A DNA stretch of 64,000 nucleotides, from assembly GCF_963675165.1 (NCBI RefSeq), contig NC_087385.1:594001-658000 (forward strand), given 5' to 3'. This DNA is from Halichondria panicea. Lineage: Eukaryota; Porifera; Demospongiae; Suberitida; Halichondriidae. The position numbers and the translations under genes were made by a program. Below the pieces are notes generated by a model. The model saw only the letters and a list, made by a program, of their open reading frames with translations, had not been told where the DNA came from and ran no database searches. Position 1 is the stretch's first letter. Every line of letters starts with the position of its first letter. Of this stretch, positions 1 to 64,000 are shown in pieces.

Positions 1-2800
1 GAACTCTTGCTCCACACCAAACGGACGCCTGTAGATGTGTATCATAATAATTATTACAGTACACACAATATTAGACATACCTGATGGAGATGAATGGCCT
101 TGCGTGTAGTACGTGCTTAAACAGCATGTTCAGAAACTCCTCTGGATCTAAGTACACAACGTCAACATTTAATATGTGACCATCTTTACCCATACTAATT
201 ACCTTTCTCCTTCTCAATCTTCCCCAGCTCACCCAGCTTGTTTCTCATCTTCATAATGGATTCAAACCTCACCACACCATTCCTAGAGTCAAGCAGCTCA
301 CACACAATCAACAATAATCTCTGTACTGTACAGTACTGTATGCATAATTATACTTTGTGGGGTAGACAGATAGTGAGGAAAGGGGGAAGAGAGTGTGGTA
401 GATATATGTGTGTATAGCTATAATTACCAGAGAGCTAAAACATGTACAGTTGTATACACAGCTCACTTTCTGAGAGGGTTGACGATTCCCTTCCAGAGCA
501 TGTTACTGATGGCCTGTCTGTTGATGTCAGCAGTGCTGTGACTATCTTCTTCCAGGAACATGTCATCAAAGATATCGCTGAGGGCAAATAATCCAAAGAG
601 AGTGGAGTCCAGGTAGCAAGAGTTCTGGTTTCCCTGGATACCCTTCTGATCACCCACGTAGTGGAGTGGGTGTGGCACTGTTGTTTGATCAACGTTCTCT
701 TCGAATGGCACTTGTAGAGCTGTAGTGGAGGCAATAAATAAAGTGATGATATGACAATTAACACACGGTTAATGCCGGTTTGTGCTGGGAATCCATGAGC
801 AGGTGCTGAGTCAGCATATCTCTGGTCAGGTTGGAGACGAGCCACTGGATAGAAGGTTGCCCTGCCATAGCCACATTGCAAGTAACGGACGCCATTCAAC
901 TCTCCATCTCCACAACGATCAGAATACTCTTCCTGTACATATCATTGTAACAACTCTTGCTGTAATTAATAAAATCACCAGCTCAATCCTTGCCACTAGC
1001 TCCTGTTCGCCAGGGAGGATCCCAATCCACCGCACAATCCCATACCACGGGTTTTGAGAGTCACCGAACTGAACAGCAGAGCCTTTGGAGATGTTCATAG
1101 GAGCAGCATGGAGTGGGAGTGGCTGTCTCGAGGGGGCATATCCACGCTGGTCAGGATGGAGTGCTGTGACAGGGCAGAAGAATCCTCGGCCGTACTTGCA
1201 AGAGAAACACCTCGTCCCCTGCCAAGTACCATCAGTACAGCCATCCATATCCTCCTCCTATACAGGCATAACACATACATGTATAAATATCAAACAACTA
1301 CAAGTGGCAACTTACCAACTCTACTCCCGCTATCAGTCCATTGACTTGAGGGAAGTTGCCCATCCAGCAAATCTCACCGTATCGAGGTGGGTCAGAAAAC
1401 TTAACTCGAGAGCCAATTACAAACTGATGCTTAGTAGAATCCTGAGATTCAGGAGCAATGACTATCACATCAGGCTGCTTGTTGCCAGCCCCAGGCATGA
1501 TGTCATAGATGGCTGGCGGACGACTCTCAGAGTGATGGCTGTCGGGTGAATCGACACAGGAACCAGAAGGGTTTACAACTCTAGCAGCTTTCATTCCCTC
1601 ATGCAGGCGTGCTAATTCCTCTTCTTTTCTCTGCCTCTCTTCAACTCTCCTCTGTTTTTCCTTCATTTCTGTTTGAACCAGTTCCTCAGGAACAACAAGT
1701 TTGCCGTGTTTCGAGTTTTCACATCTAAAGTTTGAACTTAATCCAGTGATAGTAATAAGAAAGTCACCTCTTTGGACAGGAATATCCTGCAAAAATAGAT
1801 TAGGATTATCAACAAGTACAGTAGCTAGGCATGTCACAGCAGACGACGGTACGTACCGTTTCAATTCCGACGGCATTCACTTTATCACCCTCAGTATTGG
1901 CTATTCCAGTCCACCTCACTGTGCCATGAATGGGAGTTTGATCCTTGTTGTGAGTTACCACTCTGTCTCCTTTGTGAAAGCGAGAGCCACTGTTCGTGTG
2001 TCCTTGAGAGCGAGTACTTGCTGTTGGTCCCTGAGAGGTATTTGCTCTGCCACCTGGTGTATTCTGTGATTTGCCTTCACTGTCTGCCTTCAGCCCCAAT
2101 CGAGAGAGCACTTGGTGAGGTAGGGTGGCTTTTGTGGGTTGAGCAGTCGGTGTTCTTGTTGGACGGAAGTTGAGCCTCTCCAGAGACACAAACATCCCAC
2201 AATTGTCGCCACAAGTGAAAATTTGACGATGTTGGAACAAGCCATTGGTGGACCCTGACCCTCGATACTTCTCATCCTAAGGAAACATATACATTTCAAC
2301 AATAAATCATACACACAAATTTAACGTACAATGATTTCTATTCCAAACTTAATCCCCATCTCTCCAGGTAGAGTTCCAATCCACCTCACCACAGCTTGAC
2401 AACCGGTGTTAGCGAAGGCTTCTTTAGTTGGTAATGCAATGTACACAGTAGCACCCAGTCTCAATTTGGAGCCCCATTCATGATTGTCATCAATGAACGA
2501 GTTGTATCGTGCTCCTAACGCTGATATTCCACTGAGTAGCTGGAACTCGTAGTTAGTGAGTGGGGCAATGTCAAATTCAGAGCAGTACAAGGTGATGTCT
2601 TCATTGTGCACACCATAGTTGTGAGCTGGTTTCCCATCAGCCCCGGATGGTGTGTCTTTAGGTGGGAGGGCAACAAGAAGAGATCCTCTCAGGACAGGTA
2701 CATCTTTTTTCTTTCTGAATGTAAGTAGGGATCCACTCTTCTCCCCTTGGGCATCTTTCAATAGGAGCCAGAGAGAACTGTAACCAATAGTGCTAGCCAT
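1..2800 (-). CDS. CYLD-like deubiquitinase with four CAP-Gly domains, 3' part off the left edge
   Basis: Predicted ubiquitin-specific protease of the CYLD family. Nine exons are visible (2330-2800, 1857-2276, 1316-1786, 979-1257, 767-932, 467-719, 203-282, 81-147, and <1-28), all with GT-AG borders and compatible phases. The start at 2800 opens MASTIGYSS. Each CAP-Gly domain is split over two exons: one exon ends in a GVRW/GIE-type half, and the next begins with the DGCTDG or CGDG half. Exon 979-1257 supplies an additional half-domain pair, giving four CAP-Gly units against three in human CYLD. Exon 467-719 has the catalytic Cys box GIQGNQNSCYLDSTLFG. The His box and any kinase exon would lie beyond the window edge, so it cannot be said whether this copy is a kinase fusion. 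The visible frame is undamaged. The linker in exon 1316-1786 (EERQRKEEELARLHEG) matches the gene at 9474-12835 rather than the other copies. Confidence 0.8.
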
Positions 2801-2924
2801 TACAAAAACTAATTTGATAACAAGACACGCCTACATTTAATTAATGGTATGGTAATGATCATCGATCTTCATAGTGCATGCAAAAAATGCGTAAAAATAC
2901 AAAATACACAACAAAAAACTCTAG

Positions 2925-3658
2925 TTACTGAGATGGTAGCATATTGAGTTTTTCAAGTACTTGGGTCATTGATAGTCTATTGTCTGGTTGGCTCTCGACG
3001 CAAGCTGCTATGATATCGTACACTTGTTCCCACTCACTCTTGATACGTAATAGTATTGCTCTTCTGTTCTCAGGGGAAGGCATCTCCTTGGCAATGGCCT
3101 CAGCTAGGAGGTAGCCGTAACTGTACACATCAATCTTTGTAGTTTGTTTCGGAAGGGGATCGTCCAGATTAGATGGTGGGAAGGTTTCGGGGGCAGCATA
3201 CACAATAGCACCAGGAGCTGCTGTCTTGCAGCTTTTAGCCAGATTGGCTGATCCAAAGTCGGATAGTTTTGCCTTCCAAACTCCTGGGTGTATTTGCTGG
3301 AGGAGGACGTTGGGAGCACTCACATCACGGTGGATGATGGGCTCTTGATGCTCGTGGAGGTAGTGGAGGGCATAAGCCACCTTCGAAATATCGATAACAA
3401 AGCATCCTTTTGGAAATTGACAATTTTCCTTTCGTAAGCGGATCGAAGGTCAGTATCCAAGAACTCCAGAACAAGCAGAGGTGAGTCAGTACCTCTCTCC
3501 ACACCAGCGTCCACTACAGCAGCAATCAGTCGCACCAGGTTGGGGTGTTGAACATGAGCCATGATTCGAATCTCTCTTTTAAGCAGATCAATCGTGTTTT
3601 TGTGGAGTATTTTTGTGTGTGCACACTTTACTGCAACTTGCTGACCACGGAACAACCC
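2925..3658 (-). pseudogene. Broken kinase end of the CYLD-kinase gene
   Basis: This is the remainder of the last exon of the gene at 3659-7976. It is homologous to the intact kinase at 26166-27376 (HRDVSAPNVLL catalytic loop, SDFGSAN, APET). Two lesions separate it from the intact copies. A TAA stop at 3659-3661 sits in the glycine-rich loop, where the sister copies read GSVC then Arg. A one-base deletion near 3382 shifts frame just after LLSIFR. A kinase domain cannot be made from this copy without changing two sites. All the catalytic motifs are still readable, so the decay is recent. Confidence 0.8.
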
Positions 3659-6600
3659 TTAACACACTGATCCCCAAGCACCATGTCCTAGGTTGTCTTG
3701 TAATACAACTTCTTGTCTTCGTACATTCCACGAGTCTTGGTCTAGTCGCGGAATTTGGAGCTCAGAAAACTTTGACTGACTTGATTGGCTTTCTGCCACC
3801 TCTAGCCTTCGTTGCTGCATGTCCTGAGCCTGCTGTTGGTAGCGCTGTGATTGAGATTCAAGGTGTTGCTTCTGCTTTTCTAGTTGGCGCTTTTCATTAT
3901 CTGAATTTTGCTTTTGTTGTTGCATTTGCTCTTCTTTCTCAGCCATTTCTTGAGAGGTGGTACGTTCTCGCTCATTGTAATGTTGCAACAACTGTTCCTT
4001 TTCAGCTTCCAATAGTTGGATATGTTGAGATTGCTCGGCCTGATTGGTTTCGATTCTCTGTTGAAGACTTCTGTTCTTAGCCTGAAGAGTAGTGATTTCT
4101 TGCTTGAGCTCCTCAACGATGTCATCTTTGCTCTCCATAAGTTTGGACACTGTTGGAACAACACCAATGTATTGATTGTTATACTCAGCATAAATTGAAC
4201 ACTTACATTCAGTGATAATTGAGTAAGGCTCTCTGACTGAACGTGGTTGATGATCCTCTTCAGCACCGTCTCCATACATGGCGACATCAGGCTGAACATA
4301 GACACACATGTAGATGTCTTGAGTGAACCGTCGGACCAACTCTGGTAGCTCTCTTGGTGGTGTGTTGATCAACCTGTCCTGGTCTCCCTCATACACCCAC
4401 TCATTCAGCTCACGAGTGCAGTCAGTCACACGTGGAATGTTGTACGTGTCATCTGTACACATAAACATGTATTAAGTATGTAAACAAGTGATTAGTGAAG
4501 GCTGACTCACATTGCCTGTCTGCCATGCTGTCAAAGAAGATCCACTTCTTCCCAATGTCATCCCTTGGGTCTCTAGTGAAGCAGACGTAGTGACTGGTCT
4601 CAATGCAGATCACAGAGAGAAGGTCCAACTGTGCCAGCTCGGGATCATCCGCTGGAGTAGCAGCAACGGCAACAGTTAGCCTATGATTAGCTCTGTCCTT
4701 GTGAGAGGGGTTGCTATGGAAGAGGTCAGAGCAGCGCTGACAGTAGTGGGTGAACTGCTGCTGACTGAGAGGACCACAACTCTCACACTGGATAGTTGAC
4801 TCCTCCCCACACGAATGGCAGGCCGGAGTTGGAGCTGTATTGAAAAAAGTTAAACGAGATACAAAGACATCCTGTTACCTTTTTTGTAGGCGTCAGTCAA
4901 CTCTCTGATGTCCAGTTTCAGCTCAGGAACAATCTTCTTGTATATTTGGAACTCTCTTCCAAACCGAGGAACTTGAAGCAGAAGCTTTGAGGGAACCTGA
5001 AAACATATAATAGTTGATTAACTTAAAAAAAAAATAGAGTCACCTTTGTGAATGAGATGTGCTGCTCTAGGAACATTTTTCTGAGTAGGTCTCCCACAGT
5101 GGGTGGTCTGAGGTTTGGGTCGTATTCCACAAACAGTTGAACAAAAAACTCTTCCTCCACACCAAACGGACGCCTGTATAAATTTAGACGTGCATCAGTG
5201 TACACACAATTAACATACCTGATGGAGATGAATGGCCTCGTGTGTAGCACGTGTTTGAAGAGCATGTTCAGAAACTCCTCAGGATCTGTAATAGGGAACA
5301 TTACATAGTCAACGTACACTATAAACTGTCAATACCTTTCTCCTTCTCAGTGATTCCCTCCATCTTCCCGAGTTCTTCCAGAGCATTTCTCATCTTCATC
5401 ACTGACTCAAACCTCACCACACCATTCCTGAAACAGAGTTGGATATACACACATGCCACAAGAAATCATTATTACTTACTTTCTGAGAGGATTGACGATT
5501 CTTCCCTTCCACAGTAGGTGGGCAACACGTTTCCTGTTCTGATCGCTGGTGATATTGGATTTGTCTGGGTCCAGGAAGATGGTGTCAAAGACATCACTGA
5601 GGGCAAACAGACCAAAGATGGTGGAGTCCAGGTAGCAGGAGTTCTGGTGACCCTGGATACCACGGCTGTTTCCAATGTATCTCAACATTTGCTCAGTGGG
5701 GTCATTAATGAATTGGTCTGTTTGCTCTTCCATTGGGACTTTTATAGCTATAGAATACACATCACTTTGAGAATGGGTAAGGGAGACCATATACCAGATA
5801 CATACACATGTCTACAGCGTATATAGTGTACGCAATTTACACTGACTCACGATTCCCTACTGATGATGCAGCATGTCCAGCTTGTAATCCAAACCTTTCG
5901 TCAGGACGGAGGTTAGCCAGTGGGAAATACAGTCCATGACCAAAGGTACAGGTGAAATACTTCTCTCCTGTGGTTGTGAATGTTCCATCAGTACATCCGT
6001 CCATATAGTCCTCCTGTGAGCAAACATATTTAATAATTATAGTAAAATGTATAATTATTGACTCACTAGTTCAATCCCAGCCACCTGACCATCTACTCCA
6101 GCTACTCTGCCAGTCCACCTGATCACTCCATAGTGTGGTGGCTCGTTGGGATTTATAGTTGCCACTTGAACAGTTGAACCCACTGCCAGATTGTAGAAGT
6201 TGGAGCTTCTCGAGGAATCGTAATCGTTTAACTGAGATGGTTGATTCGGTTGGTCGTTTTGTCGACTCTGTGCATGCTGCTCTACTGCTTCAATGTTAAT
6301 ATAGTCTGCATCCCCAGTGTTTTGTGGTGCCACATGGGTATGATTCGTCACTCGTTTCATATTAGGTTGTACATTTGCAGTTTTCTTTCTGTTCTCCTTT
6401 CTTTTAGCCTCTTCAGCATCCTTCAAAGCTTTCTTCTGCGCTGCCATAAACTGTCCCTTACTCAAGCCTTCCTCACGTGCAACAGCTGCTGGGTCTGAAA
6501 GGTCAACATCTCGAGTGTTGGCCAACTCTTCTCTAAACACAAAATGCTCAGGGAGTACTAAACGGTAACCAGATTTAGCCTTGAACAAGTGAGTTATTGC

Positions 6601-7976
6601 TGTCAGTGCTTTAGGGAAGAAATTAGTGACAGCTATTGCTGTCAGTGCTTTAGGGAAGAAATTAGTGACAGCAATTGAGTCCTGTGTGAAAAGAATTGTA
6701 TTGCTATTTAGATGGAGTGCAAAGCGCAAGAGTGAAAATTGCACGCAGCACAACATTTTTTAACATTATGCCCACTTTCGGTCACACATCGTGCAGTAAG
6801 ACTATGGAAAATCTCATTCTCAGTCAGGGGAATTCCCGTCTTGCGTACGTAGAGCTGTTACAAACGGTCAACTAGCTAGCCTAGGATAAATTGAAATACT
6901 CGATGCTCTACGCAAGTCTAAGACCGGAATTCCCCTGACTGAGAATGAGATTTTCCGTAGTCTTACATGTACCATGTACACAACCGGTACAATCATTGAA
7001 TCAAAATTAACTACAATACATCTATATAGCTACCCTGAATCCGGCACTGACAGAGTACTTACTGTTTCAATGCCGATATGGTTGGTATCCAGTGTTCTAG
7101 TCTGTAAATCCCTACCAATCCAGCGAACAGTTCCACCCATGGGTTCTTTCTTCCTGTTGTAGACCACCACACGATCGTTGATCTTGAACATATGTGTAGG
7201 GGGCTTATCGATAGGTGACCCGTGGGTAGAAGAGTTGACCCCTGATGGAGAAGAGCTCTTTAGCTGCTGACGTGTGGAGCCATGGGGCACTTGGTGAGGT
7301 GGTTTAGCAGCAAGCTTATCCAGAGACACAAAGAGACCGCAGTCTTGATCACAGTCAAAATATTTGCATCCCCCAAAGAAACCATCACTGCTACCTTTTC
7401 CAAGGTAACGAGAATCCTGTAGACAAGTAGTCTATACATTATAATTATGTAGATTTGTATGTAAGAGCATAATAATTATTATTAACATAACTATGCACTC
7501 ACTGTAATCTCCACTCCAAAGTTCCTCCCTGATAATGACTCCACAGGTCCAACATATCTCACTGCACCAGCAGACCAGGTGGGTGCAGGTGTGGGGAGCC
7601 TCACATAGACCTGGTCACATTTCTTCAGTCTGCCACCCCATTCCAGCTTACTGTCCTCAGAGAACACAGCATATCGATCGGAAGGCCTTTCAATAGCTTC
7701 CAAAAGCTGTAGATCTCTGCCAAGTGGAGACACATACTCATCGTCTTCACCACCATACAGTGTGACACTGGTGTCTTTCGTAGAGCGATAGTTGTGAGGT
7801 GGTCTTCCTTCATAGCGCTGTACCAACTCTCTATGGTGAATTAGAGCAAGCAGTTCACCTCGTAACACTTGAACAGGTTTTGGACTGCCTATACTGACAG
7901 ACATGATCTTCACTGGAGCCTTCTCTCCATACACATCCTTCATTAGAATGTACAGGTAGTCTGCCATTTTGGCCAT
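3659..7976 (-). CDS. CYLD-type deubiquitinase plus coiled coil, truncated before its kinase domain
   Basis: Exons 7503-7976, 7063-7416, 6067-6681, 5851-6013, 5480-5747, 5336-5427, 5219-5285, 5044-5173, 4879-4996, 4511-4834, 4207-4452 and 3659-4149 splice in one frame. The protein has three split CAP-Gly domains, then a CYLD protease: Cys box GIQGHQNSCYLDSTIFG, a B-box-like Cys/His cluster around CHSCGEE, His box ETSHYVCF, and the FFDSM aspartate. It continues through an intron of about 57 bp into a Gln/Glu-rich coiled coil, then stops at 3659-3661 inside the kinase glycine loop. The protease looks active. The start MAKMADY at 7976 was chosen by agreement with three sister genes; an in-frame ATG at 7997 is possible. 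Exon 3 contains a 39-bp tandem duplication (AVTNFFPKALTAI twice) unique to this copy. The gene starts 136 bp from the stop of a PIGU tail fragment. Confidence 0.75.
6790..6966. repeat. Palindromic foldback repeat in intron 2
   Basis: Arms of about 45 bp, around gactatggaaaatctcattc at the left and the reverse complement near 6920-6966, flank a short unique centre. This is a MITE-like foldback element. The same element lies at the same intron position of the gene at 26166-31138 (29960-30136), so it predates that duplication. Confidence 0.75.
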
Positions 7977-8111
7977 GATCTGCAATCTCTGAACCAACTC
8001 TGATGTGGTAATTAACTAGAGCCTCACCCACTTTTATGACCCATAAATATTTCAAAAATCACAGAATGTGGATACTCATGAATTTCTAGCTAGCTCTCAA
8101 TATAGTTTCAG

Positions 8112-8486
8112 TTAGACTGGTTTGCCCAGTTGGTACAGTCTTGGTAGACCGTGTTTGAGGTCGTACTGGTGGACCAGTAACGAGTAGATCACATCAGCCA
8201 CCAGGAAGATCTGCAGGGGAGGGGAGAGAGGGAGGATAAACAAAATGCTAATCACGAAATTATATGCCACTGGAATAACTTTTCAATAAAACAATAATTA
8301 TACGCTAACCATGGGGTTCATAATGACTCCTGTTACTGACCTGAGCTAGTGAGTAGGTGAGAGTCATGGCAAAGAAGAAGTTAGCGTTAGCACTGTCTGC
8401 ATGGATCCAGAGGTACCAGAGGACAGGACAGAGGAGAGAGGAGGCCAGGAACATGACCACCACCACCAGAGTGTAGCGCAGGTCTG
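8112..8486 (-). pseudogene. PIGU 3' fragment (last two exons), copy 1
   Basis: Two exon pieces encode the C-terminal membrane segment and tail of PIG-U. The first (about 8343-8486) reads PVLWYLWIH and [17 protein letters not shown]; the second (8112 to about 8213) reads [24 protein letters not shown] is a subunit of the GPI transamidase in the ER membrane. Everything upstream is missing: homology stops at a G-run at about 8493-8505. A T-to-A change creates a TAA four codons earlier than in the other copies. It is a passenger of tandem duplication and not a functional gene. Confidence 0.85.
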
Positions 8487-8658
8487 CACACAGGGGGGGG
8501 GGGGGAGGGAGAATATAATTCTGAGCTGAGATTGTTGTTTAGTATGCATGCGCAGCGGGAATACTACTGGTACTGCAAATACATAATACACTTACTTTAC
8601 ACACTTACATAGACAGTATAGAGATACAGATATAGTACAACCCTCTCAATGAAGTTAC

Positions 8659-9228
8659 CAGCTCAATTCCAGCCATTTGCTCCTCTTGTCCGTCAAACTG
8701 ACCAATCCACCTCACAACACCATAGTAACTAGACGCGTACGGACCATAGTCTGATACAACCACTGTCGATCCAACTTTGGGTGCAAATGAGGCCGGCCTC
8801 TTCCGAGGTGGTGGTTGGCTAACGTTATATCTCTTGCTAGCTTCGAGTAACTCTGGCTCCTTGAGAATGTATTCGTAGAGAGTAAATCATCTTTCTGGTA
8901 CAACCTCGGATCTGTTTAGAAACTCGTATTCTTGCAGTGTTAGAGCAGCAACGTTGGATTGAGGACAGGAGAAGGAGATGGTAGGGTCCCTCATGATGTG
9001 GTACTTGTGTGCTTGAGTGTAGGGAGTGCTGGCAGTTGGAACAGGCTTCACAAACTCTCCTCTAGACACCTCCACATTGGTCCTCTCTATGCCCATTAGA
9101 CTCAGGATCTTGTGGTAGCCATTGTCGTTACTGTTGTCGCTGTTGAGACCAGCTGTCACGTCTTTCTCTCCTTGTGTTGTCTTCTTTAGAATGTAGCAGT
9201 GACTCTTGGAGGAGCACTCAGCTGCCAT
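8659..9228 (-). pseudogene. Orphan CYLD-type N-terminal exon with an in-frame stop
   Basis: One exon-like frame of 190 codons starts MAAECSSKSHCYILKK and ends at a possible donor after a CAP-Gly half-domain (YYGVVRWIGQFDG ... GIEL). It aligns in layout with exon 1 of the gene at 1-2800 but is clearly divergent. A TGA at 8887-8889 interrupts it, with coding sequence resuming in the same frame (FTLYEYILKEPELLEA). No following exon can be found: the sequence runs into the PIGU fragment. It is probably the isolated first exon of a deleted paralogue. A short protein of 113 residues from the first part cannot be excluded. Confidence 0.6.
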
Positions 9229-9473
9229 ATATCTCTAGCTCTAGCCTTTAGCTAGCTAGCTAATAGCTCGTTTCTTACAAGACACGCCCACTTATTGTCA
9301 AACAGCATTGTGTGGTAATAATCATCATAGCAATTAACACTAATTGACAATAGGAAACCACACCTTGTTTCAGCCTCTCCACAATTAATGACACTCAGAA
9401 TTAATTTTGGTTTCACAAACATTTTTTGAAGCTAGAGCATGTCCTAAACTAAGGGAAGGGTCAAAGGTTCTAG
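9229..9473. other. Short intergenic spacer
   Basis: AT-rich spacer between the 3' end of the kinase gene at 9474-12835 and the orphan exon. No gene or repeat was recognised. Confidence 0.4.
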
Positions 9474-12400
9474 CTAAATTTTAGGCATTTTGTCATCTTT
9501 TAATATGTTCAGAACTTGAGCCATAGTTGGTCGGTTGTCGGGGCTCTCTTGAGTGCAGCTAGCAATCAGATCGTGGAATTGTGGATAGTCTTTTTCGACT
9601 TCTTTAAGCATGCTCCAGTAATTTTTTACTGCTGGAAATGTGCTAGTGATGACCTCACATAACAAAACACCGTAGCTGTACACATCAATCTTTGTTGTTT
9701 GTGGAATTTGTTCTTGTTTTGGATTGTAAGCTCGAGGTATCACTTCAGGGGCTGAATAAAGTACGCATCCTTCACCACTAGTCTGAGCATGCTGCAGGAA
9801 GTTGGCTGAGCCGAGGTCAGAGACTTTCCCCTTCCACTGGTGGTTGGGCATTCGCTGGAGGAGGACGTTGGGAGCACTCACATCACGGTGGATGATGGGA
9901 TCGTAGCGTTGATGCAGGTAGTCCAGAGCTAGGGCAATGTCCTTGAAGATCGAGAGGCGGTTTCCTGGGTTCAGTTGCTTTCGTTCGTACGCTTGTCGGA
10001 GATTCATATCCAGACGCTCGGTAACGAGGGTAGGAGGGGATTTATTGTTTTGCTCATCAAAAATAGCACCAATGAATTGCACAAGGTTTGGGTGTCGCAC
10101 TTCAGCCAATAACTTCATTTCTCTCTCCATTTTCTCGATAAAAATTGGGTATTCAATTTCTTCGTGTAGTCGCTTGACGGCCACGCTCACTGTTCCCTCC
10201 AGCACCTCCCCCCACCCTCCTTTGCCAATCCTCCTGCCAATGATCACTCTGTTGGCCGGAATCCTCCACACCTCTGTGTTGTGTGCTGTCAACTCTTTCG
10301 TCTTGCCGTCTAATTCAAGTCGCCCAACCATTTCTCGCTCTTCTGCCAGCTGGGCTCTGTCGGATGCCCTCTGTCGGTCTCCTTGAAGTTGTTGTATTTG
10401 CTTTTCTTTCTCGGCTATTTTTTGAGAAGTGGTACGTTCTCGCTCACTGAATTGTTGTAACCTAGCTTCCAATAGTTGGATATGTTGAGACTGCTCAGCC
10501 TGATTGGTTTTGATTCTCTGTTCAAGATTTCTGTTTTCTTGTTTAAGCCCCTCAATGATATCATCTTTGTTCTCTTTGGGCAGAGTCGGGACAACACCTA
10601 TATAGAGAAATTACATAACATGTCAGTGTATCATGTACATAATTATATAGGCACACTCACGATTCCCTACTGATGATGCAGCATGTCCAGCTTGTAGTCC
10701 AAACCTTTCATCAGGACGGAGGCTAGCCAGTGGGAAGTACAACCCATGACCAAAGGTACAGGTGAAGTGCTTCTCTCCTGTATTTTTGAGGGTTCCGTCA
10801 GTACATCCGTCCATGTAGTCCTCCTGTGAGCAAAATTTAAAATAAGTTGATTATTAGTAATGAAAGCACCACAGGTGCTGATGCCTCGGTGGAGGTGCCA
10901 AAGCTACATAGCATAAAGCTACTAAACTTATATATACACATAATAATTATCATGTCGATGCAATTTTGTTGCATGCAGAATACAGAATCACAAAAAGTGG
11001 GTAATGATCGACGATGATTGTTGCTAAAAATGATGGTGCCAAAAGTTCAAGTCTAAAATTAATGGTTGTAAGTCAGCAGAGCCTTGCAGCTCTCTTCTCA
11101 CTCTTGCAGCTACCAATAGCTAGCGTTCTAGTGCAGAGCTAACTACTAAGTAGAGTAGCAACACTCGGTGAAAAAATTTTGCTATGCACTCTTCTGAAAA
11201 GGCTACAATGGCATTCCAAGTAAGCAAAACTAAGGCATAACTCGAGAACAAAGCTTTATTTTGCAAATCCATGAATAGGAATCCAAGAAAACATGATTAG
11301 AAGCCTATAGAAACTCTTACTTGCACTATACACACACACACACATACACACACACACACACACATGCACACACACACACACACACACCGTATACCTCGCT
11401 TGCGTATGCGCACAAGGCATAATAATTATACTCACTAGTTCCATCCCAGCCACCTGACCATCCACTCCAGCTATTCTGCCAGTCCACCTGATCACTCCAT
11501 AGCGTGGTGGGTCATTGGGATTTATACTTGCCAGTTGAACATATGAACCCACTGTCAGGTTGTAGGGGTTGGAGCTTCCTACTGAGGCATTGTACTCTTG
11601 AGGTACATTTACTTGTGGTGGAGTGTTTCGATGGTGCTCACCAGGAGTGTCACGATGAGGTGGATGTCCATGTGCCTGATTGTTTGGAGGAGGGTGGATG
11701 TTATTTGGATAGGGATCAAATTCTTGACTAGATGGTTGCGCCTGATACTGCGTATTTTGATACTGCTGAGCACCAGGGTGTTGTGGGTTCACAGGGTGAT
11801 GACCCAGGCTTGATAATTGTTTGTCAGGATGTGTGTCATAAATGTGATTCGTATTAAGCTGCTTCATGCCAGCCCCAGGCATGTTGTCATAGATGGGTGG
11901 CAGACGATTCTCAGGGTGATAGTTGTCAGGTGGATCGACACAGGAGCCAAAAGGGTTTACAACTCTAGCAACTTCTCGCTTTTCTTCTCTTTGTCTTTTA
12001 AATTCCTTGAGTCTTTCTTCTTGTCCTTGTTCATAAGTATTAACATTAGCCTTCCTGAGCATAGCATCCTCTCCAGACTGTATATTACCAGGTTGAGAAT
12101 TCTGATGAGAGAGAATGTTGCCTGCACTAGCTGAGTGATGACCCAGGCTTGATGATGGTGGTTTGTCAGGAAGTGTGTCATAAACGTGATACTTTGGCCT
12201 GTGAGTGGTCGACAGTGGAGCTTCAGGATTATTCCCTGATGGTCGTGTATCTTGTGACAGTGGACGATGTAGATGGCTATTGGCTGGGACTTTGGGGCGA
12301 CTAATGGATCCTTGCTGCTGCTTATTTTCTCCAGACCGGTTGTACTCTTGAATCATCTTCTCCTGTTTGGCTGGATCCAGTGCCACAGATTCAATGTTGG

Positions 12401-12835
12401 CATCACGAAACATATCTTTCTCAATATGTGTGTCCTCATGCAGGCGTGCCAATTCCTCTTGTCTCCTCTGCCTCTCTTCAACGCTCCTCAGCTTCTCTTC
12501 AACTTCCTCCATTTCTGTTCGGACCAGTGCTTCAGGAACAAAAACTTTTCCATGTTTCGGGTTTTCACATCTGAAGTTTGAACTCAATCCAGTAAAAGTA
12601 ATAAGAAAGTCATCTCTTTGGACGGGAACATCCTACAAAATAGATGCATATTAAATAATAATGTATATGCAGAAACTTCACAGCAGACGACGGTACGTAC
12701 CGTTTCAATTCCGACGACATTCACTTTACCACCATCAGTATCGGCTGTTCCAGTCCACCTCACTGTGCCATGAATGGGAGTTTGATTCTTGTTGTTAGTT
12801 ACCACCCTGTCTCCTTTGCCAACGGTGCCAGCCAT
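9474..12835 (-). CDS. CAP-Gly/coiled-coil/protein kinase fusion lacking the protease (kinase type B)
   Basis: Exons 12701-12835, 11436-12632, 10661-10823 and 9474-10597 total 2,619 nt, one open frame of 872 residues. The first exon (start MAGTVGKGDR) supplies only the first half of a CAP-Gly. Exon 2 is a long Pro/Gln/His-rich linker ending in a CAP-Gly half (PPRYGVIRWTGRIAG), and exon 3 completes it (EDYMDGCTDG). Exon 4 is coiled coil followed by kinase: glycine loop GKGGWGEV, VAVKR lysine, HRDVSAPNVLL, DLG in place of DFG, and APEV. All catalytic positions are kept, so activity is plausible. HRDVSAPN resembles tyrosine/TKL-type loops. The CYLD protease exons are absent, and exon 3 joins the kinase exon in phase 1, exactly where the protease cassette would sit. 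The protein lacks the N-terminal CAP-Gly exon of its relatives. An unannotated upstream exon remains possible. Confidence 0.75.
10855..11400. repeat. Interspersed repeat family R1 inside an intron, with a CA microsatellite
   Basis: Intronic sequence with recognisable relatives at 53085-53610 (same orientation) and 35320-35810 (inverted). All share the block gatgcctcggtggaggtgcc, a stretch around the ctctgcagctcttctc region and a terminal purine/pyrimidine stretch. A (CA)n microsatellite lies at about 11331-11387. Copies in two introns and one intergenic site indicate a non-autonomous mobile element, class undetermined. Confidence 0.65.
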
Positions 12836-13141
12836 TACAGAAAATAGACAGTCTACGTAATTATGCCTCGAGGCGTAGCCGCATGAGGGATACGGGGATC
12901 AGGTGGAGTATACGGCACCTCGCTAATTAGATTCATAAATGAGTGGCCGTGACACCGGAAGTCACGTGGGCTAACTGGGTGTGGCACTGGTTGTCGTGGA
13001 ACACATTTTCATAGAAACAAAAATAATAAAGTGATTTGAAGTGATTGGATTGTTGGACAAGTTTACTGAATCATGGAATGAAAGAACACAACACTATTGG
13101 ATGCCTATGAATGCCGCTGAATAAATGATCCGTGGACTAGA
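12836..13141. other. Intergenic spacer
   Basis: AT-rich sequence upstream of the kinase gene, containing the small motif gcctcgaggcgtagccgcat that recurs around 52760-52850. It presumably includes the promoter of the gene at 9474-12835. No clear core element is seen. Confidence 0.35.
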
Positions 13142-13494
13142 CTGGATATTGAGCAGCAATATCTAATATGATGTTATCAAATGACACTCTGTGGGTTCTC
13201 CCACTTCTCTCTCGCCACATAAATTCATCCAAGTAGCTGGGTAGTTGATTACTGTCAACCCCCTTCATCCTCTTGAACTTCGTCTTACACCTATTCCCGA
13301 CATGTTGGGTGTGAGTTCCAGTTAAAGGATCTACAAATGTGACAGAATGGTTTACAGTGCTGTGGCTGCTTACATTTGGTAAGCTACCAACGCCATTGTA
13401 GGCTGCCCATTGATCTGAGTGAACTATTGTCCCAGGAGCTACATGTGATTGAATAATGGGCAGAAGTGTTGCTGCTGTTCGGTTAGGAACTACA
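13142..13494 (-). pseudogene. IS1016/Merlin-type transposase C-terminal fragment
   Basis: One open frame of about 117 codons without a start encodes a DDE transposase C-terminal half. Visible blocks are IVHSDQWAAYNGV (second catalytic Asp), FVDPLTGTHTQHVGN, and PSYLDEFMWRER (with the catalytic Glu), ending in a stop at 13142. This matches the ISXO2/IS1016 fold used by eukaryotic Merlin transposons. The N-terminal part, including the first Asp, is missing: the frame meets another repeat at about 13495. It is a relic. Bacterial contamination is unlikely because host-type repeats adjoin both sides. Confidence 0.7.
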
Positions 13495-13760
13495 GTAGAC
13501 TCTCGTTAATCCGGTCACCCTTGGGACCATGCAGCTTGGCCGGAATAGCGAGGTGGCTGCATCTCAGGAAATAGCCGCGGCTTAAAAACGACCTTACCTC
13601 GAATCTAATGACTACTTTTGCGGTTCTTGTCTCGAGGATAATGAAGGATAATGAATCATTTTGTTCTCTATTTAAATGTAATTCAATTTTATTTGCTAAA
13701 CCACACCCAAAACGTCATATCCGGCCGTAATACACGTATAAAAGTACATTGAAAACCTTG
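13495..13760. repeat. MITE with a pogo-like end
   Basis: Begins with cagtagactctcgttaatc, a motif resembling pogo/Tigger terminal repeats. Its body, with nggccggaatagcgaggtgg and the later cacacccaaaacgtcatatc block, recurs inverted at about 53800-54060. The match between two distant loci supports a mobile, non-autonomous element. The superfamily assignment is tentative. Confidence 0.6.
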
Positions 13761-13889
13761 TTGTCATAGCATCATCTGTCCGCACAAACTTTCTATTAAC
13801 ATATAAGTTTGCCTTGCACTAAAGCGCTAGGTTTTTGTTAGCTACAAGACTCAGAAAATACCTGAAAATCTTCTTCTTTCTAGCTAGCT

Positions 13890-14704
13890 AGCAGTAGCCT
13901 AGCCTCGACCCCAGGCCGATCCGTCTCCAATTGAACGCTAGGTCGCCTACTAGGCCTGGTATTGATTGTATTTGGGCGTGATCTGGGCGTGGTTTTTTAA
14001 TACATTGACTCGTGGTACAACAAAAAATGAATCCTCCAACAGTGGTCTTCAACAACAGCCTCTGGGGCAGTATACAGCAGGAAATACTTCCCAGAAGACA
14101 CTTCTTTGGCAGTGGCAACCAAATCTTTGTCAATTCCTTTATTGCTACTGAGGATGGCAGCAGAAACACCTCTATTGTTTAGACTCCTGATCTGGTCAAT
14201 CGTGAGTCTCATGATGAGAGATACAAGGGAAGAGACAATTAAACAAGAACAACACTTTTGTCAACAGGAGGAGCCTTGGTCCTACCTAGCTTGTAGTCCA
14301 TTAAAAAGGGTAGCAACTGATATAGCAGAGAGACTTGCCATACCCCGTTGGGAACCAGATAAACACGTCCCTTCCCTCAAACAGGAGCTTGAGAGCCTGG
14401 GCCTGTTCTGCCATGAGAGTGAGGCCATCTTGCTTCAAACAAGACAACGCGTTGCATGCCATAGCTAGCTAGCTAGCTATAAATTGAGAACATGACACGG
14501 AGCTAAATTACTGTAACTTTTACGGGAGTAAAATGCCTCTACGTACACCTTTAGTATTACAGAAAAAAAGCAGGAAACAAAATGTAAAGAATCTCTGCTT
14601 TTGTTTCCTGTTCCTGCCACGCCCAGATACAATCAATACCAGGCCGTATTTTTCAACTTCGTTCTATTAAAAAAAAATCGGCCTGGGACCGAGGCTAGCA
14701 GTAG
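13890..14704. mobile_element. TIR element carrying a RecQ helicase fragment (Mutator-like, Pack-MULE style)
   Basis: Inverted terminal repeats, left around tagcctcgaccccaggccga (about 13901) and right around tcggcctgggaccgaggcta (about 14680-14699), enclose a host-gene-like fragment. The TIR matches those of the element at 54886-55973, which has a 10-bp target duplication. The flanks here share gcagtag, an imperfect target duplication. A second block of inverted homology (caggcctggtattgattgta against tacaatcaataccaggccgt) extends the arms to about 90 bp. No transposase is present. Confidence 0.6.
13990..14468 (-). pseudogene. RecQ-type DNA helicase fragment
   Basis: Minus-strand homology to the N-terminal motor of RecQ helicases: LKQDGLTLMAEQAQALKLLF, then Walker A FPTGYGKSLCY, then a VSSLVSLIM-like motif Ia region, then IRSLNNRGVSAAILSS and a YTAPEA motif. 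The frame is broken by an insertion of two bases after the Walker A block and again before the motif Ia region, and it breaks up after PEAVVE. Only about 150 residues of a much larger enzyme are present, within the TIR element. Pseudogene. Confidence 0.75.
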
Positions 14705-15173
14705 TCTCATGAATCAGCCGCCGTTCTTTTGGAACCACCGTCTGAGCACTCTTGTCATGAAGTCATTTCAAAATGGAATGTTGATTGCTCACAAAACCAA
14801 TGGAATGTAATTAAATCGTGATCTTACGCCCACACATATTTCCTAATTGTTATACAAATCGCCAAGCGAAAGCATCTCTCTCTACTTGTGTTTTGCTGTG
14901 GTGCTAAATCTGTGCCCAAGGACCCCTGCTTGCCTTGCTTATGCTTCGTAGCAGCTTCTATGTATGAAGTGTTTACCATGCGTAATGCATGCGTATAATG
15001 ATTATCCAAATGCGTTGAGCAAAGTGCAGTTCTTTGCTGCCTCCAAGTTCATCACCTGACTGGACTTCTGCAATTTGATTGGTCAAGACGGAATTCCGTC
15101 TTGGCACATAAAACGATGACAAGAGTGCTCAGACGGTGGTTCCAAAAGAACGGCGGCTGATTCATGAGACTAG
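14702..15173. repeat. Foldback MITE with about 55-bp arms
   Basis: The left arm (14702-14758, tagtctcatgaatcagccgc at its outer end) is the near-perfect reverse complement of the right arm (about 15117-15173). The roughly 360-bp centre has no coding sequence I recognise. It abuts the RecQ-bearing element directly, suggesting nested or successive insertions at the same gcagtag target. Confidence 0.75.
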
Positions 15174-15189
15174 GCTAGCAGTAGCCATT

Positions 15190-15765
15190 TGTGAAATTGG
15201 ACACACCCTTTAATTATTCCTGTGGATGTAATGCACATGCGCGCTCATTCCCCATGTGTGATATCCAAGATCCAGATCCTCCTGGCAGAATCATTGAGGG
15301 CCTGGTAAGCCACAAAACACTACTATATAACAATATAAATATAACAATATGCATGTACACAAGTCTTTTCTTCTTAGATATTATATACACTGAACTACAG
15401 ATCCTGAAAGAATCAATTTCTTGAGGTCCTGGTATTAAAGCCACATAATACAACAATAGATGCATGTAAATAAGTCTTTTCTTCTCAGTGACTTTATATA
15501 GATAAGCTAACTTTATGAAATAATTAGTAAAATTATGCACTGCCGCTTATAATTAATTGAAAACAAAATCTTCTTCTTTGTTGCTTTCTAGATCCTTGAG
15601 GTCCTGGTATAAGCAGCCACTGTACACAACAATGATACCATAATTATACAATTGAAGTCAGTTTTAGACAGATTATTTTATACACTTTTTCCTCTTCTAT
15701 ACTTCCTCTTCTATACTTTTGAGCGAAAGCAAATCATGGCGAGAGGCATTAGCACAGCGCCAGCT
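15190..15765. repeat. Repeat family R2
   Basis: Contains several degenerate direct repeats around aagtcttttcttct and tgaggtcctggtat. The whole block is related in inverted orientation to 51625-52340 and partly to 56640-56880, sharing the gcgagaggcattagc and gaaattggacacaccctttaa ends. A non-autonomous mobile element is likely. The remaining sequence up to 15922 holds no gene I can see. Confidence 0.6.
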
Positions 15766-15922
15766 TGAACCGAGCTTGAACACTAGTTTACTTTGTAGCA
15801 TGATGATACCAGACACGCCCACCTTTAATTTCAAATATGTTAATCTCGGTTAATCTCGGTCTTAGTGGCATGCAAAAAATGTAAGAAGTATAATATACAA
15901 AATGCACAAAAAAAAATATAAA

Positions 15923-18900
15923 TCATAGAGACGGTATATGTAGCATATTGAGTTTTTCAAGTACTTGGGTCATTGATAGTCTATTGTCTGGTTGGCTCTC
16001 GACGCAAGCTGCTATGATATCGTACACTTGGTCCCACTCGCTCTTGATACGTAATAGTATTGCTCTTCTGTTCTCAGGGGAAGGCATCTCCTTGACAATG
16101 GCCTCAGCTAGGAGGTAGCCGTAACTGTACACATCAATCTTTGTAGTTTGTTTCGGAAGGGGATCGTCCAGATTAGATGGTGGGAAGGTTTCGGGGGCAG
16201 CATACACAATGGCACCAGGAGCTGCTGTCTTGCAGCTTTTAGCCAGATTGGCTGATCCAAAGTCGGATAGTTTTGCCTTCCAAACTCCTGGGTGTATTTG
16301 CTGGAGGACGTTGGGAGCACTCACATCACGGTGGATGATGGGCTCTTGATGCTCGTGGAGGTAGTGGAGGGCATAAGCCACCTCTCGAAATATCGATAAC
16401 AAAGCATCTTTTTGGAAATTGACAATTTTCCTTTCGTACGCAGATCGAAGGTCTGTGTCAAGAAACTCCAGGACAAGCAGAGGTGAGTCAGTACCTCTCT
16501 CCACACCAGCGTCCACTACAGCAGCAATCAGTCGCACCAGGTTGGGGTGTTGAACATGAGCCATGATTCGAATCTCTCTTTTGAGCAGGTCAATCGTGTT
16601 TGTGGAGTATTTTTTCATGTGCAGACTTTACTGCTACTTGCTGACCACGGAACAACCCTCGACACACTGATCCCCAAGCACCATGTCCTAGGTTGTCTTG
16701 TAACACAACTTCTTGTCTTCTTACATTCCACGAGTCTTGGTCTAGTCGCGGAATTTGCAGCTTAGAAAACTTTGACTGACTTTCTGCCACCTCGAGCCTT
16801 CGTTGCATGTCCTGAGCCTGCTGTTGAAAGTATTGCTTTTGCCTTTCTAATTGTTGCTTTTCTCTTCTTTGATGCAGTATTTGCTCTTCTTTCTCAGCCA
16901 TTTCTTGAGAGGTGGTACGTTCTCGCTCATTGTATTGTTGTAACTCAGCTTCCAATAGTTGAGAATGTTCAGCCTGATCGATTTCGATTTTCTGTTGAAG
17001 ATTTCTGTTTTTTTTTTGAAGAGAAGTGATTTCTTGTTTAAGTTCCTCAATGACGGCATCTTTGCTCTCCATTGGCTTGGGTACTGTTGAGACAATACCT
17101 ATACACATGTAAAAAAAGTAATGTGTTGAATGAACACTTACCTTCACTGACAATTGAGCAAGGCTCTCCATACATGGCGACATCAGGCTGAACATACACA
17201 CACATGTAGATGTCTTGAGTGAACCGTCGGACCAACTCAACTCTGGTGGTGTACTGAACAGCTTATCCCTGCCTCTGACACCACTGTACACCCACTCATT
17301 CAGCTCACGAGTGCAGTCAGTCACACATGGAATGTTGTACGTGTCATCTGTAAACATAAACATGTTTTTAAGTATGTAAACAAGACTCAATTTGTGCAGG
17401 CTGACTCACATTGCTTGTCTGCCATGCTGTCAAAGAAGATCCACTTCTTCTGAATCTCATCCCTTGGGTCTCTAGTGAAGCAGACGTAGTGACTGGTCTC
17501 AATGCAGATCACAGAGAGAAGGTCCAACTCCGCCAGACCAGGATCATCCGTAGCAATGGCAACAGTAACAGTTAGCATATGAATAGCTCTGTCCTTGTAA
17601 GAGGGGTTGCGATGGAAGAGGTCAGAGCAGCGCTGACAGTAGTGGGTAAACTGCTGCTGACTGAGAGGACCACAAATCTCACACTTGATAACTGACTCCT
17701 CCCCACAGGAATGACAGGGTGGAGCTGGAGCTGTGATGGGAGAATATGTATGATGATACTCAAACACTTGTATAAGACAAAGACACACTATTACCTTTTT
17801 TGTATGTGTCAGTCAACTCTCTGATGTCCAGTTTCAGCTCTGGAACAATCCTCTTGTATGTTTGAAACTCTCTTCCAAACCGAGGAACTTGAAGCAGAAG
17901 CTTCGAGGGAACCTGAAAAACAGTTGAATATTGAGCTAACTACTTTGAGGGTGCATAAATTGAATCGTACCTTTGTGAATGAGATGTGTTGCTCTAGGAA
18001 CATTCTCCTGAGTAGATCTCCCACAGTGGATAGTCTGAGGTTTGGGTCACGCTCCACAAACAGTTCGACAAAGAACTCTTGCTCCACACCAAACGGACGT
18101 CTGCATAAATTTAGACGTGCATCAGTGTACACACAATATTAGACATACCTAATGGAGATGAATGGCGTCGTGTGTAGCATGTGTTTGAAGAGCATGTTCA
18201 GAAACTCCTCAGGATCTGTATACAGGGAACATCATACAGTCAATGTACACTATAAACTGTCAATACCTTTCTCCTTCTCAGTGATTCCCTCCATCTTCCC
18301 GAGTTCTTCCAGAGCATTTCTCATCTTCATCACTGACTCAAACCTCACCACACCATCCTGAAACAGATACCATGTTTGTTATATATATAATTAGAGATTA
18401 ACGACAATAATAAAATTTTAGTACTTTCTGAGAGGATTGACGATTCCCTTCCACAGTAGGTTGGCAACATGTTTCCTGTTTTGATCGATGGATTGGTCTG
18501 GGTCCAGGAACATTGTGTCAAAGACATCACTGAGGGCAAACAGACCAAATATAGTGGAGTCCAGGTAGCAGGAGTTCTGGTGACCTTGGATACCACGGCT
18601 GTTTCCAATGTACCTCATCATTTGCTCAGTGGGATCATTAATGAACTGATCTGTTTGCTCCTCCATTGGGACCTGTACATCTATAGACAAAAGTTATGTT
18701 GAACACACCTAGCTGTAATTTTAAGAATGGGTAAAGGAGGCCATACCAAACGTACATGCATGTGCAAATGTGCGTATGTATATACATGCATGTACATGTA
18801 CACGCTACTACGTGTTTTAGTGTACAATATTTTAATGCACACTCACGATTCCCCAGTGATGATGCAGCATGTCCAGCTTGTAGTCCAAACCTTTCATCAG

Positions 18901-20150
18901 GACGGAGGCTAGCCAGTGGGAAATACAACCCATGACCAAAGGTACAGGTGAAGTGCTTCTCTCCTGTAGTTGTGAACGTTCCATCAGTGCAACCATCCAT
19001 GTAGTCCTCCTGTGAGGAAATGAAAAAATTGTTCAGCAAAATAATTATTGCTACTCACTAGTTCAATCCCAGCCACCTGACCATCTACTCCAGCTACTCT
19101 GCCAGTCCACCTGATCACTCCATAGTGTGGTGGGTCATTGGGATTTATAGTTGCCACTTGAACAGTTGAACCCACTGCCAGATTGTAGGGGTTAGAGTTT
19201 CCTACTGAGGCATTGTACTCTTGAGGTACTTGTGGTGGAATGTTTCGATGGTGCCCACCAGGAGTGTCATGATGAGGTGGATTTCCATGTGCCTGATTGT
19301 TTAAAGGCGGGTGGATGGTATTTGGATAATTACCAAAATCTTGACCAGATGGTTGCGCCTGATACTGGTTAGTTTTCCCCATATTCTGAGCACCAGGTTG
19401 TTGTGGGTACAAAGGGTTGCCTTGCCATTGGTTTTCTTGAAGCGGCTGATTCGATAGGTCATTTCGTTGACTTGAATATTGATCCACTATTTTCTTGTCA
19501 GCATAGTTTTGACCCCAAATGTCAGTGTTAACATAAACTGACTCTCCAGTGTTTTGTGGGGTCATTTGGTTGACTGTTCACTCGTCTCATGTCATGCTGT
19601 GGTTGTGGTGGCTGGACATTCTCTGGTCTTGTGTTACCCTGTTGGGGTGGATATCTTGAATCATGGGTCTGCCCAATATTCCTGTGTGGGTCTTGATCTT
19701 GGGAGGCTTGGGGGGGTGGGGATAAGTTGGTGGGTAACCTCCATGTCCCCCATGACCCCTTTGTTGCTGGTGGGCCCTCTCATGATCGACTGGAACATTT
19801 GCAGCAGCTCCTTCGTTCTGACGATTGTGACGTGGTACTGGATCAGGTATGGGCTCATACGTGGGATCACTTCCAGGATGCCATGAATGTTGTTTCTGAA
19901 TTAGATTTTCTCTTCCTTGTTCAGTGTTAGTGCTGGCAAGGTCTTGTCTTTTTTTTGCTGCTTCAAAAGCTTCCATTGCCTCTTGCATGCTGAGCAGAAG
20001 CTCTCATTAGGTGAAAGTGCACCTTTTACTTCTCTGAGTTCCGGATTTAACGTAGATCTAGTCTATTTCCTCTTTTCTCTTTTCTAGTGTTCTCTTCTGC
20101 AGCTTTTCTAGCTTTTCCTCCACAGTTTCCATTTCTTTACCTATAGCTCA
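15923..20150 (-). pseudogene. CYLD-coiled coil-kinase pseudogene, 5' truncated
   Basis: A paralogue of the intact fusion at 26166-31138 that has lost exons 1-2 and carries several lesions. A two-base deletion lies near 19570 in the long linker exon. Frame breaks and stops fall between about 19990 and 20100. A net 7-base loss near 17235 destroys the last protease exon (TPPELSW where sisters read TPPRELPEL). A frameshift near 16600 is followed by TGA between the kinase lysine and helix C. The core protease exons at 17415-18690 stay open, with Cys box GIQGHQNSCYLDS and His box ETSHYVCF. Kinase motifs HRDVSAPNVL and DFG survive, with one codon deleted after NVL. The region from the broken exon to the neighbouring kinase gene at 20257 is a recombination junction. 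Confidence 0.8.
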
Positions 20151-20256
20151 ATCGCTTGCTCTATTACCAGCCCCTCTCGCAATAATTATTAGTTTCACAA
20201 TAAAATGTACAATGTATAATAATATCGGGTACACTCATACAAAAATAAGGTTCTAA

Positions 20257-23200
20257 CTAAATTTTAGGCATTTTGTCATCTTTTAATATGTTCAGAACTT
20301 GAGCCATAGTTGGTCGGTGGTCGGGGCTCTCTTGAGTGCAGTTAGTAATCAGATCGTGGAATTTTGGATAGTCTTTTTCGACTTCTTTAAGCATGCTCCA
20401 GTAATTTTTTACTGCTGGAAATGTGCTAGTGATGACCTCACATAACAAAACACCGTAGCTGTACACATCAATCTTTGTTGTTTGTGGAATTTGTTCTTGT
20501 TTTGGATTGTAAGCTCGAGGTATCACTTCAGGGGCTGAATAAAGTACGCATCCTTCACCACTAGTCTGAGCATGCTGTAGGAAGTTGGCTGAGCCGAGGT
20601 CAGAGACTTTCCCCTTCCACTGGTGGTTGGGCATTCGCTGGAGTAGGACGTTGGGAGCACTCACATCACGGTGGATGATGGGATCGTAGCGCTGGTGCAG
20701 GTAGTTCAGAGCTAGGGCAATGTCCATGAAGATCGAGGGGCGGTTTCCTGGGTTCAGTTGCTTTCGTTCGTACGCTTGTCGGAGATTCATATCCAGACGC
20801 TCGGTAACGAGGGTAGGAGGGGATTTATTGTTTTGCTCATCAAAAATAGCACCAATGAATTGCACAAGGTTTGGGTGTCGCACTTCAGCCAATAACTTCA
20901 TTTCTCTCTCCATTTTCTCAATAAAAATTGGGTATTCAATTTCTTCGTGTAGTCGCTTGACCGCCACGCTCACTGTTCCCTCCAGCACCTCCCCCCACCC
21001 TCCTTTGCCAATTCTCCTGCCAATGATCACTCTGTTGGCCGGAATCCTCCACACCTCTGTGTTGTGTGCTGTCAACTCTTTCGTCTTGCCTTCTAATTCA
21101 AGTCGCCCAGCCATTTCTCGCTCTTCTACCAGCTGGGCTCTGTCGGATGCCCTCTGTCGGTCTCCTTGAAGTTGTTGTATTTGCTTTTCTTTCTCGGCTA
21201 TTTTTTGAGAAGTGGTACGTTCTCGCTCATTGAATCGTTGTAACCTAGCTTCCAATAGTTGGATATGTTGAGACTGCTCAGCCTGATTGGTTTTGATTCT
21301 CTGTTCAAGGTTTCTGTTTTCTTGTTTAAGCCCCTCAATGATATCATCTTTGTTCTCTTTGGGCAGAGTCGGGACAACACCTATATAGAGAAATTACATA
21401 ACATGTCAGTGTATCATGTACATAATTATATAGGCACACTCACGATTCCCTACTGATGATGCAGCATGTCCAGCTTGTAGTCCAAACCTTTCATCAGGAC
21501 GGAGGCTAGCCAGTGGGAAGTACAACCCTTTACCATAAGCACAGGTGAAGTGCTTCTCTCCTGTAGTTGTGAAAGTTCCATCAGTACATCCATCCATGTA
21601 GTCCTCCTGTGTAATTATCATAATTAGAGCTGGAACATTTTGTAGGTATTTTAATTTGTCTGGTGGACACAACGTCATTGCAGCAGTAGCCACAGCCTGA
21701 GACACCAAATAAAAAACCCGTCAAGTCAGTTCAAATGGCTCATACCAAATATAATGGTTGTGGTGGCTGGACACCCTCTGGTCTTGTGTTGCTATGGTGT
21801 GGTAGATCCAGATCATGGTTCTGCCCAGTACCTCTGTGTGGGTCAGATTGATCTGTGGGGGGTTGGGAATAGTTTTGTGGGTAACCTCCAGGTCCCCCTT
21901 GTTGCTGCCCTTGTTGCTGATGTACCTTCTCATGATCGACTGAATTTGCAGCAGCTCCTTCATTCTGACGTGGTACTGGATGGGGTCTAATTCCGTCATC
22001 AGGTATGGTCTCATACGTGAAATCACTTCCAGGATGCCATGAATGTTGTTTCTGAAGTTGATTTTCTCTTCTTTGTTCAGCGAGGTCTTGCTCTTTTTTT
22101 ATTGCTTCTTCAAAAGCTTTTAGTGCTTCTTTCTGAGCGGACAAATTAATGCTCTTATCAAGTGGAATTCGAAGTGCACTCTTTAGTTTCGGATTCGAGG
22201 TATTTCCTCTGTTCTCTTTTCTAGCGTTTTCCTCCGCAGCTTTTCTTTTGGCCTCCTTTCTCTTAGCCTCTTCAGCATCCTTCAAAACCTTTTTCTGCTC
22301 TGCTATAAACTGTCTCTCAGTCTTGCCCTCCTCTCGTGCAACAGCTGCTGGGTCTATAAGGTCAACATCTCTAGCTGGGGGTGTGCGAGTGTTGGCCAAG
22401 TCCTCTCTGAACACAAGGTGCTCGGGGACCACCAAACGATGACCAGATTTAGCCTTAAATAAGTGAAGTATTCCTGTCAATGCTTTAGGGAAGAGATTAG
22501 TGACAGCAACCCAATCCTGTGAAATTAAAGAGTCATATTAATGAACGGAATAGCTAGTTGACATAGCACTCACTGTTTCAATCCCTATGTGGTTGGTGTC
22601 CATTGTTCTAGTGTGTACATCTCTACCAATCCAGCGAACAGTTCCACCCATGGGTTCTTTCTTCCTGTTGTAGACCACCACACGATCGTTGATCTTGAAG
22701 CGAGAGGGCATATCGACAGATGACCCTTGGATGACATCGATGATTTCCGGCAAAGAAGCTATTAGCACTTGGTGCAATGTAGCGCGTGCAGCTAGCTTAT
22801 CCAGAGACACAAAGAGACCACGGTCTTTATCACACTCAAAATATCTGTATCCCCTATAGAAACCATCAGTGCTGCCTTTTCCAAGGTAACGAGAATCCTG
22901 TGGGAATCATGGTTAATTAACACATGTATTATTGGTTGATACTTCATATAAGACCCCACGAAAGATGCTGAGTTAGCATTCCTAGGTTCCCACTGTTGTA
23001 TAGTTCCTAATACCTTGATCTCCACTCCAAAGTTTATCCCTGGTAATGACCCCACAGGTCCAACATATCTCACTGCACCAGCAGACCAGGTGGGTACAGG
23101 TGTGGGGAGCTTGACATAGACCAGGTCACCTTTCTTCAGCCTGCCACCCCATTCTAGTTTACTGTACTCAGAGAACACAGTGAATCGATTGTATGGCTTC

Positions 23201-23517
23201 TCAATAGCTTCCAAAAGGTGCAGCGCTTTGCCATTCAGTAGAGAAACATACTCATCGTGTTCACCACCATACAGTGTGACACTGGTGTCTTTTATGGAGC
23301 GAAAGTTGTGAGGTGGTCTTCCATCATAGCGTACTGACCACTCTTGATCTTGTTGGGGAATCTGAGTGAGCAGTTCACCTCGGAACACTTGAACAGGTTT
23401 TGGATTTGGACCACTTGCAAAAGAACCTACTAGGAAAGTCATGATTTTCCCTGGAGCCTTCTCTCCATACACATCCTTCATTAGTATGTAGAACTGGTAG
23501 TCTGGAATTTTGGCCAT
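20257..23517 (-). CDS. CAP-Gly/coiled-coil/protein kinase fusion lacking the protease (second copy, kinase type B)
   Basis: Exons 23014-23517, 22574-22897, 21746-22516, 21444-21606 and 20257-21380 join to 2,886 nt, one frame of 961 residues. Exons 1-2 give a complete first CAP-Gly (GAVRYVGPVGSLPG then YLGKGSTDGF). Exons 2-3 give a degenerate second one. The third has lost its first half because exon 3 ends early (QPPQPLYL) before the CAP-Gly segment, leaving only EDYMDGCTDGTF. The last exon is coiled coil plus kinase, almost identical to 9474-10597 (GKGGWGEV, VAVKR, HRDVSAPNVLL, SDLGSAN, APEV). The start MAKIPDYQFY agrees with sister genes. The protease cassette is absent but the join is in phase. 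The start lies 132 bp from a PIGU stop codon, so its promoter probably overlaps the PIGU 3' end. Confidence 0.8.
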
Positions 23518-23648
23518 GATCAGCTTATTAATTATATTCTCTGAGCCATTTATCATGGAGCTGAGGTGGTAATTATAAACCTCACCCACTTTTATGACTG
23601 CAATTATTAAATACAGAATGTGGATATTCATGAATTCCTAGTTAGCTC

Positions 23649-25800
23649 TCAATACAGTTTCAGTTTGACTGGTTTGCCCAGTTGGTCCAGTCTTGGTAGA
23701 CCGTGTTTGAGGTCGTACTGGTGGACCAGGAACGAGTAGATCACATCAGCCACCAGGAAGATCTGCAGTGGAGGGGAGAGAGAGGGAAGATAAACAAAAT
23801 GCTAATCACGAAATTATATGTCACTGGAATAACTTTTCAATAAAACAATAATTATACGGTAACCATGGGGTTCATAATGTACTCCTGTTACTGACCTGAG
23901 CTAGTGAGTAGGTGAGAGTCATGGCAAAGAAGAAGTTAGCGTTAGCACTGCCTGCATGGATCCAGAGGTACCAGAGGACAGGACAGAGGAGAGAGGAGGC
24001 CAGGAACATGACCACCACCACCAGAGTGTAGCGCAGGTCTGCACACAGAGGGGGAGGGGATGAATGCAGATATTTCGATAAGAAAGATGTACTCCACACT
24101 GACATTAAGAATACTAAATATTTTTGGCATTTTGAAAATAAGAAGAACGAAGTTTTAGTGTTCATTCTCACACACAGTTACAGATACGTACGCTATTGAG
24201 GCTTGTACATACATCGTATGTATATTCTAGCTCCATGCACTCACATCTGAATGTGTGTGTCCAGAGTGGTAGGAGTGCTAGTGGGATGGTGAGGTCACCC
24301 AGGCACGGGTAGGACTTGAACAAGGTCGTCACAGAGAGGAGAATGTACGTCAGAAACACTGGATGGGGGGGAGGGGTTGAGTGAGGAAGTTTAGTATAGC
24401 AGAAATGGTCAAGAATTGATTTAGGTACAACAAACTTGACATGCTTCCTGTAACTCATATCGTAATTCTTGTTTCTATGATCTAAGATATGGAGCTGCAA
24501 TTAAAAAACCAGCTCTTTAAGTTATCTCACCTGAAGCGTATGGTGAGAGGGATGACGTAGATGAAGGCATTCATCTGGAACACACAGAGGAAGAATATTC
24601 TGAAGTGCTCAAACGTCTCAGTAAAGAAGTACCACAACAGGCCGAGGTTGGGAGTCTGGTCCGGGACAGAGAGCCTGTGAGGGTGTGTGGGGTGTGAGGT
24701 GAGTGGGAAGTGTGAGGGTGTGGGGTGTGGGTGTGAGGTGTGAGGGAAATATGAGGAATAAGAGGCGTACACACAAATAATATATTATAGGAAAGAGATT
24801 TGTTCTATTCGTGTGGCTGCAATGAGGCTACAGGTATGAACTGGTAAAGAAAGCTTGTATTAACGTGCCCTGGTTGAGCTATTAGTACCAGAGCATCTCC
24901 CTCTAAAGGTGAAGAGTTGGACCACTATCTAATCACAACATGAAATGTGGTGCATGATGTAGTCATCCTAACAATGAATACACTGACAATGCTCATAACA
25001 ATGACAGGCCACAACAATGTGCAAGCTGGTCATATGTATCTCCCACAATCAACTCCCCCAAACACTGACATGCCATTAGCTTAGCTTACATGACTCCATA
25101 CACAGCTTGCATGTAGTCCCATGACCCCATGACCCAGGCTGACCCCCCTAGCAACACTGCACTCCAGCACACCATCAGACACAACTGTTTAGCAGCTCCA
25201 AACACACACCCATCCTGTAAACAATCCGTATTCAATATAGTACTGTCAAGAGGATTACCATGATTGTCTAATACACACTTAAGTACATTCATCAGTGTAC
25301 ACAACACACTGATCATCATTACAGTACAATACAGCTTTTAAGTGTTTTCTAGGCAAGAACCTTTACTACCATATACACGCTAGAATGCATTCTGACAGCA
25401 TCCCCTCACCCTGTAGGACATGATCATGAATGGGAAGATGAGGACTGCAGGATAGAGTGAGAGGTAGGCAGCCACACACAGGCACAGGGAGGACAACACC
25501 TCGTGACCTGTGCATGCGTGGGTGGAGGGAGGAGGTTCATTCTGTTCATATAATGTGCGCGCAATTTGTGTAGCAATATCAGAATAGTACAAAAGAATTT
25601 CCTTTCAGTTTGTGGGCTAAGCACTAATACTAAACAAACTATCTTGGGTTTCCTGGTATTTAAGGGGGTACGATTTTAGGGCGAGCTAAGTACTGACCCA
25701 CCTCTCAGTTTGGTGGACAGAGCTGCAGTGACTGAGAGGTTAGTGAGGGTGATGGTGGAGAAGCCAGCACAGGTGACTATGGAGTAGGGGTTCAGTAGGT
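23649..25800 (-). pseudogene. PIGU 3' fragment, copy 2 (5' truncated)
   Basis: Contains the PIG-U exons from [15 protein letters not shown] (about 25680-25800) through [47 protein letters not shown] and the last two exons, ending at 23649. The exons are open, but the first several, including the start, are missing beyond about 25800, where unrelated sequence begins. It cannot make a normal protein. It is a longer fragment than the one at 8112-8486, so the two duplications had different breakpoints. Confidence 0.85.
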
Positions 25801-26165
25801 ACCTGCACCAGATGAGGGACCAAACACCCTCAAAACATTTAACATCATGATGATCTACCGGAGACGAGACATCTTCTGCCTTGCAGTGCAGTAGATCGAG
25901 CACAGTATTTAATATGGTCTTTTCTAGAGATGATACTTTAGGTACGTGGAGAGGACGACTTTCCCTTCTTTGTGGATACAGAATTGGATGAGCTGCTTTC
26001 CTTCCAGAGCAATGATATTAAAGGAGCTCACCTCGATTCGCTTTCAAACACTGTTAGCAAGTGGAATGGTAATGATCATCATAACAATTAATTTATACAT
26101 CAAACAAAAAAATCACACAAAATATCAGATCTAGCACTTGGTAACATGTAAATATGCATTAATAG
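25801..26165. other. Intergenic junction sequence
   Basis: Lies between the truncated PIGU fragment and the 3' end of the CYLD-kinase gene. It contains the duplication breakpoint. No gene was recognised. Confidence 0.4.
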
Positions 26166-29100
26166 TTACTGAGACGGCAGCTTATTGAGTTTTTCAAGTG
26201 CTTGGGTCATTGATAGTCTATTGTCTGGTTGGCTCTCGACGCAAGCTGCTATGATATCGTACACTTGTTCCCACTCACTCTTGATACGTAATAGTATTGC
26301 TCTTCTGTTCTCAGGGGAAGGCATCTCCTTGGCAATGGCCTCAGCTAGGAGGTAGCCGTAACTGTACACATCAATCTTTGTAGTTTGTTTCGGAAGGGGA
26401 TCGTCCAGATTAGATGGTGGGAAGGTTTCGGGGGCAGCATACACAATAGCACCAGGAGCTGCTGTCTTGCAGCTTTTAGCCAGATTGGCTGATCCAAAGT
26501 CGGATAGTTTTGCCTTCCAAACTCCTGGGTGTATTTGCTGGAGGAGGACATTGGGAGCACTCACATCACGGTGGATGATGGGCTCTTGATGCTCGTGGAG
26601 GTAGTGGAGGGCATAAGCCACCTCTCGAAATATCGATAACAAAGCATCCTTTTGGAAATTAACAATTTTCCTTTCATACGCAGATCGAAGGTCTGTGTCA
26701 AGAAACTCCAGAACAAGCAGAGGTGAGTCAGTACCTCTCTCCACACCAGCGTCCACTACAGCAGCAATCAGTCGCACCAGGTTGGGGTGTTGAACATGAG
26801 CCATGATTCGAATCTCTCTTTTGAGCAGGTCAATCGTGTTTTTGTGGAGTATTTTTGTGTGTGCACACTTTACTGCTACTTGCTGACCACGGAACAACCC
26901 TCGACACACTGATCCCCAAGCACCATGTCCTAGGTTGTCTTGCAACACAACCTCTTGTCTTCGTACATTCCACGAGTCTTGGTCTAGTCGCGGAATTTGG
27001 AGTTCAGAAAACTTTGAGCTTTCTGCCACCTCTAGCCTTTGTTGCATGTCCTGAGCCTGCTGTTGGTAGCACTGTGATTGAGCTTCAAGGTGTTGCTTCT
27101 GTCTTTCCAGTTGGTGCTTTTCATTATCTGAATTTTGCTTTTGTTGTTGTATTTGCTCTTCTTTCTCGGCCATTTCTTGAGAGGTGATACGTTCTCGCTC
27201 ATTGTATCGTTGTAACAACTGTTGCTTTTCAGCTTCCAATAGTTGGATATGTTGAGACTGCTCGGCCTGATTGGTTTCTATTCTCTGTTGAAGACTTCTA
27301 TTCTTGGCCTTAAGAGAAGTGATTTCTTGCTTGAGCTCCTCAACGATGTCATCTTTGCTCTCCATAAGCTTGGACACTGTTGGAACAACACCAATGTATT
27401 GATTGTTTTACTCAGCATAAATTGAACACTTACATTCAGTGATAATTGAGTAAGGCTCTCTGACTGAATGTGGTTGATGATCCTCTTCACCACCGTCTCC
27501 ATACATGGCGACATCAGGCTGAACATAGACACACATGTAGATGTCTTGAGTGAACCGTCGGACCAACTCTGGTAGCTCTCTTGGTGGTGTGTTGATCAAC
27601 CTGTCCTGGTCTCCCTCATACACCCACTCATTCAGCTCACGAGTGCAGTCAGTCACACGTGGAATGTTGTATGTGTTAACTGCATGTACACAACAATAAA
27701 CATACAACAAGTGAAGGCTGACTCTCACATTGCTTATCTGCCATGCTGTCAAAGAAGATCCACTTCTTCTGAATCTCATCCCTTGGGTCTCTAGTGAAGC
27801 AGACGTAGTGACTGGTCTCAATGCAGATTACAGAGAGGAGGTCCAACTGTGCCAGACCAGGATCATCAGCTGGAGTAGCAGGAACAACGGCAACAGTTAG
27901 CCTATGATTAGCTCTGTCCTTGTAAGAGGGGTTGTGATGGAAGAGGTCAGAGCAGCGCTGACAGTAGTGGGTGAACTGCTGCTGACTGAGAGGACCACAA
28001 CTATCACACTGGATAGTTGACTCCTCCCCACATGAATGGCAGGGTGGAGCTGGAGCTGTATCGAAAAAAGTTAAACGAGATACAAAGACATCCTGTTACA
28101 TTTTTTGTAGGTGTCAGTCAACTCTCTGATGTCCAGTTTCAGCTCTGGAACAATCCTCTTGTATGTTTGGAACTCTCTTCCAAACCGAGGAACTTGAAGC
28201 AGAAGCTTTGAGGGAACCTGAAAACATATAATAGTTGATTAACTTTAAAAAAATAGAGTCACCTTTGTGAATGAGATGTGCTGCTCTAGGAACATTTTTC
28301 TGAGTAGGTCTCCTACAGTGGGTAGTCTGAGGTTTGGGTCGTGCTCCATAAATAGCTGAACAAAGAACTCTTGCTCCACACCAAACGGACGTCTGTATAA
28401 ATTTATACGTGCGTCAGTGCACACACAATATTAGACATACCTGATGGAGATGAATGCCTTAGTGTGTAGCATGTGCTTGAAGAGCATGTTCAGAAACTCC
28501 TCAGGATCTGTAATAGGGGTTTTTATGAACACACAGCAATGATCCAGACTACAATTTCACCTTTCTCCTTCTCAGTGATTCCCTCCATCTTCCCGAGTTC
28601 TTCCAGAGCATTTCTCATCATCATCACTGACTCAAACCTCACCACACCATTCCTGAAGCAGAGTTGGATATACACACATGCCACAAGAAATCATTATTAC
28701 TTACTTTCTGAGAGGATTGACGATTCCCTTCCACAGTAGGTGGGCAACACGTTTCCTGTTCTGATCGCTGGTGATATTGGATTTGTCTGGGTCCAGGAAG
28801 ATGGTGTCAAAGACATCACTGAGGGCAAACAGACCAAAGATGGTAGAGTCCAGGTAGCAGGAGTTCTGGTGACCCTGGATACCACGACTGTTTCCAATGT
28901 ATCTCAACATTTGCTCATTAATGAATTGGTCTGTTTTCTCCTCCATTGGGACTTGTATAGCTACAGAATACACATCACTTTGAGAATGGGTAAGGGAGAC
29001 CATATACCAGATACATACACATGTCTACAGCGTATATAGTGTACGCAATTTACACTGACTCACGATTCCCTACTGATGATGCAGCGTGTCCAGCTTGTAG

Positions 29101-31138
29101 TCCAAACCTTTCGTCAGGACAGAGGCTAGCCAGTGGGAAATACAGTCCATGACCAAAGGTACAGGTGAAATACTTCTCTCCTGTGGTTTTGAAGGTTCCA
29201 TCAGTACATCCGTCCATGTAGTCCTCCTGTGAGCAAACATGTTTAATAATTATAGCACAATGTATAATTATTGACTCACTAGTTCAATCCCTGCCACCTG
29301 ACCATCCACTCCAGCTACTCTGCCAGTCCACCTGATCACTCCATAGTGTGGTGGCTCATTGGGATTTATAGTTGCCACTTGAACAGTTGAACCCACTGCC
29401 AGGTTGTAGGGGTTGGAGCTTCTCGAGGAATCGTAATCGTTTAACTGAGATGGTTGATTCGGTTGGTCGTTTTGTTGACTCTGCTCTACTGCTTCAATGT
29501 TAACATAGTCTGCATCCCCAGTGTTTTGTGGTGGGGTATGATTCGTCACTCGTTTCATATTAGGTTGTACATTTGCAGTTTTCTTTCTGTTCTCCTTTCT
29601 TTTAGCCTCTTCAGCATCCTTCAAAGCTTTCTTCTGCTCTGCCATAAACTGTCCCTTACTCAAGCCTTCCTCACGTGCAACAGCTGCTGGGTCTGAAAGG
29701 TCAACATCTCGAGTGTTGGCCAACTCTTCTCTAAACACTTCTCTAAACACAAAGTGCTCAGGGACCACTAAACGATGACCAGATTTAGCCTTAAACAAGC
29801 GATTTATTGCTGTCAGTGCTTTAGGGAAGAAATTAGTGACAGCAATTGAGTCCTGTGTGAAAAGAATCGTATTGCTATTTAGATGGAGTGCGAAGCGCAA
29901 GAGTGAAAATTGCACGCAGCACAACATTTTTTAACATTATGCCCACTTTCGGTCACACATCGTGCAGTAAGACTATGGAAAATCTCATTCTCAGTCAGGG
30001 GAATTCCCGTCTTACGTACGTAGAGCTGTTACAAACGGTCAACTAGCTAGCCTAGGATAAATTGAAATACTCGATGCTCTACGCAAATCTAAGACCGGAA
30101 TTCCCCTGACTGAGAATGAGATTTTCCGTAGTCTTACATGTACCATGTACACAACCGGTACAATCATTGAATCAAAATTAACTACAATACATCTATATAG
30201 CTACCCTGAATCCGGCACTGACAGAGTACTTACTGTTTCAATGCCGATATGGTTGGTATCCAGTGTTCTAGTCTGTAAATTCCTGCCAATCCAGCGAACA
30301 GTTCCACCCATGGGTTCTTTCTTCTTGTTGTAGACCACCACACGATCGTTGATCTTGAACATACGTGTAGGGAGCTTATCGGTAGGTGACCCGTGGGTAG
30401 AAGAGTTGACCCCTGATGGAGAAGAGCTCTTTAGCTGCTGACGTGTGGAACCATGGGGCACTTGGTGAGGTGGTTTAGCAGCAAGCTTATCCAGAGACGC
30501 AAAGAGACCGTAGTCTTGATCACAGTCAAAATATCTGTATCTCCCAAAGAAACCATCACTGCTGCCTTTTCCAAGGTAACGAGAGTCCTGTAGATAATTA
30601 TATAGATTTGTATGTAAGAGCATAATTATTATTATTATCATAACTATGCACTCACTGTAATCTCCACTCCAAAGTTCCTCCCTGGTAATGATGACACAGG
30701 TCCAACATATCTCACTACACCAGCAGACCAGGTAGGTGCAGGTGTGGGGAGCCTCACATAGACCTGGTCACCTATCTTCAGCTTGCCACCCCATTCCAGC
30801 TTATAGTCCTCAGAGAACACAGCAAATCGATCGGAAGGGTTCTCAATAGCTTTCAAAAGCTGTAGATCTATGCCATTCAGTGGAGACACATGATCGAACT
30901 GATCGTCTTCACCACAATACAGTGTGACACTGGTGTCTTTTGTTGAGCGAAAGTTGTGAGGTGGTCTTCCTTCATAGCGCTGTGCCAATTCTCTATGGTA
31001 AATTAGAGCAAGCAGTTCACCTCGTAACACTTGAACAGGTTTTGGACTGCCTATACTGACAGACATGATCTTCACTGGAGCCTTCTCTCCATACACATCC
31101 CTCATTAGCATGTACAGGTAGTCTGCCATTATGGCCAT
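26166..31138 (-). CDS. Intact CYLD deubiquitinase - coiled coil - protein kinase fusion
   Basis: Twelve exons: 30656-31138, 30234-30587, 29280-29852, 29064-29226, 28705-28960, 28561-28652, 28441-28507, 28263-28392, 28100-28217, 27729-28055, 27434-27679 and 26166-27376. They total 4,020 nt, a single frame of 1,339 residues. Three split CAP-Gly domains (about 95-200, 225-300, 410-510) precede a CYLD protease with Cys 559 in NSCYLDS, a B-box-like zinc cluster (about 751-795), His about 828 in ETSHYVCF and Asp about 848 in FFDSM. Residues 938-1065 are coiled coil. The kinase has GHGAWGS (1086), Lys 1106, Glu 1124, HRDVSAPN (1205) and DFG (1229). Both enzymes look active. Known CYLD proteins end after the protease, so the kinase is an added domain. 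The predicted role is ubiquitin-chain removal coupled to phosphorylation; substrates are unknown. The start lies 98 bp from the PIGU stop. A 12-bp duplication gives VFREVFRE in exon 3. Confidence 0.85.
29960..30136. repeat. Palindromic foldback repeat in intron 2 (paralogous copy)
   Basis: Same foldback element, same intron position and nearly the same sequence as 6790-6966. It is useful as a neutral marker for dating the duplication of these two CYLD-kinase genes. Confidence 0.75.
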
Positions 31139-31235
31139 GATCTGCTTTCTCTGAACTAGAGCCTCACCCACTTTTATGCCCATAAATATTTCAAAAATCA
31201 CAGAATGTGGATATTCATGAATTCCTAGTTAGCTC

Positions 31236-34182
31236 TCAATATAGTTTCAGTTTGACTGGTTTGCCCAGTTGGTACAGTCTTGGTAGACCGTGTTTGAGGT
31301 CGTACTGGTGGACTAGGAACGAGTAGATCACATCAGCCACCAGGAAGATCTGCAGGGGAGGGGAGAGAGGGAGGATAAACAAAATGCTAATCACGAAATT
31401 ATATGCCACTGGAATAACTTTTCAATAAAACAATAATTATACGCTAACCATGCACGGGGTTCATAATGTACTCCTGTTACTGACCTGAGCTAGTGAGTAG
31501 GTGAGAGTCATGGCAAAGAAGAAGTTAGCGTTAGCACTGCCTGCATGGATCCAGAGGTACCAGAGGACAGGACAGAGGAGAGAGGAGGCCAGGAACATGA
31601 CCACCACCACCAGAGTGTAGCGCAGGTCTGCACACAGGGGGGGGATATATTCTGCTCATAGTGGTATAATAAATTTAGTATTTATTTCCACACACAGTTA
31701 CATGTACATATACGGTGATGGTACAAGTCAGATTGAATGCTTTCACTAGTGACTTGTACATACATCGTATGTATGTTCTACCCCGATGCACTCACATCTG
31801 AATGTGTGTGTCCAGAGTGGCAGGAGTGCTAGTGGGACGGTGAGGTCGCTCAGACACGGGTAGGACTTGAACAAGGTCGTCACAGAGAGGAGAATGTACG
31901 TCAGAAACACTGGGTGGTCACTGGAGGGACGAGGGGTTGAGTGAGGAAATATAGTATAGCAAAAATGGTAAAGAATTGATTTAGGTACAACAAACTATAG
32001 GCCAAACTTGACATGTTTCCTGTAACCCATACCGTAATTCTTGTTTCTATGATCTAAGATATGGAGCTGCAATTAAAAAACCAGCTCCTTCTGTTCTCTC
32101 ACCTGAAGCGTATGGTGAGAGGGATGACGTAGATGAAGGCATTCATCTGGAACACACAGAGGAAGAATATTCTGAAGTGCTCAAACGTCTCAGTAAAGAA
32201 GTACCAGAACAGGCCGAGGTTGGGAGTCTGGTCCGGGACAGAGAGCCTGTGAGGGTGTGAGGGTGTGAGGGGTGTGAGGTGAGTGGGAAGTGTGAGGGTG
32301 TGAGTGGGGTGTGAGGAATAAGGGGCGTACATAACGTATATAAAATGTGTAGGAAAGAGATGTTGTTCTACTAGTGGTTGTAGGAGTACATGTGCATGCT
32401 GGTAAAGAGAGCTTGTATTACATGTAACATTGAGCTATTAGCTCTCCCTCTAAAGGTGACCACTATCTAATCACAACATGAAATGTGGTGTATAATGTAG
32501 TCATCCTAACAATGAATACACTGACAGAGTCATAACAATGACAGGCCACAACAATGTGCAAGCTGGTCATATGTATCTCCCACAATCAACTCCCCCAAAC
32601 TCTGACATGCCATTAGCTTACATGACTCCATACACAGCTTGCATGAAGTCCCATGACCCCATGACCCAGGCTGACCCCCCTAGCAACACTGCACTCCAGC
32701 ACACCATCAGACACAACTGTTTACCAGCTCCAAACACACACCCATCCTGTAAACAATCCGTATTCAATATAGTACTGTCAAGAGGATTACCATGATTGTC
32801 TAATACACACTTTAAGTACATTCATCAGTGTACACAACACACTGATCATCATTACAGTACAATACAGCTTTTTAGAATTAACTGTTTCTTAGGCAAGAAT
32901 CTTTACCAAACACACGCTAATGCATTCTGACAGCATCCCCTCACCCTGTAGGACATGATCATGAATGGGAAGATGAGGACTGCAGGATAGAGTGAGAGGT
33001 AGGCAGCCACACACAGGCACAGGGAGGACAACACCTCGTGACCTGTGCATGCGTGGGTGGAGGGAGGAGGTTCATTCAGTTCACATAATGTGCGTATAAT
33101 ACACACACCAATTTGTGTAGCAATATCAGAATAGTACAAAAGAATTTCCTTTCAGTTTGTGGGCTAAGCACTATTACTAAACAAACCATCTTGGGTTTCC
33201 TGGTATTTAAGGGGGTACGATTTTGGGGCGAGCTAAGTACTGACCTACCTCTCAGTTTGGTGGATAGAGCTGCAGTGACTGAGAGGTTAGTGAGGGTGAT
33301 GGTGGAGAAGCCAGCACAGGTGACTATGGAGTAGGGGTTCAGTAGGTACCTGCACACCAGAGGAGGGGGCGGTACATGTAATACACGTAATACACAATCC
33401 AGTACATGACAGCAGAGGAGGTACAACATCCGCGTGTCAAAGGAAACGTTTTAGACACTCAGTCATACTACACAGCTTCTTACACGAGTGCTACAAAGAG
33501 AGGTAGTGAGTTGTCCTCCTTCACCAAGATGGCCTCCACTCCTTTACCGTACTCACCACTGGAGGACTGCTGTCTGGAGATCTGGGGAGAAACGGTTGCA
33601 ATCATCAAACAATACAAGAATACCTACAACTCTACGTACCTGGCGTGATCGATGTGAGGTAGCAATTTGTGCTAAACAGACGGCCACCAGTAAATCCACA
33701 ACCTAATAGGGAATCCATGAAGGGCATAGGTACCTACGCAATGGTAACTCACCACAAAGAAAATACCGACTGCCCACTCTCCAAGACTATGGAGCCCTTC
33801 AAACAGGTAGAGAATCAGAGGTACCTGAAAATTAACGAGCAAAGTTTAAATCCGAACAATACCGGGAGAAAAGGGGTCTGGATTTTAACGACAGGGCTAT
33901 TACCTCATGGAAAACATCTCCAGCATATGGTGATGACCCACTGGTAGATAGAGCAGTACCCTCACGAACTGTGTATGTGACATGTGTACATGTATGTACG
34001 TGTGTGGTGTGAGGTTTGTGATCACTTATTACATGTAACTAACCTCTCATCCATTGATTGACTGGTGTACTGATCTCTATCCTCTTGCCCAGCCACTCGT
34101 TAGAGCCCTGCCAGAGCAGCAGTAGGCGAGTAGAGAGGGCCACAGCAGTGAGGAGAAGCTGGTTAAGGTTGGTGGAGGGCAT
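31236..34182 (-). CDS. PIGU: GPI transamidase subunit PIG-U
   Basis: A multi-membrane-segment ER protein of the GPI transamidase complex, which attaches GPI anchors to secreted proteins. Exon pieces in order include [19 protein letters not shown] (start 34182), [20 protein letters not shown] (about 33926-33978), [37 protein letters not shown], an exon ending [100 protein letters not shown] and [20 protein letters not shown], ending GKPVKLKLY. The order and spacing match animal PIG-U throughout, and I see no lesion. This is the only complete copy; two 3' fragments lie at 8112-8486 and 23649-25800. Its start is 191 bp from the divergent CYLD-like gene at 34374. Its 3' end lies next to the start of the CYLD-kinase fusion. 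Confidence 0.9.
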
Positions 34183-34373
34183 TGCAGCGGGTATAAATTA
34201 TTAAGCTCTACCCCGAAATATTATAGCCCCCCCCCCCCCCGGCCCCCAAGATACACATGATTGATACAGTACAGTAAACACGTACATACAGCCTCTTCAG
34301 TATTGAAGTAAGTTGGTAGCTCTATGTACAGTTATTCAATAGCTAGATAAATTTATGCCATTTTTATACAGAT
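34183..34373. promoter_or_regulatory. Probable bidirectional promoter between PIGU and the CYLD-like gene
   Basis: Only 191 bp separate the two divergent start codons. The interval contains a run of about 15 C (around 34228-34242) and no obvious TATA box in either direction. Shared regulation is inferred from the geometry alone. Confidence 0.45.
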
Positions 34374-37300
34374 ATGGCCAAAGTACTAGACTACCTGTAC
34401 ATTCTAATGAAGGATGTGTATGGAGAGAAGGCTCCAGGGAAGATCATGTCTGTCCTAACAGCTCCTTTCGCAGGTGGTCCGAAAACGGTTCAAGTGTTAC
34501 GAGGTGAACTGCTCACTCAAATTCCCCAACAAGAGTGGTCAGTACGCAATGATGGAAGACCACCTCACAACTTTCGCTCTACAAAAGACTCCAGTATCAC
34601 ACTGTATGGTGGTGAGGACGATGACTATGTGTCTCCACTGAATGGCAGAGATCTAAAGCTTTTGGAAGCTATTGAGAAGCCATACGATCGATTCGCTGTG
34701 TTCTCAGACGACAATAAGCTGGAATGGGGTGGCAGGCTGAAGAAGGGTGACCAGGTCTATGTGAGGCTCCCTGGTGATAATGCAAGTGTACCTACCTGGT
34801 CTGCTGGTGTAGTGAGACACTTTGGACCTGTGGGGTCATTACCAGGGAGGAACTTTGGAGTGGAGATTTCGGTGAGTGCAAAGTTATATGGTATGCTCTC
34901 CTTACAGACCTCATCTACAGGACTCTCGTTACCTTGGAAGAGGCAGCAGTGATGGTTTCTTTGGGGGATGCAAATATTTTGAGTGTGAGCACAACTGTGC
35001 TCTCTTTGTGTCTCTGGATAAGCTAGCAACTGAACCACATCACCAAGTACCCCATGGCTCCATACGCCAGCAACCAAAGGGTTCTGCCTTACCAGTCCCC
35101 AGTCCACGCACTGCAGCCAACTCTTCTAACTATGGGTCACCTGTTGATAAGCCCTCTCACTTCAAGATCAACGATCGTGTGGTGGTCTACAACAAGAAGA
35201 ATGTAGCCATGCATGGAACTGTTTGCTGGACTGGTAGGGATGTACAGACTAGAACACTGGACACCAACCACATAGGGATTGAAACAGTGAGTGATAATTA
35301 TGCCTCAGTGCGCATGCGCTAGTACAGTTGTGTGTTTGTGTGTAAATTGCTACAGCTGCTAAACGATCAACGAGAGTTTCTATAGGCTTCTAGTAATCTT
35401 TTTCATTCGTGGATTTGCAAAATAATGCTTCATTCTCGAGTTATGCCTATTTTGCCTATACTTAGAATGTCATTCAGCCTTTTCAGAAAAGTGCGTAGCC
35501 AAACTTATCCATGAAGTACTACTCTACTTTGTATAGTTAGCTCTGCACTAGAACGTAGCCACAAGAGTGAGAAGAGAGCTGCAAGGCTTTACTGATGCAG
35601 CAGCCATTAATTTTAGACTTAGTACTTCCTTTTTAATCAGGGTCGATCATTTCCCACTCTTTGAGTTTCCATGCATGCAGCAAAATTAATGCAAAATGCA
35701 AATGTTCATCATGATATCTGGCATGTGTGTATTAGCAATAGCTAATAGCTTTGACACATCCACCGAGGCGTCAGCACCCACGCTTTCATTACCCGAGGCG
35801 CGCGTGGGCGGCCACGGGTATAGTAGTATGTTGGTCTGTTTGTTTGTTTGTTTGTTTGTTTGTTTGTTTGTTTGTCACAGGTATATCTACTCACCTGGAT
35901 GCCACAGCGCTGCGTTTACAGCATAGATAGCCTTCACACAACAATATCTTGATTTAAATAGTGGCAGATTTTGATGTTAAAGCTTCATTGTCGAGCAAAA
36001 GCTAAGAAGCTTGAACTTGCACGTTGGCAGCTAGCTAGCTACACGTGGCCTTGATTACGTAGTTGCAGCTGAAGTGATCCTTACCAAATATAATTATAGT
36101 AGAAAGCTAAAATTGTGACTGGTTGTTGGCTGACTCTGGATCCTATACTCCAGCCTGGCAGGAGCCATACCTCTTTAAGTCTAAGCTCCAGGCTTCTTTG
36201 CTGTCATCCCTGTCCACAGTGCATGTCTAATGTGACATGTACCACTCAATGTTTCAGCATGCCTCCAAGTCTGGTTTAGTTTTATTGCTCTTGAGTTGCT
36301 GTGCTAGTCATACATGCACTGCATTATCACTCTTCTGGTTTCTTTATTATCATGTCACCAGCCGAGGGTTTGCACTTTAGTGCTCTAGTTATGTTTAGTA
36401 TTACCTATTCACACAGGATCGGGTTGCTGTCACTAAGGACGTTCCTAAAGCACTGACTGGAATAACTCACTTATTCCAGGCTACACCTGGTAAAAGTTTA
36501 GTGGTCCCTGAGTACCTTGTGTTCAGAGAGGAGTTGGCCAACACTCGCACACCCCCAGCTAGAGATGTTGACCATTTAGACCCAGCAGCTGCTGCACGTG
36601 AGGAAGGCGTGAGTAAGAGACGATTGATGGCTGAACAACAACAAGTTTTGAAAGAAGCACAAAAAGTTAAAAAAGACATGAAGAAAGCTGAAGAGAATAA
36701 ATCTGTTGAGTTCAGTGAAGTAAAAGTGGCATTGAATGAGAGCATAGACGTATCAAATCAAAAGAAACTATTAGAAGCTTTCAACGAAGAAAAACGAGAA
36801 GAGGACCGAAAAAAGAAAGCTCAGCAAGAAGAAGCCAAACTTAACGTGGAACAGCATGCAGGGCAAGCTAGAGGTCCCTCGGTTCAGAAACAAAACTCAT
36901 GGCACCCTGGAAGTGATAAAATTTACGATCAAATACATGTACCTAGTGACAGAAGCAGATTACCACATCAAAATGAGAGAGCTGCTGCAAATGTTCCTAT
37001 CGATCATGAGAGGATACATCAGCAACAAGGGGGACCTGGAGGTTACCCAGCACCAACTTATTCCCAAACCCCCCAAGATCATGACCCACACAGAGGTAGT
37101 GGTCAGATCCATAACTCAAAATATCCACCCCACCATGGTAACACAAGACCAGAGAGTGTCCAGCAACCACAACCACAGCATGACATGAGACGAGTGAACA
37201 GTCATAACCAAATGACACCACAAAACACTGTGGATCCAGATTATGATAACTGGGATATAGTGAATCAGTGTCAACGAAATGACCTGTCAAATCAACTGCC

Positions 37301-39665
37301 TCAAGGGAACCAACAGCAAGCCAACCCTGTGTACCCACAACAACCTGGTGCTCAGCTGTACCACAATGTCCAGTATCAGCAACCACCACCTGGTCGACAC
37401 TTTGGTAGCGATGCAAATACCATCTACATTCCTCCAAACAACGAAGCGTATGGATATCAACCTCATCATGATACTCCTGGTGGGCACCATCAAAACACTC
37501 CACCACAAGTACCTCAAGAGTACAATGCCTCGGTAGAAAGCTCCAACCACTACAACCTGACAGTGGGTTCAACTGTACAAGTGGCCTCTGTGAACCCAAA
37601 TGACCCACCACGCTATGGAGTGATCAGATGGACTGGCAGAGTAGCTGGAGTGGATGGTCGGGTGGCAGGGATTGAACTGGTGAGCCTCAATATTTGCTTA
37701 ACAATTCTTATTATCAGTTTGCTCACAGGAGGACTACATGGATGGGTGTACTGATGGAACTTTCAATGCCACAGGAGAGAAGCACTTTACCTGTACCTTT
37801 GGTAAAGGGTTGTACTTCCCACTGGCTAGCCTCCGTCCTGATGAAAGGTTTGGACTACAAGCCGGACATGCTGCCACATCAATGGGGAATCGTGAGTGTG
37901 CATTAAAAGTGTGGTACACTGCATATGCGTGTCCTTATTTATTTAAAGCATAATTAATGGTTAGCATTCTATAGCTATATACTGGTCCCAATATGGAGGA
38001 GCAAACACATCAGTTACTGTTTCTCTGTCTCTACAGCTGTTCAAGCTCCGATGGAAGAACAAGCAGACCAGACTATCCATGATACTTCTCAACAGATGAA
38101 GCAATACATTGGAAACAGCCGTGGTATCCAGGGTCACCAGAACTCCTGCTACCTGGACTCCACCATCTTTGGTCTGTTTGCCCTCAGTGACATTTTTGAC
38201 ACAATGTTCCTGGAACCAGACCAATCCATCACCAGCGACCAGAACAGGAAACGTGTTGCTGACTTACTGTGGAAGGGAATCGTCAATCCTCTCAGAAAGT
38301 AAGAAAATGATTTCTTGTATGTGGCATGTATATCTCTAACAATCTGTTTCAGGAATGGTGTGGTGAGGTTTGAGTCAGTGATGAAGATGAGAAATGCTTT
38401 GGAAGAACTCGGGAAGATGGAGGGAATCACTGAGAAGGAGAAAGGTATATTGACAGTTTATAGTGTACGTTGACTGTATAATGTTCCCTATTACAGATCC
38501 TGAGGAGTTTCTGAACATGCTCTTCAAACACGTGCTACACACTAAGGCATTTATCCTCATCAGGTATGTCTAATATTGTGTATACACTTATTTAATACTC
38601 ATATATAGGCGTCCGTTTGGTGTGGAGCAAGAGTTCTTTGTCCAACTGTTTGTGGAGAACGACCCAAACCTCAGGCTACCAAACGTAGGACAATTACTCA
38701 GAAAAATGTTCATAGAACAGCACATCTCATTCACTAAGGTATTGTACTAGACTAAATTTTTCAGCACTCCAAGTTAAACTTTTTCAGGTTCCCTCAAAGC
38801 TTCTGCTTCAAGTTCCTCGTTTTGGAAGAGAGTTCCAAACATACAAGAGGATTGTTCCAGAGCTAAAACTAAACATTAGAGAGTTGACTGACACATACAG
38901 AAAAGGTAACAGAGTGTCCTTGTGTAATTGTTTTTCATGTTTTCAATACAGCTCCAGCTCCTGCCTGCTATATATGTGGGGTGGAGTCAGCTATCCAGTG
39001 TGATAGTTGTTGTCCTCTCAGTCAGCAGCAGCTCACCCACTACTGTCAGCGCTGCTCTGACCTCTACCATAGCAACCCCTCTTACAAGGACAGAGCTAAT
39101 CATAGGCTAACTGTTACCCTGGATGCTACTCCAGCTGATGATCCTGGCCTGGCACAGTTGGACCTCCTCTCTGTGATCTGCATTGAGACTAGTCACTATG
39201 TCTGCTTCACTAGAGATCCAAGGAATGACATTGAGAAGAAGTGGATCTTCTTTGACAGTATGGCAGACAGGCAATGTGAGCCAGCCTTTACTAATAGATG
39301 TCTTCACTTGTTTACATACTTTAATACATGTTTTATGTGTACAGATGACACGTACAACATTCCACGTGTGACTGACTGCACTCGTGAGCTGAATGAGTGG
39401 GTGTACAGTGGTGTCAGAGGCAGGGACAAGCTGTTCAGTACACCACCAAGAGAGCTACCAGAGTTGGTCCGACGGTTCACTCAAGACATCTACATGTGTG
39501 TCTATGTTCAGCCTGATGTCGCTATGTATGGTGCTGATGGGGAGGACGAGGAGGATCTAGGTAGGTGTCTTATGTAAAGTGTAATGGTAATAATTCACAA
39601 ATACTTAAATTTACCATGACTGTGTTTTTACAGCACTGACTCAAAATAAAGTGACTCAAATATAA
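34374..39665 (+). CDS. CYLD-like deubiquitinase without kinase
   Basis: Exons 34374-34871, 34921-35286, 36417-37679, 37729-37891, 38037-38298, 38353-38444, 38497-38563, 38609-38738, 38788-38905, 38952-39275, 39345-39560 and 39634-39665 sum to 3,531 nt, one frame of 1,176 residues. There are three split CAP-Gly domains, a long Gln/His/Pro-rich linker in exon 3, and the CYLD protease with GIQGHQNSCYLDSTIFG, a B-box-like cluster (CYICGVES ... CDSCC), ETSHYVCF and FFDSM. The last coding exon gives only ALTQNKVTQI then TAA. No coiled-coil or kinase exon follows, and the flank is a foldback repeat. It is the closest kinase-free relative of the fusion genes, on the opposite strand. Either it never gained the kinase or it lost it; the first is simpler. 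Predicted role: removal of Lys63/Met1-type ubiquitin chains, as in the CYLD family. Confidence 0.85.
35320..35880. repeat. Repeat R1 (inverted copy) plus TTTG microsatellite in intron 2
   Basis: The large intron 35287-36416 holds an inverted relative of 10855-11400 (sharing ggcttctag, gtggatttgcaaaataatgc and the ccgaggcgtcagcaccca block), followed by about 12 units of TTTG at 35828-35875. The rest of the intron shows no feature I recognise. Confidence 0.6.
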
Positions 39666-39990
39666 ACTATGGTGCTGGACAATTTACACGGTACTGTTTT
39701 CTATGCAAATTCCATTGTTTCTTGATTTTTGTCTTTAGATACTTAGATACTTTAGCGTTTACACACCGTACCTTTTGTACGTTGTACGTCACCTTGCATA
39801 TTAGACATGCACAAACTGAGTGTATTTTCAATATTCTTTTGAGAGCGGCCTTGAATCGAGGCTATTCTAAGTTCTAAGTACAAACAGGACAGAGGAGGTT
39901 GGACACACATCATTCAGTCATGTCATGTGATAAACCTTTATAGAATTCCTTTAGGTCGAAGGTGAGAATGTAAAAGCTTATCAGTACGTG

Positions 39991-40313
39991 CAAGAGTTTA
40001 TGATAGAGAGAGAGTATCGAACGTAGGCATACTGTACATCAGATGTATGCGGAGAGTAACGTGACTTCCTGTATCTGTCACAAGCTTGGAATTTGCACAC
40101 TGACCAATCCAAGCGTGGGTGATGTAATCTATCAACCCATCCAAGTGTGGGTGATGTAATCTACTTTCATGATAGATGACATCACCCACACTTGGATTGG
40201 TCAGTGTGCAAATTCCAAGCTTGTGACAGATACAGGAAGTCACGTTACTCTCCGCATACATCTGATGTACAGTATGCCTACGTTCGATACTCTCTCTCTA
40301 TCATAAACTCTTG
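39991..40313. mobile_element. Near-perfect palindromic foldback transposon with 7-bp target duplication
   Basis: Each arm is about 120-150 bp, starting caagagtttatgatagagag on the left and ending with its reverse complement on the right. The centre contains a small extra repeat of the gtgggtgatgtaatct segment. The flanks are GTACGTG at 39984-39990 and 40314-40320, a clean target-site duplication. There is no coding capacity. The near-identity of the arms and intact duplication point to recent insertion. Confidence 0.85.
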
Positions 40314-40355
40314 GTACGTGCAAGTAAGAGCTAGAGAATGCTAAAGACAATCAGA

Positions 40356-40548
40356 TTAATGGTGCTCTGACATCATCTGCTCATATAGATCATAATCCTG
40401 ATAAACAAAACTTGGAAAAGTGTCATCAAATCTAAATACTAGTCTAGATCCATCTTGGAATCTTTTCAGCAGTGCAGTGTAGGGAAGTGAGAGGGCGGTG
40501 GGAATGCTCCTGGACCACTTCTGGCTACTTGCAGTGTCTCTGTACAGC
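40356..40548 (-). other. Unassigned exon-like open frame
   Basis: After a good acceptor (TTTTGTAG) at 40549, a minus-strand frame of 63 codons runs to a TAA at 40356-40358. It reads from LYRDTASSQKWSRS to FPSFVYQDYDLYEQMMSEHH. The composition is protein-like, with mixed charged and aromatic residues. It has no start codon and no visible upstream exon, so it may be the last exon of a disrupted gene. I do not recognise the family. Confidence 0.3.
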
Positions 40549-40779
40549 CTACAAAACAGTGGAGCATCGAGGTGCCTATAAATTAATGGTGCCTAACGGT
40601 AATTACTTATGAGCGCACATGTGATCTGCCCTTGTGGGCTAATACTCTCCAAAACTGGAGGCGAGAAAGAAGAAGAAGAAGATAAAACCTGACGGTGGAT
40701 GACGCGCGTCCAACCCCCTCTGAGATAATACTTTGAGGTGTGGTTATCTAGGCCTTCCAATAGAAAAAAATCGGGGCAT

Positions 40780-43612
40780 ATGCAAGACCTAATGGGGACA
40801 ATAATGGATAAGTCCACTCCAGATCCAGTTGAAGAAGCAGAGACGGCCTTCCAGGCAGTAGATCTAGGCTCCACAGTGCAAGTGGGGGAGCCTCCTCGCT
40901 ATGGAGTAGTCAAGTGGTTGGGAATGTTCCCAGGAGGTAGTGAGCTGATGGCTGGTATAGAGCTGGTGAGGAGTATACTGAATAGAGCTAGCTCGTGTGT
41001 GTGTGTGTGTGTGTGTATATGCTGTGCCAGGCTATAGACCTATTCTAGCTAATAGCTGTGCCACAAGAATAAGTACAACCATAGATACTAGCTCCAGGGC
41101 TTGGCATGTCTGTTGCAACGTTTCACCCATTATTTATTAGATTCGTATTTATAATGTTTGGGCTATGCGATATAATTGCGTCACTGTGACTACCTACCTA
41201 CCCGTGCTCTCCTCACAGGATGAGTACTGGCCTAAGGATTGTGGGGACGGATCATTTGAGGGACATAGCTACTTCAGTTGTGGGCATGGCCATGGATACT
41301 TCCACCCTCTCAAGAACGTCCAACCAGATCAGAGATTCCTAACCATCGACCCTGTACCTGCCATCACCCGGGGGAACAGCATACCAGCCGAGAATCGTAA
41401 GCTCCATTCTCTAATAATGATTCCGAATAGAATAATTATTGTTTCAGTGTAAAGTCGATCAGTATACACATTAGAGCTTTCGAAGTCGGGTGAATGACAC
41501 CTTATAACGTAATTGTACACACATACATGTACATAGTGATACGTAGGCATTATTGCAATGCATGACTGCTTCCCCTCCCCTTCAGCGCTACAGGCCCCCC
41601 TGGAGGAACTGGAGGAACAACACACAATACCCCCCACACAGGTCTATGTTGGGGAGAAGAGAGGGATCCAGGGTCACTACAACTCCTGCTACCTGGACTC
41701 CACTCTCTTTGGTCTGTTTGCCCTCAGTGATGTCTTTGACTCCATGTTCCTGGCACCAGACAAAGATGCTCCAGCCAGCAGACAAGAGTTCAAGGACCTC
41801 CTCGCCAAAAAAATAATCAATCCTCTCAGAAAGTGAGTTGTATGTGTATGTGACCTCACAATCTCCCAACAACCATTTCCTTCATGCTATAGTAGTATTA
41901 GTAGGCATATTCATGTAGAGTATATTGGCATTGTCTGAAATGATGTGTGTTTTGTCAGGAATGGAGTGGTGAGGTTTGAGTCTGTGATGGAGCTGAGGAG
42001 AATGATTGAGGACCTGGGTAAAATGGAGGGTGTGCAGGAGAAGGAGAAAGGTGAGTCCCCATACCAAATTTCCCACTCTGATTCCATCCCCCTACTAGAT
42101 CCGGAGGAGCTCCTGAACTTGCTGTTCAAGAACATTCTGCACATTCCACCCTTCATACAAATCAGGTACCGTACGTCACTGTCACTGTGTATAGTTACAC
42201 CAATGTTGTTTGTAGTACATATGTATGTATATAAATTATATACCATCTTCTTGCTTGTCCACTTATCTCGTACTAAACTTACATGTACCACCTCTTTTTT
42301 CTGCAGACGTTCGTTTGGTGTTGAGGATGAATTTTTTATCCAGCTGTTCATATCATTTGACCAGACCTTGAGGCTGCCTACCATTAAGGAACTAACAAGG
42401 AAAATGTTCGATGAAGGAAAACTATCTCTGACAAAGGTGAATTGTTGTCATGGAAATTTGCTGATTTTAAGGCAAAATTCGAAACTGAAACATGCATTCT
42501 GTAGCTCTTAGACTAATGAAACTCGTAATTGTGTGTTTAGATAATATATTTTTAACTTGGCAAATCAACCAATTTGTCGAAGGCCTACATATAATAATTG
42601 TACATGCATGTATGTTCTTGCTTGATCTTGTTCTTCTTTCCTGCCCTTAGGCTCCCTCCCAGCTGCTGGTACAAGTGCCACGATATGGTCGAGGGTTCAA
42701 GACGTGTCAGAGGATTGTACCAGACCTCAAGTTTGACATTTCTGAATTCACAGAGGCTTACATTTCTGGTAAGTAAAATATTGCCTGTATTTATTGTTCC
42801 CCAAACACTGATGGTATTTTCTGTACAGCTGATGTCCCTGGCTGTATGATATGTGGGGAGAGGTCGTCATGGAAATGCTCTCAGTGTAAACATGACTTTA
42901 TGACTAGCGAATCAGATGTCTATTTCTGTGAGGTGTGCTCGAGAAAGGCTCATACTAGGAAGGAGAGAAGAGACCATACAGTAAACCGAGCAGTGACTGT
43001 TCCAATGGCTGAACTGGACCTCCTCTCTGTGATCTGCATTGAGACCAGTCACTACGTCTGCTTCACTAGAGACCTCGACACAAACACATGGCTCTTCTTT
43101 GACAGTATGGCCAACAGACTCTGTAAGTTTATAGTAACCTTTGTATTAGGAAAATTATGTCCCAATCAATAGTTTTGAGCTAAGCGTACCAAATTCCCTT
43201 AACATCTTCGTACAGCCATAACTTGAGTTAGAACTTACAATAATCAATACGTTTTCTGAATTTCCCATGGGCTATAATTGTTATTGTACAATTATACGTT
43301 CCATCTATGCAAGCCTCTGTACAGTGCTAGCTTAATACCGTGTCATTACAATAGCTCTTAATTATCACCGTTTTGCATATAGATGACAAGTACAACATTC
43401 CCCGGGTGACGGACTGCACAGCTGCCCTGAATGAGTGGGTGTACAGTGGAGACCTGACACAGCTACTGAGTGCACAGCCAAGAGAGCTACCAGAGTTGGT
43501 CCGACGGTTCACTCAAGATGTCTACATGTGTGTCTATGTTCAGTCCAAGCCCAAGTCTACGGACAATTCTAGTTACAATGAAGAGTTTGTAGATGTAGCT
43601 TGGGAATTTTAA
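40780..43612 (+). CDS. CYLD: Short canonical CYLD deubiquitinase, one CAP-Gly plus protease
   Basis: Exons 40780-40965, 41219-41396, 41586-41832, 41959-42050, 42099-42165, 42307-42436, 42651-42768, 42829-43122 and 43383-43612 total 1,542 nt, 513 residues in one frame. The single CAP-Gly is split (RYGVVKWLGMFPGG, then CGDGSFEGHSYFSCGHGHG). The protease has GIQGHYNSCYLDSTLFG, a B-box-like zinc cluster beginning CMICGERSSWKCSQC, ETSHYVCF and FFDSM, ending VYMCVYVQ and a short tail. The start is the first ATG (MQDLMGTIMD). The N-terminal CAP-Gly domains of human CYLD are absent, making it about half the usual length. Its sequence is more divergent from the array and closer to generic CYLD, so it may be the ancestral-type gene. 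Intron positions match the larger genes exactly. Confidence 0.85.
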
Positions 43613-43879
43613 TGTTGTACTTTGTGTGGTTTGATTTATACTGAAAGTCATTGTTGTGGTCTGCTATGTTTGAATATGAAAATGATTGTATTATCTCAAA
43701 TTGTCTGGCAAATAATAGTATTCATGCCTTTTACATGCTTCAGAATGTCACCATGCATACAATATAATTATTGTTTCAATAAGAATTATTCTAGAGCCAG
43801 ACACAATTATTATGTATATACGCAGCATTAAAGGGTTCAAAAAGAGGATGGAAGTGCATGGTACGTTGGGGTGATATAA
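43613..43879. other. Convergent intergenic region
   Basis: 3' flanks of the CYLD gene (plus) and the Roco gene (minus). AT-rich. No feature beyond probable polyadenylation sequence. Confidence 0.35.
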
Positions 43880-46800
43880 TTATAACAGATAATTATCTAA
43901 TAGTTTCTTTAGTTGTTCCACTAAGGAGTGGTGGCCAGTGCCGTCCATGGTCTCTTCTAGAGCATTCATGAACGCCTGCAAACCAAGGTCCCCCTTCTTC
44001 TTGACTATATGCACCAGAGTCTCTACTTTAACGCTCTGGGGGAAGTTCTTGAGGCTAACATCGAGCAGTGTCTCCATTTCCTCTTGACTGAGGATGCCTC
44101 GTCGTATCAGACCCAGACGAACTCTGTCCACGTCCAGGAATTTTACGAGCTCCACGATCATCTGATCCAGGGGGTGTACTGTGGACAAGTGTCGTTCAAT
44201 ACTACCTATAGATGGATTGTGTGCATGGGTATATAAGGAGTACATGAATTGATAATTATGATACAACATAGCATTGCAATGGTGAACAGTATACGTGCAG
44301 AATGAGAGACGTACTAATTACAATCATGTGCCATATAGTTCCATATAATTGTATCGTATGATGATTTGTGTATGTACTGTGTAGTCACAATAAGTCTTAT
44401 TACTACAACTGCAGTATATACATGACATAGCTATAATATAGGCAGTCATACTCACATCATGCACACAGCACAAGCACACGGAATTAATTACATGCACACA
44501 CTTAACTATTAGTGGGCCATGTATAAATACCTGGGAGTGAGTATATCACAGTATCTGATCGAACGGAATTCAAAGAAACAGACTTCCGGTGGGAGACTGG
44601 AATCTGCAGCTGAATCTGATAGTTGGTTGATTGTTTTAGGCCTTCAAATCGGACGTCTAAGATCGAGTTCTTGATAGCCTCTGTCCCACAGACGTGAATG
44701 GAGAAGCGAGGAGGGTACATCTTGTAGCTGTTCATCAGCTCCAGCTGCCCAATGTCTCGATGCCAGAACTCAATATAGGAAGCTGGAATCTGCACAGAGA
44801 TACAGATTCGGAGTTAACGTGTTAAAAAATTTCAGCGATTCTTACTCCACTTGACTAAATATGAGCAGTGTACCTATATTGATTGTATATAATTATAGCC
44901 TTTTTGATACTAGTACTACTACATGCACACATGCACATATACTCACTACATTCTCTGCTCCCTCCTTGGTGGCTGTCCACCCATGCTGCAGCTGGTTGTG
45001 GAAATGGATGGAGACTTGTGGCTCGGGTAAAGCGTGGTTCAATGTGATCCGTGTTCTGTGAATATCGTAGTCCTCACTACTGAAGTGCCTCTGAACAGTC
45101 TGCCAGGAAGTTAAAGTGCAGTATGAGTCTGTATCCATACATCCCTCTCTTACTTAATTATACGTGCCAAATGACATAAATTATTTTTACCCCTAACATA
45201 ATAAACTAGACTATTGACATACCTCCATACAAGCTTCCAGGAAATAGGTGACATAGAAGACGATTTTGAAGGACAGCTCGAGTGCCCTCGGTACCACCTT
45301 CATGAGACAGTAGTTGATCTTAGTGATGGCCAACTCAGGATACTTCCAGGCTATACAAAGAAAGCAAGTGTGCGTTGTCAGTAGGACACCATAGCTATTA
45401 CGAGCCTTGAACTTCTTCTTCTCCATGCATTCTTTGAATTCGTACTCATCGTCTACATCTCTGTGGTTAGGTTTCATGAAGGTCAACTTGTCATGATCGG
45501 TCTTGTCCAGAGTCAAGAAATGTGGTATGCTTACCTCCACCGGCTTGTGGAACACAAAGTGAGGATTATCCGTACATAACCAAATAAACGGAGACACTGG
45601 TTTAGCATCAGCGGGGAACTCAAACGGACCGTTCAGTGCAACTCCGAATTCTATCGTGATTGGAGGGGATGCTTCGGGAACTGCACCGCATGGGAACTTG
45701 ATAGTGACTCCGCTCTGTGCCGAGTGGAACATACCACCCTCGTGGCCACAAGTGAACACTTGTAGCTGATCAACAAAGTAGATGTTTGAGTAGCCATCGG
45801 TGGATCTTGTCGTGTACGGGCTGAGTCTCCTCGTCTGCTGAGGCTCTGACTGTGGTGTGGGGGTGTGGTCTGATTGAGAGCTCCTCTGGTTCCCTGCTGA
45901 ACCGAGGGTAATTGAATCTCGGGAGATGGTAGCATTCTGCAAAGAAAGAATGTCAAGTCTAATGCGATCTACATACACGCATGTAGCACAAATTAATTAT
46001 ATTTCTTATATGTAGAATTATGCACAATTTGATTATGGAATTAATGTATACAAGTAAATCTCTGGTAACTCGATAGCCTAAGGCAAGACAACTTGAAAGC
46101 GAACCTGATTTGCGGTCAGAAACTCGACAGTGCTAAAGATGCTGATGGAGTCCAGGCATTCCACAAGTTGCCCATATGTCCTACACTTGACAGATAGTGA
46201 GCTGTGTCTACTGTGATGCTGGGACGACACATTTCCATCTCCACTGCTACTGTGTCTACTGTGATGCTGGGACGACACATTTCCATCTCCACTGCTACTG
46301 TGTCTACTGTGATGCTGTGAGGACACACTTCCATCTCCACCGCTACTGTGCCTACTGTGATGCTGCTGGGACCCTGGTACACCTACATCACCACACACTG
46401 ATGAAGTGGGTGTCATCGTGATTGGAGGAAACCCAAAGTACCCGTCGAGCGAGTTATATCTCTGGTATCCAAGGCGATATCGAAGCTCGTACAAGAATGA
46501 TTCAGAAATCTCGCTGTCAGAATGATCTGGATACAAAAGGAACTGTAGATTTGCGGTGTCAAGTTGTGCCACAAGGTAGCAAGGCTCGAAAAACGGGTGG
46601 GGGTGCTCTTCATTGCTCAAGCGTGTATTTTGACTTAAGTGGGTAGTTTGACTCGAGTCGGTTACGTGGCTTTCAGCGAGTGAGGAAATTACACTAGTGG
46701 ACCGCAACAAACTTAGAGTGCTGCTTGAGATTTGGATCTTCAATTCCTTGAGATTGATCCTGTTTCTTGGGGAGGAAGTACGGACTGGAAACTTTGGGCC

Positions 46801-48915
46801 GTCTTTTGGGGGGGTGATGAACTCTTCAGTTTCCGCTTCAGGCTGGAAGATCTCCTTCAGATGACGAATCTTTTTAAGGAGTGTGTTTCGAAGATTCAAA
46901 CAGATGATTTCAAACTCTGCACGGTACCTCATATTGAGGGTGATGGCACTGCTGAACAGAACCACTGTAACCTCGACTTCGTCTTTCTGTCTGAAACTGA
47001 TTCCTCCCTGCCAGAGTGAGTGGTAGTCGAAGTCAAGATCTTCCCTGCCAGCACAGATATCGAACAGAGCTATCAACAAACTGTTGGTGTAGCTGGGTAG
47101 GAAATGACAATACAAACGATTGTCAGCGGGTTGGTAACTCCAAGCGAAACAGAACGCACTCTCGTCCCAGTCTTCAGTGTTGGGGTCCGCCTCAGGCAGT
47201 AGGGTGGGGATGAAATAGTGTGGGCAGTCCGGAGGCAATGTGTCCATGTCTCCCTGGACTGAGAGGCTGTGAATCTTGAATGCATCAAGAACCGGAACAA
47301 TCACATCGGCTCGAATACCCAATTTATCACTGAGATAGTCTCTCAGTTTGTCTCTCTCAATTAGGGCCACTTTTGCATTAGATGGTTCATCCAACGGCGA
47401 CTTCAAGTCAAGTAGGGCTGCATCTACAGAGCTGGCCAGAGTTCGTAGGTCATATACGATCGTGCTATCTTCTTCAGAACTGTAGACATCCTTCCTCAAG
47501 AGTAGAATCCTTTTTCGATCTTCGAGTGCCTTACACAGTGCTAGCAGCTCAGAGATATTTTCGGTTGCAATCAAGCTGTGAAGAGAGATGTCTGGTTGTG
47601 CACTTTTCTCTTTGATCTCACTAAACAGCTCCTCGAGGCTAATCACCGGATGTTGTTTTTTGCTGCTTTTTTCCGCCAAAATGCTGCTCAGGACATAGCA
47701 ACCGTAGTCAAGTGCCATGGTATTTGGTATCCTATGACGGCGACAATGGTGCTTGAGAGATGATCTGACTCTTGCCATGGGAATGGACTGAGCTTTGCGG
47801 CAGTCTAGACAAGCTCTCTCTAAGATGTTCAAATGAGAAATCAAATTCGGATTTCTTTCCGCCACGTTCCGGTATGTAATATCGAGTCGTACTTCATTGG
47901 CACGACGAAATGCTTTGACATAATCCCAGAAGCTACCAACAATTATCACATTTGGGAAGACTCGAGACGATATTTTTGTTGCCTGTGTGCCTTGCTGGTA
48001 CACTACATTGAGCCAGAACTCGAGTTTTCGATCCATTTCCCTTTTTTCAGGTCGGCAATCGATAACCACAATAAACAGAGCTCTCTCAAGGTCTTCGGGT
48101 GAGTGTACTAGCTGCATGTTCAAGTGCTTTGTACCGCTGGCTAGATCGTGAAAAATCACGCGTCCGTAGCGTTTCGCAGTGAAGTCAGTCGGAATGAGTC
48201 CTATCTTGTGCGCATCAATGTCCGAGGTATTGTATGTGAGGCCCCAAAATTTTTCATAGTGACTCTCGGCTTGGATGGACTTGATGAGGGAGCTTTTACC
48301 GCATTGATTGTCCCCAAACACGAATATATCAATCGGAGGTTCCAACTGCCTTTCTCCAGTGGAGAAAGCTGGTAGAATAGTGTTGAAATCGGGAAATTTT
48401 AATTCCGGAGAGCCTAGATTTCGACCGAGAAGAATTCTAACAGCGTCAACGTTTCCTTCCCAGACTGCAAAGCTGAGTGGAGTGTGCCCCTTCCCGTTGG
48501 TAGCGTACACAGTGTCTGGATAGGTCTCGGACAGTGTTTGAATTAACTGGAGGTTGCCAACTCTACAGGCGTAATGAAGAGGGTAGTTGCCTTGGCGATT
48601 CCTACGAGGGGTGGCTCCAAGCTCCTTTAGTTTCTCGAAAATCAGATAAGCAGCCGGGATTTTCCCATTCATCAGTGCTATGTTGAGTGGGGTGTCATTA
48701 TCGGAGTAGCTCTCGAGAGTGGCTTGCCGGGCTCCACCTTGATCTAAGATGATACTGATGATCTCTTCAGAGCCTCCTTCAGCCGCTAAATGAATTAGTT
48801 TTTTTCCATTTCGATCTTCTTTTTCTAGCGTGTGTTTCAGATTGTCCTGCTCAGAAAACAGCCGCTTGAATTCGTCAGCATTTCCACTTCGACAGGTATT
48901 GAACAGTTTGTTCAT
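43880..48915 (-). CDS. Ankyrin - Roc/COR GTPase - ZU5/UPA-like - CARD protein
   Basis: Exons 46105-48915, 45223-45936, 44947-45099, 44531-44789 and 43880-44205 total 4,263 nt, 1,420 residues. Residues 1-165 are ankyrin repeats (GNYPLHYACRVGNLQLIQTL, GHTPLSFAVWEGNVDAVRIL). A Roc GTPase follows with P-loop GDNQCGKSS at 201-209, FHDLASG as the G3 region and NVIIVGSFWDY near G4. A COR-like region runs to about 640, then a Ser/His-rich repeat linker. Exon 2 is a ZU5 domain (GGMFHSAQSGVTIKFPCGAV), exons 2-4 are UPA-like, and the last exon is a CARD (LIRRGILSQEEMETLL ... KKKGDLGLQAFMNALEET). The order recalls PIDD-type adaptors but with Roco and ankyrin in place of leucine-rich repeats. Predicted cytosolic signalling scaffold recruiting other CARD proteins. 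I see no lesion. The first donor (CAG/GTTCGC) is the weakest splice call. Confidence 0.8.
46197..46370 (-). repeat. Coding 48-bp minisatellite in the Roco gene
   Basis: About three and a half tandem units encode the 16-residue motif SSQHHSRHSSSGDGNV with small changes. It lies in the linker between COR and ZU5. The units keep frame and the copies are nearly identical, suggesting recent expansion. A disordered Ser/His-rich spacer is likely. Confidence 0.85.
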
Positions 48916-49455
48916 TTCTGTGGCAACTGTGCTAGCAGTAGACTCCAGTCTGATTAGACTTGGTGTGTATCTAGTAAGAGTGTGTGCAATGGTGCATTAA
49001 GGTTCTAAAATGTGAGGTTCAACATAACAACAGTATTGATGTCAGTCTTAACACTTAATGTCTGCATGCCCTCCCCCACACAGGCGCATGACTGTCTCAT
49101 GGTAGCACGCTATACACATGTAATATGATTTGGATTGCAGACGCTACCATGCATGTTGCTTACTATACCACGTATATACGATAATTATCAACCCATGATA
49201 TCCAAGTATTAGTTATGTACAGTGTAGAGGGGTTTATGACCGTAAACCTCCCAACTACGAGGGCGTAGCCCGAGTGAGAGGTGTGGTTTACTGTCATAAA
49301 CCCCGAGGCACTGTGCATTAATCCCATCTGATTGGCTGGCTGGTTGCTATGCATCCAGCCTATATTATATTAGCTTGCATGACTACCACCTAGCAACACT
49401 ATTCAAACAAGAAGACAACTAGGAAAAGAGAGCTCGTCCACACCAGGGCTCCTGT

Positions 49456-50220
49456 CTAGACTCGCAAGCCACTCCCTTTTCTCTGATTGGACGGGGGCGG
49501 GAGAAAAGGGACTGGTGACTCTGGGACACATTTTGTGTCTCTACCAGAATTTGGGTAGAGATTATTCATTGATTTTTCCACGTGATCCAAAAATTGCGTG
49601 AGGTTAAGTAGAATTGCGTAGCCTGCAAAAGTGATCGCGGGCTTCTTAGCAACAGTTTAAGAATGGATGCTAGTGCTAGAAAAGAGAAGATGATGGAGTA
49701 ATAACATCATCAGGCATTCAGCTAGGATATAGTCATCTAAGACACCAGCAGAGATTAGCTTGTTTTAGTTTTACGTGATGAGAACTGGCAGCCGAAAGTC
49801 ATTGGTTGCCTAAAGCTTTTAATAACCTGTACAATACAAGACAGATAATGGCAGACGGCAGCAGTTGAATTGAGAGTAGTCAGACTTGTACAAGCTGTCT
49901 TAAATCCCTGCCACTCCTCGGTTCAAAGAAGGACTGCCAAGATTTCTACGTTCATCAGCTGTTCCATGCTAATCCACAAGTTGTGGCACAACAGACACTG
50001 GTACAAGGATCTATAAAATCAAAAGGCTGGCTAGATAGATCTGTATACTTGTCTTCTGTGTGTCTTTAGCTTTTGACGCATCAGAATAAATTGGATAATC
50101 TGCACGTGACATTAATATTTAATAGCATTCCTGATTTACACAAGCTGTAGCCCAGAGTCACCAGTCCCTTTTCTCCCGCCCCCGTCCAATCAGAGAAAAG
50201 GGAGTGGCTTGCGAGTCTAG
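49456..50220. mobile_element. Non-autonomous hAT-like element (765 bp) with 8-bp target duplication
   Basis: Terminal inverted repeats of about 75 bp start ctagactcgcaagccactcc and end with the reverse complement. They are flanked by GCTCCTGT at 49448-49455 and 50221-50228. An 8-bp duplication suits the hAT superfamily. No transposase frame is seen inside. Confidence 0.85.
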
Positions 50221-50227
50221 GCTCCTG

Positions 50228-50811
50228 TCCACACTCAAATCTTGCGCAGCCTAGACAAAATATGAGCAGCCAGCCCCTCCCTCCAAGCAAACGGTACAGA
50301 GCCACTCCCCCTCTCTGTTCAATTAGTCAGCCCCTCCCCGGCTCCACTTACTGTGCAGCAACCAGCCAACACAGCTAGCTCTAGACAGGCTGACCAGTTC
50401 TCTTCAGCTATGCCAGGCTAGTATAGGCAAGCAAAGGTAAGCTTAATTAAAATAGCCACTCCTAAATTATTATTAAAATGGCTTCTTTTTCTTTGCTGAA
50501 CAGGACCAGTGCAGTGCGTGCAGTCAGTCAGTACTATAGTGCTAGTGAGCCGACAAAAAGCTCAGCCTGAGCCCAAGCCCTCTCCCAGAGTGTCTCTAAA
50601 GCAGCTCCTCACACAGCAGAATTTTTGATGAAAACTAGTCCACAGACTACACCCTCTGTCTCTATGTTTTCATTTATGACATTTTGATTTTGTTTCTCAT
50701 GCAAGACATTGCACTCATCTTCATTCATCGAAAACATGTTTGCTGCATATGCTTGAGGTGCCACCCCACTAGACGTACTACATGGCAAAAGTGTAGTAGG
50801 TGGGAAATATA
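50228..50811. other. Intergenic sequence, nothing recognised
   Basis: Somewhat C/T-rich sequence with several repeated cagcccctccc-type motifs. It could be an old promoter or repeat end. No coding sequence can be supported. Confidence 0.3.
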
Positions 50812-50967
50812 ATTATGTGCATAATTATGTTAGGCCAGGGGACAGGCAATGGGAAAAATAGCAAAATGTAAAGGGATCGAAAACAAAAATGCATGGGCTG
50901 TAATATGGCTTCTGTGTACATTAAGCCAGACATTACTGCACTTATATAGTGTTGTAATACTGCCGCG

Positions 50968-51297
50968 CCCTAGACTCGCAAGCCGTCACTTTGCACGGCT
51001 AAAACCTAAAACTAGCCCCGTGTATATGTGTATAGACACTCGTGTTGCACAGTCAGCATATCAGATAAGATTCTAAGTGGCTGCTGGTTTTCGTGACGCC
51101 AGTCTACTGCACGTGATACTTACATTAGCTAGAGTTTTCTAGTGCTACGTCACTATCAATGATATTGTGGTAACCGCATGCGATCTAGCCACTTGAGTTG
51201 CCACAAATATCGTGGCAAACGTTGCACGAGTCTCTACACGAAGTTTGACCAGTCTACTGTTCGCCGTGCAACAGTGACGGCTTGCGAGACTCATGCC
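50968..51297. repeat. Short TIR element related to the hAT-like element
   Basis: Begins ctagactcgcaagccgtcac and ends with the inverted gtgacggcttgcgag, the same end family as 49456-50220 but a different interior. A copy within the segmental duplication lies at about 61688-62010. A small non-autonomous element of about 330 bp. Confidence 0.65.
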
Positions 51298-51624
51298 CCA
51301 TGCCCCAGCCATCTCTATAATTATGCTCACAGCTTATCTTGCATCCCATGCATGCACACGGAGTACAAGTTACTCATCAACTTGACAACATGTACATGCA
51401 CTTAATACTAGTAAATTGTATAGTATCACATTGACACACATGCATGCAGGTTAACTCACCAAATGTAGATATGTACTTGAGAAATGTGCTAGCTACTTGA
51501 CTAGCTCTTTGTACCAAGATCTGGCTGGAATGTACTACTAATTACTCTTAATGATATTCATATCAAAAGGCTAAGAATTACCACAATCTAGCCAATCCAC
51601 CACATAATATAACGAGTGTTGCAA

Positions 51625-52340
51625 GCTATGCTGTGCTAATGCCTCTCGCCGTTGTTTTGCTTTCACTTAAAAACTATTACATGTAGAAGAGGTGAAGAGG
51701 TGAAGAGGTATGTTATTATTGTTGATAGTAATTGTTGAATTACAGACAGTCACTGATTACAGACAGGGGAGCTGAATGGCAGAAGCCTACATTTGATGGC
51801 TTGATGAATAATCTTCAACGATACTGAAGTAACTGCAAATGGCCTGTAGCCAAACAGTGCATGTGAGCAAACCATTGTCAAAGGCACAGTATATATATTA
51901 AAGCACAGACAGTACATGCAGTATATCTATAAACAAGCCGGTTAAGCAGAGAAAAGACTTGTGTATACATGTATCTATTGTTACCAGACTTGTGTATACA
52001 TGTATCTATTGTTACCAGACTTGTGTATACATGTATCTATTGTTACCAGACTTGTGTATACATGTATCTATTGTTACCAGACTTGTGTACATGCAATAAC
52101 AGCATCTATTGTCTATAATTATGCCATGCATGGTATATATTATTGTGGCTTATACTGGTATACCAGGACCTCAAGAAAAAGAAGTAAGTTGGTTCAACCT
52201 TGTGGAAAACCTAATTTGATTCATCAGTTTCACTTGCAGTTGCCACTGGATCATGATTTTAACATGTGGGATGAGCGCGCATGCGCATTACATCCAGGAA
52301 TATAATTATTAAAGGGTGTGTCTGCAAAGAGATCAAGTTC
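51625..52340. repeat. Repeat R2 (inverted) with a 31-bp minisatellite
   Basis: Relative of 15190-15765 in opposite orientation. Inside, at 51957-52090, four direct units of a 31-bp sequence around cttgtgtatacatgtatcta lie head to tail with no spacers. This is a minisatellite and not a CRISPR array. Confidence 0.7.
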
Positions 52341-52658
52341 ACAATTGGCTACTATAGTATAGGTAGCTGCTTAACAGATCTTTTCTGGCTCTTGTAGCTA
52401 ACAAATAGCTATATATATAGCGCTTTAGTGCAAAGCTAACCGAATAGAAAGTTTGTGCGAACGAATGATGCTATGAAAGATTCTGAAGAGACTGCAACAG
52501 CCTTCAATGTGAGTCAAACTATAGCCATAACTCGAGAAAGAAGCTTTAGTTTGCTAATCTACGAATCAAAATCCAAGAGAACGTGGCTGAGAAGCCTATA
52601 TAGAAGCTGTTAGTTTTCGTCGCATTGCAACCATTAAGCATGCAGTTACAGCTGGAAG

Positions 52659-52725
<67 letters not shown>

Positions 52726-53640
52726 GTCAGCTTTACCATATCCCTCGTGCAGCTACGCCTCGAGGCATAAAAATTATATCATGATACCATACAAATACGA
52801 TGCGGTAGTAAGATGTTTATAGGCCTCGAGGCGTATATATAGCCGCACAAAGGATGCGGTAAAAAAGTTGACTGTGTGTGTTCCAGATGACTGCTCAACG
52901 GGTGCAATGTAATGAAAACTAACAGGCTTCTATATAGCCACGTTCTCTTGGATTTGATTCGTGGATTTGCAGCCTATTACAATATATAATGCACTATATA
53001 TAGCTGGTTTATAGCTCCAAGAATCAGAAAAGAGCTGCAAAGCTGTACACCACTAGATCACAAAAACCCCCAAAAAAATGAAGCACCGCGGGTGCTGATG
53101 CCTCGGTGGAGATGCCAAAGCTACATAACATAAAGCTACTAATAGCTTTTTAATATACACTGCAGTCATGATGAACATTGCAATTTGCTGCAGGCAAACT
53201 CAATGATCGACCATGATTGTTGTGTTAAAAACGATCGATGCCAAAAGTTCAAGTCTAAAATTAATGGCTGCCATCAGAAGAGCCTTGCAGCCGTCTCTTA
53301 TCACTCTTGCAGCTAGCGTTCTATAGTGCAGAGCTAACTACTAAGTAGAGTAGCAACACTCGGTAAACAAGTTTGGCTATGTGCTCTTCTGAAAAGGCTG
53401 CAATGGCATTCCAAGTAGCATAACTCGAGAACGAAGCATTATTTTGCAAATCCACAAATTAAAATCCAAGAAAACATGACTAGAAGCCTATAGAAACTCT
53501 TACTTGCACTTGATTCATCCTTGAGCAGCTGTAGCAGTCTACACACACACATGCACAGACACACAAACACACTACCGTATACCTCGCTTGCGCATGCATG
53601 CGCACCGAGGCATAACTAGATCATGCAGAAAATGATTGCA
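52340..53640. repeat. Repeat-rich block: CA microsatellite and R1-family copies
   Basis: 52440-53060 holds two R1-like halves in inverted orientation around a (CA)n tract at about 52661-52724. 53085-53610 is a fuller R1 copy parallel to 10855-11400, ending in another short CA tract and a cctcgcttgcgcatgc-type end. No gene was recognised. Confidence 0.6.
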
Positions 53641-53729
53641 AAGGTCAATCTCTTCATGCATGAGCACTGTATATATAAAACTTCATCGATCACAGTTCAC
53701 AATGAATATTATCACACAGAAGAACAGTC

Positions 53730-54065
53730 ATAATTATTACTCGCTATTTTGGCTCTCTGAAGTACAGCCACGTCGATTACATCGCATTTGGCTTGGCACG
53801 GATTGATATTTACTGCGAATGCGGCCACTCGCTATTCATGTTTAGTATGGCTGGATATGACGTTTTGGGTGTGGTTTGGCAGATTAGAAGCATAATGATT
53901 CATTATCCTTGAGACAGAACCGCAAAATTAGTCATTAGATCTGAGGTAGGGTCCGGCGTTTTTTGGCCGCGGCTATTTTCTGAAATGCATCCAACTCGCT
54001 ATTTCCGGCCAAGCTATTTACACCTACTGTCCCAAGGCCCAAGGGTGGCCAGAGTCTATACTAAC
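53730..54065. repeat. MITE related to 13495-13760 (inverted)
   Basis: Shares the cacacccaaaacgtcatatc, ggccggaaatagcgag and ataatgaatcattat blocks with the copy at 13495-13760, in reverse orientation. It ends near a degenerate version of the pogo-like terminus (cccaagggtggccagagtct). Confidence 0.6.
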
Positions 54066-54885
54066 ACTATTAATTGATGCATGTATGCACTTTAATTCGT
54101 TCATAGTGAATAATTGCAAAATAATGCAAACAACATTCGTAACGTAACGTAACATCATGTACGAATACTTTTTGAGCGAAGCAAAATGCCGATAATTATA
54201 GATATTAGCACATGCAGTGCAGCTTCAGTGGCGGATCTAGGTGAAAGGGAGGTTCCAGTACCACAGTTAGTTGAGCGAAACAAGCTACGGACTCTGAATT
54301 TTACTTAAAAAGGTCGTCACTTCTACTAAACAGTCAACATGCGCATTAAATCCTTCCTAAAAGGTCAGCACTAATTCAGCATACGCTGGACTCGGAGAGT
54401 TATTAGCCTTTTAGTCACTAAAACTGCATAAATAAACCTTTGCAAGACTTGCAAGAAATAAAAGTAAGTGATATGAAAGCTAGTAAGAAAAGAAAAATAG
54501 CTATCTATAGTTGCTTAAGCCTCCCATGCACTCACTTATGTCTCAGAGGAGGGTTCCAAAGAACCCCCTCTGGATCCACCACTGAGCTTGCAGAACTACA
54601 ATTATAATTATAGCATTAATTCATGCAACCTCAGTCTATAATGAACCTCCTTCAATGCATGCAATGACAAGTGGCACTGCTATATTAATAATGATTGTTC
54701 ACTCACCCTGAGTCTTGTCCAGTGGCCATTGTATATACTATAGCTTTATATAGCTATAGTTCAAAACACATGCATTAGCTCAGATCCTCCCCTCTTTTCA
54801 GACAGTACCACACCTGCAGGCCATATGTGTCTGCATGGAATGTGCATGTATAGGGCCCCCAGTCATGAATAGCAGGGGTTGGTAG
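54066..54885. other. Intergenic region, no gene seen
   Basis: AT-rich, with no long protein-like frame. The stretch around 54230-54590 (ggcggatctaggtgaaaggg ... tctggatccaccactgag) has the look of a decayed mobile element with inverted ends, since both ends carry a gatccaccactg-type motif. Confidence 0.35.
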
Positions 54886-55973
54886 TAGCCTTGATCCCAG
54901 GCCGAGTTTTCGCTTTTATAACGGTTAGGCGAACAACTGGGCCTGGTACTAGTTGTCTGCGCATGCGTCAATCGTTTGTCAGATTCTGACGAATGGATAT
55001 TCTCGTTCACTTTCGTGACATTTATATTCGTGTACTATCGTGTACTACAAGTCAGTTCCCGTTTTATCATTATTGGAATCGATTGGAATGGCTCTTAGCT
55101 GAAGCTTCTCTCTTCTCTGAAGCTTATTCTGAAGACTGAACAACAAGGAAAGAGGTATAAAGCTTTGTCAAGCTTGTTAAGGTCAGATATTTTTGTGTGG
55201 GCCCTATGGCCGGCTATGCTATCAAGTCTTGTTCATGTTTGGCAAGAATGTAGGTAGACTATAGTTTCATCATTAATATGGTGGATCAAGTGAAGAGTGT
55301 GAGCTAGAGAACTTGGTGCTGCCATCATCAGCTCGTCGACAATGACACTATAACCGAGAAATTTAATATGTATAGATCTACACGTATTTAAAATGTCTAC
55401 TTCTCTGTACAGGAGCAATGGCTAATATCCAGCTATCCCAACAGTGCTCCTCTTGGCTATACTAACGGACGAGACTGGACAGTTTGAGGTAAGGGTTTAA
55501 CCGTCTTTGGTTTCTTTTAATATTGTCCTATACTCACAGACACAGGACTGGAGTATGACCTGCTCATTCGAGCGTTGCTGGGTAGCTCAGAGACATCAAG
55601 AGAATCTACGTTTTCTAAAGCAATGAGTTACGAGTTGGGGCCTAGAATCAGAGAAGTCCAGCAGCCTGCTAAATCTTTTTGAAACGTAATTTGAAGGCAT
55701 TCAATCATCCTGAAGTTGCCCTGGGTCACTGTAATTGTGCTGCAGCACAACTGGCAACTCCCCAGGCCTTTGTGAAGCAGCTCCCTATGTGCATCTTTTG
55801 TGTACTCACTCTGTGCATTTTCTGTGTACAAATTTCTATTATTGATTTATTAAATATTTTTGCCGACCACAAATATACAATGAAAATTTGACGCATGCGC
55901 AGACAACTAGTACCAGGCCCAGTTGTTCGCCTAACCGTTATAAAAGCGAAAACTCGGCCTGGGATCGAGGCTA
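54886..55973. mobile_element. Mutator-like non-autonomous TIR element (1,088 bp) with 10-bp target duplication
   Basis: Ends TAGCCTTGATCCCAGGCC and GGCCTGGGATCGAGGCTA. The arms are inverted for about 85 bp and nearly perfect. GGGTTGGTAG flanks both sides (54876-54885 and 55974-55983). A 10-bp target duplication fits Mutator-like elements. The interior has no transposase and no protein I recognise. It shares end sequence with the RecQ-bearing element at 13890-14704. Confidence 0.75.
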
Positions 55974-55983
55974 GGGTTGGTAG

Positions 55984-56882
55984 ATAATGCTGAGATATTC
56001 CCCATAATTACCTATAATTATAATCCTATAATAATTATTATTCTTTTACTTAGTTTACATGCATGCAGCCTATTATTCTTCTAATCGCATGTTGTCCTAT
56101 TATTCACTGTGATGCGTACAGTGATTAATCGCGTATCAGTAATTGCACATCGTCATTAACGACGTGCAATTACTGCCTTGACGACCAGCACGTTCGAATA
56201 ACGGCCGCGGCTAATTTTTTTACTGAAACTGCAGCTAAAAATCTGCATCACAAACGATTAACAATCAATAGTATGGCTACTCGTGCAATAAGGGATTAAT
56301 AGCACTCAGAACAAGCACTGGCAAGGTTAATAGCACTCGGCTACGCCTCGTGCACTTGCCATTGCTTGTTACTCGTGCTATTAATCCCATATTGCACTCT
56401 TAACCATACTATTAATTAAACTAATCGTGACCACCTTATAATATATATCACCCCATCAATTCAATAACTAGATCTAGGTCCCTTTATGGACACTCTTGAT
56501 ATGCACGTACATAATTATCGGTGCCAGGTACCTAGAATATCACCATGGAAACGATGGACCAGAACTCAACACAATTTCGCATTAAAACTTTTTCAGTTCT
56601 TAGGCCATTATCAAAATAAAACTGCAGTGAAAACGAGTGTTGCAAACGTGCGCTTACTAATGCCTCTCGCCATAATTATGTTATGCTTTCGCTCAAAAAG
56701 TATTAGTGTTATAGTAGTTTCTATAATGAATTTTACATCAAAGTTAGCTTATCTATATAAACTCACTGACAGAAGAAAAGACTTAATTATTTGTATGCAT
56801 CTATTGTTGTTCAGGACCTCAAGAAAGAAGAAAATTGATTCTTCCTAGATCAGTTCAGTGTATATAATATCTATAGAAATTG
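55984..56882. repeat. Repeat-rich spacer
   Basis: Includes an imperfect inverted repeat at about 56265-56420 (atagtatggctactcgtgc against its complement around tggttaagagtgcaatatgg) and a partial R2 copy at 56640-56880. No gene is supported. Confidence 0.45.
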
Positions 56883-57059
56883 TGGTATTGAACAGTTTGT
56901 TCATTTCTGTGGCAACTGTGCTAGCAGTAGACTCCAGTCTGATTAGACTTGGTGTGTATCTAGTAAGAGTGTGTGCAATGGTGCATAAGGTTCTAAAATG
57001 CCCTCCCCCACACAGGCGCATGACTGTCTCCATGGTAGCACGCTATACACATGTAATAT
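56883..57059. repeat. Segmental duplication, second copy (left part)
   Basis: Duplicate of the 5' end of the Roco gene and its upstream region (48895-49120), including the reverse-strand start MNKLFNT, but with the coding sequence cut after a few codons. It is continued at 61450-62335 on the other side of the gypsy element. Confidence 0.8.
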
Positions 57060-57239
57060 TGTAGTGTACTGAGTATTTGTTCTTATTGTATAATTTATGT
57101 ATTGTGACGTCATCATTTACTTCCTGTGTTGCTGTATTTATACTTGAGTTTTGTCATTAATATCAGTCTCTTTGTGCAAGTAATTCTGAATGATTGTTAT
57201 TACTTATCGTGCTTGAACTAACTAAGTCAATACACGACA
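57060..57239 (+). repeat. Left LTR of the Ty3/gypsy element
   Basis: 180 bp, beginning TGTAGTGTACT and ending CACGACA (TG...CA). It appears identical by eye to the right LTR. The target duplication AATAT is at 57055-57059 and 61450-61454. tatttatact at about 57139 may be its TATA region. The primer binding site probably starts at 57241 with tggcgacgag. Confidence 0.9.
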
Positions 57240-57262
57240 GTGGCGACGAGGATTAACGGATC

Positions 57263-60200
57263 ATGGCAACTACGCTGATGGGGCACATAGAGGCTTTCGA
57301 GCCTGAGGCAGACGATTGGCCGCAGTATGCAGAAAGAATGGAAGAGATGTTCGTAGCAAATGAGATGGTAGGAGAGGGTATGGCCGAGAAGAGACGATCT
57401 GTGTTTTTGTCCGTGGTGGGAAAGCGTACCTACAACATCCTGCGAAGCCTTCTCTCACCAGACAAACCTTCCACTAAGACGTTCGAGGAGTTGACGGCAG
57501 TACTGACGAGTCACTTCAGTCCACCGCCATCAGAAGTGATCCAAAGGTTCAGATTCTATGGCAGATCAAGACAACCAGGAGAGTCAGTGTCAGCGTTCAT
57601 AGCTGAGTTGAGGAAGCTGACAGAATATTGCAACTTTGGAGCATCATTGAATGCAGCGTTGAGAGACCGAATAGTCGGCGGAATCAACAATGAGGCAACA
57701 CAGAAAAGACTCCTGGGAGAGCGAGCATTGACTTACCAGAGAGCAGTAGAGATTTCCCAGAGTGTGGAGACGTCAGACGCTAACCTAAGGGAGATGAAGC
57801 CTGTCCCTATCAAGACAGAGCCAGTATTTCAGATTGGCAGGGAGAGACAAGAGACTCAGACAGCCAATAAACTGACACAATGTTCACGCTGTGGTACTGA
57901 GGGACATTTACCGACTACATGTCGGTTTAAAGACAAATATTGCAACTTTTGCAAAAAGAAAGGCCACATTGCTCGAGTGTGTAGAAATCGACTACAGCAG
58001 GCAGAGGCATGGAGGCCCAAGCACTCAAGAAAGAACGTTCGATACCTAGAGGAAGAAACTACTTCAGAGAGTGAAGATGCCGAAGACTACATCAAGATGG
58101 TGGCTGATATCTCTCAAGTCAAGAGGAGAGAAAGGTCACCACCCATCAGAGTAACAATGTCTGTGAGTGGGGTAGACCTAGATTTTGAAGTAGATACAGG
58201 TGCCTCTGTTAGCCTCATGGGAGAAGCTGATTACTCTAAGTTGTTCCCCAAACACCCACTAGTACAATCTGAGGTCAGACTACAGACTTACTTGGGAGAA
58301 CCTATCTCTGTTGTTGGTAGTGTTGTGGTTAAGGTTGAATATGGAGGTCAAACCGCTGACTTACCACTGATTGTTGTCAAGGGAAATGGTCCCACATTGC
58401 TTGGTAGGAATTGGTTGAAGGCTATTAGGTTGGATTGGCAGTCTATCTATTATACTGAGCCTGCTGGGTTGCCCAAGGTACTAGAGAAGTACAGTGAGAT
58501 ATTTGAAGATGGCCAAGGCACCTTCAAGGGGTATGAAGCCCATTTAGAAATCAATCCAAATGCCCAGCCTCGTTACAACAAAGCCAGGACCATACCTTAT
58601 TCTAAAAGAAAAGGGGTTGAAGATGAACTAGACCGCTTAGTTGCTGAGGGCACACTGGAGCCCGTTGAGTACTCCGACTGGGCAGCACCCATAGTGGCAG
58701 TATTGAAGGCCGACAAGAAAACTATCCGAATTTGTGGCGATTTCCGAACAACTGTGAATTCAGTATCGAAACTGAACCGTTACCCAATACCGAGGGTAGA
58801 AGATCTGTTTGCCGGTTTAGTGAAAGGAAAAACATTTTCTACCATTGATCTTAAACAGGCGTACCTACAAATGAAGCTGGACGCTCAATCTCGGAAGTAC
58901 GTAGTGATCAACACTCACAGAGGCTTATTTAGGTACACTCGCTTGCCTTATGGTGTCAGCTCTGCACCAGGCCTCTTCCAAAGGGCAATGGAGCAGATGC
59001 TCCGTGGCATTCCAGGTGTTGTCGTGTATATGGATGACATTCTGATCACGGGCCAAACCAATGTCGAGCATTTGAACTCGTTAGAAGAGGTGCTGAGAAG
59101 ACTTACCGAAGCTGGACTGCGAGCTAAAAAGACCAAATGCCACTTCATGGAGCCGCAAGTTGTTTTCCTTGGACATGTTGTGGATGAGAAAGGGTTACAC
59201 CCTATGCCGAGCAAGACGAAGGCTATCCAAGAGGCACCAAAACCGAAGAACGTGACAGAGCTCAAGTCCTATTTAGGATTGCTAACCTATTACGGAAAAT
59301 TTATGGGGAACCTGTCCACTACTCTAGCACCGCTATACACCCTGTTGAAAAAGAGCACAACGTGGAATTGGTCTACAGACCAAGAAGAAGCGTTCCAAAA
59401 GTCCAAACAGTTGCTAACCTCCTCAAACCTATTAGTTCGGTTCGACCCAACACTGCCGATTGTGTTGGCATGTGATGCCTCTCAGTACGGTATTGGGGCA
59501 GTACTCGCCCATACGATGCCAGATGGTTCCGAACGACCAGTTGGATACGTCTCGAGGACCTTGAACGATGCTGAAAAGAACTATGCTCAGCTAGAGAAGG
59601 AAGGGCTAGCCCTCGTCTTTGGAGTCAAGAAGTTCTATTCCTACTTGTTTGGGCACCCCTTCACACTGATCACAGACCACAAACCTCTGTTGGGACTACT
59701 GAGTGAGTGCAAGTCTACATCACCCCAAGCATCAGCCAGAGTAAAAAGGTGGTCACTCTATTTGTCGATGTTCGAATATATGCTCACTTTCCGGAACACT
59801 ACAGCTCATGCAAACGCTGATGCATTGTCACGCTTGCCACGGGCCAAGCAACCCAAGAAACATCTCAAACCAGCTGAATTAGTATTATTGGCAACGCATC
59901 TCGAAAACTCTCCTGTGTCCGCGGAACAAATCGCTGAAGCCACACGGAAGGACCCGGTGCTCTCCACGATATCACAATATGTGAATCAGGGCTGGCCTAG
60001 AGCAACTATCCCCGGTCAACCACAGCTGAGAGCGTATTTTGACAAGAAGAATGAATTATCGACCTTCGAAGGATGTTTGTTGTGGGGATCCAGGGTCATA
60101 GTTCCAAAGCCGTGCCAAGAAGCAGTCCTCACACAATTACACGAGGGACACCAAGGAATTGTCCGAACGAAGGTTTTAGCCCGCATGTACGTATGGTGGC

Positions 60201-61207
60201 CAGGAATCAATCAGGACATTGAGAGAACCGTGAAACAATGTCTCCCATGTCAGAAGATCCGAGCTGAGCCAACCGAAGCTCCTTTGCACTCCTGGAGCTG
60301 GCCCACCAGGCCTTGGGCACGTCTACACTTGGACTATGCTGGCCCTGTAGAAGGAAAAATGGTATTAGTAGTGATTGACGCCCACACGAAGTGGATCGAA
60401 GCAATTCACACATCCACAGCAACCTCCACGGCTGTAATCGAAACATGCAGAGAGAAGTTTGCTCAGTTTGGACTGCCAGAGACTGTGGTGACGGATAATG
60501 GAAGTTGTTTTACCAGTGCTGAGTTTGCAGCGTTCCTCAAGGCCAATGGTATTCACCACATCACGACAGCTCCATACCACCCTGCCTCAAACGGATTGGC
60601 CGAAAGAGCGGTGCAAATCGTCAAAGCAGGACTGAAGAAGAATCAGGAAGGAACTTTTCGTTCTAGGCTGAGCAAAACTCTTGCTGCACATAGAGTGACC
60701 CCTCATGCTACCACAATGAAGGCTCCTTCTGACTTGTTACTCGGAAGACGAATTCGAACGAGACTCGATTTTCTACGGCCTAATACAGCAGAGAGGGTTG
60801 AGAAACAACAATCACGACAGAAGAAAGATCACGATAACCATTCAAAGTTACGAGTTTTAAGTGAAGGGTCAATGGTATTTGTTAGAAATATGCCCTCTGG
60901 AGAAAAGTGGATCCCTGGGGTTGTGCTGAGCTCACGAGGAAACGTTTCCTATTCAGTGAAACTGGAAGGTGGCAGGATCCGGAAATGTCACATTGACCAA
61001 TTGAGACAGAGGCATGTCGAAACCGAGAGGGTGGAACCTTGCATACCGGAGGATGCCCCCGAAGAAGCGACTGTGCCGGCTAACATTGAATCCACTTCGG
61101 AACAAAAGGCTGATGAGAATGTTGAAGGCATCCCACCAGATAGTCGAAAAGAGTATCCGAAGCGGGCTCGCCGTCCAGTGGAGTGGTATGACCCCTCGTT
61201 CGTATAA
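57263..61207 (+). CDS. Gag-pol polyprotein of the Ty3/gypsy retrotransposon
   Basis: A single frame of 1,314 residues without a gag/pol frameshift. Gag-like sequence comes first, then two CCHC knuckles (CSRCGTEGHLPTTC, CNFCKKKGHIARVC) near 212-245, an aspartic protease with DTGAS near 311, reverse transcriptase with YMDDILITG near 589, and RNase H beginning near 735 (ACDASQYGIGAVLAH). Integrase follows with the HHCC region (about 962-1000) and catalytic Asp in LDYAGPV, Asp in TDNGSC and Glu in GLAERAV. The tail is a short chromodomain-less extension. The order protease-RT-RNaseH-integrase is that of the Ty3/gypsy group. No envelope-like frame is present, so it is a retrotransposon and not a virus-like form. 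The start ATG at 57263 lies 23 bp after the LTR. Confidence 0.95.
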   Translation: MATTLMGHIEAFEPEADDWPQYAERMEEMFVANEMVGEGMAEKRRSVFLSVVGKRTYNILRSLLSPDKPSTKTFEELTAVLTSHFSPPPSEVIQRFRFYGRSRQPGESVSAFIAELRKLTEYCNFGASLNAALRDRIVGGINNEATQKRLLGERALTYQRAVEISQSVETSDANLREMKPVPIKTEPVFQIGRERQETQTANKLTQCSRCGTEGHLPTTCRFKDKYCNFCKKKGHIARVCRNRLQQAEAWRPKHSRKNVRYLEEETTSESEDAEDYIKMVADISQVKRRERSPPIRVTMSVSGVDLDFEVDTGASVSLMGEADYSKLFPKHPLVQSEVRLQTYLGEPISVVGSVVVKVEYGGQTADLPLIVVKGNGPTLLGRNWLKAIRLDWQSIYYTEPAGLPKVLEKYSEIFEDGQGTFKGYEAHLEINPNAQPRYNKARTIPYSKRKGVEDELDRLVAEGTLEPVEYSDWAAPIVAVLKADKKTIRICGDFRTTVNSVSKLNRYPIPRVEDLFAGLVKGKTFSTIDLKQAYLQMKLDAQSRKYVVINTHRGLFRYTRLPYGVSSAPGLFQRAMEQMLRGIPGVVVYMDDILITGQTNVEHLNSLEEVLRRLTEAGLRAKKTKCHFMEPQVVFLGHVVDEKGLHPMPSKTKAIQEAPKPKNVTELKSYLGLLTYYGKFMGNLSTTLAPLYTLLKKSTTWNWSTDQEEAFQKSKQLLTSSNLLVRFDPTLPIVLACDASQYGIGAVLAHTMPDGSERPVGYVSRTLNDAEKNYAQLEKEGLALVFGVKKFYSYLFGHPFTLITDHKPLLGLLSECKSTSPQASARVKRWSLYLSMFEYMLTFRNTTAHANADALSRLPRAKQPKKHLKPAELVLLATHLENSPVSAEQIAEATRKDPVLSTISQYVNQGWPRATIPGQPQLRAYFDKKNELSTFEGCLLWGSRVIVPKPCQEAVLTQLHEGHQGIVRTKVLARMYVWWPGINQDIERTVKQCLPCQKIRAEPTEAPLHSWSWPTRPWARLHLDYAGPVEGKMVLVVIDAHTKWIEAIHTSTATSTAVIETCREKFAQFGLPETVVTDNGSCFTSAEFAAFLKANGIHHITTAPYHPASNGLAERAVQIVKAGLKKNQEGTFRSRLSKTLAAHRVTPHATTMKAPSDLLLGRRIRTRLDFLRPNTAERVEKQQSRQKKDHDNHSKLRVLSEGSMVFVRNMPSGEKWIPGVVLSSRGNVSYSVKLEGGRIRKCHIDQLRQRHVETERVEPCIPEDAPEEATVPANIESTSEQKADENVEGIPPDSRKEYPKRARRPVEWYDPSFV

Positions 61208-61269
61208 TGGACTTATAAGTTAAAACTGTGACATTTAGTTGATAGACCTTCAATGTAAGGGGGAAGGAA

Positions 61270-61449
61270 TGTAGTGTACTGAGTATTTGTTCTTATTGTA
61301 TAATTTATGTATTGTGACGTCATCATTTACTTCCTGTGTTGCTGTATTTATACTTGAGTTTTGTCATTAATATCAGTCTCTTTGTGCAAGTAATTCTGAA
61401 TGATTGTTATTACTTATCGTGCTTGAACTAACTAAGTCAATACACGACA
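61270..61449 (+). repeat. Right LTR of the Ty3/gypsy element
   Basis: 180 bp, matching the left LTR base for base as far as I can read. It is followed by AATAT and then by the continuation of the duplicated flank (gatttggattgcagacgctacc). Confidence 0.9.
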
Positions 61450-62335
61450 AATATGATTTGGATTGCAGACGCTACCATGCATGTTGCTTACTATACCACG
61501 TATATACAATAATTATCAACCCATGATGTCCAAATGTGCATAATTATGTTAGGCCAGGGGACAGGCGATGGGGAAAATAGTAAAATGTAAAGGGATCGAA
61601 AACAAAAATGCATGAGCTGTAATATGGCTTCTGTGTACATTAAGCCAGACATTACTGCACTTATATAGTGTTGTAATACTGCCGCGCCCTAGACTCGCAA
61701 GCCGTCACTTTGCACGGCTAAAACCTAAAACTAGCCCCGTGTATATGTGTATAGACACTCGTGTTGCACAGTCAGCATATCAGATAAGATTCTAAGTGGC
61801 TGCTGGTTTTCGTGACGCCAGTCTACTGCACGTGATACTTACATTAGCTAGAATTTTCTAGTGCTACGTCACTATCAATGATATTGTGGTAACCGCATGC
61901 GATCTAGCCACTTGAGTTGCCACAAATATCGTGGCAAACGTTGCACGAGTCTCTACACGAAGTTTGACCAGTCTACTGTTCGCCGTGCAACAGTGACAGC
62001 TTGCGAGGCTCATGTCCCTGGGCCCACGCCATCTCTATAATTATGCTCACAGCTTATCTTGCATCCCATGCATTCACACGGAGTACAAGTTACTCATCAA
62101 CTTGACAACATGTACATGCACTTAATACTAGTAAATTGTATAGTATCATTGACACACATGCATGCAGGTTAACTCACCAAATGTAGATATGTACTTGAGA
62201 ATTGCACTAGCTACTTGACTAGCATTGATCTCTCTTGTAGTACCAAGGTCTGGACTAATTACTCTTAATGATATTCATATCAAAAGGCTAAGAATTACCA
62301 CAATCTAGCCAATCCACCACATAATATGGGATTCA
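61450..62335. repeat. Segmental duplication, second copy (right part)
   Basis: Continues the duplicate: 61450-61535 matches 49122-49205, then a jump to a match with 50812-51620 up to about 62335. It includes the second copy of the small TIR element (about 61688-62010). There are scattered single-base and short indel differences from the first copy. Confidence 0.8.
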
Positions 62336-62756
62336 ATTTCAGTCCACAAATTAAGCTATAATACCAAAAAGGTGACTGGTGAAGCCACTAGCACCAACGT
62401 TGCATAACATAAAAAATACACCCCAATGTGTTGCCTGATTAGTAAAATATTTTATATTTGGCTTCATGCTGTACATAATTATATTATTTTAATTATAGCT
62501 GCATATTAAAATGCTATTTGCCTTGTGTGGAAACATAGCACCTCCAGAGTGGAGAGAGAGGAATCTCAATGATTGCTGCATGCATGACTGTACATGCACT
62601 CAAGCAAATATCATTAATTAAGTCAGCAATCTACATTCAACAAATGAACACAAAAAAATTGAACAAAAATCATAACACCAAGACAACTAAACAAAACACT
62701 ACTAACACAACAATGTCACACAGACAGTACAGTTCTAACACAGTCCCACAGTCTCT
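62336..62756. other. 3' flank of the HOIL-1 gene
   Basis: AT-rich sequence with a run of aac/aca repeats near 62640-62720. Probably 3' untranslated region and spacer. No other gene was seen. Confidence 0.35.
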
Positions 62757-64000
62757 TCAGTGACAGTTCCTACAGGTCGGAGTGCACTTCTTACCCCCCA
62801 CACGGCACTGACACCCACCAGACTTGTCCCCGGTGCCCTGCACAACACAAGAACACATCATAAGCAATTATGATAGCTTCAAATACTATAGAAACGTGTG
62901 AGTAATTATTGTTGGTGGCTGGTAGATTGCTTGTTGTACATGTGTACACGGTGCTTTCCCCTTGTAGTGGGTTTGTTTGTTATGATGTAGAGGCTGTTAC
63001 ATAATCATGTTGTGTAATGTACTAGGGAATTTCCCCTGATTACGGCTTGTTTATGTACAACTAGGGACACAGCCAGATTGCCTAGTAACGATACGTACAG
63101 CTGGTCCCCATCGCCGTCCCTTGGTGGCCCAGCATATTTCAGTACGACACATGGAGCAGCGGATCCAATCACATCCGTCCTTCTTCTGGACGATGATCTT
63201 ACACTGAGGGCAGTTCATAGCTTCACCGTTCTTCACCAGACCCTGTGCACAAGACACAGAGTATAGAATAACATTAACAACAGCTTGAAGTTGAAGAGGG
63301 TATTAAATGAAGCTTTGCAAGGACCTGCTACTAGTTCCAATACTCGGTCAATCACCTAGCTACCTCACCTGCACCAGGGTTTTAAAACTAGCCAAACTAA
63401 AAATGGTTATAAATACTTAATCATACCTAAACCTGCTATCAAATAGGGTATGGTACATACACGTGTACTGTACCTCGAGCATCATCTGCGTTGCCATGGC
63501 AGCCTCATCATTGGCCGCCCTCCTCTTGAGATCGTCCTGATACTCCTTACAATCCATGCCCTCGTGAATAGCCTTACACAGGAGACAGTTACGCTTGTTG
63601 CACACCGGACACTGGAACTCGTTTACATCGTCCTCATAGAAACAGAAAGCTGTACAATCGGGAGTCTTACAATGGAAGCTGTTGGGGGAGGCGTTCTCTG
63701 CCTCACGTAGACCACGCCTTTGCACCGCCTCTAATTCCTCGTCACTCAGAACCTGCAGATTGAAAAATGGGAATGTGATAATTGTCCGTAAAAGTGCAGG
63801 TTCCTGTTCTACTCATTCTACAAGATACATAATTATGGTGTCTGTTAGTGAACTACTACTTTAGGGACTCAAAAGAGTAAGTTTAATTCTAGGATCATGT
63901 AGGGAACGTATATAAGGACAGTATCCCACCCCATTGGAGACGTGATCTCTCTTAAGAATACAATAATAGTGTCTGCATGAGCACTGGAAGACTAGGGCAT
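62757..64000 (-). CDS. RBCK1: HOIL-1 (RBCK1) RBR ubiquitin ligase, C-terminal part
   Basis: The C-terminal half of an RBR-type E3 ligase. Exons 63474-63752, 63099-63242 and 62757-62837 join in phase 0. The first has the IBR zinc ligands ([46 protein letters not shown]). The second is RING2 ([20 protein letters not shown] with the catalytic-type Cys, then [11 protein letters not shown]). The last gives [20 protein letters not shown] and the stop. The DDVNEF and GCDWIRC spacing matches HOIL-1 of animals. A possible further exon at about 63930-64000 ([21 protein letters not shown]1-like) reaches the right edge. The N-terminal UBL and NZF domains lie outside the window. HOIL-1 works in the LUBAC complex making Met1-linked ubiquitin chains, the substrate CYLD removes. 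Confidence 0.88.

Follow-up and report, generated by a model that had tools for sequence, protein, structure and literature searches.

A predicted CYLD deubiquitinase, coil and kinase gene and its tandem copies in the sponge Halichondria panicea

CYLD trims ubiquitin chains where immune kinases assemble, and in vertebrates it is tuned by a separate kinase. According to PMC8511506, human CYLD is phosphorylated by IKK-beta; K63 cleavage increases with phosphorylation of Ser568, a residue located between CAP-Gly3 and the protease, and ubiquitin is bound by CAP-Gly3. The CYLD proteins of human, fly, worm, coral and Amphimedon have a carboxyl-terminal DUB domain, as described in PMC5796713. This agrees with a statement in an earlier reading of the DNA studied here (the original prediction), that the CYLD of well-studied animals has nothing after its protease, whereas the Halichondria panicea gene adds a coil and a kinase. 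Kinase domains are likewise joined to an unrelated signalling protein in the GPCR-TKL/K and GPCR-TK fusions, and GPCR-TKs occur in choanoflagellates and sponges (PMC12716839). Those fusions are receptors, not ubiquitin proteases, and the likeness is one of architecture rather than of compared kinase homology. Among the matches listed by a literature search that covered few subscription papers, there was no CYLD-kinase or deubiquitinase-kinase fusion. If the reading given below is true, both enzymes would be carried by one protein in an early-branching animal, and the coupling of protease and kinase would be directly testable.

The DNA analysed (the window) comprises 64,000 nucleotides of the H. 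panicea assembly (131 Mb, 39 contigs), at C9:594001-658000, where C9 is NC_087385.1. A real in-frame CYLD-coil-kinase gene (g620; 31138..26166, minus strand) is confirmed, its polypeptide being read from the genome sequence. Twelve exons sum to 4,020 nt, or 1,339 codons and a stop in a single frame, and all 11 introns are GT-AG introns of 44-381 bp (Table 1), which bears out the twelve splice-consistent exons and 1,340 codons first reported. The predicted product of 1,339 residues runs from CAP-Gly domains through a complete CYLD protease and a coil to a kinase. Exons 5-11, the protease block, start and end in phase 1. An Rfam search of the window at gathering scores gave no match.

In the predicted protein, as in human CYLD (2vhf), CAP-Gly domains precede a CYLD-type protease that has a catalytic triad and a CxxC insert. 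In a phmmer search of the PDB, the protease aligned with 2vhf at 4.9e-73 through residues 4-372 of 375. Covering nearly the full query, this match marks a CYLD-type USP domain. Four distinct sequences were matched; besides 2vhf, these were 3wxe/f/g, all three labelled 'Uncharacterized protein', and the alignment of 3wxg resembles that of 2vhf. Triad residues Cys559, His828 and Asp848 are all present, the boxes being NSCYLDS, TSHYV and FFDSMAD, and the CxxC insert, a predicted zinc-binding element, aligns with 2vhf. The claim of a complete CYLD protease is thus supported, and Pfam UCH reached 24.0 bits against a cut-off of 23.9. Of the three CAP-Gly domains originally proposed, two were recovered: Pfam found CAP-Gly in two stretches, and PDB matches were obtained for CAP-Gly1 (1whl, 5.4e-7) and CAP-Gly3 (1ixd, 3.5e-18), but neither Pfam nor the PDB search recovered the middle one (about residues 235-310). 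Scans of bacterial and archaeal genomes and viral contigs, collections without animal genomes, revealed no relative of the CYLD protease. The protease of CYLD usually lies at the C-terminus, a layout that does not define the enzyme; here the coil and kinase extend beyond it.

Exon 12 contains a Pfam Pkinase domain (6.2e-36) with the eukaryotic protein kinase motifs VAVK Lys, alpha-C Glu, HRD, Asn, DFG and APE. Lys1106, Glu1124, HRD Asp1207, Asn1212 and DFG Asp1229 are in place, so the kinase has all catalytic residues, as had been stated. Among kinases of solved structure, CTR1, TNNI3K, MAP3K9 and RAF match it best, with ABL, roco4 and IRAK4 close behind. By these sequence matches, the kinase looks TKL-like. 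The original analogy with RIP/IKK-type kinases is not supported: no RIPK was among the best 60 of 1,897 or the best 60 of 2,234 PDB matches, and IKK-beta matched at 1.6e-15 compared to 3.4e-20 for CTR1. The kinase shares the canonical motifs with the four TKL kinases, its best sequence matches among solved structures, and differs from them in its catalytic loop HRDVSAPN and in being joined to a ubiquitin protease. This loop is HRDxK without its Lys. As that Lys is an indicator of substrate type, the latter cannot be read from the kinase sequence. All NCBIfam matches of exon 12 were bacterial families below threshold, and an AlphaFold model of this exon from a 4-row alignment (mean pLDDT 52.5, pTM 0.24) was confident in the coil helix only. 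The protein is predicted to be both an active kinase and an active deubiquitinase, the latter acting, as a CYLD enzyme would, on K63 and M1 ubiquitin chains.

Table 1. Coordinates of the CYLD-kinase gene (g620) and of related copies in the window
Feature	Position	Strand	Remarks
g620 exon 1	30656..31138	-	Start codon 31138; CAP-Gly1 begins; CAP-Gly at residues 136-195
g620 exon 2	30234..30587	-	CAP-Gly1 end; atypical middle CAP-Gly-like part
g620 exon 3	29280..29852	-	Linker, CAP-Gly3 start
g620 exon 4	29064..29226	-	CAP-Gly3; phase 1 end
g620 exon 5	28705..28960	-	CYLD protease, Cys box NSCYLDS
g620 exon 6	28561..28652	-	CYLD protease
g620 exon 7	28441..28507	-	CYLD protease
g620 exon 8	28263..28392	-	CYLD protease
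g620 exon 9	28100..28217	-	CYLD protease
g620 exon 10	27729..28055	-	CYLD protease: CxxC insert, His and Asp boxes
g620 exon 11	27434..27679	-	CYLD protease end and short linker; phase 1 end
g620 intron 11	27377..27433	-	57 bp; retention gives in-frame TAA, protein would stop after protease
g620 exon 12	26166..27376	-	Coiled coil and TKL-like protein kinase, stop
g591 paralog, 5' part (CYLD + kinase)	1..2773	-	Open from exon 5; kinase exon outside window
g596 paralog, CYLD + coil + kinase	2928..7976	-	Kinase: in-frame stop and frameshift
g603, CAP-Gly exon(s) joined to coil-kinase exon, no protease	9483..11627	-	
g609 paralog, CYLD + coil + kinase	15941..19220	-	Broken by frameshifts
g614, CAP-Gly exons joined to coil-kinase exon, no protease	20266..23517	-	
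g628, CYLD copy without kinase	34374..39550	+	
g634, diverged CYLD copy without kinase	40750..43543	+	

Exon-wise tblastn covered C9:531-658 kb, apart from stretches at about 544, 554, 560-564, 568-570 and 589-590 kb, together with C1:4465-4475 kb. Twelve copies have CYLD followed by the coil-kinase exon, of which 11 form the C9 array and one (gC1) lies on contig C1. In the same regions, three further CYLD copies lack a kinase (g538, g628 and g634), and four stretches of CAP-Gly and kinase lack a protease; a partial CYLD copy on C1 was kept out of the counts. Because of gaps in the C9 stretches covered, g556 is known from part of exon 5 on and g565 from exon 6 on. Read from the first protease exon in the sequence covered through to the stop of exon 12, nine of the 12 kinase-bearing copies have an open frame, and the catalytic residues are kept across the intact ones. 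Besides g620, the open copies are seven on C9 and one on C1, mostly outside the window. The other three are broken in or near the kinase, g565 by one stop, g596 by a stop and a frameshift, and g609 by frameshifts. The latter two are the sister loci in which the original prediction saw the same join; the join is present in both, but their kinases are broken. That prediction read the locus correctly on its sequence and missed the broken sister kinases, the kinase-less CYLD copies, the exon family and the exchange of kinases, and the fusion claim is now stronger owing mostly to copies outside the window. The g538 model has exon 10 misjoined, its protease frame is outside the judgement of openness, and the automatic g609 model is unreliable.

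The kinase and protease parts of these copies have different histories. Protease comparisons (identity table and tree) were made without g538 and g609, and those of the kinase without g596 and g609. Between protease lineages A and B, in 12 pairs without gC1 and g584, protease identity is 62-68% (dS 0.65-0.84), and identity in the part after the protease is 89-92%, with a kinase dS of 0.06-0.13. For g548 and g584 the proteases are 97% identical (dS 0.05) and the kinases 53% (dS 1.8), with the switch point in the coil part of exon 12; the g584 kinase clusters with those of the CAP-Gly and kinase genes (support 93 and 100). Sliding identity in 90-nt windows was determined between g620 and three of the five B-lineage copies. 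It rose to 99-100% in windows starting at exon 11, dropped to 67-84% across the linker and climbed back to mostly 90-100% within the kinase. In the last third of the kinase, gC1 and g620 are 60-81% identical. Since the two histories differ, the kinase has apparently been exchanged between CYLD copies, and on these alignments it is an exchangeable part within the array. The order of the CYLD lineages has low branch support (37 and 52); the kinase may have been gained once and then lost, or may have been handed on by exchange.

A GT donor and an AG acceptor are found at the exon 11/12 junction in all 12 kinase-bearing CYLD copies; in gC1, where the usual acceptor is absent, an AG 15 nt upstream serves instead and keeps the frame. 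Frame-consistent sites were a requirement of the junction table, and donors and acceptors are still visible at matching places in the copies. The junction introns are 54-68 bp long and not a multiple of three in 6/11 tabulated copies, with the spliced frame kept. We infer that the CYLD-kinase join is spliced in RNA. That the kinase exon is instead a separate gene close behind CYLD is highly improbable. Exon 12 is a single open frame, and an ATG near its start in 5/11 tabulated copies, including g620, would suit such a gene; however, this ATG is absent in the other six, where the first Met lies 53-67 codons in, and just 57 bp lie between the coding parts of g620. In the genome search, the 11 close kinase exons (at least 82% identity) each follow a CYLD exon 11 at a distance of 60-82 bp, measured between tblastn matches, and the next match has 49% identity. 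No free copy of this kinase type was among the best 103 of 704 candidates, and the acceptor phase is common to other joined members of the family. It is also unlikely that the output is mixed, with CYLD alone as the main product, through intron 11 retention or early termination, and a minor or conditional fused splice form. CYLD-only sister genes exist, and intron 11 retention would hit a stop in six of the 11 tabulated copies (g620, g540, g556, g571, g591 and gC1), but the retained intron is stop-free in g548, g565, g576, g584 and g596, the donor and acceptor are kept, and the kinase dN/dS is below 0.5 in 36/36 pairs.

The dN/dS values were computed for 36 pairs of the nine intact copies, pairs that are not independent, and were 0.07-0.42 for the kinase, 0.19-0.71 for the protease and 0.13-0.66 for the linker and coil. 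At the level of coding sequence, these values show purifying selection on both protease and kinase. With 12 copies that have the join, nine of them open, and such selection on both enzymes, the original view that the join is not an assembly accident stands. A decaying or neutral array, in which duplication swept the kinase along and fusion gave the protein no separate function, is improbable. Three of the 12 copies are broken, two of them inside the window, and a kinase exon could spread through exchange among copies even if selection did not favour it. Against this, most copies are open with their catalytic residues, and the kinase dN/dS is well below 1, also in the old pairs of gC1 with K1 copies (0.31-0.38), although pairs of converted copies do not amount to 36-fold independent evidence.

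The best explanation, which as a whole we hold slightly likelier to be right than wrong, is one fused gene that was amplified in a tandem array and whose kinase acts on its own protease. A coil-kinase exon with a phase-1 acceptor would have come to sit behind a CYLD gene, followed by tandem amplification of the joined gene. CAP-Gly3 would take the protein to ubiquitin chains on receptor signalling complexes, and the coil may pair protein copies. The kinase would phosphorylate the linkers flanking the protease, in cis or across paired copies, as well as nearby proteins. Such phosphorylation would set protease activity, a step for which vertebrate CYLD has a separate kinase, IKK-beta. By analogy, the same-chain kinase could take over this step; phosphorylation in cis and an immune role are presumed. 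Conversion and unequal exchange in the array may swap kinase parts among protease lineages.

The CYLD kinase exon belongs to a large family of terminal exons, which is a new observation. The genome search scored the best 103 of 704 candidates, so weaker members of the family are undercounted. Frames upstream of other family members match Neuralized (L055, 1.1e-9 and 3.6e-9; L060, 1.6e-4, below the cut-off), Kelch (L074, 1.3e-5) and Hsp70 (L073, 3.7e-181). The Hsp70 frame continues until the retrieved sequence stops, and at this place the kinase search yields a single open frame of 1,034 aa; thus, this join needs no splicing. The Neuralized-type, Kelch and CAP-Gly joins are based on position and splice signals. 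In nine of the 12 Neuralized-type loci listed, a phase-1 donor and an acceptor lead into the kinase in frame; in L068 these signals are present but the frame is lost after them, L055 has no intron, and L059 is unscored since a wrong motif was caught. In g603 and g614, a phase-1 junction links exon 4 to the kinase exon. For a death-domain-like frame that precedes the C8 kinase (L075), Pfam gave no match at 0.01, and this candidate was dropped.

A more tentative proposal is that the coil-kinase exon is a genome-wide plug-in, and that one locus yields combinatorial ubiquitin-trimming kinases, each kinase setting the activity of its own protease. As a terminal exon with its own phase-1 acceptor, it would follow exons of Neuralized-like, CAP-Gly, Kelch and CYLD proteins, and stand intronless after Hsp70. 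In the CYLD array, kinase parts would pass between protease lineages, and the phases of exons 5-11 would make these omissible without frame loss. A kinase exon that joins many proteins and is exchanged among copies would represent present-day exon shuffling in the building of signalling proteins. As a side observation in the same genome, and in keeping with a sponge, the motif CGASYAF or CGSSYAF, the silicatein-type active site, had no site coded with TCN for Ser and none in a backwards control; its four genome sites all lie within papain-family matches.

Fragments of a membrane protein, putatively PIG-U-like, are repeated, lying at window positions 31240-32200 and, as further pieces, within loci L052 and L053. 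These fragments were apparently duplicated together with the tandem array of CYLD copies. In one array copy, g584 (G000:C9:584233-588970, in the same genome as the window), the kinase has been swapped and the DFG motif is replaced by DLG. The same DLG replacement is found in the kinases at window positions 9483-10574 and 20266-21357.

Relatives of the terminal coil-kinase exon also occur elsewhere in the genome. On contig C3, loci L055-L068, with the exception of L060 and L065, form arrays of coil-kinase exons at approximately 93-631 kb, with Neuralized-like repeats upstream. Pfam analysis of the Neuralized-type loci covered one C3 member (L055) and L060, which is located on C13. A further family member, L073 (G000:C16:2688919-2692008), is a single unbroken frame of approximately 1,034 aa that combines an Hsp70 domain with a kinase of the coil-kinase family. 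Other features of the window are listed below.

Additional features in the window
Feature	Window position	Strand	Description
Retroelement polyprotein frame	57257-61204		reverse transcriptase, RNase H, and integrase domains
Ankyrin repeats	46081-48996	(-)	part of the 45214-48996 stretch
ZU5 domain	45214-45996	(-)	part of the 45214-48996 stretch
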